DNA of 64,000 nt from Ganoderma boninense (Eukaryota > Basidiomycota > Agaricomycetes > Polyporales > Polyporaceae). The stretch is from contig CM035315.1 in the NCBI GenBank assembly GCA_002900995.3, forward strand, positions 419,967-483,966, read 5' to 3'. The notes under the pieces were generated by a model. It made no database searches. It had not been told where the DNA came from and saw nothing but the letters and a program-made list of their open reading frames with translations. The stretch's first letter is position 1; each line of letters opens with the position of its first letter. Below are positions 1 through 64,000 of the stretch, one piece after another. Made by a program: the position numbers and the translations under genes.

Positions 1-902
1 TATTTCGTCATCGTACCCGTGCCTTAGCTTGTTTGATTATATATCGACGAACCTTCCCAACCATTGTATAACGGATGTGGGCTGTAACATCTATACTGCA
101 AGGTTTAACTTCACCGAAGGACCTCTACTCCTCGCCTGGAGCGGGATTTAATGTCAAATGGTCAAGATTAGACAGGACCATAGCAGCGAATGGTAATGCA
201 GGGCAATCAAGAAAGACGGAGGTCAAGCCGTGTTGTCCAAGGAGCGGAAGGATCTCATCGTGGGGACCTGCACTGTGCGACTTCGCGTGGCCGTCCGTCC
301 CAACCAGCGTTGAACGTTGGAAGCAGGGCGACGGATTGATTTACTTGAACAAAGGCCTGAGCAAGGTGCGTCACCGAGCGTGTCTTCCGGGGACTTAGTT
401 AGTACTCCCCTTTGGTGCCTGACGAGAAGGACAGCCTCAGTGAGGAGCTCATCGGTCTTCATCGGTGCTGGGAACTCGGAACTAAATTTGGCGCCGGCGG
501 TGCCGGAGTTGTCATTTACCACCACGATCCCTACAGCCCATTGGTATCCTTGCAGAAGCCGCTTTCACTCTACCTCCTCCGTAACAACGGCTGTTGTGCA
601 CGCCTATGTCCGATGGTCAACATCAAGGGTAATAACCAATATGGTGGCAAGCTCAGTAAGTGGTAGTCCGTCATTCTTCCCTGATGTTCGCAGTCTCATG
701 GGTCGTCTTTTGGACTAGAACTCGCCCTCGACGACTCAGCTCTGACCAGATTGTTCCGGCAATTTAACCGTGAGAGGAATGGGGCGGGTTTATCGGTCGA
801 TGAGCAGCTCGCTAGGCTTCGTGCAGTTGGTTGTCCAATGAGGTCTGTATCTTTCCTCACTACAGACGTTTGCGCTAATGATGGTCGGCCGGGCATAGTC
901 GC
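1..902. other. 5' region of integrase transposon copy 1
   Basis: Several short overlapping open frames occur, none with a recognisable domain. This stretch probably holds the 5' exons and left part of the integrase transposon, but I could not assign splice sites. The left end of the element was not found. Confidence 0.3.
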
Positions 903-2263
903 ATGTCCATGTACAAGTTGCGAGCACGCCTGGGTGTTCCGTCGGTTCAAACTCAAAGTCGTCTCGCAGACCCGACGAAGCGTCTTCAAGTCATCTTGGA
1001 CCTCAAGCAGAACGATATCCAGGGTCGTTGGGGTGTCGCACAGGTGCGGCAACGTTTGGCCAACGCAGATATTTCAATCACTCGGTAAGTACTGCAACCT
1101 CCTTCGTTACTGCTCATTTATTTGACATGTTCCAGGGACGAGTTGAGGGCTATCCTCCATGATCATTTTGAGCACGAGTTCGATCACCGCTTCCCGGGAA
1201 AGCATCGCGGCCAGATCCCTCGTGCTCCGTTGGACTGCCTCGGCCCGATGCACCAAGTCCATGTCGATGGTCATGAAAAACTTTCCTCACAAGCTCTTGG
1301 ACTAGGCACGGCGAGTCTACCGATCTACGCCTATAGGGACCTGTGGGGCGGTTACCTTCTCGTCCTTGTTGTTTTGCCAAATGTTCGCCTTGCGTCCACA
1401 TGTGCACATCTTCATCTGGATTTTGCTCAAACTTACGGTGGCAAGTGCAATTAAGTTGCTTAGTCTTCTCAGTGTCGATCAACGCTGACGATTCATCCAT
1501 TCCAGCTGTTCCAATGACCGTCGTGAGCGACAAAGGTTCAGAAACAGGCAAAATGATGGAATTCCAGAAGCTTCTCAGGTGCGGGGTTCTGGCTTGTGTC
1601 GTACCTGACCTCCGTGAATCCATGTGTACCACACTTTACAGGCAGGATGCGGCGCCAGAGCTACCGGAGGACGAATTCAAGCCTTGGGTCCAGGTTCAGA
1701 GCAAGCACAACACCCCTATCGAGGGTTTTTGGTTATGGCTGCGCGAGGGCGAAGGTCACAATATACGCGATATCATCCTCAGTGGCACGGCCATATTTGA
1801 CCCGAATGATCAGTTGCATAAGTGAGTGTCTACTCATTTCTTTCATGACCGGTACCTGAACCCTGCGTTCACCAGGAACGTGTTCAACTGGTTGTGGCCG
1901 CCACTCCTCCAGGAGCGTTTGGATGAATATCGCGAATACTGGAACAATCATACAATTCGTCGGCAAAAGCAGAAGGACCTTCCCTCTGGAACATCTCCCA
2001 TGCAGGTTTGGACTTGCCCTGCACACGCCCGTCCCACGGCTAGAGACTGTCGTGTTCACGTCCGTCCAGATATGATTCAGGAGTTGCGGGAACAGATCGG
2101 TGGCGAGAAATCGAGGCAACAAGCATACCAGTTTGTAACCCCCGAGTTCCAGGCCATGGCTGACTCTGCATATGCTGATCTTGATTATCCTCGTATCACT
2201 CTGACCACTGCTTGGACAGTCTTTACAACCATGGTTAATGTTCTACGTGCTCGGAACATTTAG
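903..2263 (+). CDS. Integrase-core (DDE) transposase-like gene, copy 1
   Basis: Five exons join in frame: 903-1084, 1136-1437, 1506-1578, 1642-1821 and 1876-2263 (374 aa from the Met at 903). The product resembles the integrase-core proteins common in Agaricomycete transposons. All three acidic catalytic positions can be seen: VHVDGHEKLS (first Asp), VVSDKGSETG (second Asp) and SKHNTPIEGFW (Glu). The introns have GT-AG ends and the frame stays open throughout, so the copy may be intact. The true start may lie upstream, because members of this family usually have a longer N-terminal region; I could not assign exons in 1-900. The gene is followed 110 bp later by an assembly gap. A second, inverted copy lies at 19671-20650. 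Confidence 0.75.
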
Positions 2264-2373
2264 ATTGAGTCGTTCGGTATTATCACTCGTTGTTTAGTTT
2301 GGAGTCAGTTCAACTGGACTATCATCCGCGACGTTGCATTTGTGATGTGACAATGTATGTTACACGTACCAGG

Positions 2374-2473
2374 NNNNNNNNNNNNNNNNNNNNNNNNNNN
2401 NNNNNNNNNNNNNNNNNNNNNNNNNNNNNNNNNNNNNNNNNNNNNNNNNNNNNNNNNNNNNNNNNNNNNNNNN
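2374..2473. other. Assembly gap (100 N)
   Basis: One hundred N directly abut the 3' end of integrase copy 1. A fixed 100 N usually marks a gap of unknown size. The last bases before it match the outer end of the inverted copy at about 19671-19690 apart from a one-base indel. Confidence 0.95.
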
Positions 2474-2758
2474 TGCCTGGGACCGCTCACTGTGGACATC
2501 ACGAACGCAGGAGGAGGGAGGCCGACGGTGCAGGACGTCGTTTGCGGCCTCATGAACGCGCTGAGCTCCGTCGCAGCTACGCCGCAAGAGATGACTACCG
2601 CGATGCAGATGGGTTTCATGACTCACAGTCTGCTGCTTCCGCATGGCATGTCGCGCGGAAGGCTGCTAGACCCGAAGCCGTTTTTCGGGGGCTTGACGCT
2701 GAAGACAATCCAGCAGAACATGGCAATCGTCGAGTGCCACCTGCGCGCACGCCCGTGA
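2474..2758 (+). CDS. DUF6699-like protein, 3' end only
   Basis: The frame enters from the gap and ends at a TGA at 2756-2758. The fragment of about 94 residues contains LTVDITNAGGG, PTVQDVVCGLMNAL and RGRLLDPKPFFGGL. This pattern resembles the fungal DUF6699 domain, where a beta strand with an Asp is followed by a 'TV.DV' helix and a final Arg/Asp...F.GL segment. The function of DUF6699 is unknown. The 5' part lies in, or was lost to, the gap. It could instead be an unrelated frame, since the match is by eye only. Confidence 0.45.
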   Translation, partial: CLGPLTVDITNAGGGRPTVQDVVCGLMNALSSVAATPQEMTTAMQMGFMTHSLLLPHGMSRGRLLDPKPFFGGLTLKTIQQNMAIVECHLRARP

Positions 2759-2829
2759 TCACAGGGCACGTCGAGCTGTGCAATATACCTGCTGGACAAC
2801 CGGGTGAAGACCCAACTTGAATCACCACC

Positions 2830-5800
2830 CTCCAGTTAACACCGTCTGGCTCGCTCGTTATGGAGCAGACAGCCGGTGTTGGTTACCTTGGACTTCGACG
2901 TCTCTGAACGCTTGCTTTGGACCTTGACTCCATGGACAAAAACCAGTGCCTACGGCTGGCGAGGTGTACATGGATGAAATCAAGGATTGATGTCGGCACG
3001 TTCGGTTGTTCCGGCGCTCTCCGAAGGGATCGGAGCGTTGTTGACTCATCGGGCTTGCCCTCCTCTGCCCCCCCCCTGCCTTCTCAAGCCATCTTCGTGG
3101 TCTACTCCACATACCTGCCCGGCTCCTCTCACTCCTCTCGCTCGAGACAGCAGTTCCTGTCCTCAAACCTTGCTGCTATTGTGTACCCACTGCCTGTCCT
3201 TCCGTCTCGACAATCCGTCCCAGCGGACCAACCCACTACAGTGCCCACCTGTCCGTCGCAATTTCCCCTAGAACAATGCCCCCCTCCACCCTAAATCCAA
3301 CAGCAGCCTACGAAAGTGCAATCTGCTCTCCTCACCAAGCCTCGCGCGTACGTCAATTTCCACGTGTCGACTCGGATTGCGCTCTGTTCTCGAACTAATC
3401 GCGCGTTCAGTCTACAACGTCCAGAGAACTGTCGCATGATTCACTGAGGTCTCACGAGAGGACACAACATCGCAGGACGCTCAAATCAGCTCGCGCTCTA
3501 CGTGCGCTCCAGCATTTGCCATTCGTGCTTTTATCCTGGTGACTACAAGTCTCTCGACCCTTAAACGTAAGCACCTGTCTCCACCCAGGACTGCGTAGTC
3601 CACCGTGGTTCCCCGCAACCCTGACATCTTTCCTCATGTTCGATGGTCTATGTCTTCATGTGCAAAGTCAACGTCGCAATATGGACCTGGGGATGGAAGG
3701 CCCCTAGCTCGTAAGTTGATAGCTTTATGACCTCCCCGCTCTCGACTTTCTTTCTCAACCCTCTTCCCCAGCGCACCCGGCCCTCAACCGCCACTCCTAG
3801 CCCGAGGTCGTCGCAACCTTCAAGCATCGTGTCCCGCTCCTCCTTCTCAAGTCGCGCAAGAACAATACCATGGTTCCTCAGGTCCACTTCTGCGTCCTGC
3901 GACCAGTGTGGGTACCGTCCTCCTTTCTATATCTGCTGGTTGTTGATCACCGTTCTAAAGCTGGCCGGACATGATGCCATCACGTCACCCCCACCCCGGC
4001 CATCATGCATCATCCCGGGACTAGCGGAGCCACTAGGTGTTGTCTTACAACACGTACTCCCGTGGTTCCTTGTCGGCTCCCGTGCTCAGTTTCCTCATGT
4101 TCTCACTCCGCCTCCATCAACAAGCATCGCGTCGTGCCCCTCGGTCGAGGCCACCACACTACGGGTGTCGTGTCGTCCGACAGCCAACCGACCTCTGAAT
4201 ACTCGGCATCGTCGACGTCGACTTTGCCTGCGCTACTTATATGAGGATCACTGCGCACACTTCAAGTTCCTCCATGATTGATCGCGACCTTGATGTGGGC
4301 ATCATCGTCCTCTGACCCCTTCGTCTTCACGGCCACTCATTCCAAGTAATACACAACCGGAGGCTCGCCGAGCATCCTTCGCGTCGTACCCATCGTCATA
4401 CTAGGGCATGCTTTCCAGAGTTCGTCAATGTCTCCTCACCCTGTTGAGGGCCGCGTGGGTAGCGGTGCGATGCCTCGTGTCTGGAGCATGACGCATCCTC
4501 TGTCGGTCCACAACTGGATCTTTTACCTCTACACACGGCGACTTCGTGTACGTGGATGACCGCCACCACCACCAGCGGAACCACTCCAGCCCTGGCACCC
4601 GGGTCGCGGGTCCGTCAACGAGCGCGTTGTTGTCAAGGGTGGCGAGCTCAGCGGCGAACACCTGAGGGATGGACGGTTACGCTAGCAGCATAAAAACGCG
4701 GATGTCACTCGATGCGAGTGAGTGTGTTTCATTGAGGATCGATCTTTCCTGGACGCACTCTTCTGCTTAAGTGCATCTTTGGGACAAGTGTTCCGACTAA
4801 ATTGACTGACATCATTTGCGCTCGTGCTCAGATTCACCTGACAACGGGCTCGTCCGGATGAACAAACACCTCCCGCGAGTTGTAGAAGTTGTTCTCTTGA
4901 CGTTGACAACCTGTCCCCTCGTTTCGTGGGTCCGGCGCGTTCGCTTTCCCCCGCCCCCTTCTATCCCCGTCCCGGCCTCGCACTATCGGTGTCTCGGGTC
5001 GCATTCGCTATCCTTACATGTTCGTTCTTAATTACATCATATTTTCCTTTGTCATCGCTGGTTGCTTCACCCGATGGTCTTTAATGATAGCCGTTCGAGA
5101 GGGCAGGAAGAAGATCCAATCGCGCAGGTATCCCCCATCCATGTGCGATGGGCGATGGTCACTGCCGGTCTCTCGCCCACGAGCTCAGTGCAACCCCCCT
5201 CCCTTCAACGAGAACGAACTTATGTGCACAACCAAATGTTGTCGCGTAAGATCTCATGCTGCGAGTATATCTTGGGATATGACTGTTCGTGTCGATGCGC
5301 TGGTGTGCGGGGCTGTCCACGGCAGCGGTTTTCAGGGCCGGGCGATGCCTACCTATTTTTGCGGCCCCTCTCATGCATGCTCTTCTGATCTAGACGATGG
5401 ACACTTGTTTACTGCTTTAACTGTTCTCCTTTTTCTCGTAGCTCCAGTCGTGCCCCTCGTGTGTCCTATCATATGACAGTTATGCCGTTTATTTTTGCCT
5501 ACGCTTTACCATCATTTCTGCGATATGTTTCCCGTAACCTCGGTCTATGCTGTCCAGCCCTCTCCTGCGTTTTTGGACCCGGTCAGCGCCTGACTCAGCA
5601 GGCCACGTCACTGCTTACCGGTGTGGAATCACCTCCTATCTCCAACACCACGGTACATGGCCAACGCTATCTTCATTTCGCATCCCCGTCTTGCTCTTCT
5701 TACCCTATCCTCCCCTCTCAATGATCCATCCCCGAGGGCCAGTCTACCGATGCACCGAGCTCCCACGCAACGTTACCGCTTGGCGATTCTTAGTGGCCAT

Positions 5801-7850
5801 AGCAAAAAGGATCAGTCCATACCCAAACCACATGGCGCGTCCCAGCAGCAGCCCTCGAAGTAGTGTCAAGCTACTTCTCTCGTCAAGGTCCTTGCGTACG
5901 TCAATTCGATGCCTCCCACGTCTTCTCTACGCGAAAAGCACGACCACATCTACTAACCCGAACGTCCAGAGAACCAGCACATGATCCATTGCAATCCGCT
6001 AGGATCTTGCGGTAGCCTGCGACGTCCGGAGCAACTCCCTCCCCATGTTTTCCCTAGTGTTTACCGCTCAACGCATACGCCTTTCTCGCGTGACTACTCG
6101 CAACCGGGGTTCGGGCACCACCACCCTCTGAACCCGTCGTCTTCGCAGCCACCCTCTTCCAAGGCGTACACGGATGATACCTCGCCGAGCATTCGCTGTA
6201 AGTGGTCATGACTATGTCCCCATTTCCTTGCCATATCCAAACTAACCTCAGCAGCGTCATCAGCACGCTGTGGAGGATCCCTCGAGTTGCGGCGCGATCC
6301 ATCGTCTGCGGAGCATGTTCCGGTTCCCCGCGGTTGACAACAACAGTGTTGCTTCCCGTCCCTCCATGCCGACTTTTGCGTACGCCGTCGACAAACGGCA
6401 GCACAGAACAACAACAATAACAACGACAATGACGTGGATGGCGCCCAGATTGTCCAGCCCTCGACAAGCACGTCTCGCTGAGCACGACGAGTTCTGTGGC
6501 GGACGCTCCGGGCAGATACGCTGGCAACCGGGGAGTGCAGATATTACATGATATAAGTAGGTTGGCTTCACTGAGTGGCGACGCGCGCCCTGAGCGAACT
6601 TCACTGACATCAGGTTGCGCCCATAGTCAGATTCACCCGAAGACAGCAGAACGAACACCTGACGCCTCCCACAATATGCGAAGAACGTTGCAGAGTACAT
6701 TCTCTCGACTTCGATAACCACGTTCCCCTTCTCCCCCTCCCCCAGGATTTGCTCCTTCGTACTTCCATATCCGGGTCCTCCACAACTGTCCCTACCTCGC
6801 CCTCTTTACCTCTCAGCCCGGATCCGTTAACTTCGTTCTTGCTTGCATCGTCCTCTCGCGGCACCCAGTTCCCCCGTATACACCGTCGTCACCGTCCTTC
6901 CTTCCTCCTGGAGACCTCTCGATGCCGTTCGCGGGCATAGGATGCCCGCAGCTCTGTGGGATACGCAGTGGCCGCCCGTTGCAGGGACCCCCTGTACGTC
7001 GGCCGTCCTCGCTCCGGCTTAACTTACCCAAACATTTCGCAGCGACTGCAAGCATAGCACCAGAAGACGCTTGCGCCGGTGTGTGCGGGTGACTGCAATC
7101 AGCGCCTGAGCGACGTCTGTATGCTCTCCAGCTCTGGCCGTTGGACGCTTCTGTTTACTGCACTCTTGCAGAGATTTCCTCTTTCCTTTCTTCTCCTCAT
7201 TCCATCGGTCCGGCGTGGATCGACGCGTCCGTCCAGCCATGGTATCCCACCGCCGGCGGCCTTTCATAGCCTGCTCCTTTCCGCCTCATCCATCCGTTCC
7301 TCACCTCCATCCTGATCCCTAAGTACCTGTCTGTTATTGCGCGTGTCGGACATTGTCGGTGTCCGCACTCGTTCCTGTTTCTCCCTGGATACTCAGCGAG
7401 ATGAATTCCAGAATTGATCCCAGCACATCTCGACGTCCACGTGAGAGGCTCCGCCATTCTCAGGCTCCAGACTCAAACGGCATTCTATCTCACTTCCTCC
7501 CTGAACGTATTCCAGCCATGCACTCACACATTTTCATAGGCTCAATAGCATCGCACTGACGGTCTGCCTTTCACTATGCAGGCAGAGGCCCACGTGGCAC
7601 TGCGAACCGAGTGTAGGGTACGTGCGCCTACAGATCTCTCTTGACGCTCATTATTTGCCTCCCGTAGAAACTCCGCCAGGCACTCGGCATTCGCCGTTTC
7701 CACGCCATCGCCCCGATCGCACGTTATGTAAGGCTCGGTGAGCTAGTCCAAAAATGGAAAATATACTGAACTACCCCTCCCTCACCAGAAACGAGTTGCG
7801 ATCTGCCTAGAGGTGAACCGCTCATTTTCTTTCGCCTTTTAGACCTCTAT
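2830..7850. other. Gene-poor region with a diverged direct duplication
   Basis: I see no open frame here with a recognisable domain or convincing intron structure; all are short and overlapping. The region holds two related segments, about 3300-4990 and 5845-6790, that share several blocks in the same order and orientation. Examples are the GCGTACGTCAATT block at about 3347 and 5896, the AACGTCCAGAGAAC block at about 3416 and 5962, the CTCGCCGAGCAT block at about 4364 and 6180, and the CAGATTCACC block at about 4830 and 6628. The left copy is longer by about 750 bp. The copies look like decayed remnants, perhaps of an old gene or transposon. Confidence 0.4.
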
Positions 7851-8004
7851 TGTCGTATTTTGGCGGAGCCAGAATGTTGTGGCTGGAAGTTTGTGAGGGC
7901 GCGGCAGTTCGCTCTCTCTCTCTCGCCTTTCCTCCCCATCGCCTCCTTCGCTCTCCTCTTCCAATATCCTTCTGCCAACCAACCACCACCGCATCGTCCT
8001 CGAT

Positions 8005-8259
8005 ATGGGCACAGACATCACCATCAACCTCGACCTCGTCAAGGGGGTTAGCGCTGCGGTCGTCCTAGTCGCAGCTGTGGGTGGCGCAATCAAGCTCGGC
8101 CTGGCCATCCACCGGGCGATAACTCGAGGGAACTGGCGCATTGTAGGAGCCGACATCGAAGCAACAGAGTTAGGAGACACTAGCATGGAGGGGGAGGGGG
8201 ATAGCGTCGCTATCGGCGATCCGGACGTCTCGGTTGCCTCGAGCGAGAACGACGCCTGA
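8005..8259 (+). CDS. Small membrane protein of unknown function (84 aa)
   Basis: A single exon encodes 84 aa. Residues about 12-32 (GVSAAVVLVAAVGGAIKLGL) form a hydrophobic helix, and the C-terminal half is acidic and soluble. The start is preceded by a CT-rich tract (7915-7975) and an A/C-rich leader, as is common upstream of fungal start codons. I do not recognise the family. A one-exon gene this short could be a chance frame; the TM segment and leader are the only support. Confidence 0.45.
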   Translation: MGTDITINLDLVKGVSAAVVLVAAVGGAIKLGLAIHRAITRGNWRIVGADIEATELGDTSMEGEGDSVAIGDPDVSVASSENDA

Positions 8260-10690
8260 TTTCAAAGGTATGTCGGTTGCCCTTCCAGCCACTTGCGAGT
8301 CTCACCCCTTGCATAGCTTCTGCGCGCGTGCCATCAGGTACGTCGCAGGGTTGGGCGCGCGTACTGCCACATCAAGAATGACACTCACTGCATGCGTAGC
8401 TCGTGTTTCCGAGCCCGCGAGCCCGTAGACCTCGTCCCATAGCCACGCTGAGAGCGGCTCCTCGTTTCGTATCCGGAAATTGTTTGTAGTATTGCTCTGA
8501 AAATAGTTCCTTACCGCCGTCGTTGCTATTGTCCGTGCCGCGGCGAACCCTCGGCTTTCTTTAAGTAGCAATGTTTCAAGCGTTCTCTGAAGTTCTGTCA
8601 TGTTGTACCACGTTTACAGCGTTGCGCTACTACGTGGCTGCTTGATAGGCCGGTATGCAAGCCAAATAGGTGGCCCGCTTATAGCCAAGAGCCAGCAGGA
8701 GCCCCCCAGGAGCTACCGTCACTCCGCAGCGACCATCGCCCCCTGGCCCGCGTCTCGGCTGCCTCCCGTCCTGCCTGCCTCCGCCTCTGCTCTCTCGCTC
8801 TCGTCTCCCCTCCTGCCCTGCCCCACAGACATGGAAGATTCTATCCCATCGATACAGACCACGGGCGTGGGCCCTCTTTGTCTCCCAGAATGACCTCGAG
8901 GCTGCAAAGGCCCGGCGCGACGAGCAGTGAAAGGCTGCATACGCCAGGTGCCCGCATCGGCCCCGCCAACTACCGCAGCACGGATACACGTTGGGCGCTT
9001 CCTCGTTGCCGCCGGTGGCTATACGGTCTGGGCCCGGCGGCCGGCCGGGACACGTGCCGAATATGGCTCCACTCGGCTCAGTTCGGCTCCTCTTCTCTGT
9101 GCCCTGATCGCGCCACAGTTCTCATCAACGCAATAGTTCAAATGTCGGGTACTGATCGCGAACTCTACTTGGTCATTGGGACCTGGACGTCGCACAACAC
9201 GAACCTAGTCTAGCCCCGGTCAGCTTGCCGTCGTCGACACTCCCGCTGCCATCGGAGTACCGTCCGTTTTTTTTCAGTTTCCGGCTGTGGTTGAAAGGAA
9301 TCACCTTGGGAGGTGGCGATTGCCTCTTGGTCGTTCTATTACCCTGCTTGAACAGGCTAGCGGTACCATAGCTACAGCGCTGCTCGCCCGATTGCCTGCA
9401 TGGCCGAGATCCACATGAAGCCAGGGTCGGGGGCGTCAACGGGCTGCTACAACACCCATGCTCTCCGGAACGAAGCAGAGCGTTGACCACGTATCAAGAG
9501 GGCGAGAGTAGCCTGCTTCTTCGCGCGTAAACCGCGAAGGAGACCTTGTCATACTAGCGTTCCGCAAGACGGAGTGCGAGATGCCTCTCCCGTCGCTTTC
9601 TCCCCGTCTCTAATCAGAACGAGGGACTGGTTCGCCGCTCTATCCGCTATTGGTCCTCCTTTTTGATCTTCAACACGTCGTCCTTGGACGTGATTGCTCA
9701 TATCGTTCCTCCTGGCAGCAGTGGACGGAACGTGGAGCTATGGGCGCACATTCGAGGAAAGGGTTCGAGGCCTGGACAGAGCTCGACATTGTCAGACACG
9801 GGGGTTCGAAGGGGGTGGGAGATAGGCAGGGTGGGTCGACGGAGCCTGTCGGAAGGAGGTACGATACATAGGAGATGTGGGACCGACGTGTTGAGCAAGG
9901 CGAGGGGAGAAGAGGTGGCAGAGGCAAACGTATCGGAACATTTTTACGATGCTTGATCAATGGGACATACACGGCGTTGAGATAGTCCGAGGCAACATCC
10001 GGTCACTGCCCTTCCGACGCTGACTGGAACACCCATCTCGCCTAGTAGCAAACTCCTGGATCAGCGGCCTGGCCATTCAGAGCGGTTGCCACCTTCTGGC
10101 GACTGCTTGGACAGAATTTGGCGTCTCGGGCGCAGGTCTCCTCAGTGGCGACAAGTCCAAGCGGGTCCAAGAGGCCCATGGCGTGCGTGAGAACCCTCTG
10201 GCTCCCGTGACGAGATGGCGGGAAATGTTCAAGCTGAAGGGCGGGAGTAACATCAGTGGGATGCAAGCTGAAAGGCGGGAGTAACATCAGTGGGATGCAC
10301 CGTCAGAGACAGAAGGGAAAAGTGGTTCACGAGGAGGTCCTGGGGGCCCATCGGAATGCTGTCAAGGAGAGCATTCGCATCGCCAGGTCCCGGAACCGGG
10401 ATCGTCATCGAGACTTCCACGAAGCTTCTACACCGGACCTTACTGCACGATCAGCAATGGCCTCTACCGACCCATGAGTGGTACTCCACAAGAAATGTTG
10501 AACAACTCACCGAGCCGTAACCACCCTCGAGTATCGAGGTCGTTGAACGAGACCTAGCGAAACCAGTTGCGTTTGTCTCTGTCCTTTAGGTTCGACGGAC
10601 TTGGTCTGGAGCGATGCATCGCTCCGGAGACTAGCTGCCCTTGCCCGTTGGGGAGCACACCCGGGATGACCACCACGCGCGCCATATGCG
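8260..10690. other. No assignable gene
   Basis: Only short frames without recognisable motifs are found. A CT-rich stretch at 8755-8825 precedes a short frame ending at about 8926 that reads WALFVSQNDLEAAKARRDEQ; it might be the end of a small spliced gene, but no full structure could be built. A 34-bp tandem duplication lies at 10230-10297. Confidence 0.3.
10230..10297 (+). repeat. 34-bp tandem direct duplication
   Basis: Two adjacent 34-bp copies, at 10230-10263 and 10264-10297, differ at one base (AAGGGCGGG versus AAAGGCGGG). Confidence 0.85.
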
Positions 10691-10699
10691 ACCCGACGG

Positions 10700-12345
10700 T
10701 GCACAGCCGGTACGCCCTGGTCAGCCCAAAAGTTTAGTCGAACGTAGTAACGTGCACAAACGATGGAGGATTCATGACGCCGGTCTGCTTGGGCATCTCA
10801 ATCGCAGGGTTCACGTCTATGTGCAAGATGAGTTCGAAGTTAAGGATCGTTCAGAGACGCATGCGGGACTGGCGTGACATACAGGTGCGGGCCATTTCCC
10901 CAGATGTTATAGAACTTGTCGACGTTGTCAACGGCGTGGTGCTTGCCGTACTCTTGCATGGGTCACTGATCAGCGAAAACGAATCTGCCAGCTATACGCG
11001 GAGCAGCACTCGCCGCTCTCTTCAGTCCTCGCAACAACAAACACTCACTGGGCACTTGTCATACGCAAACACCCCGTCGAACTCCTCCTCCGCGCGGAGC
11101 GCAGCAAGGATGGAGGTGTCGGAGAGCGCGCTATTCGCCTTCCGGGATGTGCGGTGCTTCTTGCATGTCCGTCGCAGGTCTCGAAATTGTGCGCTGCTGC
11201 TCCTGAAATGTCGTGTTTTCGTGTCCTGCCAGTGCCTGCCGTGTTTCGAGCGTCCATTTGAATTGGTCGTCACTACGCTTCTCGACGATCCCGATGATGC
11301 AAGGCTGAAGACGGCGGGCCGCATTTCCTGTGCAAATGGATTGATAGGCGGCATTGTTGATCGCCTTCGGATTCTCAGTGCCTATGAGGGAGATGGATTC
11401 GTGAGACATCAATCATTCCCACTATCGAAGCCGCTGCATGGCCTCTACCTCCCAGCATCCTCCCCACCCGTTAATGAGCTCATTCCTGTACCTATCCAGC
11501 GGGTGACATCCCCCGTGAAGATGAAGCGCCACTGATCAGGCGGAAATACGCACCTTGTCCTGAATCTTGGCTTCCAGCGAGCCCGTCTCGCCTGTGAGGG
11601 TGTTGACGAAGATTTGCATGCCTCCGTGAAGACACAAGACGACGCGAAACATCGACTCTTTCCGGATGTTGTTACGACGATCTTCGACTAGCTTTCTGGC
11701 GATGTTCTGGCGTTGGTGGCCAGGCAGGATGCCCTCCATGTTGTTGATGGTCGAGAACTTCCCTTCCATCGTGATTGCTTTTCCAGCAATAATTCTCGCA
11801 GGCATCTGCACTGTATTGTATACACGGAGTACAAGACTAGGTAAGCAGCTACATGCACGTACTCTCGTCATAACTCACCATGTGAAGGGGTACACTCCTG
11901 GATATTGCATTTGGAAGGGGTGCCGGGGTCCGCGAAGTGATTGGTGGCGGAGATATGAGCGGGACGTACTCCGGGCTCGATCTGAGGATAGTCGCCTTGT
12001 TCGTGAGTGCCTTGACAACGTCTCCATGCACCGTTAAGAGGGAGGAGGAGGAGGAGGAGGAGGAGGAGGAGGAGGAGGAAGGGGGACGGACGGACGGACA
12101 AATGAACTCCTTCTGGATGTTGTATTCCAAAACGGTGTAGTCGTCCTCAAGCTGCTTGTCTGACTTGTCTCTGTGAAATCAACGTACTTGCGGGCGCCAT
12201 AGAGTGGAGAATGAGCCGAGCACTGAGATAAGCCGACGCTCGCCCTCCTTGACCTGGCTCTTGATCTTGATCTTGACCTTGACCTTGACCTTGTCGATGA
12301 TGCCAGAGGATTCCACATCGAGTGTGACGGCCTGAGTGATTATTT
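10700..12345 (-). pseudogene. Decayed polyubiquitin-like locus
   Basis: Reading the minus strand from 12345, several ubiquitin-like repeats follow one another but are damaged. The first has AVTLDVESSGIIDKVK, KEGERRLIS and then KQLEDDYTVLEYNIQKE (to about 12106). The second starts VVKALTNKATIL after a GGA/TCC microsatellite and ends NIQECTPSH. The third has AGKAITMEGKFSTINN, then ARKLVEDRRNNIRKES, ending LHGG. It is followed without a break by a fourth beginning MQIFVNTLTGETGSLE with AKIQDK, then a frameshifted PPDQWRFIFTG. Ubiquitin is almost invariant in fungi, so these substitutions, internal deletions of 8-11 residues and the frameshift point to a pseudogene or a fast-evolving ubiquitin-like paralogue. 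Sequence beyond 11500 (containing DDQFKWTLET) may be a C-terminal extension that I do not recognise. Confidence 0.6.
12038..12081 (+). repeat. (GGA)n microsatellite
   Basis: An almost pure GAG/GGA trinucleotide run sits between the first and second ubiquitin-like repeats of the decayed locus. It ends in a short GGAC repeat. Confidence 0.9.
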
Positions 12346-14903
12346 CGCTCAACCTCCTATATGCCTGGGCATTGATTGTGATACTTACCTGATGGACTCA
12401 AACTCCAACTTCGATCCAACCGAAAGCAGCACCAACCATGGCTCTGCAACTTCGAGACTCCGCGGGGGAAGGTGAGCTTTTCCTGTTGAATTAATAGCCT
12501 GGCTTGGTCCAGGGCTACAATACGTCCCATGACATGAGATATACCCAACGACGTGGTCCCGAAGAGACAAGAGACAGTCAGAACAGCAGGAGAGCAGAGG
12601 CGCTTACACGGAGGAGAATGGGGGGGGGGTGCAGGGTGCGACTCGGATTAGACGCACGTGGCACTTCGCTGCACTCGAACCCCTACACCCTTGCAGCTTC
12701 CTTTCATCCCTCAACGCTCGAGTGGACCAACATCCATACTGCATTCCACGCATACATCCTCGATGTGAGCCTTTGCTTGGGCGCAACATCTCGCGCATTC
12801 ATGGAACGAAAACGCAGGAAAACACTACCCTTCGCGCTTTCCGCTGCCTCCCTTGATGTCGGTAAGCCCCAATTTCTGTGTTTCTTCGGATTTTGCTTAC
12901 CAATCGGTCCTTCGACTGTCATGATCCACTAAAGCCCCCCATAGGGTCGTGCTCGCTAGTCCCGCCCATGCGGGCATGGCCCGAACTCTGTCGACCGTGC
13001 TGGATGTTACAGTACACCATCTCGAAGCTACCGCATTCTTGCAACCGAGCTGTCCCCCCGTCCCGCCCAGGGAATATGACTCCAGGCGGTTCACGACCGC
13101 GCAAGAAGTGCCCAGGTACTGACACCAAGTGAGTGCATGTCCTCCGAAGGTCGCTAGATGGAAGGGTGACCCGGTTGTTGTGTCTTGAGGTAGGATAATC
13201 TATTGTTGACAGGACTTCGGTGGTGCTGGTCTCAGGAAAGGGCGAAGGTGGTGGTACGGCACAGTGCAGGTATCGCGACCCTCGGTCAAGGAAAAGCTTT
13301 CGTCTCGGACGTCACTTCCGTACGTCCGTTCATCACACCCACCCAATCAGCCGTCTAACGCTGCACGGGAGTCGTCTAAACCCAAGAATATCTGACTGAG
13401 CTGAGACGTTGCGGTGCGTCGTATGTCCTGGTCTTTCTGACTGAGGTACTCCTGCATTGTTGTTCACGAGACCGCATCGTTGCAATGCTCCAAGAGTGCA
13501 ACCCCGCTCACTTATGGTGCGCCTTCCCCCTCCTTATCCCTCAAACCGCAAAGCCCATCCACACCTCTCCCTCCTCCCCGTTACGCATGTGTATGCGCCT
13601 AGGTTCAGCTACTGTCATTCAGAAGGCACAGTCGACCTCACCGTCCAGATGCTGGCCAGCAAGTTTTCCGTGAACGTCTGCCGCTGCGAGCAGGATCCAG
13701 GTTTCGACCATGCACACAATCTCATTTGCGCTCCCACCCATGTTCGCCGTGCAAACGGGCCCGTGCTCGGGGTCATTTTAGACCCTTCCGCATTCAGCCA
13801 AGTCCTATCGAGGCAGGTGGTAGTCGGGAACTTACTTGGCTTGCCTGCCACTGCAGGCACAGAGTAGGTGCGTGATGCACATACCTAGCCACAGCCGCAA
13901 CTCAACTCTCCGCAGTTGGATTGCTTCATGACTGCACGCTCCTCGGGCCGCCGTCTCATCTATGTTAACCTGCCTCACCCAGATTCTAGATCCTGATTTC
14001 ATGCATCCGACATCCCAACCTTGATCTCTCCCAGATGTACGCTGCCTTATCCTGATGACGACGGTAGTGGCGGAGACCGATACCGCGACGCGGTGCACGC
14101 GCTTCCGGGCAGGGGAAGCGGACAGCGAGTGCTCTCGCGGTCTAGTATCTCCTTGCCCCTAGGTGTTTGTTTGTGCTCTCCTTGTTCAACTGAGCACTCG
14201 GTGAGTTGCATGCAGATCTTACGACAGTCTATTGGCAATAAAGCTCAGTTTTCCAGGTTGTCCTTGCGTAGTGCTGGCGGCGTGTGCCACTATTGTTACC
14301 TTCCTTTGCTGCGCCGTTGTACATATTCGAATTCTCTCCCGCGTTCCCGCGTCGCATATCTTATGGTATCGTCGATCTGGTGTATGCGAATTCACGGGCC
14401 GTAACGATTGAGCTTCTATAGTCCTCCCCTCTTCCGCGTCTCCGGCTCGGACTCCACTGAGATGTGGATGGAGGGTGGGGTTAATCAGCACGCTGCCTTG
14501 CAAGGATCCTGCTGTAGCTCATGTATCTCGCCGCCGGCGTCTTCCCCCCTGAGGCCTGCGAGTTGCGTGGCTCTGCAGTAGCGTCCTCACGAGATCGTTG
14601 TTTGCGTTCGTGTGATTCATGCCGCCGTGTAGTTAGGTAAGGCATTGGGCTCACGTACATCGTCGCAGATTTATGGGGCTGAGCGTTTGTCGTCGCCGTG
14701 CTCTAGGCAGTTCTTCACGCTTAATACACTCAGTCTGGTCCGCGCGAGCCTGTGCACGGGACTCTTCGGTGTGGCGGTTTGAATGCCCCGCACCCACCAA
14801 TTCCTACAAAAATAAATGCAAATTTCCATTGCCGTACCTCCAAAAGATGAAATCATGAGTATGAAGTAACGAAGGATTCTGCAAGAGTCATGAGTACTAA
14901 TTT
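12346..14903. other. No assignable gene
   Basis: Short frames only. An upstream exon of the ubiquitin-like locus may lie at about 12390-12470 (-), ending at a GTAAGT donor, but it has no recognisable sequence. I see nothing supportable in the rest. Confidence 0.3.
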
Positions 14904-17470
14904 CTAAGTCGCTTCTCCATCCTCCGGTTCACTGTTCGTTGACACATTCGAAGATCCATCATGCGTGGTATCTTGCACATTCCGAAGAAGGTTATCTAGG
15001 GTGTCTTGTAGCACACTGGATGGCGCGAGATGGAACCCAGTGCAGATGTAGTTACACATGTGCGAGGAGATGAAATCTTGAAGACCCCTTGACCCATGGT
15101 CCCCGACACCGGAAGTCCTGGAATGAGCAAGAAGATGAGCGAAAACACTATCTGAGAGTACCCGGATACTTTACCCGTCCACAGTATGTGTCATAGGGTC
15201 AAAAAGAGTGAGTGACAACTTTCCTTCAGCGCTGGCATTGTTTGACCCTAAACAACTCCGATTAGGAAGCAAAAATGGGATCCATGGAAGGATGGAACTT
15301 GCCTTGGATATCCGCGAAAATGTACTGACAAGCCGTCTGCTCAGCGATAAAATGAGCGAAAGCTGCCATTGTCAGGGATCGCAAATCGCTGCGAGTAGTC
15401 GAGCCGAGTGTGCCACTGAACTTCACCACGGTCGAAACGAGCCGACGAGGTTCAACAAGATATACTTCTTCGACCACTGAAGATAGTTCTGGCCCCTCGT
15501 GTTGCTCGATACCTTGGAGTTCGCCCATACCCACATCTTCACCGTCTGCCGTCGTCGCCTTGTAGATCTTAATGAGGAACCCCTCGGTGACGTTGAATTC
15601 TGCAAGTCGCATATCGGGATGGATATATAAGTGCTAAGCCGCGAAAGCAGACTTGTAAGATGAACCCGAGACCTCAATACCTTCTTCGAAGGCAAGCGAC
15701 TTGAACTTCTTAGCAAAGTAGTCCATTCGCTTCAGTCGAATCAGATCTGCGGTGAGAACATTGACTGCCTGCGAAATAGGGATCAGTTCGGATCTGCCGC
15801 TGCCCACATTGACCAGCTTCTTGGCAACGTAAGCTTGACCGCCGATCTGGAGCTGAAGCACAATGTATGGGTAATCCGCCTAAACAGAAGACTCTAGAGG
15901 GATCCTCATACCCCAAACACGTCCTTCGTATTTCCGCGTTCATAAGCGTTAAGATCGAGCGTCCTGGTCTCCAAGAAACCAGATATGAGAGAGGTTTCTT
16001 CCATGAGCGTTGGGGTCCCTGTATCATCAGATACGAGACAAGTGGTTTTCTTGAAGTGGATTTCGGTAACGGATAGCGTCGGGGGGGTTTGAGCAAGTAT
16101 ATTTCCATCCGCGATGAAAGATGAGCGGAGCAGCTGCGAGGACGATGCCTGGGAGGACATTCTCTCTAAAACGTAGGTTAGTATCATCTAAACTTTGCGC
16201 ACATCAAGAAACCAACGAACCTCGAGGGCGTTTGGGAGCGGAAGTGCTACCAGGAGCCGACGCCTTGCGTTTTGAACCCGCCTTCCCAACGGTCAAAAGC
16301 TCAGGATCTCCGGTGCGAGCTAAATACTATCCAGCACATGAATTTCCGCTACAGAGAGTGACAACTATGAGTAAGGAATTACCTGGCCAACGTTGATATA
16401 GATCTCAACGCTAAAGGCGTACGGCTTCAAGTTAGCCTTACTCTTGCGCTGTGCGTGCTTCGGAAGTACAATGTACGTATCGCGGTATTCGGGCGTGTTG
16501 TAGGTCTGATACCACTGAGCGACCGTCATGACGAGGTTGTCAGTCGGAAAGACAAAGTTATTAGGAGCACGTAGGCTGGTCTCCTCTCTGTTTGAGCAGA
16601 CGATTACTCAGATTACGACTTTGTCAGGTTACCAGTATAATCGAAGCGTACTCAAGTAATGGAGCACAATAAATCTCGGTCCATCGACCGTTGACCTCCT
16701 TGACTATGCGAGAACGGAGGGCTATCCGAAATTAGGGGGTCAGACGAAGTAGTGAGTGATTTAATGAAGGTAACTCACCTAGCATTGTTTGGCCTTCGGG
16801 GAAGGAGATAACGCCAATGCCCAACATCTGGTCCGGATGCTTCGTATAATCACTGCGCCGACATTCGTAGTAGACAGTGCAATAGGCCATCTGCGTTCGC
16901 TGGGAGGAGGATCCGATACCCTGAGCGGCGCGAATGGCCTGCAACTCTTGAACGGGCGTCGCAATCCCGAGGGAAGGATGTCCATCGGAATTGCTTGGGG
17001 GCTTGTTCAGCTTTACCGCGAGGTTCGCGTGTCGACGCTGAGCCCCACGATCACGGTCTTGATCAGAGAGTCCTGCCTCGTAGTTGGCTGTTGTCGCAGT
17101 ATAGCCAGTCAGTTGCAATAGCAAACCACGGTGTGGACCAACGCACCCGCTCGCCGACATGTGCCGCAAGGGTCCGTTATCATCGTGCCGCAAATCCCGC
17201 ACTCGCCGCATTGAACGTAATTCGCCTAAGGTGCGACATTAACATGCGTTCCAAAGCCAAAGACGCAAGACTTACCCTGATGTCGTCCTTCTGGCTGCTC
17301 GTCGTTTCTGAGTCCTGCAACTTGATGCATAAGGGACAGAGTTGTCCCCCGGGTTCCATCCGACGAAAGACAACCTGACACCCGTTGTTCACGTTCTGAG
17401 GACCACCACATGGATCTGTGTTGTTTGGCTCTCGGTATTGGACTGGGGGTCGGCGATATGGAGACGCCAT
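14904..17470 (-). CDS. Alpha-type (atypical) protein kinase, 648 aa, complete
   Basis: Eleven exons join in frame: 17276-17470, 17147-17225, 16779-17087, 16652-16703, 16383-16587, 16221-16299, 15912-16165, 15666-15879, 15303-15599, 15175-15223 and 14904-15117, totalling 1947 nt with the stop. The N-terminus carries a Cys cluster (CQVVF, LCPLC, then QCGECGICG, PCGTC), probably zinc binding. A middle region contains MAYCTVYYECRRS. The C-terminal third is an alpha-kinase domain: QAYVAKKLVNVGSG (ATP-binding Lys), YLVEPRR, VVKFSGT, FADIQG, TLFDPMTHT, and a closing GDHG...SSHMCNYIC with the His/Cys zinc ligands of this fold. Such kinases phosphorylate Ser/Thr on helical substrates and are expanded in Agaricomycetes. 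The intron after ADIQ has a GC donor (G|GCAAGT). The gene is divergent from 18037. Confidence 0.9.
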
Positions 17471-18036
17471 GGGGCGAAGTGTCGAGCGGATAGATGAGAT
17501 CGAGGGAAGAGGAAGAATGAGTGATGGACATTCCGATTTCGAGGCACATTATATCGTACCTTGGTGATGGCTCAGACTCGTGAATGGGTGATTCCTCTCT
17601 CGCGTGCCACTCGAAGCAACCGACGCAAATGTCAACTGTCCGACGGCGGTCGGGCTGAGCTAATCTAAAGCGGCGTTTTCACAGGTCCGAATGAAATTTT
17701 TGAAACCGCACAGCCCAGGAAACCTGGCAGGGTCGGAGGCACAGCGCCATGACATACAGGGTCCACGGTACCGAAGGACATTGCCTCAGAGTCATCGAGG
17801 TATCGGGTAGCTGAGGACGACCGGTGAGAATGATAGACTGCGAGTGATGGGTAGCACCCCTGTGGGGGGGGCACAACGTGAGTCAAGTTCTGCTCGGCGA
17901 GAGGAGCTGGCTTACCCTCTAGACATGATATTTGCCGCCCTTGGTATCTTTAAGAATCCCTAGGATCTGCTGTGTCAACGATGTTCCGTTCCTCTCTACT
18001 TCTCTCTCTCATCTTCCCACAATTGCCCCTCTGACC
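17471..18036. promoter_or_regulatory. Bidirectional intergenic region between kinase and Cys/His gene
   Basis: This is the 566-bp spacer between two divergently transcribed genes. A CT-rich leader (about 17990-18030) precedes the rightward start. No clear TATA box or operator can be named. Shared regulation is inferred only from the arrangement. Confidence 0.4.
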
Positions 18037-18539
18037 ATGGGAGGTACGTTTCCCGTGGTCATCTCCTCGAAAGTCACCCAATCCCAATCCATGATCGTGC
18101 TATGCAGCCGAGCGTAAACGTGAACGTGAGGATCTTCCTCAGCACTCCAGCTCCGGCGAAAGCCTAGCCATGCATGAAGGCAAGTGCAATCAGTAGCTCA
18201 CTTAGTCGACACTACTCTTACCAACTGGCCTATTTAGCAGAGGCATCCGATTCTGGGGCCACGCCCAACTCGCCGCCTAAGAAAAGGACAAAAAACTCGG
18301 CGTCAGGTGAAGACATCGACATGGGCATTATAACGGCAGGGCATACGTACGCGGACAACCTCATGCTCTTGTTGAGACTGGACTACATGAAGGGTGGGTT
18401 GACGGAGGATGAGCTGTCGTCCATATTGTGCAAGTGCACAGGATGCAGCAGAATATTCACGAAGCATATGTTTTACACATACCATTCGCATGCCTGTCCA
18501 TCCGACCCGAAGGCTTCTCCTTACCTTTCTCAAGATTGA
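18037..18539 (+). CDS. Small Cys/His-rich, probably nuclear protein (126 aa)
   Basis: Three exons, 18037-18043, 18108-18179 and 18238-18539, give 381 nt with the stop. The second intron uses a GC donor (GAAG|GCAAGT), the only splice choice that keeps the frame. The protein has a basic patch PPKKRTK that could act as a nuclear localisation signal, an acidic segment, and a C-terminal CKCTGC...H...H..H.C cluster that may bind zinc. I do not recognise a named family. Its head-to-head position with the alpha-kinase suggests a possible link, but this is inference. Confidence 0.6.
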
Positions 18540-19670
18540 GATATATATCTCCTCTTTGCTGCAACAATAGACTGTATTCAAATATCGGGAGTAGGCATGC
18601 TTATTCGACTCTTCTGGCGCGGATGTGGCTTGTGAACATACCCAGTTGTTGTTCAGGTGTTCTCCATCCGAGTTTGGGCACCGTGTAGAGTACAATGCCT
18701 GACACTCGAGGGCGCTGAGTTCACTTGATCGTTGTCCTATAAACCTCCAGATCATGTCGCGACGAAGAGATCATGGAGTTCGTCTGACTGGGGTGAGGTG
18801 AGAAGCGGTGAAGCGAGAGAGAGGGACCCAACCACGTCTGTATACGCGAATGCTCTGAGTTGAAGGGTGTCTGAGCAGGGACATGGTGCAGAAGACGTGA
18901 GGGAGGCCAGTGTACACTTGCTCCTCGCCTCTATGTCGAATGTGCGGTCGGAGCGTTCATGGCTAGGGTCATACTTGAACGAGTCAGGCTTCGTGCTAAT
19001 ATTGTCCCTCAAAACTTCAAGTCTACTAGACACTTCAATGGTGCGCGCATGTGTTCCTAAACAAGCCTCGAGCTTGAGACGCATAAGGAGCTGATGTGTC
19101 TTCGGTACGTACCTGACTGTGGATACTACGGACCCGTCGTCCTTCCTTCCCTTCGTTCCTCACATCTACCCCTATTGCGCCCTAAACCACTCCACAGCTT
19201 GTAGGGGAGCTTGTTTCATGAGACCTATTTTTTTTTCAACTGGCGTCCGAGTCCTAGACATTTTGCCGGGATAATCGTGGAAGTTAACAGTCGGCGGGTA
19301 GCAGGACAATATATGTCAAGTGATGGGGTAGCACCTCGCAGCATTAGGATTGGGCAAGTTATGGAAGGGGGAAGGAGCAGCCTTCGAGTTGGCCTCGTAG
19401 CAACTAGAGGCAACGAGCGGAAGACAGGCCAGCAGGGAACGCCCAGTGACCGCAGCGTTGCGGGCGTTCATGCATCTGACGCCCCCTTCTGCCTCATCGC
19501 TTCGCGCGCCGCCATGGCAGAAAAAACAAGCACAAGAACCGGTTAAGATAAGACACTTGAACCACGCAGAAGGGATGGGTAACCTTCTCGGGGTTATCAG
19601 TTCGCAAGGTACTGTAGAGCGTGGTCAAAGAATTCGCTAACACGTTGGGTACGGGCCTGGTACGTGTACA
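18540..19670. other. No assignable gene
   Basis: A 110-codon minus frame at 18752-19084 has no recognisable motif. No splice structure could be supported. The right side ends at the outer edge of the inverted integrase transposon copy. Confidence 0.3.
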
Positions 19671-20650
19671 TACATTGTCACATCACAAATGCAACGTCGC
19701 GGATGATAGTCCAGTTGAACTGACTCCAAACTAAACAACGAGTGATAATACCGAACGACTCAATCTAAATGTTCCGAGCACGTAGAACATTAACCATGGT
19801 TGTAAAGACTGTCCAAGCAGTGGTCAGAGTGATACGAGGATAATCAAGATCAGCATATGCAGAGTCAGCCATGGCCTGGAACTCGGGGGTTACAAACTGG
19901 TATGCTTGTTGCCTCGATTTCTCGCCACCGATCTGTTCCCGCAACTCCTGAATCATATCTGGACGGACGTGAACACGACAGTCTCTAGCCGTGGGACGGG
20001 CGTGTGCAGGGCAAGTCCAAACCTGCATGGGAGATGTTCCAGAGGGAAGGTCCTTCTGCTTTTGCCGACGAATTGTATGATTGTTCCAGTATTCGCGATA
20101 TTCATCCAAACGCTCCTGGAGGAGTGGCGGCCACAACCAGTTGAACACGTTCCTGGTGAACGCAGGGTTCAGGTACCGGTCATGAAAGAAATGAGTAGAC
20201 ACTCACTTATGCAACTGATCATTCGGGTCAAATTGGGCCGTGCCACTGAGGATGATATCGCGTATATTGTGACCTTCGCCCTCGCGCAGCCCATAACCAA
20301 AAACCCTCGATAGGGGTGTTGTGCTTGCTCTGAACCTGGACGCAAAGGCTTGAATTCGTCCTCCTGCCGTAGCTCTGGCGCGCATCCTGCCTGTAAAGTG
20401 TGGTCGCGTACACATGGATTCACGGAGGTCAGGTACGACACAAGCCAGAACCGCACCTGAGAAGCTTCTGGAATTCCATCATTTTGCCTGTTTCTGAACC
20501 TTTGTCGCACGACGGTCATTGGAACAGCTGGAATGGATGAATCGTCAGCGTTGATCGACACTGAGAAGACTAAGCAACTTAATTGCACTTGCCACCGTAA
20601 GTTTGAGCAAAATCCAGATGAAGATTGTGCACATGTGACGCAAGGCGAAC
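19671..20650 (-). mobile_element. Integrase transposon, copy 2, inverted and truncated by a gap
   Basis: This is a near-identical, reverse-complement copy of about 1390-2373. It carries the last integrase exon (stop at 19765), the preceding exon with the SKHNTPIEGFW-type Glu region, and the intron with VVSDKG remnants. Close to the gap it shows several one- to three-base indels relative to copy 1 (about 20230-20530). These break the frame and may be low-quality assembly rather than true decay. Its outer end, past the stop at 19765, matches copy 1 up to the gap at 2374. Confidence 0.8.
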
Positions 20651-20750
20651 NNNNNNNNNNNNNNNNNNNNNNNNNNNNNNNNNNNNNNNNNNNNNNNNNN
20701 NNNNNNNNNNNNNNNNNNNNNNNNNNNNNNNNNNNNNNNNNNNNNNNNNN
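20651..20750. other. Assembly gap (100 N)
   Basis: One hundred N separate integrase copy 2 from a truncated carboxylesterase. Both flanks end inside a gene. Confidence 0.95.
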
Positions 20751-21752
20751 CAGGCGGTATCCGATGTTCACCCACACCTCCGCCCGCTCGGCGGCGATGT
20801 ACTGCGCCTGCCCCTTCAGCCCATGCGGGAGCCGAACTGCAAGAACCTGCCGGAGCAGAAGCATTGCAAGAAGCAGGTGTCAATTCGCGTCACATCATAC
20901 TGAACGCCGTCGATCGCCCGCGTTGTGACGTAGACGACGACGAACTAGGGGCGCGGGCGCCCGGACGTAAGCACTTACCCGCCGTGGATGTAGACTTTGA
21001 CAGGGAAGCCGGTCTGCGCGGGGAACGACGGAGGGGCGACGATGTTCACGAACAACCTGCCAGTGCGAGCGGGGCCCGAGAGGGCCCGAGCCATGATGCA
21101 CGATGATTATGAGTGGGATGCGGGATCGTTGCGCGAATGAAAAATGAAATCCGACTCTCACGGATCTTCGCTGGGCACACCGAGGCCGACCTTGTCCTCG
21201 TGCGGCGTCCCTGATTGATGCGTGAAAAGGCATGTGATATTAGCGGCGCTCATCGCATGCTACTTATCGCATGGCATTCGATGCCCTCGCGTGTTCCTGG
21301 CGACGCACGAACCTCTGGCCTGCCCGTCGTTCTTGGGCTGAACCGCATCTGCAATTTGTGCGTCCGTGTCACGACGAAACACAAAAGAAAAGGAAGATCA
21401 GCATGGGATTAACGCAACGCTCGCTTGCCACGGATGGCGATAGATGGAGGTGGATCCAGGATGGAACGGCGCACATTTGCTCTCGAGGATGTACTCCTTC
21501 TCCTCGTACCGGAAATCAGGCGGGAGAGGCTCGGGATCCGCAAACCTCGTTGGCGGGAGTGCGTATGGCACCTCTGATGCCCGGCGAACATTGAGCGATG
21601 CTGAAAATTGCAGGCGATGAATGGCGACACAGACCTAGGAAGACGGCTGCTCCGTTTGCAGCGCGGCGGCCATGGATGGTGCCGTACTGTGTTTCCGCGG
21701 AGACTGTCGCCTTTGATCGCGCGAGCCCCCCGTGGAGGTGGGCCTGCGACAT
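20751..21752 (-). CDS. Type-B carboxylesterase family, 5' part, cut by the gap
   Basis: Six exons are readable: 21635-21752, 21475-21573, 21313-21348, 21162-21210, 20979-21056 and 20751-20846 (running into the gap). The start is MSQAHLHGG at 21752. Family marks in order are TQYGTIHGRRA, VPYALPP, RYEEKEYI, SEDPLFVNIV, FPVKVYIHGG (oxyanion-hole region), QYIAAERAEVWVN and IGYRL. The catalytic Ser elbow would follow and is missing. One base is lacking in a C run at about 20828, which shifts the frame between FGS and HGLKGQAQ. This close to a gap, it may be a sequencing error. Family members hydrolyse esters and many are secreted. No signal peptide is evident here. Confidence 0.8.
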
Positions 21753-22430
21753 GCTGATGATGCGAGATGGTCCTAGACTGCTGTCGTATGGCGCAGGATG
21801 TCGATGGAGCCTTCAACGTTCAACGTCCGCCGCCTGTCGTCGCTCGTCGTCCGATAACGAAGATTGCCGAGATACTCGACGAACCTGTGACATGGATGAC
21901 CAATGGAGGACCGTGTTTAGAAAGCCTTTCGCAGCCTTTCGCCTGAAGGTTCTCGAGAGCCGACACGACGGGCAATCTCCAGTTTTGGCCGGTAGAAAAG
22001 CCGCAGAAAAGTCCTGTCACGAGTTTGCCCGTTTTGGCGGCTTTTCTCACAAAATCTCTCTGGGAAGACAGGAAACATGCGCGGCCGCTTTTCTTCGGCC
22101 TCTCGACGGTCAAAAAGGTTTCCAGCGTTCAAAACTGTTCTTCGGCAGAAATGGTATGACTAGGGTCTCCTGACACATGGCTTTTCGACGGGACAAAAGG
22201 GGTTGTCGGACATTGCCGATTGAACCACTTTTTGCCGCGAGGAAAGTGGCTGCGCAGGTTACCATTTTAAGAACTTCTCCACGTCATAGTACCAAAACTG
22301 TGGCCCGGCGTGACATGTTCCATCATCCCCTCCTTCTCGACGATAGGAAAGGCGAGGGCTAAATTGAAAGCTCATCCATCACGTTTTCTCTCGAAGAGAA
22401 CTTTTCCCCCCCAATGAAATCTACGAGGGA
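21753..22430. other. Upstream region of the carboxylesterase
   Basis: No gene is recognised. Short purine-rich and AAAAG-type runs occur at 21915-22140. This stretch would include the esterase promoter, but no element can be named. Confidence 0.3.
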
Positions 22431-22499
22431 TGTAAGGCTGATGTCCGCGTGATTAGAACTGTTTCCTTTTCTGACATACAAAAGTTGCGACAACAGAAC

Positions 22500-23430
22500 C
22501 AGCAGGAACGGAAAGTTCGGACTGGGGAACACTGAGGTACAGCACGGACGAGGTGGGAAAGGAAATCACGGGGGGTCGACGCAAGAGGGAAAGGGTGTGG
22601 CATGACGGGGCAGGGCAGCAATGTAGGGGGGTCTAGTCCGTCCGGAAAGAGAGCGATGTGCGCTGGAGGGGAGGGATGCGAGAGGAAGCAACAGGGGACA
22701 ATGCGAAAGGGAAGAGACGCGGGATGGTGTGAAAAGGGAGCGACGTGGGAGCGAGTGGAAGGGAAATGACGAGGCAGGGGAGCAGCGAGGCAGGGGAGTA
22801 GCGACGATAGGATTGATGTACGCGATACGACTCCAGGAAAGTGAATTACAGGAGGAGGCAGATGTAGAGGGGAGCGATGGAGGAAGGCTGCAAGACGCGC
22901 AGGAGGGGTACGAGACAGAAGGGTGTGAGGCAGCGTGGGACGGATCGGAAGGGGGCGGTGCAAGCGGGGAGCAGCATGGACGGGAGCGGCGTGGACAGGA
23001 GTGATGGGCGCGAGAGCAACTCGGTGAAGTGCGACACAGGGGTGCGCGCGCCGCAGGGGGGGGGGGGGGTCGACGATGCCAGATGGCGGCGACGTGGAAG
23101 GGGGGGGGGAGCGGAGCGTGTGCGCGACCTCGGCGAAGCGCGATACAGGAGGAACGCATGCGCGCCGAAGGATGCGGGGGGGTACGACGCGACGTGGATG
23201 AGGAGCGGAGCGGAGCGTGCGAGACCAACTCTATGACAAGAAGGGGTGTGTTTGGGCGCTGCAGGATGCGGGAGGTACGACCATACGAGAGGGCGCCGAC
23301 GTGGGAGGCGAACGGAGCGACGTGGACCGGAGCGATGGGCGCGATATGGCAGGAAGGGGGCAGGAAGAGCTTAAACGAGGGCAGCAGAAAGAAGCCGGAC
23401 GGTGCTATGTGGCTACGCGCATCCTCTCTG
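22500..23430 (+). repeat. Purine-rich low-complexity tract
   Basis: The + strand is strongly G/A rich, with imperfectly repeated words such as GGAGCGATGG, GAGGCAGGGGAG and GCGACGTGGA, plus G runs of 10 or more (about 23056-23067 and 23101-23109). Long open frames on both strands are products of the bias and were not called as genes. Confidence 0.6.
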
Positions 23431-23436
23431 TTAGTC

Positions 23437-26400
23437 CTAAATGGGCGGCGTTAGGTAGATGAATTGATTGTAGGGGAAATGGTGGCATACTCGATTTAGA
23501 GACCGTACAATGATACACTCTTGCCCGATGTCCTTTGGCGTACAGACCAGTGATGCGAAGTGGTATTTGACATCGTGAAGACGAAGTAGTCGGGTTGATC
23601 GGAATCTGTTGTAGAATGTACGGGTCTCCAGGTCGTCATATGCACGGTAGGGGTCCTTCATCGCATCTTCCTGAGCCAGCGGCATGAACTCGTCCACGAG
23701 GAGGAAGGGTTCGAAGATGACCTCCCCGTCCACCTGGCGCCCATGGATAAATATGTCAGATATTTGCCCTGCGCAAGGGAATTCTTCCGTAGAGGGAGAC
23801 AACTCAGAGGAACTTGAGAAGAGGATGAAGGAGTTGCGCTTGCTAGCCTTGCGGGTAGCGAACGTCATACCGTCCCTGTCAACACTGCCAATTGGATGGG
23901 CAGCTGTGTGTAGTCCATCTATACGAAGGAGCAGGCAAAGGGAGTTGTAGACGTGCTGATTAAGCTGTAACTCCTTCTTTTCGTCGTATAGAACTGCGTA
24001 TTTATCCGTCTGTGAGCCGTCAATGTCGCTCACGTTTGGGATGAAGTCGTCAGCGTTGATTCCTGGCAGAGACACGCTCACGACAGCCGCCTGGTAGGCT
24101 GCAACCATCTTCTTGAAGGATGACCCGCTGGGCCACTTGGTTGTGTTCATCAACCAGCGGAGGTTGGCTCTGATGTAGAAGTACCGCATGAAGGTCAAGG
24201 CCATCTTACCTGCAAGTACATCAGCTTGATCTAGATTGCCGATTACAATGCCAAATTACGCACTAGGGTTGTTGTTGGTGTTCAATCGTCCAAGCAAGCC
24301 ATTAAAGCGCTCAAACGGGAACGCCCACCAAGCATGCACAGGCCCAAAGCGGAGCAAGCACTCTCGTAAATGCAACGACAGGTGATGGTTGGGAACAAGT
24401 TGATGGCCAAACAAAGCGCGCAGCCCGGTCAGGTATTTGAGCATATAGTCATCGAACTTCTTGGCCCGCCGGGAATCCATGGATCGGCGAGCAGCAAGAT
24501 CGACGGCTCGAGTAAGGTTGAGAAAGTTGTCGAGGAGAAGACGCTGTCTGGGAGATGCCGCCGCCGAGCCCCACAGTCGACAGAGCGTGATAACCAGGCT
24601 CACCGTACATACCGTCCTCCACTGATCGGCCTTCAGTTTTCCGTGCGATGGGCTGCCGAAATTTTTTGGCGGCCGTTCCATCCATGAAGGAAACGAAGTT
24701 GCCGCGATATCGGCGCGTATCTGGTCAATGGTAGCTTGATCTAACACTCGGAACCTTGAGATGTCATGGGGTCCTCGCGCGACGTGGAAATCAGCGGTGG
24801 CTTCCTCGAGTACAGGAGGCAACTTGATGGGGCTCGCTGAGTTTTTTGCCTACGATTTATGAGCGACGGAGCTGCAAATGGCAATGACCAGGAGACTCAC
24901 CCAGGACACCAGTGCCTTCGCGTATGCAGCTTTCGTGAAGCCCTCCGCCTCCGGCGAGACACCGTTGACTTCGGCTACAGCAACTACGTACCCCTTGCGC
25001 ACCTTTTCCACCGCACTTATCGAGAGCTTCTTGAGTCCTGCTACGATGCGCTGGAGTTGGACTCGCTGCTGCTCCGGCGTGTGGGGATCCAACTTCTGCG
25101 AATCGCTGGTCTTGTCCTTCACGTCGATTCCCCATACCTCTCTGCAATGGTGCCGCAGCTCACCGAGGAACAGGTTATGCATAGCATCGACGACGGCGAA
25201 ACGAGTGGGGTCCCAGTATTCCAGCCTAAGAAGCTCGCTCCAACGAATCCCATGCTTCTTGAACTCAGCCTCACGAGCAGCTTCTGTTGGAGCCTCGCGC
25301 CAAGCATGAGCGTAACGGAGGTGGTCTTCCCAGCTATGACGCTGCCACTTTAACCGATCGAGATTGTTGATCTGATCCTTAGTGAGCTCACAGAACGAGC
25401 AGAAGTGAGTCGACATGTGACCCGCGAAGCCAGCCGTCTTGCGAAGGGCAGGGACATCGCAAACGAGGGGTATTAGAGCCGCCTTCACGAGGAGTGGTGG
25501 TTCCAGCGGCGATGCCCCAGCAAAGAGCATACCGCAATGCCATAGTATTAGTAATTCGTCGACGAGGGGTCGAAGGAGGTGATTGAGTTGGTGAAGCTCG
25601 GGTTCGCGGGGACCAGGAATGACCGTGAGTAAGCATATGTTCTCGGGTCGATGACGTAGATGAATAGGGAGATTGTCGCATGTCAGGTAGACGGCGCCGA
25701 CCGACTGTGATTTTCCGGCTTTCTTGTTGCCGTATGGGTTGAACCAGTCGACGAAAAGGCTGAAAACCAGGTGCACGCAACCGTCGGGCTGATAAGAAAA
25801 GAGAGTATGACCATCTGGCCCGGGGAAGGTCTGGAAGCCAGGTGCGTGAAAGAGATCCCCCCACATGGAACCCGGCGTCACGTCCCAGGCGTTCCTCATC
25901 ATAGCCGTATAACCAGGGCGGGCGAAGAGATCCCTGAGCCAAGACTGGATTTTGCGGTACGGAGCCACTCGGATGGGATCGAACGTGACTGACACCTTGC
26001 CGCCCTTGTGGGTTGGGGCGTGCTTCTGTTCGAAGACAAGGGCGGCACCACAGACAGGCTTGTCTGTCTCTTGTGAGGTGCATGTGTGAGGGTAGGGATC
26101 GTCGGCGTTGTCGGGATCGGGAGGATAGATGCTGTAACACCTCGGGCAACAAGCGTACCGTGTAGTGTCAGGTTCCAGACCAAGCGATGATAAGACTGTG
26201 CGCACGTCGTCGGGGATAACCCCCAACAAAGATGCCTGTGTCGGCGTGAGGTCAGGTGTCCAGCCCGATTGTGTGTTGCACCAGACGATCGCGCCGTAGA
26301 GGACCGCTTGCACCGCTGCAAGAATGTATTGCGCATATACGTGGGAGGCGGCAGCCAACGAGTGCAACACGACGACCATCAGGAGGGCTGCGAGGGTGAA

Positions 26401-26895
26401 TGGCTCCAAAGACTTTGCATATGAGAGCTTCGAGGAGCCTGATCATGGGGATTCAGTAAAATCATACACTCGCGTCGATATGCTGAAGTACAGACCACAC
26501 TCGACTACTTGTGGGCCTAGTTTGTTGTGTGTGCGGAGAGATCGTAAGGCGGTCTCGAGGATGTAGTTGTTCCACTCCCGTTGTTTCATCCTATCAAGCC
26601 TGCTGATGGTCGCGGTGATCGTACGTAGTAGTCCGCGTTGTCGCTGATCCATCTCGTGATGTCCTAGAAGCGGAACCTCCTGGACGAGGTACCGACGCTG
26701 CTCGACAAGCCACTGATAGGCTTCAGTGAAGCTACCCTCCTTCGGCTCGGGAGGAGATGAGGCCCCGGTGTCGAGCGGGGGATCGTGCGTTGGAGTGTTG
26801 TTTGGGTTGTGTTGGGTGTGTGGATGGATGGATGGATAGGTGGTTGGTTTATTGGTGGGCTCCAGTTGTGTTGGTGGTTTGAGGTACCCAAGCAA
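23437..26895 (-). CDS. CACTA/EnSpm transposase, Tnp2 family
   Basis: At least four coding blocks are seen: about 26470-26895 (N-terminal, low complexity), 24890-26409, 24256-24822 and 23437-24204 (stop at 23437). After a hydrophobic N-terminal stretch there is a Cys motif (CCPRCYSIYPPD, then a Cys/His pair). The Tnp2 core follows: WGDLFHAPGF, FSLFVDWFNPYGNK, AVYLTCDNLP, VIPGPREPELHQLNHLLRPLVDELL, PLVCDVPALRKTAGF, HFCSFCELTKDQ and VVDAMHNLFLGELRHH. The two Asp-containing motifs fit the DDE-type catalytic core. A C-terminal block has KYHFASLVCTP. Frames are long and mostly open, so the gene may be recent. I did not find CACTA-type ends. Confidence 0.8.
26815..26870 (+). repeat. GGTT/GGAT simple repeats
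   Basis: Short GTGTTGGG and GGATGGATGGAT runs, followed by GGTTGGTT, lie within the N-terminal low-complexity part of the Tnp2 gene. Confidence 0.7.
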
Positions 26896-27249
26896 CGCAC
26901 TGCCACAAGGTGTATGGGTTTTCCAGGTTTCCCGAAATTGACCTCGTCGAGTTCTTGGTGAGGAAGGAAAGACAGAAACCTTGGGTTGCCTGCTGCGTTT
27001 CTTGAAGCTGGGTTCAAAGATGTGAAGTGCTACCTATTTGCTGGTAGGGCACTGCTTGAACGGACAGAGTTTCCCCCTATACGTAGTGGGTGCTGTGTCT
27101 GTCCTCTCGTCCAGTACGTGTGTGTCTGTCGGAGACACCTGGTTCGAGTATCCCTCGGTAGATACTCTGCTTTGGTATGAAACAAGCCTTTGCTGTTTCA
27201 AACCACTGGGTGAGCAGCTGCTTGACGGCTTCAAGCTACTGTCTGCTCC

Positions 27250-27395
27250 GTGTTGATCTGATCCGGTTGATCAGATCCTTGGTGATCTAGTCCGGTTGAC
27301 CAGATCCTCGTAATCTAGTCCAGTTGACTAGATTCTTGTGATCTAGTCCGGTTGACTAGATCCTTGTGTAGTTTGGTCCGTTGACCAGTGACTAC
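27250..27395 (+). repeat. Tandem palindromic repeats of about 33 bp in the LTR
   Basis: About four to five imperfect units of the type GATCTAGTCCGGTTGACTAG-ATCCTTGT occur in a row. Each unit contains a short inverted repeat (CTAGTC...GACTAG) that could form a hairpin. Confidence 0.75.
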
Positions 27396-27699
27396 TCTAG
27401 TGTGGCACTTGCTCAGGCAACTGTTTGCCTCCAGTGCAGGACACTAGCTTCAACAAGCCTTCTTGCTTGTTGGCTGCCGACCTGACCCTTATTGATCTGG
27501 CTGATCAATAGGTGGATGTCAAGCTGAGTGGGGTAGTGGAAAGCTGAGAGACTGGTGGGTGGTGATTGCTTGATCCTCCTCTGGGGCCATTTTCAGTCCA
27601 GTATTTATACTGTCCTGAAGAGCTTCCAGAGACTTCTAAGTACATGACAAATGGCTCTTGATGAGATTACAAATCACTGTTCCATATCATTCTAGAAGC

Positions 27700-28060
27700 T
27701 TCTATGCTCTTCCGGTCTTTTCTAAGACCTTTCCGGCATGTTCCGGTTGTTTCTATGCCCTTCTTGAGCTTTCCAGATCCTTCTTTTCTGGAATGTTCCG
27801 GTGTCTCCTGGCATCTCCTAGATAGTTCTCAAGCCTTGTGGAATGTTCTGGACTGTTCCAGAATTTTCCATCCCCTTCTAGAGTACAGAATATTCCGGAA
27901 TGTTCTAGAGCCTTGTGGAGTATTCTGGCTTGTTCCAGAAGTTTCCATCTGCTTCTAGCACATAATACACTTCCAGCATGTTCGTAGAACTTTGTAGATT
28001 GTTCTAGAACCTTCTGGAATGTTCCGGAACCTTCCAGTCACCTCTAGGATGCTTCAGCAG
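27700..28060 (-). promoter_or_regulatory. Array of heat-shock-element motifs in the LTR
   Basis: Alternating TTC and GAA triplets at strict 5-bp spacing match the heat-shock factor site nGAAnnTTCn. The best site has seven units in a row: TTC at 28002, GAA 28007, TTC 28012, GAA 28017, TTC 28022, GAA 28027, TTC 28032. Others are three units at 27786-27798, three at 27856-27868, four at 27888-27905 and three at 27933-27945. They lie about 380-700 bp inside the LTR start, where the U3 promoter region is expected. Heat-induced transcription of the element is an inference. Confidence 0.7.
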
Positions 28061-28475
28061 CTTCCAGAAGACCCTACATGTTTCGGGCTTCTTCTAGTGC
28101 TTGTTATAAGCATCTGAGACCTTTTGGTGTCCCCATATTTTGTCTGGTAGACTATTCCAGGTTTGCCCCTTCTTGTGGCAAGAGACAGCAGATAAAGAAC
28201 ATAGCTGAGAGTAAGAGTTTTGGTTGTAGATGAGGTGATATTGAGCCAGTTAATGCCGTTCTGGAATTTTAGACAGTATGTCTGCATAGGCATAAGCCAA
28301 TGCCACAACTCTTTTGTTGGGTGGCCTTGCCACAGGACGTGTGGGTTTGAGCTTCTCCTATAGTTTGCTTTGGTAGAAGCCCTGTCCATGTGCCAATCCC
28401 TTTTGGTGCATGACATCCGCCCCACAGTTAACGGCCGTCCCCGGACGTCCACTTTTGTTTCTTTTTTGTTTCTCT

Positions 28476-29129
28476 TTATCTTTGGGTGTGACTCCGGGTC
28501 CGTTGACTGACTGGCTCATTACCTTCTTCCTCATCAAATAACTCTTCAGCTAGTGAGGATTCATTATCCTCATCATCTGCGCTGATGGTGCCTTCATTGC
28601 CTATGTCTTGGGCTGGATAGTCTTGATCCATAGACTGGTAATGGTCTTCTATCGTGTCAATAGGGTCTGCTGCAAGGTGCTCTAGGTTCTTGTTGGCTGG
28701 ATGGTATGCCAACAACCTGTATGCAGCAATGCTTTCTCTTGAAACATCCCCATTGAGTTCTTTCACGATATAGGCCCCATTCTGTGTCTGGCGGACAACC
28801 TCGTATGGTCCCAAGTATCGTGGCTTGTGCTTGCGGTTCATCTCCTTTTCTATTGCAGTATTGCGAATGAGAACAAGTTCTCCACTTTGGAATGCAGTTT
28901 TTCTCAATCTATGAGCAAACCGCTTCTCAAAGTGATCCTTTGATTCGAGTCGGGTCTTGCGTAAGGCTTCTGCTGCTCTAGCTATATCTTCTGGCTTTCG
29001 CTGAAGTTGACGTATGCGAAGCGCCAAAAGATCAGCATGTGGCATATTACTTCTGAAGCCTTGCACCATAAAGGTTGCTTCTCGCAAGTCCATTGGCAAC
29101 ACAGGATGCACACCATGCAACAGATAGTA
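28476..29129 (-). CDS. Ty3/gypsy integrase, C-terminal part (3' of the insertion)
   Basis: The frame reads YYLLHGVHPVLPMDLREATF at its broken 5' end (about 29129-29060). It continues through FEKRFAHRLRK, ELVLIRN and a GPY/F-type module (KPRYLGPYEVV, then GAYIVKEL), and ends after an acidic tail at 28476. This is the C-terminal end of a Ty3/gypsy Pol integrase, just upstream of the polypurine tract and 3' LTR. Its 5' continuation is at 50486-51031, beyond the 21-kb insertion. The reading frame from the break to the stop is intact. Confidence 0.85.
   Translation of the reverse strand, partial: YYLLHGVHPVLPMDLREATFMVQGFRSNMPHADLLALRIRQLQRKPEDIARAAEALRKTRLESKDHFEKRFAHRLRKTAFQSGELVLIRNTAIEKEMNRKHKPRYLGPYEVVRQTQNGAYIVKELNGDVSRESIAAYRLLAYHPANKNLEHLAADPIDTIEDHYQSMDQDYPAQDIGNEGTISADDEDNESSLAEELFDEEEGNEPVSQRTRSHTQR
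29123..29129. repeat. Left 7-bp target site duplication (GATAGTA)
   Basis: GATAGTA directly precedes the left end of the giant element. The same seven bases follow its right end at 50486-50492. Confidence 0.9.
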
Positions 29130-29232
29130 CAGTGATATCGGTTACTTCAATATATTTGTCGACGATACTTATAACGAATGTCGTATATATTCTCTCAATG
29201 CTTACTGACGGCTGCTGAAATATTCGAGCACC
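29130..29232 (+). repeat. Left terminal inverted repeat of the giant element
   Basis: It starts CAGTGATATCGG. Compared with the reverse complement of 50385-50485, a 23-bp block (29170-29192, TATAACGAATG...TATATATTC) is identical, and the sequence on both sides (AATATATTTG before; CTCAATGCTTA and TGACG after) matches with scattered differences. Confidence 0.88.
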
Positions 29233-29510
29233 CTTCATGGCCTGAAGCCATCAATATTCAGACTCAAGTTCCAAATATTTGCGACTCCCTCCAACTATTT
29301 GCCGCTCCAGCCTGGCCACCTGCACCACCCAGACAATTTGGCGAATAAATATTTGAGTCGAGCACAAATATTCATACTCGCCACGGAACAGCATCGAGTG
29401 CGTCAAATATTTGGCCACCCACAAATATATCTCAGTCGCCGCCCAGCTCAGTGGCCGCCAACGCAAGCAAATATCAAAGCATGCAACCAAATATATATAA
29501 CACATTTACG
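29200..29510 (+). repeat. Left subterminal AAATATTTG-type repeat array
   Basis: About ten copies of AAATATTT or close variants (AAATATTC, AAATATAT, AATATTC) are spaced about 15-60 bp apart in otherwise GC-moderate sequence. Many are palindromic (CAAATATTTG). The same words fill 50035-50410 at the other end. Such arrays are the usual place for transposase binding sites. Confidence 0.75.
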
Positions 29511-31040
29511 ACACTGTATGTACATCACAGACCGTGACGTTAGCTGTGACAACCGCGGCACCGCACGCCCATCCCTCACCGACGACGCGTCGACGCGTTC
29601 CAAGAACGCGTCTCTCCTTGTCGGTCTCCCACCTTCCCCAGCTCCTCCACCTGACTGTCGCCTTCATCACGTTGTCCAGGACATCTCCCCTGGCCTCGAC
29701 ACAAGCCCTGCCCCAGACCAAATCCGATCCAGTCAAGGGACGCAAGGTGAGTACTGACATCCCCTCCTAAGAGTTCTGCCATGGCCCATCAAGATAGAAA
29801 ACAAGGGAGGCGCAGTGGTTAGGAATGCAACAGGCAGGGAAATAAGTCCCTGAGAGAGGCAGAGGACCAGGCCTATTGATCACGCCCCCCTTCCCCCCCC
29901 CGTCGTATCCTTCTGAGCACCGCGCTCGTATCGTCAATGGTCCCGCCATCCCGTCTCTCATTGTCAACCACGGCCACCCGAGCAGGCGGTCGCCACCACC
30001 ATCGCATCCGTCACACCCCTTTCCTCCATGGTCCTGTCCTCGCACACCCCCATCCCGTCGGTCTGCACGGCCCCGGGCCATCCAGTGCTGCATCGTCGAC
30101 CGTGGCCACTCGCTCCCCCTCACGTTGTGCCCTCGTGTCTCCGCGACCTCCGGCCTCCCGTCATGTCCGCCCGTTGCGCACTCCCTTCTGGCGCACCTCG
30201 CGCCTCTCGTCACACATATCCCGCCGTTCTGGCATCCCCGGCGATGGGATGTCTTGACCGGGCAGATAGGGCATGTCTCAGCTCGGGTAGCTTCTTCCAC
30301 GTACGTCCCGTTTTTGCTTGCTGCGTAGGAATGGCACTCACAGAATATCCCAGGCTGCGCTTTCTGGGACACTCAACCTGCCCTCCCTTCCGTCTCGGGC
30401 CCCTTCGCAGGATTCTCGTGTTCTCGACATCGGACGGAACGTGACATCGTCGGCCCCCGATCTCCCCTCCACTCCGATCATCCCTCCACCTTGCTGTCCA
30501 TGCCGCCGCGCACCGAATCTCCGTGAGGCTCGGTCTCGACACCTCAGTCCGAGCCCGATCGCATGCAGGCAGCCATCGCCAGGCTGGAGTCGATCCAGAT
30601 CTCGCACTCTTCAACATTCCGGTGCTCCGCACCAAGATCGCAGCCATGAAGCTCGTCTTCGAGGTCCACGAGACCGAATCGCAGACCCCGTCCGTGCAGA
30701 CGTGCCCGTTCCGCACACCCCACCCCCAGTGGTGCAGGGTGTCGTCGATGTTTGACTCGTCCCAAACCCTAGACCTGTCCTCAGGCTCCCGTACACTGAG
30801 TGCTGCTGCGAGCCCCACGCCCCCGACTCCGGGCCCCGCCTCGGGCTCGGGCAATGCGCAGGTGCACACCATCACGACGTTGGCGCGCCTCCTGGTGTCC
30901 TCGTCGTCCGTAACCGGGTTGCCGCTCCCCAACCTGTCGTCCATCCCACGACAGTTGTTCAGCACACCCTGCCCTCGCGTCCTCACTTGCCTTGTCTACC
31001 CCTCCATTCTGTCGTTCAAGCTGACGCTTAATTCTAGGTA
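29511..31040. other. Pyrimidine-rich left interior; unassigned exons likely
   Basis: The + strand is CT rich, with long but biased open frames on both strands. One frame (30523-31038, +) contains PVLRTKIAAMKLVFEVH, which could be an exon of the small gene at 31054. I could not build a full gene. Confidence 0.3.
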
Positions 31041-31053
31041 ACGGCGGATTTCA

Positions 31054-31478
31054 CTATGGGACGATCCCTTAGCAAAAGCGAATTCAAGGTATCGTACGGC
31101 ATCCTTGATTCCAATCCGAGCTGACTTTGCGTAGACATTCGCGTGTTTGTTCAGAATTGGACGACAGGCTCGTTTTCCGATCCCGTGGGCCTCATTCAAA
31201 CAGGTAGGTCCCACGGCCGGTGCGTGTGTGTGTAACTGAAGTGTGCTTGTTCAGGCCATGAGCGCATTGCAATTTCAGGTTATCGCGGGAAAGGGTTGCA
31301 AGTGGCGTTTTGTGGCCCCGCCAAGTTTTGGAGGCCGGCAAGTCTCGTTTTACAAGGTTCTATCCTTCTATTCCCTATGCATTGCTTCTTTCTGACCGTT
31401 TTTGCGTAGCCAAAAAACGGGGTCATAGCGGCCAGTTCCCAGCCCTTGTGAGTACTGCCATGTTGCTTCACGTTCGTT
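31054..31478 (+). CDS. Small spliced gene with a HicA-like segment (tentative)
   Basis: Consistent GT-AG exons read MGRSLSKSEFK, then TFACLFRIGRQARFPIP and ASFKQ, then AMSALQFQVIAGKGCKWRF, then VAPPSFGGRQVSFYKPKN. The 'F.....GKGCKWRF..P......FYKP' pattern resembles the small double-stranded-RNA-binding-like fold of HicA-type proteins, which also occurs in fungal genes of unknown role. The 3' end and any upstream exons (perhaps at 30523-31038) are not resolved. A role is not claimed. Confidence 0.35.
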
Positions 31479-31599
31479 GTCACACTCAACGAGGCGCAAG
31501 CATTGCATCTGCGCTAGCGAGAAAATGTGGCATCTCTGCAGAGTACATCAAGCGTTTGAGGTAGTTTGGCGGTGGGCGTTATTCTTGCTAACGTACTGT

Positions 31600-32247
31600 T
31601 CATGTGTTTGTTTCTTTGCCGTCTTGTTGTCGTAGTTCTTTCAATCCGCATGTCAAAGTGACCACTCTCATCTGCTCAGGAGCGCCAAGTGTGTTCCCAT
31701 TGCGAAGATGCGTAGAACCGACTGTAGGTGGTGTACAAGGCCGTCCCGTGACCAACCTCACCCCGTAGCGTACGAGGCTGCCGCCCGTCGATCAAGAGCC
31801 CGACTGGTGGTGCGCCAAGCCACTGCGACGAAGACCTGCATGATCCACCCCGACCATGACTGCTGCTGCGACCACCCGGTCGGTACGAAACGTACGTGAT
31901 CGTCGTCCTGACCGTCGGACCTTGCGCGTGCCCATACGTCTCCCCGTCGACGCCCACGCCCTCACCCACGAGACTCGCGTGCCATTCCGCCCGTGTCCCC
32001 CAGGCCACTGGCCGACAGCACCTTTTCCGACGTTCTTGAATCCTTTGACTAGTCCGCGCACCATTCCCTGCAGGTGCACCACTCCACCCCACCCTGCTGT
32101 CTTGCGCACTGTTCGTGACCATCCGGATCCCTCTGATTGACGCAGCGTTCACAAGAGCACGCAGTACAGAGCTAGGTACAACCATTGCCCCCCCGCCTGT
32201 CATCGCACCTCAGGCTTCCGACGTCTGCACATAAGTTCCTATGGCCC
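31600..32247. other. No assignable gene inside the giant element
   Basis: Short overlapping frames occur on both strands, without recognisable motifs or a supportable splice pattern. Confidence 0.3.
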
Positions 32248-33300
32248 TCAGGCCACCTCCATGTCGTGATATAAGCGCGATACTTCATTGTCAAAGGCCG
32301 AGGACATCGCCGGAAGGGTTCCGAAGGGTTTCAAAGCGAAACGAGGACGTTCATCTGTCCACCGGCGTAGCACAGGACCCTCAGAACGAAGCCGCAGTTC
32401 CTCGAGGGTAATTACTGGCAACACGCCACAATCTTCTAGCTTTCTCTCCTTGAACATGATTTCCTCAGCCACCGCAAGCTCGCCAAGGGAGTACAGCTTG
32501 GGATTGAACCATTCCTACAGACGACGTAAGAACGCAAGTCGGGAAAGAGACGATGAGGAACGTACTTCGCCAACTTGCCTCTTGACGTACACAAGAATCG
32601 CCTTCAGAAGGCACGTCCTGTCCTGGGGTGGTACGGGCACCTGGTAGTCCGTGTACCTTGCAATGGCAGCGCATACCTCGCGGTATAGCTCGCGCGTAAA
32701 GCCTTCTTCTTCCGTCCAGAAGAGGTGGAAAAGCCTCATCGTATCCCTCGCAATTTGCAGTTTCTCCGGGGGGAAGCGCATCTGCTCGAAGGCTGGAGTA
32801 TACGTGAAAACTTCGGCCCACCGCAGCCACTCCGCGTTTCGCGCTGATAGTCCATCTAGAGGTAGACGAAACTTTGTGTACGGTTAGAACAGTCCAAGCG
32901 TACGAAGTTCCCATGTACTTACTGCGCTAGACCGCACGCCGTCATCCCAGGCGATATCGTAACGCAGGTCGTGGAAGGAGACGTTCCCCTCGGCGTCTGG
33001 TTCCCGTCCCGATCGAAGGCGCACACGGATGTACAGCCGTACGGGCCAGCGGGCGGCCGTCGTTGGGCTCCGGAAGTCAGTGTTGGACTGGGGCGGCATC
33101 AGCATGACGTTGCCGCTGGTGAGCAGTGTTCTAGGTCGAAGAAGGCGTCGCTGGGGTAGAGCTGCTCCTTGATCCCGACAGAGAAGGGGTGGGGTGGTGG
33201 TGGTGGTGGTGGTGGAGGAGCAAGGGATCGAAGCCAGCGACGCATTGCGCGAGTGGTGCGATGTGGTAGTGGGCACATGTTGAACACGTGTCTCACCTCG
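32248..33300 (-). CDS. Hypothetical cargo protein of the giant element
   Basis: Three blocks join in phase. One contains ARWPVRLYIRVRLRSG and VSFHDLRYDIAWDDG and ends at a GTAAGT donor at about 32938. The next begins FRLPLDGLSARNAEWLRW and ends VKRQVGE at a GTACGT donor at about 32563. The last begins EWFNPKLYSLGE and ends VSRLYHDMEVA at the stop at 32248. The 5' end is unclear: a frame with GIKEQLYPSDAFFDLEHC lies just upstream but is one base out of phase, and a His/Pro-coding CCA repeat sits at 33195-33225. I do not recognise the family. The middle block is helical with aromatic-rich segments. Confidence 0.55.
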
Positions 33301-34759
33301 TGCTATCCCCTCAGCGTGGAAAATGGCGTACCATAAGCCGCGGGCTGAGGCTGCCTTTAGCTCGATTGCCCACTCCAGGGCACCACCGCTTCGTCCTCTA
33401 GTTGAAGGAGAGGTGCGAGGAAGTAAGTCGCTTTGTCCGGGCCAGACGACTGATATAACTCACCAAAAGCCCGGCTGCCTCACACTGGAGCGTCGTGAAG
33501 AGTCTCTCAAACCCCCTGCCATCCCATGCCCCTGTTCGCGTACCCACTCCAGCCTTCTCGCTATTTATATGAACCGGGGACGTGTTTCCCTGCGCACGTC
33601 CCCGGATCTCCGGCATGAGGACTTCCGGCCAGCGCGAAGATGGCCAGAAGTCCAGAGAGATTAGCGGGACTCTAAGTCGACGCGTCACTCGCTTCCATAC
33701 CAGGTCACCGTGGCCTAAGATGATTACATGAATTTACAACTGGAACCGAAACAAGCACCAGGACGCACCTCACGGATAGCGCTTGCAAATGCAGTCGTAC
33801 GGGTTAGACGAAGAGTGCCCGCAAGCGGGGACCTCGGTGAGCGGCGACACACATCGAGGGTAGATGTTGGCTAGAGTGAGAGGCAGTTATTGGGAACCCG
33901 CGTGCGGGTGCCTCTGAGCACGCGTGGCGTACATGAGTCCAGAGGGTAGATGACGGTAGGAAGGCGGAGATAGGACGTTGCTTGCGAGAGGCCATGGGAA
34001 CCATTAGCCTCCGCTCCGACTTCGAAGTCGCCGGACCTGACTCTGGACCAGATGTCAGGTCCATCATTGGTCCTGTATCCTCTTGATGCGGGTGCTGTCG
34101 CGGATTTGACAACATGGCGCACGTTGGGAATGGTGGGGGTTGGGAGGCTTGCTGGCGTCTCATCGAGCGCCGAGAAGGAGGTCGCGGGCAGGCCTGCGCA
34201 CCCGCGCCTGCGATGGCTGGGCGCCGTCTACCGTTCTTGTCATCCTCTTCTGGGTTCTGTGTTTGCATGGTACATTCTTTCGGTGAGTCCCTCTTTGCTA
34301 GTCCCTTTCCTTGGAGTTAGCTTATCCTAGGCATAGCTGGGCTTCCGCCGCGGCCCGCCGCCGTGGCCTCAAGCGTTGCCCTCAACGAGCTCCAGCTGCG
34401 CAAGACATCCAGTTCGGCGAGGAGTGCAAGCCGGGAAATGCGCCGCTCTCCATCGTGCATTCTCAAGCCACCTCATAATACCCAGGTGCGCCCGTAGTCC
34501 ATCTATAGTCTCAGGTTGTAGACATTTGGATGACTTGACCGTCGTAGAGCGTCGGTCGGATCGACGGACATGGCTTCTCCGAACGCTCTCCGTTCTTGGA
34601 ATGTGGGCCACCTGGCATGTCTAGCGCATCTTCTCCCCCTATTGTTGGGTCAGCTTGTGAGTGGTGTTGGGAAGATTTTGATCTTGTCTTACTTCTGTCA
34701 TAACAGCCACTTGCCACCAAGTTTTCCCCACTCAGACCACTACAGACGACATCCTTCTT
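33301..34759. other. Unassigned region upstream of the dioxygenase gene
   Basis: Minus-strand frames such as WDGRGFERLFTTLQCEAAGL (about 33490-33550) may be 5' exons of the 32248-33300 gene, but no continuous structure could be supported. The rightward promoter of the dioxygenase gene should lie near 34700. Confidence 0.3.
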
Positions 34760-36152
34760 ATGCGAGACACATCCGGGAAGGGTATCCTTCTCAGAGGGGA
34801 AAAGCGGCTCTGGGAGGACAGTGTTGGTGCGGACGACGACTTACAGAGTGTCCTCAGTGATCTCACGGACCTTGATGAGCTAGAGAGGTGTGTGGATGTC
34901 CGCCTCGTCGTTCCCTGGTTTCTCAACATTAGTAGGGATATGGGAATCTCAGCTGCACCACGGCCCAAGCGGCTGCGCAGGCAGTGGGATGATCTGCGTC
35001 GTCCACAACAGGTATCTCGCGTCATCGTTGGTCTCAATCGTATTGCAGAGAAGGCGGTGCACATGGCACAGAAGGGGGAAAGTACAAGTCAGCTTTCTCG
35101 CCCATCACACTATGCATGCTGGACTGACTGTGTCCATTCATCAGCGGTCTTTACGTTTTTCCATTTGGAAGAACAGGTCAGGAATCCCAAGGATGCAAAG
35201 GCCCAGGGGTCCGTCACTTTTGATGGAGCTTCTCCTCGCCGTGCGGTCAGTGCCGATGGCTTCGACTTAGTATACCACCTGCCTGGGGCCTTCCGCGGCC
35301 GTACCCTAGTGAGAATCCTTGTTTCTACCTCCGCTGCCTGGGTTGACGTTGTGCAATGATCATCCATAGGAGGAATTTACCGCTGGTGCCTACAAGTGGG
35401 CGTCAGTGGCTCCGATCACAGCTGCGTCCAAACATGATTTTCCTGAGGCTTACCGGCCTGGAGAATACGTGGGCCAGACGCAGATATGCCAGTTCTGGCA
35501 TGCTACAGGGCACAAGGTATGTGTATCCCAGTGTCAGTTGCAACTTAACAAATACTTACAATTCTACGTGCAGAACAAGGACGCCCAGGTCGGATATCAG
35601 ATGAGGCAAACAGGGCCGTCTTTCCGGGGAGCATTCAGCGCCATGAAGGACTTCGCTTCAGTGGCAGCATTCTGCAGCACAGCTCTGAAAGCCATTGACC
35701 CTTTCCAGCATCAGCTCCTGTGGGATGTCCGCGAGCGTCGCTCAACGAACCCGGATTGGCCTGAACAGCCGATTTTCAGGCTGTACAATCCCACTCTCCT
35801 GTGGGAGTGCTGCGAAGTGGTTTACAATCGTTGGTCTCCTCCCCATTATGATCGTGGAGATCCTCATATGTCTTGGGCCGCCATCGTTTACTTCGGTACA
35901 TTTGACGAGGCCTGGTTTGAGTTTGAACAGATAGGACTTCGAGTGCGCCAGGGGCCCGGAGACGTTGTTTTTTTTCGTGCGCGCGATTTGAAGCACGCGG
36001 TGGCAAATTGGGGAGACGGTGAACGTTGCTTTCTAATCTACTTTACGCATGAGTCTGCATGGAAGAACGTTGGGATGGGTGGCCAGTGTGCTTCGCTTCC
36101 AGTGCAAATCCCTGACGGGTGCAATTTCGTCACATTTGACTTGAATATTTAG
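34760..36152 (+). CDS. TET/JBP-like 2-oxoglutarate/Fe(II) dioxygenase
   Basis: Two exons, 34760-35308 and 35370-36152, give 443 aa; one or two further short in-frame introns (about 34889-34935 and 35081-35143) may reduce this. The C-terminal domain carries the double-stranded beta-helix signature: H342-x-D344 in SPPHYDRGDP and H392 in DLKHAV as the Fe(II) ligands, and R402 in GERCFLIYF as the 2-oxoglutarate-binding Arg. The spacing and 'W..IVYFGTF' segment fit fungal TET/JBP enzymes, which oxidise 5-methylcytosine or thymine in DNA. The N-terminal half is basic and poorly conserved (RPKRLRRQWDD). It lies convergent to the KDZ transposase, 309 bp from its end, an association known from basidiomycete KDZ elements. 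The substrate is inferred from family. Confidence 0.8.
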
Positions 36153-36460
36153 TCGCAACCCACTGCAGAACGTACTGTTTGACATGTCTTGCCTTGACTT
36201 CAGTCAATCTCTCATACCCATACGTTAGCCCAATAATACATGTTACTTTTCTACAGAGCTGCCATAATTACATGTTAATTGCGTCAAGTGCCTCTTCCCA
36301 TGTTCGCGAGGCGGCCTGCCTTGCGCTCGTACGTGATTGCATTCCCTGGGCTGCCAAGTATACTTGTGCTTCCTCTCGGGCTTCCAGCACCAGCGCCCGT
36401 ATGGACTACAACCAACCCACAATGCAACGATGACAGCGTGGAAGGCATGGCGACAGCAAC
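36153..36460. terminator. Shared 3' region between convergent dioxygenase and KDZ genes
   Basis: This is the roughly 308-bp spacer between two convergent stops. AT-rich words (AATAATACATG, AATTACATG) at 36232-36280 could serve as polyadenylation signals, but none is certain. Confidence 0.35.
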
Positions 36461-39400
36461 TCATAGAGTCAGTGGACAGTAGGCCTCAGGAGTCAGGACT
36501 ATGCATACACTCACCACGTCGTACTCTATGCACTCATCTGATAGAACCTTGGCCTTTTGTGTGCAATTGTACACATCGTGGCGGCCGTCGTCGTCCACCA
36601 TCCGCTCGCGGTGCTTGTGCCAAGCCGTGTCGAGGTGCAACAAGCACTTCTCGCTCATTGTTCTGAACATTTCGCTCTGTTCATAAGCGTACGATGTTGC
36701 CCCGGGGGAGGAATACGGTAGTACGGCCTTTGCCCTTCTCGCCCATTCCTCACTGGCGAAATGAAACCCTCTGCGAAGGGCCTTAGATTCCGCGATGACG
36801 AGATTGACTTCTTCGTTCGTTCGGGCGAGATTCGCTCGTGAACGGAACCATTGCACCCGCTGGACTGATTACACCCTCATTTCAGTACGACAAAAGCGAC
36901 ATGATAGGTTGGAAGTAACCTTCATTTGCCCATTGGTTCTGGGCTTCTGATGTACCATCGTGCGGAGGTGCTACATGGAAGATCCACGAACCGACGACAT
37001 TGTGATCACCGAGTGTGCGATGGTCCTGCAGATGGAAGCCTCCAGGGTTTGAAGACTTCTTAGGCTGGGATGGTGTAGAGATCCCGAGGTCAGTGGCGAC
37101 GTTGATCGCTTTGAGAGACTTCGGAATGGCGACCGTGACTGCGAAGCTGTTGAGGCGGGTTGACAAGGCATTCATACGTACAAAATTGTCATTGTACTGA
37201 GCAGCCAGGCGAAGGATTTCGACATGGACGGTGGTGATTGCACTGTTGGCGGCTATGTTGTCTTTTTGACCGCGCGCGTGCTTCCTCTTCGACTGCACCG
37301 TGGCTGACTTGCGACTAATAGCTTCCTTCAGGGTAGCGATCAAATCATAGGCCAGGCCGACCCTGATGCGTAGCTCAGCCTGAGCGAGGCCCGTGCACTG
37401 TGTACGTCCGAAATCGTCAGCACCAAGGTCAGAGGGTAAACCGAGGATTTCGCGCTCAGGCCCTTGCTTAGGAAGTCGAGCGACGTCTTCATCCTCCGCG
37501 TCACTTTCATCCGTGCTGCCGTCAACCTCCTGTTCACTACTGGACTCTTCGTCAGTTGCGGTATCCTCGTATTCACCTGCGGACGTATGGGTGTCTTCTA
37601 GGAGCGACATGTGTCTGCTTTGTTGGATACGAAACTTCGCGAGACGTTCGCGCAAGTTGCCTCGTGCCGACCGCAGAGTACGTGTTGTATCAGAAGATAC
37701 TCCTTGTCCACGATGCATTCGGTAGAACGCATCTACTCTTGTCTTCAGTGCAACTCTGTAGCAGAAAGCGGGTTGTAATTGTTGGGTGTTCACATTAGTA
37801 CACGTTAGTCAATGCACTCACTGTTCGCGGGATAGCTGGATACCGAGGTGTACGAACGCAATGTTCGTTCGCGTCAGAGTACAGTCTGATGACTCTCCCT
37901 TTCGCTTCTTTGTTCCGGCCGTATGTACAGCCTTCTCCGTGTTGACGTTAGCAGAGGCTTGCGCAATGAGTTTGTCGTACTCATTGCTCTCGCTGGGGAC
38001 TCAACATCATATGGTCGGTCAGCGTGGTATCAGGTCGTGACACAGTTACGCGATACTACCTTGGCTTTTGTCCAGGACATAGACACTTTGGCGCTGCGTA
38101 GCAAGACGGGCAGCCTGGCGATCGTGGTAGTTTGCTGGTGTGAATGGCTCATCGTCTAGGTCCATCTGAGCCCACTTGTAAACAAGCTCCGGGCCAGCCG
38201 CGTACGTAATCCCTGCAAAGTCCAGTGCTTGGTCCAGTTGCAAAACTAACTTCTCACCCAACTTGCGCGCAAGGTATTCGGCTACAGCATTCCAGTCGTC
38301 ATAAACTGGTGAATGATAATGAATAGCTATCGTGGCAGTCGCCACGCACCTAGGTTGACTTGCTTGTCCCAGTTGTAGCCACCGAAATGGTCTGACAAAC
38401 AGTCCTGTCTCGCCCCGCCGTTCATCTCCCGCGTACTGCGGCCAGTGTCGTGAAGAATCGCCCAAGCAATCTCCACAGTCTCGCCGTTCGAGTGGCCGTT
38501 CCCTTGCTTGTAGCACATCGCGAAATCGACTTGGCAATCTTCTTTATGACTGAGCATATGCATCTGAGGTAGAAGGATCTTCATAGACTCGACGATCTTA
38601 CGCATCTCTGGAGGTAACGCCCACTCTTCCCATCTGCTTAAAATGTTAGCGACGTATGTGCATCCAACGTCGTAACTCAGCAACCACTCGAGAAGTTTTA
38701 GGGCACATTCAGTTGCCCCGCACATAGCTAGATCCACGAGGTGAAATCTGCGAAAATGTCAGTGATTGGACGACGATACACCAACTGAGATGTCGTACTG
38801 TTCGTTGCCGACTAGGTCAACAACTGATCGAGGGAAAAAACAGCCATGACGCAGGCATGTGATGGCAACGACTCCACTGATGTCCATGTTACGAAATTTG
38901 CCAGCCCGCTGCGACCGTGTCACCTTGAAGCCGCTGCATGTGCGCACCTGGAGAGATCAAGTCAGCCTCACGTTCGTGTTTTAAACAGGTCAGTGCAAGG
39001 CCTACGACTGTGCGGTCCTTGGACGTCTTCTTCGCGAATGACGCCATCTTCTCAGCGTCCGCAAAAAAGGCCTGTCCAGCAGAGAGACTGTAGTCTGACT
39101 TGTCGTCGCGCTTCGACTTTTTGTGCAAGCTGTGATTTCCGTCCGCGCCCATGAAAATGCGGTATATGTAGCTAATATGTGTGCGTCGTTAGGAAATTGC
39201 AGAATTGGGTGGATGTATCGTATTCCTCACCGAAGCCGTGGTTCGGTGGCCTCCCAGTTTGCAGGGAGATTGACACCAGGCCATGGACAGGCAAAACATG
39301 GCACACTGATCAGGTTGTCAGGCCGGTTTGGGTATTTGACCCCATGGCATTGCCCAGATCGCTTGACCATCTGTAAATGTTTCCAAACGCGAAAGACGAC

Positions 39401-40561
39401 ATTGAATTCATGGTACCGTTTCTAGCCAATATTACGGTCAGATAACACGCCTGTGTTTCATGGAATAGCTCAACGAACCTTGCTTTTGCCTTTAGACTTC
39501 CTGTCCAGCTTTCGCATGTAGTCGTGAGGAGACTTCTTTGATGTGAGGACGTCTAAATGGGCGTCGCGTAGTACCTCATGGGTGAAGAGCGTGTTAGGGA
39601 GATCTACAGTGCCAGGGAAGAGGCCAGCGTTGAGGGCTTGGTCGAGCTGCGTAGGACAGCCAACACACGCGCAAGGTTGGATGGCGCATTGATGAATGCC
39701 GTTCGTGTGGACGACGATGAACTGGAGGGGCTCGAGCTTGCCTTTGACTCTCTCCGGGCAACGCTCACCCTGATGCCCGAGCCAACGGACAAACCCAAGA
39801 TCGACGAGGTCTGTAGCGTCGAAGTACTTCCCGTTCCACCGTTGAATCCAGTGAAAGGGATGGTGAGCATGGCGCACCACAATGCAGGATGAACAAAGAG
39901 CGGGTGAGTCCATGCACTCGTGGCAGGTGGCCGTGGCTGGCTCAGAGTGACATGCCTGGCATTCACCGGGAATGAGCGGATGGGCCGCGATACGCAGCAA
40001 GCCGGCGAGGAGTGTGGGGAACAAGGCTTCCCACTCCTTGAGACGGTCTCCAGCTCGCTTCTTCACAGTGCATCAACACTTTGGTAGACATTGGACAAAT
40101 TTCCTACTTACCTTGGGTTTACGAGCCTTCGGCATGCTATCGTTGGGCATATTTGCGTTCGGATCCTGCGCGGCCTGAGCAGGGTCGCCGGCCGCAGGAT
40201 CAGTGTCCTGGGTGCGGAATGTCGAATATGAGGAAGTGTGACGTTCCTCGGAATGTGAAGGAGAGGCGTAGGAGTTGTCGGCGGGAAGGTATGTCGAGGT
40301 CGAGTCACCGCCGCCTGTGTCGTCCGGATATTCGACCAATGGTTCAAGACAAGGGCGTTTAGGAGTCGGAGGAGTGTTGGAGTCCGGGGAGACATCCAGT
40401 AGTTGGACTTCAGCAGAAACGCGACGGTCAGTGAGAACCAGGCGTCCGCCAGAGTACGCGTAATGGTCATGACATGCGGCAAAGTTGAGCCTCTCGCCCG
40501 ACGGCCTTGAGATCTTGCCAGAGAATTTGCGTGCGTTCTTAGCTTGTTTAAGGCCACTCAT
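36461..40561 (-). CDS. KDZ transposase with CxC2 cysteine cluster
   Basis: The start is MSGLKQAKNARK at 40561. Exon 1 (40112-40561) and exon 2 (39479-40060) join in phase; further exons follow to about 36461. Exon 2 carries the CxC2-type cluster (CQACHSE, CHECMDS, LCSSC, then HPFHWIQRW). Later blocks have CPWPGVNLP, then YIYRIFMGADGNHSL, DISGVVAITCLRHGCFFP, YDVGCTYVANILSRWEEW, LPQMHMLSHKEDCQVDF, GETVEIAWAILHDTGRST, REMNGGARQDCLSDHFGGYN and NWDKQVNLG. These are the core motifs of Kyakuja-Dileera-Zisupton transposases, with the conserved acidic residues present. A Ser/Glu-rich linker and a C-terminal VQWFRSRANLARTNEEVNLV helix follow. Reading frames are open in every block, so the gene may be active. 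It should cut and join the element's ends. Confidence 0.88.
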
Positions 40562-40845
40562 TGAATGTTGAGGCACGGGAACGACAGTATGAGGTGAAAA
40601 AAGAGGAGGGGGGGACTTAGGTGTCGAGGGGGGTGGCAGGATCGGGGTGCAACACAGACGGCGGCACTGAGACTGGCTGTGCAGCAGTCGGGACTGCAGA
40701 CTCGCAGCATTGAGAAGCGCGCCTGGGGTACCGGGAAGGCCCGAATGTGGCATTAGTTCCACAGCATGCTAGCTTGATCCATAACAAGTGCACCATACTG
40801 ACTTCTTTCATTCGACGGACACTCTATCAGTATAATGTACATAGG

Positions 40846-42966
40846 CTAACTGGGGTACAAACGAGGGACGAGCGGAGCGCGGCCTGAACAGTGGAAAAAC
40901 ATATCAACATAGAAGCCAGCCAGTTCACGCTCCAGAGCAAGAATTGCGTCTTGCGTTTCATTAGACGCTAGAGGAGATGCCTTTAAGAGGCATGAAGGGC
41001 ATCCGGGCCAACGAATCAAAACGTCTCGCAAAGCGTTCAAGGCCTGGATGCGGCGATGAGGGAGTTGTGCGAATAGGCCAGGAGAGTCGTTGGACGGAAG
41101 AGCATCGACCGCCCGCAACCAGCCTGCAGGAAAGACTTTGCCAAGAAATGACTCCCTTCGGGCCTCCTCGGGACGAGACGCGATCTCCGGAGGCCTCAGA
41201 AACCGGTCCAAAGCAAGAAGCTCATATCGGAAACCCAAATCGAACATCTCCCATATCACGGCAGGCGCAAGCTCGTCGGGGACGGTGTGAAACGTGCGGC
41301 CATGCCAGGTGACAGCGGCATTCGTGGTGATATCAAAATCCTCCTCTCGGAAGACGTCTCCGAATATGTTTTTGATCTCGATCAGACGCTTCCCGTTGCG
41401 AGTGGTGGACGTAGGGTCATCGGGGATTCCATTCAGAAACGATCGCCACACCTGGGGGGCCAACTGAGAGGCACGAGTCTTCGGAACGTGGAGGATATAG
41501 AGCCAGATGGGACGTGCGCGGACCCAGTTGGTCAAATATCGTACTTGTCGTACATCGTCCTTCGGGCCTAAGACCATAGCAGGCTCAGGGATCCAATAAC
41601 CCCACAGCTGATCCGAGGGCCGTGCTGCCATGGAACGATCGACTGCCAACAGGGCCGCAGACCAACTCGGAATGGGAGGCGGCATCCAACGATGGGGTAG
41701 ATCCTGAAATTTGTCACGTCCACGGATCTGCGAAGGATGTGGGGTCGTGGTGGCATTCCTGTCATCTACGTTTAGAATATAAGAAGTGAATATAACACAG
41801 TACAGTCAACAGAACGGGGAGGCTGGCGAACTTACAAGGCTTAGGATGGGGACGTACGGAGGCTGGTACACGACCTCCCAGGGTTGCCTGACTGCGGGAG
41901 GTAGACGCCGCAATGGCGGCCCGGTTGCTAGCCTTAGCCTCTCTGATTGACATGACCGAATGGTAGTCCTCCAGATCATAGACCGCCGCGGAGGGTACTC
42001 TGGAGATATCGAGATAGCCGTGCCCACCCTGCATCATGGATGCAAGATGAGACTCCCCCACAAGACCGTGGAAGATAGGTGTATCCACGCCGGGAAAGCA
42101 CTCCGTACGCAGCATCGAGGGCGTGGCAGGAGTAGTTTTCCGCCGAATGCGAATGTCGGAATGGAGAAGGACCCGCTGACGCACGAACCAGACAGGAATT
42201 TGAGCATCGAAGAGCGTCTGGACGTGTTGGGGGGTAGATGTCCACGCGCCCAGAAGAGACATGTCTGCGCAAGTGAATCCATCAATGGCGATGAGGCCAT
42301 GGATCCTGCGCTGGTACTCCAGGTAACCAGCAGTCATCAGCCAGTGCCGCTGCAACTCCGCCACCTGGAGAATCTGGTCCGATAAGGTCGCTGGCATGAG
42401 CGACAGCCGCTGTAGGGCGTGTTGCATCGCTAGCTGATGCCACAGGATATCGCGTGCGTCACCGGGATGAACCGTCCGAGCGTAATCGGCGACATGAGCC
42501 GAAATCTGGCCCACCAAGGCACGCAAGGGCGCCAGGAATTCTTCAGAAAGAAGGCCAAAACCAGAGACGGGTGCGCCGACGAGGGGGACGAATTGTTCGA
42601 TCCTAGGCGCACTCCAAATGGGAGCCCATTGGTGGCTCGCGTCCACGCGTTTTGGGATTGTCGCCAGGTAGCCGTAGCGCGGAACGTAGATCTGGGGCCA
42701 CTGGACAGGATCCACGGCGCCGTACCTCCCATCAGATCGAAGGATAACATCCACGATTCCTTGAACAACTTCGGGAACGAACTCGGCATTGGGAGTCGTA
42801 GTCAAAAAGCCGATTGTCGAGTCCATGGCCGCCACAAGTCCGTCCGTGAAACGGGGGGCTCCTAGCCCGATAACAAGTGCGTTGAGTAAGCCGACCCGAG
42901 ATCAACATAAGATGAGGCAGACATACCATCGAGTGGAAGTGCATCATCAATATTGAAAGCCGGCAT
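40846..42966 (-). CDS. Cargo protein of unknown function, 661 aa, complete
   Basis: Three exons, 42927-42966, 41836-42861 and 40846-41765, join in phase (1986 nt with stop) from MPAFNIDDALPLDG. The protein is globular and rich in Trp, Pro and aliphatic residues, for example LWHQLAMQHALQRL, AELQRHWLMTAGYLEYQRRI, AIDGFTCADMSLLGAWT and QIPVWFVRQRVLL in the first half. GYWIPEPAMVLGPKD, RYLTNWVRARPIWLYIL and VWRSFLNGIPDD follow in the second. This combination occurs in a large Agaricomycete family of uncharacterised proteins, recognised here only by general pattern. No catalytic motif, signal peptide or clear membrane segment is seen. It lies 285 bp upstream of the KDZ start on the same strand. 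Confidence 0.75.
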
Positions 42967-44152
42967 TTGTGCGTCTGAAACTAGACAGAGGTCCACTGTC
43001 AAATTCAAAACTGCAGGCGGGGGACAGAACGACGGTAGCCTAGATGACCTGCCACCGCAAAACTCGAGCCACCGCAAAACTCGAAGTTGTGCGGGTACGA
43101 AGCCGGTTCAGGGACTCGCAGTCGTCTGATCCAACCTCTAAAGCGAATCGTACACCCAGACATATGACGCACCTTCCGATACGCCCAAAGGGATCCAATG
43201 AGGATGTCGCTTGAGACAGGGCGATCGACATGCAGACTCATCAGCGACACCCCAGACGCCAATGGTTTTCCCGCGCCTAGATCCTTTGGGCGCTTACAGC
43301 CATCTCCGTCTTGCGCACGTCCAAGTGCTAAACCGTCGGGCTTTCATCTCGCGACCCCTCCGGTAAGGATCCTGACAAGTTCATGGAAACATGGTACTGA
43401 TATGAAAGACAAGGTTTGTTATGAACAGACATGTCGTAAGTCACACTGGATGAGGTTCTTCAACGACGTCATCACCGTCGCCACTCAGACCGTCCCCCGA
43501 GACTCGGCGAATTGAAGGTCAGTAAGTCCATGGCTCTAAAAACCACGGCAACGCACTGAATTTTTGACCGCCAGCATAGCGTGCCTGAAAACAAGCATTG
43601 TGATCGAACTTCGAGTTCGCACAATGGGGATGTCACCGCCTTCCACGACTTCGAGTCCGGTGAGGTGCAGAACTCCCACTCGACCTCATCACATATGCAC
43701 GCCTCGCATGACGATCATATTACCGAATTTCCCTGACTGCCTGGCTGTCTGAACAAAACCTGTGAGGAGATACTTCGATCTTGCCCAGGATCTGCAATTA
43801 ACATCGCGCGTCAGCCAGATCAAGAATCGGCGCTCGTCGTGCGCCAAGGGTTGCAATTTGCAGGAATGCCTGTAGGTTGTCCCTCACCAAAATTAGGCCC
43901 TCTACAGGCGAGGATCGGGTGGTAGCGTCGCAACATCTGCACTCCGCGAAACGCTGCGTGTTCACGTCTGGGTGAAGGTGCATCCTGACGTCCAGACAAC
44001 CGACTGGGTTTAAAGTCGGCGAGCCCAAGGCCGTGTCGCGTTGGCCCCATCTCCCCAGGCTTCTGGCATCCCGCTCCCGCTTCTCCGTCTTTCGTTTCCA
44101 GCCCCTACTCCTTCGTCTTCCCTGCCCCATTCCACACTGCCAACTTTTCACC
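42967..44152. other. Intergenic region inside the giant element
   Basis: Short frames only; the longest (43005-43262, -) is 85 codons and has no recognisable motif. A 17-bp tandem repeat (CCACCGCAAAACTCGAG) sits at about 43050-43083. This region separates the leftward (KDZ, 661-aa) and rightward (SIM, WFNN/RGG) transcription units. Confidence 0.35.
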
Positions 44153-46067
44153 ATGCCTCACCTGCCCAAAGTAGATGACCGTCTCATTCACATCTTTCTC
44201 TCTGTTGTTCTTTTGCGAGACTTGTTGCCGCACGTCCGCCGTTGCCCATTTGGAGCCAAGCATCAACCCAAGGTGGACGCTGGCCAGGATTTGAACAACC
44301 CGCAGCGTCTGTTCATCATCAAGGAGCAGGCACGTTGACGTTGCTCTCGTCCTCTCATGTCGCACAGGTACTTACAATGACAATCTTTTGCGCGTAGTGC
44401 TGCGGCATCGACAGCATCCGGTGTAACAGCCACGGATTGCCGTACAACAAGCAGCTGACGGAGAAGCAACGACTTGCGGCCATCGCGCAAGTTGTGCAAC
44501 TAGAGCCATTCCCGTACAACTGTGAAGCCCTGCTCGACTGGTGTGTCAACTATGTGGCGACGCGTCAACATCTTCTCGACGCCGAGAACTCGGGAGTTCC
44601 AGCCCCGGCCGTCCAGCGAGCTGGCTCGGCCCCCGCCCCTGCCATGCGTCCTCCTCTTGAAGCACGCCCCCCCCCCACGCCACATGCCTTGCGCCATCGT
44701 CGATGGGTGTCCGGCCTTATACCCCCCACCTCTCCCCGCGAAGGGGGGTCGGCACCTCGAGGTCCGGCTCGTGTTATTCCATGTGCTCGTCCATCTTCTT
44801 CTGTGTCGTTGAGCGTGCCTGTTACAACGCTGGCCAGGGTATACTGCTACGTCAGAGTACGTGTTCTATTGGGCTTGTGACGTGAACTGTGCTTACGTAT
44901 GTGTGACAGAACGGATGCCACCCAGAGGTCGTCGAGGTAGACGCCAATCAACAAGAGGCCATGACCTACGTTAACCTCCGCCATCCTGATATTCTGAGGG
45001 TGTTCGGTCTCAAGCCTCGAGCTCGGAACCTTACCGAGAGGATCCAGGTGTATGACGTTTACGGAGACAAATGGTACCACCCCGCCACTGTCTCGCTGTG
45101 GCTCCGACTTCACTCCAACGAGGTCCTCATCTTGAAAGCATCGACGATCACGCGCACACCAGGGCTGGAGGACTACACGATCAAGACCTTCAAGAAACCG
45201 GCCCGTCCCGGGGTGGACGCATTACGTGGCTTCCTAGCCCTCAGTCGTACTCCTGCAGACTGTCGCCTTCCTTTCAGCCCTGTGCCACCCTTGACCGTGA
45301 TGCTGGCAGATGTTCCAGAGAACGTTGATACAGGCAACCTGTCCACACGCACTTCTACCACGACGACCACCAAAGCATCTACATCCCGCCCCGCCACACG
45401 ACATTCAGCCGTTGCAAGCAGCTCTCGCGCGCCAGTGCCCGACCGAGCCCTGGGAGCCAAACGTCACAAGCGCAACGACGGTTCGGCTGGAGTCCTCCAA
45501 GACGACATCATCGAGCTATCCTCTGATGAGGAAGTCCCCTCTCTCTCGAAGGGTGCTCCCCCGCCCATCGGCGGGGAGGTGGCCCCATCTCTCCCTGGCT
45601 CCCACCGCCCCCGCAAGCGCCATGTACACCACAACGTGGTCAACACCGTGGTCCTCAAACCGTCACTGCCACGCAAAACCTCGACGAACAAGCCAGTCAT
45701 CATCATCTCTGACGACGATGAGCCGGCGGCTGGGTCGAGCGCATGCGGAGCCAGGTCCAGCATGCGCGCAACCGCTTCGAGCGCGCCCCGGGCCCAGGCC
45801 AGCACGTCGACGCGCAACTCCAACTCGACAGCCCCCATGCAGCTCAATCCTGCCGACGTTATTGTTATTGACGACGACGACGACGACGACGGTCCACTGA
45901 CATCCACCGTGCTGGATAGAGCTTCGGGAGCGCGAGCCAGCCAGGTGCTGTCGTGCTCGTCGTTCACCGTTATCAGACACCGTCGCGATAAGGGCAAGGG
46001 CAAAATACAGGCTGCTGAGGAGAACGCTGACGACAGTGGCGCAGACTCTGACAAAACACTTTGCTAG
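44153..46067 (+). CDS. Cargo protein with three SUMO-interacting-motif-like segments
   Basis: The last exon, 44910-46067, is firm (386 codons, stop TAG); the exon before it ends at 44856 (AGA|GTACGT) and contains KQLTEKQRLAAIAQVVQLEP and FPYNCEALLDWCVNYVATRQ. A first exon may start at 44153 (MPHLPKVDD), but its splice to the next is unresolved. After a conserved block (YVNLRHPDILRVFGLKPRAR, YDVYGDKWYHPATVSLWLRL) comes a Ser/Thr-rich disordered tail with DDIIELSSDEE (about 45500-45532), PVIIISDDDE (45694-45724) and DVIVIDDDDDDD (45856-45891). Each is a hydrophobic core followed by acidic or Ser residues, the form of SUMO-interacting motifs. No RING finger is seen. A role in recruiting SUMOylated chromatin proteins is inference. 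Confidence 0.65.
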
Positions 46068-46706
46068 ACGTACAGCATCGCCGTTCGCAATTACTTACAG
46101 TGGCGATGGACCCGCTCTCCATACTACTCTACATCATCTCCTCTCTCTTAAATCAACCTTTCCGAGACAGCTATAGTCGACAGTCGTTCACATTTTGTTC
46201 GATTCACCCTCCTTCGCTGCCCTTGCGGGCAAAATTGACGTTTACGTAGTACATATGAACGTCGTATATGCAACCTTAAGCCTCCCAATCCGTAATCACT
46301 CCCATACTTAATTGCCAGCACTCCCCACTCAGTCCTTGACCTTTGTTCATGTCCCAAGTCGTACGCTATGTCCTGCCTGTAATACGTTGAAGCCTGATCC
46401 CAGTGCAGAGCGCTGACATCTGCAATCATAGATCTAATTGCTCGTAATCTGCAGGATGAATCCATTGCCTGCGAGTGTGCAGAAATTCCAAGGCTCAGCA
46501 GACGAACATCTTTGGAGAATTGGACCGAACAGCCGGGTTGGTCCGAGTGCTGCCAGTCTAACAGCCGAGGGTGAACGACGCTCCGCCGCCCTTTGCTCGT
46601 CACCACGACGAGCGTCTTCTCCCCCTTGCCACGAGTCTGCGTGCCATAGCCACCCCTGCTATCCCTCACCATCTTCGTCTTCTGCGCACTCTAAGCTGCT
46701 CCTGTC
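46068..46706. promoter_or_regulatory. Spacer between the two rightward cargo genes
   Basis: No gene is recognised. Pyrimidine-rich leader sequence (46590-46700) precedes the start at 46707, as is usual for strongly expressed fungal genes. Confidence 0.35.
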
Positions 46707-49700
46707 ATGTCCAAAGCTCAACGTGTCCAACAAAAGTCGAAGCGCCAACCGAAAGCCCTTGAGCTTCGTACCTCCGTCCCATGGAAGTCCAATGCGACGG
46801 TCATGAGTCTGCTCATGTCCAAAAGGCCGCAGTACCAAATCTACCTCAAGCAAAAGGACACCGTGAAGAAGCGACAATGGCTGGAAAAGACGGAGGGAGA
46901 GGTGGTGACAGCGTGTCCGCAGGAATGGGTCAACCATTGGGGAGCTGACCGTTTGCGCCAGGTGAGTGGACTGTGGTTTGATTGCAGAACGTGATACTCA
47001 CGCGCACGTGCAAGTCGTGTCGTGCGTGGTTCAACAACAACCGCACCATCGAAAAAAACGAATCTGATAAAGAGGGTGCTACCTCGGAAGAGGAGGGAGA
47101 GACGGGCCCTTCAGAGACACCAGGCGCGAAGAAGAAGACGGTCGCAGCAACGTCAAAAACTGTGCTGGGTAAGGTTGAAGACAATCCACTCGCCAAGTCC
47201 CTGCGGGCGCGCAAAGTCTCGCCCATGCGTCTCTGGGGTAGCGCACACAACGAGCGAGTGCAAAAGATGGTCATGAAGTCCGACAAGTCAAAGATTGCAG
47301 CCTGGTCGTACTGTGCTGCTCGTATCTGGAAGCACGAGCTAAGCGATGAGGAACGTGCTGAATGGACACAGAAGGCGAACGAGGTGAATGTCTCCGAGGA
47401 TCAGCAGTGCTTTCGGTGAGTGTCTGTGAGCGGGCGTGCACTGAGGGGAGAAACTCACAGCATACGTAGTAACCAACTGGGCATAAGCCCGTTGCTGGCG
47501 AGTCTCATGACGGGTATGATCGGCATGGGGCCCACGCAGATTGGGAAGGCGGTCTTCTCTCTGCGCGTGGCTTACCGAGCTGCAGATGGGCAGTTGATTT
47601 TTGAAGAGTGCGTAAACTGCCTGTAACAACTGCGATGCTGAAGCGTATTCTGATCTATGTACCCAGCCAATCGTTGGCGGAGGATCAGGAGTCCCAGTGC
47701 TTCGTCCCTTTCGCCCATTTTGAAGGCGGGAATCCTGCAGAAGAGGACGAACGATGGATGAGATGGGCGAATCAGTATATAGGTAATGTGGTCACCTATA
47801 CGACACGAAGAGAGAGCGGCTGAATGGAACGCCAGGCGCTAACCCCGAACCTCGTTCGACTGAGCTACTATACGACGAAAATGGAGGGGCGAGATTACCT
47901 GAGTTCACTGGGACGAAGGATGTTTTCTGGACGAGGCGGGTCTTGCGTGCATACTTTGACATGCAGTGGAGTAAATACGTCGAGCCGTATCCATGACGCA
48001 AGCTAACACACGGTCATCACAGATCTCCGCGGCGGCGAACCATCTCCAGATTGGTGGAAAGCTGTACTCACGTCTCCTGAGGAATACGTTGGCGAAGAGT
48101 GGGTCGCCGACTTCCAAAACGATCCTTTGGAGCTGAACGCCAAAGGGATCACATTGTTATACATCAAGTTACATGATGCGGAGGCGGAAGGCTCACCTTT
48201 CGAGTTCAAGCGGGTCAGTACGACAGCCGCGGTGGAATTCCATGTGCACGGACTACCTGCTGTGGATGAAGAGGAGCCTGGACCATGCACGGAAACCTTG
48301 GGCGACAAGCCAGCCGTCGCCGTTGCGGAACCCTCACATCTGCCTGAGGAGCGCGCTGACCGCGCCCAACACCCCGCGCTCGCGTCCGTGCCCGCCCCAG
48401 CCTCGCTCGCGTCCGTGCCCGCCCCAGCCTCGCTCGCGTCCGTGCCCGCCCCAGCCTCGCTCGCGTCCGTGCCCGCTCCAGCCTCGGGCGGGACGCAACC
48501 CCTCACGTCTGCACCAGCGGAGCGCGCTGACCGCGCCCAACCACCCCGCGCTCGCGTCCGTGCCCGCCCCAGCCTCGCTCGCGCCGGCCCGCCTCAGCTC
48601 GCTCGCGTCCGTGCGCCGCTCCACTCGGCGGGAACGCAACCCCTCACGTCTGCACCAGCGGAGCGCGCCTGACCTGCGCCCACAACCCCGCGCTCGGTCC
48701 GGCCGCCCCACCTCGCTCGCGTCCGTGCCCGCCCCAGCCTCGCTCGCGTCCGTGCCGCTCCAGCCTCGGGCGGGACGCAACCCTCACGTCTGCGCCAGCG
48801 GAGCGTGGCTGACCGGCTGTTGCCGCCCCACGCTCGCGTTCGTGCCCGCCCCCGCGCTCGCGTCCGTTCCGCCCCAGCCTCCGGCGGCACGCAAGCACAG
48901 TCCCCAAGAGTGCTACCCTCACTGCTTGAAGAGAAGGCCGACGCTGTTCTGGAAGCGATAGATCAGTCACGTTCCACTCCAAAAGCCCCCGCCAGGCAAA
49001 CGATGGGGAAGCGAGCGAGCTCTGTGCAACCTGAGCCTCGTGCGCCTTCTATGGACACAGTCCCCCGACGGGGATCTTCCATGCAGCCCGACAGTCGCCG
49101 AGCGGCCTCGCTTTCCAATATCCCGGCCACTCCGACGCGACGCATGTTCACTCTGAAGTCATACACGCCTCGTAGTGCAAGTTCCCCATCCACGCGAATG
49201 CGCTCAGAGTCTCCGACGCGCCATTTGTCTCATGTGAGCAACGCCCCAGTGCTGGGTTTGGCCAGAATCAGAGAGGAGCGTGACGACATGGAGGACGAAC
49301 AGCAGGATTTTCGTGAACCTACTTCCAGCGGCGTATCGACACCACAAACCATGGCCTCCTGGTTGGATGGCAATGCCTGTGACACCAACGATCCGTCCGC
49401 GTTCATGGAGCTGCCGCAGGAAAGAACATCGACTGAGTACGCACATTCTGAGGTCGGGCCGCTTGCTATTGCTTCAGCACCGATGGCAGAAGCACCAGAA
49501 TGTGGCGGCATGAACGCTGGTGGAGCGGGCGTTATTCACGCCCAGTCGCAGACAGCGAGCACAGTAAGACGGGGTCGCAGCAAGGCAGTTGTACCGCCGT
49601 CGACAAGACAGTTGCGCAAGCGTCAGGTAGCTGAAGATGCCGGCGAGGACTTGCAGGATGGACACATGTCTAAGAAGCAGAAAAGCGAGGAAGAGTGAGT

Positions 49701-50025
49701 GCAAATTAACTACATCACGCAGCGATTGTGAAGCTGAGCTCTGTGAAATTGCAGCCACATTGCAGGCGCAACCCCAAGCAAAGTAGGGACGGAGGAGTCA
49801 GAGGGCCAGACTGTCAGTGGAAATCGTGGCCGTCGAGGTGGAGGACCTACGCAGCGAGGTGGCAGGGAGAGAGGTAGTGGGTCAGCTCATCATGGGGATA
49901 CCAGCAATGCCGTCGAGGGGGCTGAGAAGAGCGGACGGTCAGGAACCGGTGGACGAGCTGCTACTCGAAGGGGCAGAGGGCGAGGTCGCGGAACTGCAGC
50001 AGGTAGACAAGGGGCAAGGCAATGA
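46707..50025 (+). CDS. Large basic cargo protein: WFNN segment, Pro/Ala repeats, RGG tail
   Basis: Exons 46707-46961, 46988-47415, 47470-47607, 47667-47782, 48023-49694 and 49755-50025 have clean borders. The N-terminal part is basic with a conserved core (QEWVNHWGADRLRQ, CKSCRAWFNNNRTIEK) whose WFNN motif recalls the third helix of homeodomain-like folds, then PMRLWGSAHNERVQ and WKHELSDEERAEWTQKANE, the latter resembling an HMG-box end. A globular block follows (EDERWMRWANQYIG, SPDWWKAVLTSPEEYVG). The region 48355-48890 encodes repeats of the unit PAPASLASV and contains at least two frame changes. After it the frame runs through NLS-like RQLRKRQ and KKQKSEEE to an RGG-rich tail (GNRGRRGGGPTQRGGRERG). 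DNA/chromatin binding is inferred. The stop lies only 460 bp from the right end of the element. Confidence 0.65.
48355..48900 (+). repeat. GC-rich minisatellite encoding Pro/Ala/Ser repeats
   Basis: Units of about 27 bp (core CTCGCGTCCGTGCCCGCCCC) recur in clusters at 48380-48480, 48545-48570, 48715-48760 and 48830-48870. They are interleaved with a larger unit carrying GGGACGCAACCCCTCACGTCTGC at 48491, 48630 and 48773. Single-base losses between units change the reading frame. Confidence 0.85.
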
Positions 50026-50034
50026 ACAATGGGT

Positions 50035-50410
50035 GCAAATATTTGGCGTGGCCCTGTTTTATTTACACTGACATGAAATATTTGTACCGCATTAGGACTG
50101 TCTTTATGTCCAGCCGGAATATTCATGAGTTTGTCAAATATTTGGGCCTGTGCGAATGTTTGTCAGTGGCTCAAATATTTAGTCAGCGGTTCGATGGAGG
50201 TCGAGTGGCAATATATTTGGCCTGGACTCGAAGATGAGAGAGTGCAAATGGCGCCAGGAGGGCAGATATTCATGGTGGGCATAAATATCTGAGGCCTGCC
50301 CTCATGGGCATGGCGTGCAAATATAAATGTGGCTCAAATATTTAGTTCCTATGTGTGAATATTGGGCTGTCCTCCTCCTCCTGTGAGCTCAAATATTTGA
50401 GTGGTCGTCA
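50035..50410 (-). repeat. Right subterminal AAATATTTG-type repeat array
   Basis: At least ten copies of CAAATATTT or variants (for example at about 50038, 50085, 50137, 50173, 50334 and 50390) occur, mirroring the left array at 29200-29510. Confidence 0.78.
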
Positions 50411-50485
50411 ATAAGCATTGAGTGAATATATACGACATTCGTTATAACTAACATCAACAAATATATTTAACTAGCCGAACTGGTG
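50385..50485 (-). repeat. Right terminal inverted repeat of the giant element
   Basis: Read on the minus strand it starts CACCAGTTCGGCTAG and carries the 23-bp block shared exactly with the left end (50424-50446). The overall match to the left end is good from about base 18 inward and weak at the very tip apart from the first CA. Confidence 0.88.
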
Positions 50486-50492
50486 GATAGTA
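50486..50492. repeat. Right 7-bp target site duplication (GATAGTA)
   Basis: This is an exact match to 29123-29129. Outside it the gypsy integrase sequence resumes. Confidence 0.9.
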
Positions 50493-51031
50493 TGGGCTGA
50501 ATCTTGTTGACCGCCCGCTAGTTCCCGGATCTGCGATATCAGCGTGTGCAGCAAGCTATGGCCATGGTTGACTTGGCCTTCAAAGCTTTTATTAGCCCTT
50601 ACGCAGGATAAAGTGACCTCGCTCTACAACTCCATGTGGCTTGTTGAGTTGTAGGTGTGAAACGAATATGGGGTGATCCCATATTTCTTCATGAGTATCT
50701 TCAAATGCACCTTAAACTCACGGGCCACTGTCGGTCCACCACTGTTCTAATCATTCCAATACTCAAATAAGCTTGCTCCAGAAGAACTGAGCTATCCTCT
50801 CCGCGATGATGCAAGAGCGGAGTGCTTTGCTTCTTATACTCCTGAGAGAATCATCTCGACATGCAACTATGCATGTGAAAGCTTCTGGGCAGTCGGCATA
50901 ATGCATCACTCAAACAATATGCTTGGTGAATAGGCTTGCTGGGTTGAGATTGTAAGAGGCACCTCCATCTTTTGGTGTTCTTTATCGGCAACCCCATGAG
51001 GCACGTGCCTACTCCCCTTTGGTAGAAGGCC
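50486..51031 (-). pseudogene. Ty3/gypsy integrase core, decayed part 5' of the insertion
   Basis: Minus-strand fragments fit a gypsy integrase when allowing frame changes: a GVVERGHFILR-like stretch at about 50640, a segment matching the 'DNGPEF.G' region with changes at about 50720-50750, and RSTRFSPYY at the insertion point (50494-50520). Stops and one-base indels are frequent, so this part is decayed although the C-terminal part at 28476-29129 is open. It enters an assembly gap at 51032. Gag, RT and RNase H are not present and may be missing or collapsed into the gap. Confidence 0.7.
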
Positions 51032-51131
51032 NNNNNNNNNNNNNNNNNNNNNNNNNNNNNNNNNNNNNNNNNNNNNNNNNNNNNNNNNNNNNNNNNNNNN
51101 NNNNNNNNNNNNNNNNNNNNNNNNNNNNNNN
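51032..51131. other. Assembly gap (100 N)
   Basis: The gap falls between the start of the gypsy 5' LTR (right side) and the integrase core (left side). Most of the retroelement's internal region would lie here. Confidence 0.95.
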
Positions 51132-51296
51132 GTAATGCCGTTCTGGAATTTAGACAGTATGTCTGCATAGGAATAAGCCAATGCCACAACTCTTTTGTTG
51201 GGTGGCCTTGCCACAGGACGTGTGGGTTTGAGCTTCTCCTATAGTTTGCTTTGGTAGAAGCCCTGTCCATGTGCCAATCCCTTTTGGTGCATGACA
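51132..51296 (-). repeat. Ty3/gypsy 5' LTR, first 165 bp
   Basis: It begins TGTCATGCACC on the minus strand at 51296 and is nearly identical to 28251-28415, with two or three differences. The rest of the LTR is in the gap. Flanking bases are CCGGA. Confidence 0.85.
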
Positions 51297-51599
51297 CCGG
51301 AAGGTTCAGTCGAAAACGTCAATTTCATGTCATAAGGAAAACGACCAGAAATACGATGGACAGTGCTGTTGATATTGCTTAAGAGGTTCTCCCGAGTGCG
51401 GATTGCAGCCTGAAAAGTTGACGTCGATGATGAGTCTGCATGTTCCTATCACGTAGGGTGAGGAGCGTAGCCAGTGCAAAATTCTTTCAATCTCACATCG
51501 GATTGTCCTTCCTTGCCTAAATGTGACCCAGCGTCGGAGTTCACTTCCATGGGTCCAGCACAAGAGTCGCGATGGTCATCAGGCTTCGACTAGAATGAG

Positions 51600-52067
51600 T
51601 CAGTGGCTCCAGCTTCCGAGTCGATGCAGCGTGCTCACCACTGTCACGTTCCCACCAGCCGTACCGCTTGATGAGGCGTCATGCTCAGAGTCTCGCCTGC
51701 GCACAGGCAGCGACATGGAACTCTCGCGATGTAGAGGTCGCGAGGCTGTGGCCAGGAGGATAGTGTTTGAGACGACGTCCTCGCGCCAAGCGTCCGCGTC
51801 GAGGTGCTTTTTGCGAGTCTTGTCAGTGACCATTCGACCGGTAAACTCCTCGTCGTCTTGATAGAAAATATTCTTGACGCATTTGGTGCACGTACAGTGG
51901 ACTTTAGCTTTCATAGACAAGTGTGTGGCTCGGGGGTGGCGGTAGTTGCTGGAGGAGTTGAGGGCGCTAATTGATGGGCGATTATCGTCGTCAACGAGCA
52001 ACAAGATTGGCATTTCTGGGATAAAGTAGTACAAGATGCGCGGATATCCCTCTCTCCGAAGAAACAT
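51600..52067 (-). CDS. Fragment with a Cys motif typical of transposase N-termini (tentative)
   Basis: The frame includes ATHLSMKAKVHCTCTKCVKN, then FTGRMVTDKTRKKHLDAD. The arrangement 'C.C..C ... GR.V...T...H' occurs near the start of several basidiomycete transposases of the Plavaka/CACTA kind. No transposase core follows before the LTR at 51296, so this may be a remnant truncated by the gypsy element, or a small host gene. Confidence 0.35.
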   Translation of the reverse strand: MFLRREGYPRILYYFIPEMPILLLVDDDNRPSISALNSSSNYRHPRATHLSMKAKVHCTCTKCVKNIFYQDDEEFTGRMVTDKTRKKHLDADAWREDVVSNTILLATASRPLHRESSMSLPVRRRDSEHDASSSGTAGGNVTVVSTLHRLGSWSH

Positions 52068-53166
52068 GTATCTTACAGGTCAGCTCCGGCACTCATGGCC
52101 GTGGAGACGACGCCCATTCCCACAGCGGATGTTCGGGAGTAGCTGCGGGAGTAAGGACTACCACGCGAGGGAAGCAACCAAAACAGCATACGAGAATAAG
52201 ACTGAGCAATGTGGTGAAAAGGTACGGAGAGCAGAGTTCCGAGAGCTAGTATGAGTATGTGAGTGTGAGTGGTCGTGTGATCAGCAAATATCTTACGTGG
52301 AGGGAAGCAAAGTCTATCTTGCACAGGACCTGCGCGCACCAGAGATTGCGAAGTTCACGGACATCCAAGACGACCTGCAACGTATCATCAGTGGGGCGAG
52401 AGATCGATGGTAGCGCGCATCATACTTGTTCTACACGTGTGCAAACATGATGCGCAGCAATCTGAAAACCCCGAGGAGGCGGAGAGACAGCTGCTCTAGC
52501 GGGGTCCGCGCTAGGCGACGCGGTCTCTAATGCAGTACTGGAGCGCGGAGTGCTTGCAACACGAGGGAGGACCGTCGTTGGGCTGGTAACGACGCCAGCA
52601 TCGGTACCAGAAACCTTGTTACCCGTGAGGATGGTTTGCTGGCGATCTCCTGCGCCTGCTACCGAGTTGTCACTTGGTGGTGGTGCTTTGCGCCTATCGC
52701 CGTCGTTGGGACCGTCCCCGGAAGCTTGCGCGAGGCCCGATGGGTCGGATTCACTTCCATCTCTGGCCGAGAGGTCCCTTCCCCGACCATCCTCACCCTG
52801 GCTCGGAGTCGACGTCTGAGCTCGGGGTACGCCCCCTCCTGTCCAAAACGTGGTCCCTAATGCTTGATCAGACGGAAGACGATCGCTGACATCGTCGGCG
52901 GGGGGTGAGACCACTCGCGTCACGCCGCGAGGACTCTGAGGTCGAAGATCCGAGCTCGAGGTCTACAAACATCAGTGCGAGCTTGGCAAGCAGCGACCAA
53001 AACTTACGGAGATTGAGGTGGCTGTCCCTTGCGGAGAATACCACCAACCATCGCTGTTGCGGATGGGGAGATGAGGCATGTCGAGAACGGGCGACGGCGA
53101 TGATTGTTCAGAATCATTCACTGGGTTGCGAAGCTCCAACTCCAAAGACGAAGATTCTAGACATAT
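52068..53166. other. Unassigned region, disordered-protein frame on the minus strand
   Basis: A 167-codon minus frame (52420-52923) is rich in Pro, Ser, Asp and Gly (for example SGDGPNDGDRRKAPPPSDNS). It could be an exon of a gene downstream of the coiled-coil gene, but no start, splice or domain can be supported. Confidence 0.3.
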
Positions 53167-54041
53167 CTATGTGAGCGTAGGGGCCATAACTGCGAGATGA
53201 GCCTCCATACCACTCGCTACCCAACTCTCACTAGATGTCTGCTGGGATATATCGTGCATATCTTCTTGAAGCGTCTTCACGAAGCTCCAGATGGTCTCTT
53301 GTCTCTCATCTATCTGGCGGAGCCGTTCAGTTGCCTGGCGAGCTAGATCCTGCGTAGGGTACAGTTGCTCAGCCAGGTCCTCCAGCGTTTTTTTGTTAGA
53401 AGACGACTGCGATTTTAAAACGGTGAGATCAAGCTCAGCTTTGGTTAGTGACGCTTGCATCTTGTCGAGCCTGCCAGCCAATTGGATCTTGAAGTCCTCC
53501 ATTTCCTTCCGCTCCTTTCGCAATACACCTAGAGAATAGTTAGATTCGGAAAGCATACCCACACAGGGCCAGAGACGAACCTTCGGCCTGAGCATAAGAC
53601 GCCTTTGCAGGAGCCATGAGATTGTAGAGGGTATCGTTAAGGCTCTTGACCTCGTCTTCCATTTGCGTCGCCCGTTCGTCAACAGATTTCTGGTCGAGAG
53701 CGCCATAAGAGTGCGGAATCAACGAGGGCATAGTACACACCTGAGTTCGCTTGATGGCTAACACGGCTCTGAAAAGTGCTGCCATCATTGTCTCCACGCG
53801 ATCCAGCTCTCTCAAAGCGTCGTCGAATTCTTGTTCTAGATGGGTGGAATCAACGGGATCCGTGCTCCTAGAAACAGTCAAGCATGCTCGGTGCCATAAA
53901 ACGGAGCGGAACTTACTGAAGCCGTACTAGCTGGGTATACGCATTGTCAGAAAGGACTCCTCGGAGAGATGAGAGCGAAGATGGTGGGTCTGGAGAACGG
54001 GATTCCTGCCCGGCTGGCTCCATAGTTACGTCGGGTTGCAT
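53167..54041 (-). CDS. Coiled-coil protein, 240 aa
   Basis: Four exons, 53917-54041, 53741-53867, 53581-53689 and 53167-53528, join in phase (723 nt with stop) from MQPDVTMEPAGQ. A short disordered N-terminus is followed by long heptad-rich helices: EQEFDDALRELDRVETMMAAL, KSVDERATQMEDEVKSLNDTL, RKERKEMEDFKIQLAGRLDKM, then SLTKAELDLTVLKSQ and RLRQIDERQETIWSFVKTLQ. No enzyme motif or membrane segment is seen. It could be a structural or scaffold protein; I do not recognise a named family. Confidence 0.7.
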
Positions 54042-54443
54042 TGGGAGAGGGTTGGGTAGATCGTCGTTGGAAGAGTGGTTGGACTGGTGTTGGAGGGGAG
54101 GCCACCAATATGTGTGTCATCATGTCGAGAAACAAGCATTATTGATTCAATGGAGGCCATGAAACGACAAGTAGCGCAACGCCTTTGCGACTATGGTGGA
54201 GGACAAGAGCAAGGGTTGCGGCGCTAAAGAGAATCCTGGCAAACGATCCAGCCTGATCCAGCGTCTGCGAGTAAGCGCGCGCTTTCCGACATATGCGTCC
54301 GCAATTGCTCCGCGTGGGTCCCACAGATTAACTACAGCAGCGACTCATGGGGCGCGACACAACAATACACTACGATTGCCAAGGAGAACAATTACACTCG
54401 ATCTGGAAGCCAACGTCAGCTACACCACCGTAAAACAACCCTT
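54042..54443. other. Intergenic spacer
   Basis: No gene is seen. It holds the promoter side of the coiled-coil gene and the 3' side of the next gene. Confidence 0.35.
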
Positions 54444-55581
54444 TCACCGACACTCACTCTGCGCTCTCCGTTTCATGAACCAACTTCGTTCCAACCAAGA
54501 CGGGAGCTTGCGCTTCTCCGTGAGGCATAACACCCTGCCATCCAAGCGAGTATACCCCACTTGAACCGCCTTCCAATGTAAGGACCGCCCGTCCTCCGTG
54601 ATCCAGATCCACAATTGAACGTGCTCGCCGCCATTAGTGAGCCATTCCCCCCACCTGTGAAGGAAAATGTCCCCTTCTGCCAGCTCCTTGCGATTGGTAA
54701 GGCTAGGGGGACATGCAATGCGCTCCGCCGATCGCGTCTCCCACCAGTATACCTTGAAAGGTACGCCGTCTGCTCCCTCAGAGGCGGCGGCAGTCCTCTC
54801 TTCGCGCGCCAGATAGCCGTTTGCCTTGGATCAAAAGATCAGTAAAAGTCAACGATGCGAAGTAACGGCATGCCTTACGTCCAGTGACGACAGCGGCCTG
54901 ATGACGGCCTTGCCTTTCGGGAGTGGAACACCTCTGGATCGAGCGAGCGTGGGACTTGCCTCGTCGGACGAAAGTTGAGACAAGGAGGATGATCTCGACC
55001 TGCTATTCTCCGTTGAATCGCGCGACGTTGGAGAGGGGGAACGTGCGACACCAGATGGTCCGGACAATGGTGCGTCTTCCTCGTGTAAGAGGTATCCGCC
55101 ACGAGCAGGGCCAGCGAGCGGAGGTGCCGAAACGATCGGTTCAATGTTGAAGGTTATGCCAGGACGGCGTTTGGAGATACCCACACCGTCACCGACACGA
55201 GGTCTTGCAATGCCTTCCTTGACATCCACAGATGTAGGAAGCTCGGGGTTGGCAGGCCTATCGGGACAACGAATTAGCATGGATATACACGGTCACCGAA
55301 TGAGCAAATACGAACTGTGCATTTCTGCCCAACAACTCTTCGGTGAAGTCCCTAAGAACCGTAGGAACGACGTCTGACGTTGGAGGTCGGGTGACAGGAG
55401 CCGGGAAAACAAGGTAAGTTGGACCTGGAGCTTCGACAGTGGCAGTGGCGGAGTAGATGTAGGTAAGAGTTCGGGTCCGACGAGCGTGCGACAACTGTGG
55501 GTTGCGAAGACCCAGAAACACCTTAAAGAGTGTGAAAAGCACCGCTACAGCACAGCAAAAAAGGCAGAGAGCGTAGAGCAT
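54444..55581 (-). CDS. Tandem membrane-anchored paralogue A, 341 aa
   Basis: Exons 55316-55581, 54879-55257 and 54444-54824 join in phase. Residues about 3-25 (YALCLFCCAVAVLFTLFKVF) form an N-terminal membrane anchor or uncleaved signal. The middle is Ser/Pro-rich and disordered (SRSRSSSLSQLSSDE). The C-terminal module shared with B and C reads: CPPSLTNRKELAEGDIFLHR, then HVQLWIWITEDGRSLHWKAV, QVGYTRLDGRVLCLTEKRKL, then PSWLERSW. The function is unknown. The stop chosen (TGA at 54444-54446) follows a possible GTGAGT donor, so a further exon cannot be excluded. Confidence 0.72.
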
Positions 55582-55935
55582 AGTAGAGCATGGACGAAGA
55601 GTATGTGTATGAGGTGTGTCGTTGGGAGAGCCATGGTCGCATGAGCGGTGAGAGTAGGCACGATAGACGCCCTCGCGCGCAGAAAGAGTTGTTTGTCTTC
55701 ACCCTGGGGTCGTTCCGCCCTCGGGCGTACCGTCAAACCTGTTCTTCTCTCTCTCTCTCGCCTCTCGTCAGTGCCGGCCATAGAGCCAGGTGCAGCATCC
55801 AGTCTGGGTGTTCAAGAACATACGGCCAGCGGTCATAGCATGTGACATAGATTCTGGACATTCAGAACGATAACGTAGACAATTTGTACATGAAACGCTC
55901 TATAGCACGACCTATGCTTCCGACACAAAATGACC
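55582..55935. promoter_or_regulatory. Spacer between paralogues A and B
   Basis: This 354-bp spacer has CT-rich stretches at 55740-55765. It should contain the promoter of A and the 3' end of B. No motif can be named. Confidence 0.35.
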
Positions 55936-57055
55936 TCATTTGAGCACCAGTGCGCCCACATCGAAGACCCTGGTAAAACGATCCCAAGTAACCCAGCCAG
56001 GTACCTTGAGCTGGGGCGTAACGAGCAGCCACTTGCCATCCTCCCGCTGATAACCAACATGCACCGGCTTCCACCACGGCTGACCATTGCTACCAGCGCA
56101 CCAGAGCCAGAGTTGATACGTGTCGTCTCGCATGACATAGTAGAACAGATCGCCGAGGGACAAATCCGAGTCATGGGTCAGGTCAGGCGGCACTTCGATA
56201 GGCCCATCCCCGCGCTCATCCGGCTGGTAAAACGAAGTTACGACCGGGGCTTGTTGACCTGGTAAGTCGGATGATTCCTCGTTGACCTTGGTCCGGGGTT
56301 TGAACTTCCTCACATGCCGGGTAATAGGTGAGTCCTATGGCCGTCAGGGTAAGTTGCCGCTCTTGGGGAGACCAAAACAAATGACTCACCATCTTGAAGG
56401 GTAACGTGTAACGCGAAGCGCTTCCCGGCGTCGAAGGACCGGCTGTGGCGTTGCGAACGATGGAACGAGATGCGGAAGGCTCCTGAATGTTTGAACCAGG
56501 TGTAGCGAGATCGCGGACGTCGGGATGAGGTGCGGAGGGACCGGGGGTAGGGGGGCGACGAGCGTCGAGATGAGGAGCAGATCTGGAGGGACCCGGAGTA
56601 GGGGGCCGACGTGCACCGGGGCGAGAAGCGGAGGATCCGTCATCAACGTCCGAGCGCGCAGACGGATGGTCGGGCAACACGAACGAGGTCTGAACCATCG
56701 CATCCGCGAGCGATCGACGAGAAAGCAGGCTCTGACGGGGGCGCGCCACGGCTGATCTTGCTGGCAACTCGTTTTGACCAGCACTTGGACAGAATGTGGG
56801 ACAGTGCCTGGGAAAGAAGAGGAGTGCGACGTACCGCAAGTTCGCAAGGTGTTCTCCACTGGCCACACTGGCTTGCACAGTGCGACGACGAGCCCTGCCG
56901 GCAGGGTTGCGGGGAACGGAGTTGAGTTGGGTGGCCTCCAGACGGGCCAATCGCGCTCGCCAACTCACGAAGAAGTGATAGGTCACGAGCGCGACAAACG
57001 CGGAGAGAATGAGAGGGAGGAGTAGCGCGAGGACGATGAACAACGTGAGAGCCAT
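55936..57055 (-). CDS. Tandem membrane-anchored paralogue B, 354 aa
   Basis: Exons 56390-57055 and 55936-56334 join in phase (1065 nt with stop); a further in-frame intron at about 56790-56840 (GTACGT...AAG) is possible. The N-terminus MALTLFIVLALLLPLILSAF is a membrane anchor followed by a second hydrophobic stretch and basic residues. The middle has Pro-rich repeats (ARRPPTPGPS twice). The C-terminal module reads VPPDLTHDSDLSLGDLFYYV, then YQLWLWCAGSNGQPWWKPVH, VGYQREDGKWLLVTPQLKV and PGWVTWDRF. It is clearly related to A and C. The function is unknown. Confidence 0.75.
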
Positions 57056-57790
57056 GTTGAGTGTGGATGGGCATTCAGAAGTTTCGAGCTATATACGAAG
57101 TGAAAGTTCAAAGCCCTTGGAGTCTCAAGCTGAACGAGGCGCACCTTGCATTTTCCACCTTTGTTACAATTCCCCAATTTTCCATTGAGGTCACCATCTT
57201 GAAGGGCATCGTCGTCTTCGTAGGGAGCAGGTGTAATGATGTTGGTCGGTAGACTGTGACAATCAGGGTGCGGGTGCTAAAGGAGGCAAAACACATTGGT
57301 AATAGTCGTCCTCAACCGTACCTTCTCGCGACTTGCAAGGGGTGAAGCAAGCATGACGATGAAGAAGGACGCATTGCCTTGCTTGCGCCGGTGCAACAGC
57401 GTTTCTCTGTTTGAACCTGTTTGTTTTGTGGCCACGGCATGTCCGGCTTGTCCGGCCCTCCGCGCCGTCCCGCTCGTGGCCACAGTTGGGGATTGGGCTC
57501 GATAAACAACATATATTCAATAGGTCTGCTATTGTTCTGAAGAAGCATACATGACGATGTACAAGGCGGAATGTAACAATGGAATGGCCAGCAGCCGCTG
57601 ATGCGATGAGTCGCAGTTTGATGTACAGTGTGGTGGAGAGAGGTTAAGAGACGTAGCCGAACATACGCGTCTGCGATCTATCGGAGCGCAGGAACTCCAG
57701 ACGTCGGATTCCTTCTATTTTTTGGGGGGCCTGAGGGTGAATGGCCTCGACGAAGAGGATTCGGATGCCACAGGGGGCTACTTGTCCACG
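57056..57790. other. Spacer between paralogues B and C
   Basis: No gene is recognised; frames are short and lack the shared module. It contains the likely promoter of B. Confidence 0.35.
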
Positions 57791-59817
57791 TCATTCGCCG
57801 CTGGGGAAGGCTAGTGGGTTGAGATCAATGGTTGGAGGTGTTCGTGAGGACAGCTTACCACCATGATGCATCCCGAGCTCTCTCTCGCGGACGGCCAGTC
57901 TGCGCTTGTTCACCCAAGAGGGCTTTTGGAGACTTCCTGTGAGCGTGAGGAACAGACCCTGGCGCTCGTAGCCCCAAGACGCTTCGTCCCAGAACGGTTC
58001 TCCGTTGTCGCCAAACGTCCAACACCAGAGCTGGTATCTGCTCCCGGTCCTGTGATAGAAAATATCACCGAACTGGAGCTCTGGATGTAGACGAAGGTCC
58101 GGGGGGTATTGAAGCAGTGTGTCGGACTTGGAGTCGAACCACGCAGTGACGACTTGGCCGGGAGACCGATTTTCGTCGTCGTCTTCGGTAGCCCCGTCAG
58201 AGCCTGTAGAGCGGCTGCTACTACCTTTAGGCTTGCTCAGGGGGCGACGATGAACTTGGCGAGGATATTTGACTGCGATCTTGAGAGCGATTAGCAATAC
58301 TATAGTGTGAATGGTCGTCGGAGCTGACGCACCTCAGTAAACGGGATCACCGAAGAACCTAAGGGAGTCGAGGCGGCGTGTGCCGTACGCAAGCCCCGGG
58401 CAGAAGAGGCAGCCCTTTGGGGTATATCCTCAAAGCGACGAACAGACTGCGACGACTGAGAGATGGATGGATTCACGGATGGAGAGCGAGATGCTGAAGA
58501 GGTGATCGGAGGAGCGCCAGGCGCAAGGAGGGGTACGGAGGGAGCGCGAGACGAGGTGGCGGTTGCCAGCGGAGCGCGAGGTGCGGAAGGGTCGGCAGTG
58601 GCAGCGCGAGGTGCGGAAGGGTCGGCAGAGGCAGCGCGAGGGGCGGAAGGATGGGCAGAGGCAGAGCGAGCCCCGGAAGGGTGGGCAGAGGCAGAGCGAG
58701 CCCCGGAAGGGTGGGCAGAGGCAGCGCGAGCCCCGGAAGGGTGGGCAGACGCAGCGCGAGCCCCGGAAGGGTGGGCAGACGCAGCGCGAGGCGTGGACGG
58801 CGGTAGCGACTGCGCATGAGCCGGGCGCGCAGTGGCCGATCGTATCTCGGCCTTGAGGGAGGGAGCAGGAGTTAGAGCGCGCGACGAAGGAGGCTCGGAT
58901 TTGAACGGAGAGTTTCGAGATGACGCGGGTGGAGTGTAAACGTCAGGAGTAGCACCACGACGACGCGAAGGAACTTTGGGGGGGAGGGGGGCAGAGGTGG
59001 GGAACGTGCTTTCGGAGAGATCGACCATCAACTCGTCTTCTAGCAAGGGAGATAAGGGGCGGTGTGCAACCAGAGAGGAAGAGCGACGGGGCTCATCGAC
59101 GCTATCTCCATCGCGCCCTTGGGCAGTATGCGAAGGAGGAGTATTCCATCGGTCCCTGGGAATCGCGCGAGATCGGGATGTCGCAGCCGCAGACGCAGAG
59201 GTTCCGTTCTGCCTTGCATCCGGGTAAAGCCTCCCTTCAGGAGGCTTTGACGACGCGCGCGATGGGGTGCGCGAGGCAAGATTGCGAGAAGCTGAAGTGG
59301 GTGACGTGGAATGGCGTAGGACGGGAACAGCTTGATCTTCTGAGATGGAGGAAGAACGCGCCCGATGGTCTACGTAGGTTGCTTGGTCGCGGGACGTTTG
59401 TTGACAGGCGATTAAACCAGGAGCCAAGTCCAGGTCATCCTCAGTGTCGTCGAACTGAACGCGCGTTAGTGCCTCCTCCACCAGTGCGCCGGGGAACACT
59501 GGCAGCTGTCCGGCGCGTGGAATGGACTTTGCCTGTTGATACGTCGGCGTCTTCTCGCCATCTCCATGGAGGTCACGGCCTCCAGCACTGGCGACGTTGA
59601 GAGACATGAGCTCCTTCGAGGGAGCAGGTATGGAGCATGAGTAGACGTACCGCTCACGGTTGGAGGACGCGTGTCCCCGGGGTACGTTCCCCGCCACCTG
59701 TTCACGCACCGGTGTGGCGCGATAAAGCATGTGGCGTGTGGCGATGAGCAGGGCGAAAGCAATGAGCACCCCCATGGGGACGATAAGTGGCTTGAGCTCT
59801 TCGGATGTATCATGCAT
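57791..59817 (-). CDS. Tandem membrane-anchored paralogue C with a 10-residue repeat tract, 641 aa
   Basis: Exons 58333-59817, 57859-58279 and 57791-57810 join in phase (1926 nt with stop). The start MHDTSEELKP puts a hydrophobic helix (PLIVPMGVLIAFALLIATRH) near the N-terminus; an upstream Met at 59916 is also in frame. A long Ser/Pro/Arg-rich region follows. At about 58560-58800 it contains eight to nine copies of a 10-residue unit of the type AASAHPSGAR. The C-terminal module reads YPPDLRLHPELQFGDIFYHR, then YQLWCWTFGDNGEPFWDEAS, WGYERQGLFLTLTGSLQKP and SWVNKRR. Anchored, disordered and then a compact end module suggests a surface or secretory-pathway protein, but this is inference. Confidence 0.75.
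58555..58800 (-). repeat. 30-bp coding minisatellite in paralogue C
   Basis: Eight to nine tandem units of 30 bp keep the frame and encode the 10-residue repeat. Neighbouring units differ at a few bases, with the most alike at 58670-58760. Confidence 0.88.
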
Positions 59818-60120
59818 GTCGAGTAATCCAGCAGTCGAGATGAGGGGGGATGTTGGTGGTATAGAGGAAGGGGAGAACGGACGGGGACAAAATGATATAT
59901 GCCGGAAGCACGACAAAGAAACAAAGAAATCAGATGAAGAGGGGCGACGTCCACGCGCCGCCCGAGTCTCGCGGGCTGGCCGGTGAGTATTCTACTGTGG
60001 GTGGAAGTGGTTGGGGAAAGGAAGAGAAATTGGGCGGAAGAGAGACTGGGAAGAAGAGAGAGATACAAGTACTAGTAGCATGGCAAGATAGGAAGGATAA
60101 ACATGGGTCCACCGGAGCGT
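59818..60120. promoter_or_regulatory. Spacer upstream of paralogue C
   Basis: A TC-rich leader on the minus strand (about 59830-59900) precedes the start of paralogue C. No other feature is seen. Confidence 0.35.
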
Positions 60121-61198
60121 CTACGAAGCCTGTCCTATGCGAGGGAGCTGCACGTCCAATCTCTCTTCCCGGAGGCGAAGAAGGGTGCGCTCGATACTAG
60201 CCAGGTGCACTTCAACTGGTATATCCTCGGCGTCAACACTGGCGTCCATGAGTCGATCGCGCAGTTCAGACAACTGCGCGTCGACAAGCAGTACCGTCTG
60301 TGTTGTTGCGGCTACGTAAGCAACGGCAACGGCTCGATACTGCTGGATCTCCTTCAGGACCGCCATCCGATGTCGCAAGTCGCGCAACTTCGAATGATTT
60401 CCGCCGAGGATCGTCCAGAGTTCCCAAAGCAGATCGTCGAGCTCTAAGGCCGTCGTGAGGCTCTCCTGGACGCAGAGATCGTGGATATTGAGCAGGCGCA
60501 TCTCCAGCATGTCTAGGTTGGACATAGCCGCCGTGGCGTCCAACATAACGCTTGTAATCTGGGAGGAGAACGCATTCATCGACATCTGGAAGGCGCGCAG
60601 AACGGCTGAACTGGCTTCAGCGGCGCTCTTCTGCTTGACTGCGTCGATGGCGCGGAACGCGTGTGTGTTGAACGAGATAACGCTGCAGGTCAAGGGATTC
60701 AGTGGGTGGTGAAGACGGTGAATATGAATTATATAACTACCTGTCAACTGCGCCGTTGATTCGGGCAGACAGCCTCTGGAGGCTTCGAGAGGTAGACCTT
60801 GCGTCGGTGGAAAACTCGACGAGAGCCTCCCCCAATGGCAACTTCACGGACAAGTTGCTGGAGCGAACGACCACGGCGAGATCCTTCACGGCGAGTTCAG
60901 CGTGTTTGACATTGAGGGCCATGTCCTTGCCGCCAGCGGAGCCCGTAGCGAGGTCATCCAGAACAACGTTCTGAATTTTTACCAAGCTCGGAAAGTCGGC
61001 GTGGTCGAAGACGGCGTTACCCGACACGTGCTGTAGCCCAGGAGAGCCGATCGCACATACGGACAGCCGTGAAGCAACGGGGAAGTCGCAGAAGGACGGC
61101 AAAGCCAGTGGTAAGATATACACGATGAGATTGAGGCAGGCCACGAATAGAGAGATGGTGAGAAGGACGGCGAGCAGGACAGCAAGGGGGAACTTCAT
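60121..61198 (-). CDS. Membrane-anchored helical protein, 339 aa
   Basis: Exons 60741-61198 and 60121-60682 join in phase (1020 nt with stop) from MKFPLAVLLAVLLTISLFVA. One or two hydrophobic helices lie in residues about 3-40. A mixed domain follows (DFPSLVKIQNVVLDDLATGS, NVKHAELAVKDLAVVV), then long amphipathic helices (AEASSAVLRAFQMSMNAFSS, NLDMLEMRLLNIHDLCVQES, EDIPVEVHLASIERTLLRL). It does not carry the C-terminal module of A-C but sits in the same strand-aligned cluster and has a similar anchor. I recognise the general type from other Agaricomycetes but know no function. Confidence 0.75.
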
Positions 61199-62500
61199 GA
61201 GATGAAGTGCGGTCGAAACAACGTCCAGCGTATGTTGCACCGCTCCACGACAGTGAGGTTCGGATGGTCTCTCGATCTTCGCAGAATCCTATGGGATACA
61301 ACGCATACGTGAGGACAGAATTACCGCGTGCTTACGAAGATAGACGCACCGTGGCTGCAGAAGCGGGTGCGGGCAGGGAGTTCATCGGCATGCGAGAGTG
61401 GTCGGTGGGTGGGTAGAACGCGAAACAGGGGGGGTGAGGTGTGTGTCCAGCAATCGCCTCAGCGACTTTAAGCCGAGCTGATATAAAGGCCAATATTGAC
61501 CTAGCGAAGGGCGTCAGTATCAAAGAAAAGCCATTTGGTAGTCCACGTCCGTTGATCAAGGTGAAAACTGCAGCGGTAGCTAAGCAACGTACAGGATGAC
61601 GAAAAGGAACGCGTTGAGGCGGGGCGTTTGCATGCTGCGAGCCTGTTCATGGGCACGATGGAGATGACGGAGCGTTGATTCTCTACATTGAGGCTGAGGA
61701 CGAGGAGCATGACGTTTGAAGATGCTGATCTTGAAGGCCGGATTGAAAGGTTCCAATGTCAGGGTGTGGGTGAGCTCTTGAGTGCACATATACTGCAGGT
61801 CAACGTCTTACCTTGAAATGGGAGAAATGGAGGACAGAGCGAGGATATGACGAGGTGCTTGTCTTTCGCTCGAGTTTTCAGTGTGCGACTTGGCGCGGAG
61901 GGTAGCAAGAGGGTAGTGGGAGCAGAGGTGTCAGGCGCTTAAATGGAGCACAACCGAGAGACTGGTCAACGCCGAAACTCGTGCGGCAGCGCCTCAAATA
62001 CAACAGGTCTTGCTGAAGCTTCCTCCACTGCTCTCACACTCTATCCATGTCTCGCACTTTATCCATGTCTCATCGTGAGTTCGTAATAACAGCAAGGTAC
62101 AGATTAATGCGAAGTTTTTGATGATCTTGTCCTTCCTGATGTTCCTGTCGTTCGCAAGGACGGGATATAGAGTGAACTTGCGACATTACGCTCATGTTCT
62201 ACGAATGAGAACGGAGATGCCAGAGAACGGAGATGCCAGAGCAGGCAAGTGGGGAGATGCCGCTTCGAAAGCAATGGGTGCCAGGTACGCTCCACTATGC
62301 ATTCTCTCCGCACGACATTGCACGCTCTTTTTTTCGCTCCAAGCCTCACCCCAAACCACACCCCCCGTCTCCTCGCTACCGTATTTCATCACAGACACTC
62401 CGCCGTGCATTCTTGGTAATGGTGCGTGGTCGACACAGCATCGCAGCCCAGTCGTTGACTATGCTAACGTTGTATCGCTCCATCCCTAAGAGAACTACAG
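61199..62500. other. Region upstream of the membrane-protein cluster, no firm gene
   Basis: A short minus frame (61580-61789) ends in a hydrophobic stretch (NAFLFVILYVA) and could be an exon or relic of a related gene, but no structure could be built. The remainder shows nothing supportable. Confidence 0.3.
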
Positions 62501-62589
62501 AAATCAGACATAGAACAACGGCAGTGGTAAGAGAGCGGTTGACGACCAACACCGGGTCGAAGCTTCAAGGACGCTCCCGTCCTCGCTCC

Positions 62590-63650
62590 AAACTTGCGTC
62601 TTCAGGCGGCAGATGGACCTCCGATCTCCGCGCTGTGCACTCCCGTCCGCTCCTCCGCGATCGACGGCCGGCGTCGCGCTGTGCACTCCTGGTCCGCACC
62701 TCTCGCCATCGCACACAATGCTCCCATCCGCTACTCCCGCCCTAATGCTGCTGTACTCCCGTCTGCTCCTCCGCCACAAATGGACGCCCGACCTCTGCGC
62801 TGTGCACTCCTGTCCGCACCTCCCGTCATCGAATGCAATACTCCTGCACTACCATCCGCTCCTCCCGCCGCATGGACGGCCGACCTCTGTGCTGTGCATT
62901 CCCGCCAGCTCGTCTCGCCTCAGATGGGCCGCAGATCTCCGTACTGTGGTCTTCTGTTCGCACCTCCCGCCACCGCGCACAATCTTCCTCCGCTCCCGTC
63001 CGCTCCCCCTCCCCGACCCTCCAGCTGCGTGTCCGTCCACTCCTTCTTACGCTGACGCGTGGGACCTGCCAGAACCGCAATTCTATCCCCATCTACTCCT
63101 TTCTCCGCAGATGCACCGCCAACATGGGTGCTGTCCACTCCCGCTCGCTCATGCCGCCGCAGATGGTCAGCCGACATCGCGCTGTGCACTGCCGTCCGTC
63201 CCTCCCGCCATCGCACACAACGCGCCTGTACTCTCGTCACCCGCAGATGGACGCCTGACCTCTGCGCTGTGCACTCCTCGTCCGCACCTCTCGCCATCGC
63301 ACACAATGCTCCCATCCGCTCCTCCCGCCCTATTGCTGCTGTACTCCCGTCCGCTCCTCCGCCACAAATGGACGCCCGACCTCTGCGTTGTGCACTCCTG
63401 TCCGCACCTCCCGTCATCGCACACAATGCTCCTGCACTCCCGTCCGCACCTCCCGCCGCAGATGGACGGCCGACCTCTGCGCTGTGCACTCCCGCCAGCT
63501 CATGTCGCCTCAGATAGGCCGCCGATCTCCGTGCTGTGGTCTTCTGTTCGCACCTCCCGTCAGCGCGCACAATCTTCCTGCGCTCCCGTCCGCTCCTCTC
63601 CCCGATCCTCTAACTGCGCTTCCATCCACTCCTTCCTATGCCGACGCGCA
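62590..63650 (+). repeat. Pyrimidine-rich repeat region with a tandem duplication of about 590 bp
   Basis: Words such as CGCTGTGCACTCC, CGTCCGCTCCTCC and CGCCATCGCACACAATGC recur many times. In addition, about 62640-63010 and 63230-63600 match closely in order with an offset of about 590 bp; for example, CCACAAATGGACGCCCGACC lies at 62772 and 63362. Open frames on both strands (up to 349 codons) are products of the repeat and base bias and were not called. Confidence 0.75.
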
Positions 63651-64000
63651 CACGGTACATAGGTCGCTGGAGCTGCACTTCTCTCTGCCCTTCTCGCATC
63701 CAACCGCCGATGCTTCGCAGAAACTGACGATTAACCGTCCTCCCTGTCCTACTGCTTATCCGCAGCTGTCTATCGAGCGACGCTCACCCGCGCTTCACCC
63801 TTTTCTTGGTGTTATGTCGGCTGAGTGCGGAAGTTCCTCGCAGTCAGGGGTACTTGGACAATGTGTCTCGTATTGGAAACGCTAGAAGTTGTTTGGAATA
63901 TCTGGGCGTGTACATGTAGATGATACTGCATTACTATTGTACATCTAACTCCCTCCGGGATGCATCCATAGACGCGAGGTATCAAAGATCTGTCATCTTC
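63651..64000. other. No assignable gene
   Basis: The end of a + frame stops at 63883. No motif is seen and nothing is supportable. Confidence 0.3.

Follow-up and report, generated by a model that had tools for sequence, protein, structure and literature searches.

Within the 64,000-nucleotide stretch of Ganoderma boninense DNA analysed here (C12:419967-483966, hereafter the window), a KDZ transposase gene and a TET/JBP dioxygenase gene lie together with further genes between inverted ends. The locus raises the question of whether this block is one transposon, to which KDZ group it belongs, and whether its additional genes are passengers or part of the element. A link between KDZ and TET genes was reportedly described by Iyer in 2014. 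The original prediction regarded the block as a basidiomycete counterpart of giant cargo elements, driven by a DDE-like enzyme instead of a tyrosine recombinase; Starships are elements of that kind.

Ends, target site and insertion

The predicted inverted ends stood up to alignment, which gave two arms of 92 nt with 85% identity (Table 1), whereas their identical core measured 24 bp (29169-29192 and 50424-50447) instead of 23 bp. The left terminus at 29130 starts with CAGTGATATC, and the right terminus at 50485, read inward, with CACCAGTTCG. The flanking GATAGTA duplication is perfect over 7 bp, as originally described, and the window holds no other plus-strand copies of it. Among 26 end pairs with a common 7-mer and CA..TG in the searched zones, this pair scored 57 and the runner-up 12.5; the top score among 1,958 random 130-bp pairs was likewise 12.5.

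Table 1. Features of the transposon and its insertion site (positions in the window)
Feature	Position	Strand	Remarks
Whole transposon	29130..50485		21,356 bp; CA..TG termini
Left target-site duplication GATAGTA	29123..29129		present once at each of the 5 empty gypsy sites
Right target-site duplication GATAGTA	50486..50492		
Left TIR arm	29138..29229	+	85% to right arm
Right TIR arm	50387..50478	-	
Left subterminal array, CAAATAT/ATATTTG motifs	29152..29494		10 starts
Right subterminal array, CAAATAT/ATATTTG motifs	50036..50464		12 starts
Rrm4-like gene piece, decayed and partly deleted	30218..30932	+	host copy C12:1961975-1963002
TET/JBP dioxygenase gene	34736..36152	+	exons about 34736-35308, 35370-36152; start unproven
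KDZ transposase gene	36882..40753	-	roughly nine exons; preliminary model with unproven exon ends
KDZ catalytic domain	38372..38950	-	PF18758 positions 50-217, E 1e-27
CxC2 cysteine-cluster ORF of transposase	39470..40072	-	E 6.5e-23
Gene X	40846..42826	-	encodes 636 aa without a known domain; single intron at 41766-41835
Gene S	44153..46067	+	homolog of 576-aa Ganoderma leucocontextum protein
HMG-box gene, divergent	46707..47419	+	
Gene R	48007..49698	+	GC-rich repeats inside; model uncertain

Empty GATAGTA sites, which the original prediction proposed to seek in other strains, were found elsewhere in the same genome. The joined flanks matched five other gypsy copies over the full 121 bp at 92-93% identity, the alignment crossing the junction with one GATAGTA in each. 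The left gypsy flank shares 97.4-98.4% identity with those copies over 1.5 kb, suggesting that the gypsy host copy is fairly young and that the element was inserted not long ago. The right flank reaches 88.6-88.8% with 34-35 gap openings and adjoins a scaffold gap (51032-51131, 100 N). This gap and the poor flank would be expected if two ends and several neighbouring elements had come to look like a unit by chance or through assembly. Such a composite is highly improbable given the duplication, the five gypsy sites continuous through the junction, the close match of the left flank, and a sister element (see below) with its own duplication, its own empty site and the same gene order. The low right-flank identity looks like poor sequence, and the junction itself is clear. 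The block is one complete transposon inserted within an older gypsy element, in agreement with the prediction that it forms a unit, since it combines inverted repeats, a target-site duplication, an internal KDZ transposase and five empty gypsy sites.

The prediction had also suggested a search of the same genome for further copies with these ends; queries with the 200-bp left end and with the 24-bp core (up to two mismatches) returned none in the 55.6 Mb searched (74 contigs). No movement of the element has been observed, and no second copy of the window family was found in the genome.

Both ends carry subterminal motif arrays. All 15 occurrences of CAAATATT in the window fall in the two ends, where 0.82 would be expected. 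In the same window count, CAAATAT on either strand occurs 30 times, 22 of them in the ends, two in the remaining element and six outside it, and none of 2,000 shuffled versions of the ends reached 22. The CAAATATT arrays are likely to be binding sites for the transposase.

Transposase, TET pocket and classification

The transposase has the features of the KDZ superfamily, a PF18758 transposase domain with the associated cysteine cluster (CxC2). The gene model has nine exons and no stop, the single stop within the domain match falling in an intron; the model leaves out a DGNHS stretch that is seen in a neighbouring frame. The stretches DGNHSL, YDVGC and GETVE of the window correspond to DGNYSL, YDVGC and GEMVE in two sisters, and we take their acidic residues in the window protein to be candidate catalytic positions. 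In a tree of 13 sequences from this genome (129 columns, with a long-branch warning), the window transposase grouped with two sisters at 96/94, and two transposases of compact TET-containing elements joined them at 99/98.

The Tet_JBP match in the window scored 31.5-31.9 bits, under the Pfam cut-off of 34.9, and solved Tet structures matched the protein at E 2.5e-8; its top protein matches come from Ganoderma boninense and Dichomitus squalens. The pocket reads HYDRGDPHMSWA, with the second D aligned with that of HKDNLD in NgTet. Residues H326, D328, G331 and D337 of CcTet stand opposite H, D, D and A in the Dichomitus protein P0035 and opposite H, D, D and V in the sister-element TET; the alignment to CcTet was made for this relative and this one sister, and the window protein was read via the pattern. 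As the types are described in the text of PMC12730594 available to us, the HxE motif of PE-type TETs is absent, the window protein having HYD, and so are the AG-type residues Asp337 and Gly/Ser331 (CcTet numbering), the aligned relatives having Asp at 331 and Ala or Val at 337.

Asp234 of NgTet1, at the place of Gly331, has been described as binding N4 of 5mC and blocking 6mA, and Asp337 as compensating in CcTet (both from the accessible part of PMC11040006). Judged from these residues, the window pocket appears to be conventional and NgTet1-like (HxDxxD, without Asp337), and not of the CcTet kind reported for Kyakuja, whose TETs have a conserved Asp337 and Gly or Ser at 331 according to the portion of PMC12730594 seen. 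The lineage is therefore predicted to encode a conventional 5mC enzyme, and an Asp in the NgTet1 Asp234 position would exclude 6mA as a substrate of the window TET.

The same genome contains TETs with a different pocket. A Pfam search for TET gave 29 matches. In 24 of them (the compact type) TET is followed on its own strand by a KDZ gene 2.2-5.2 kb downstream, three including the window have a convergent KDZ together with X and HMG, and two have no KDZ within 20 kb. The pocket was read in two of the 24 compact TETs, C16:134k (HRDKSSPMSVHD), which was the one aligned to CcTet, and C1:6525k (HRDTSARPGWLD), and also in C14:382k (HQDKSSLMSVHD), which has no KDZ nearby; all three have Asp at 337 and Ser or Ala at 331. 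The compact elements thus resemble the window element in having TET beside KDZ, and their two placed transposases are sister to the large type, but they differ in carrying both genes on one strand and, in the two of 24 read, in keeping Asp at the 337 place.

The association of KDZ with TET, which the original prediction took as known, is indeed published, including complete TET-containing Kyakuja with 7-bp duplications. These have a KDZ transposase and 5'-CA..TG-3' termini and are reported from Polyporales (Kojima 2025, PMC12730594, as far as its text was available). The window element shares with them the KDZ transposase, the TET/JBP gene, the 7-bp duplication (also 7 bp in the sister), the termini and an Agaricomycetes host. 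In contrast to them it has a 92-nt TIR, subterminal arrays and an HxDxxD pocket without Asp337. It also carries the extra genes X, S, HMG and R, a distinction drawn against the published text and not against gene lists. Two Laccaria Kyakuja families are described there without TIRs, a trait stated for those families and not as a defining one, and the window element departs from it in its 92-nt TIR with 85% identity; the element was therefore filed as Kyakuja-like. We put the probability that the block represents a large and complete KDZ DNA transposon of a Kyakuja-like kind, as placed by its duplication and termini, at about 85%. That it is instead an ordinary TET-containing Kyakuja within the published families, with nothing new, is possible but rather doubtful: the duplication and termini are as published and such elements occur in Polyporales, but the TIRs and the Ala or Val at the Asp337 place depart from the two Laccaria families and from the conserved Asp337 in the accessible text (PMC12730594).

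Cryptococcus KDZ1, at about 11 kb, likewise combines a large size with long TIRs, but it has an 8-bp duplication, a 241-bp TIR and CxC1 instead of CxC2 (PMC12810828, available in part).

Recurring genes and a captured host fragment

The original prediction of a KDZ transposase with at least five other genes agrees with our six gene models, of which S and R are less well supported. Gene X is 72% identical over its full length to a G. leucocontextum protein, and both X and S have their best matches in polypore fungi, G. leucocontextum first. The X family had no match in Pfam and NCBIfam scans, and the G. leucocontextum homolog has no Pfam family; the predicted structure of this homolog (pLDDT 80, pTM 0.81) matched no PDB or viral fold in a fold search. 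Gene S matches the 576-aa G. leucocontextum protein across three exons, one of four proteins found, and no further copy of S besides that in the window was detected in the genome at E 0.001. Its C-terminal half contains IIELSSDEE, VIIISDDDE and VIVIDDDDD, which in our assessment resemble SUMO-interaction motifs. The product of the window HMG gene had no Pfam HMG match; the gene was named after a sister homolog that passes the Pfam cut-off (28.9 bits against 25.4), the other sister scoring 20.3.

A sister element was delimited at C1:629697-656229 (26,533 bp, duplication AATAGGA). Out of 35 candidates, its end pair ranked first by a narrow margin (score 13 against 11). Side by side, its termini resemble those of the window element, with CACCAGTT at the R end and CAG.GA at the TET end. 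An empty site lies at C7:3458792 (94%; 92% over 350 bp), and C14 holds two further, more divergent ones at 78%. The end alignment and the C7:3458792 site confirm the bounds of this element. Copies of its TET-side end at C9:3705713 and C12:2283374 flank the same gene set at its TET end, as expected; the orientation of a third, at C6:3895710, does not fit.

Five loci (the window, C12:2270k, C2:363k, C9:3714k and C1:649k) share the order and orientation of TET, KDZ, X and HMG, with TET on one strand, KDZ and X on the other, and HMG on the TET strand. In a protein comparison of the window with a set of five loci, homologs of the four genes appeared in this order at two of that set, C1:628-668k and C12:2250-2290k. 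This constancy indicates that the four genes are element genes, not passengers. The comparison of gene sets between copies held for these four, while S and R proved only weakly alike. The S-position genes of two sisters are 63% alike mutually and 22% to window S (E 0.009, pairwise), and the R-position genes 46-60% mutually and 20% to window R (E 5e-5, two-sequence comparison); the similarity of gene R is to the gene that stands last in a sister element, and it is weak. On these similarities, the case for S and R as element genes appears weaker than that for TET, KDZ, X and HMG.

Searches with the single genes gave a less uniform picture. The window TET exon matched 16 places, reduced to 13 by dropping the second pieces C9:2928971, C6:3912002 and C6:3910042; five of these large-type matches have all four genes, two only TET and X, one is of the compact type and five have none. 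All eight HMG matches, including that in the window, have a divergent X at 5.0-13.6 kb, and for six of them one of the listed KDZ matches (150 of 152) lies no more than 25 kb away. Gene X gave 31 matches, 17 of them strong (E below 1e-40, leaving out C12:2265358 and C11:2210956 as second pieces), and for nine of the 17 none of the listed KDZ matches falls within that distance of 25 kb. With five complete sets among 13 TET matches and nine KDZ-less X genes among 17, either a large share of the copies has been disrupted or the genes are less tightly linked. The remaining 12 matches are weaker relatives of X, seven divergent to a KDZ at 5.3-6.0 kb, two at 15-17 kb and three without KDZ within 20 kb; judged by this arrangement, they probably accompany another KDZ clade. 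Neither X nor HMG was matched within 20 kb of the compact TET-containing KDZ elements.

The Rrm4-like piece is the only captured host DNA in the element (about 0.7 kb). It aligns to the host gene with 74-86% identity (83% over 725 aligned sites), lacks about 250 bp internally as well as shorter pieces, contains frame breaks and retains an intron-like stretch. The host gene has an RRM match (E 1.3e-9), with PAM2 at and MLLE below the cut-off, and two of its three PDB matches are the RNA-binding protein Rrm4. No further genomic place of the fragment was listed in a search that also missed the window's own copy. Taking the host copy as ancestral, C-to-T changes affect 27 of 192 CpG sites and 21 of 298 elsewhere (Fisher p 0.013), a bias that weakly fits past methylation; the whole element is not CpG-poor (0.98).

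These results bear on the proposed cargo element that moves host genes as passengers, a claim for which we found little support. Like Starships, the window element is a large fungal element that moves many genes as one block, and a size of 21-27 kb and the captured Rrm4-like piece are in keeping with that proposal. However, Starships have a tyrosine recombinase and accessory cargo (PMC12134995, part of the text), whereas here a KDZ transposase and recurring genes are found; no tyrosine recombinase domain occurs among the ORFs and models scanned with Pfam (a subset of the ORFs). The constant order of TET, KDZ, X and HMG at five loci contradicts host-gene cargo varying between copies, and what has been captured is no intact gene but a fragment with deletions and 83% identity; together these make a cargo element unlikely.

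Proposed mechanism and significance

For the Kyakuja-like transposon we envisage that the KDZ transposase would bind the ends, with the CAAATATT arrays as likely sites, excise the element and insert it with a 7-bp stagger. The TET enzyme, with its conventional 5mC-type pocket, may oxidise methylcytosine on the element and so keep it expressed; an anti-silencing role of TET has been proposed in PMC12730594 (seen in part). As guesses, the HMG-box protein might bend or bridge the ends, the S protein might tie the element to host chromatin through its SUMO-interaction-like stretches, and X could be a partner protein both in the window KDZ clade and in another one.

Compared with the published text, the large architecture, the TIRs, the orphan gene X and the NgTet1-like TET pocket are new. 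We tentatively propose, as a reading less probable than its alternatives taken together, that a large Kyakuja-like lineage carries an anti-silencing module (a 5mC-selective TET, an orphan X with a PDB-unmatched fold, an HMG-box protein and an adaptor that interacts with SUMO), that it splits substrates with the bifunctional 5mC/6mA TETs of the CcTet kind in its compact relatives in the same genome, and that it can capture pieces of host genes at the DNA level.

The fully bounded KDZ/TET element, with its ends, target site and gene set, provides the prerequisites of a transposition assay, and gene X represents a recurring companion gene unmatched by Pfam and NCBIfam scans and fold searches. Published specificity residues split two TET kinds within one superfamily. 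Since both kinds are present in one genome, the choice between 5mC and 6mA as the substrate of transposon TETs can be tested there.

Flanks of the element and other mobile DNA in the window

The right flank of the Kyakuja-like KDZ element (50486-51296) matches gypsy copies at 88.6-88.8%, with 34-35 gap openings in 523 bp. It is adjoined by a scaffold gap of 100 N, beyond which the sequence switches to a different part of the gypsy element. To the left, the Transposase_21 (tnp2) match represents another DNA transposon, and the element lies 2.7 kb to its right. The two other N gaps of the window are located at the ends of the arms of a 1-kb inverted repeat, which is perhaps a single element divided by scaffolding.

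Repeated and transposase-like features of the window
Feature	Position	Strand	Details
Transposase_21 (tnp2) domain	24850-26442	-	E 4.4e-14
Inverted 1-kb repeat	1383-2373 and 19656-20650		arms 98% identical
GC-rich repeats inside gene R	48352-48894		spacings 27 and about 141 bp

Gene content of the sister elements

Both related elements of the same genome carry an additional gene between S and the HMG-box gene (L018:7241-7822, minus strand), which is 67% alike between the two. This gene had no Pfam match, and a comparison restricted to the S ORFs of the window revealed no match. The sister locus on C12 contains two matches to gene X, at C12:2262670 and C12:2265358, both with stops inside the matched stretch.

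TET, X and S relatives elsewhere

Two Pfam TET matches, C14:382322 and C6:2263261, have no KDZ within 20 kb among the KDZ matches listed (150 of 152). In Ganoderma leucocontextum, the relatives of X and S (proteins P0005 and P0030) are listed with an identical length of the longest contig (917159), suggesting that they may share one contig and one element.
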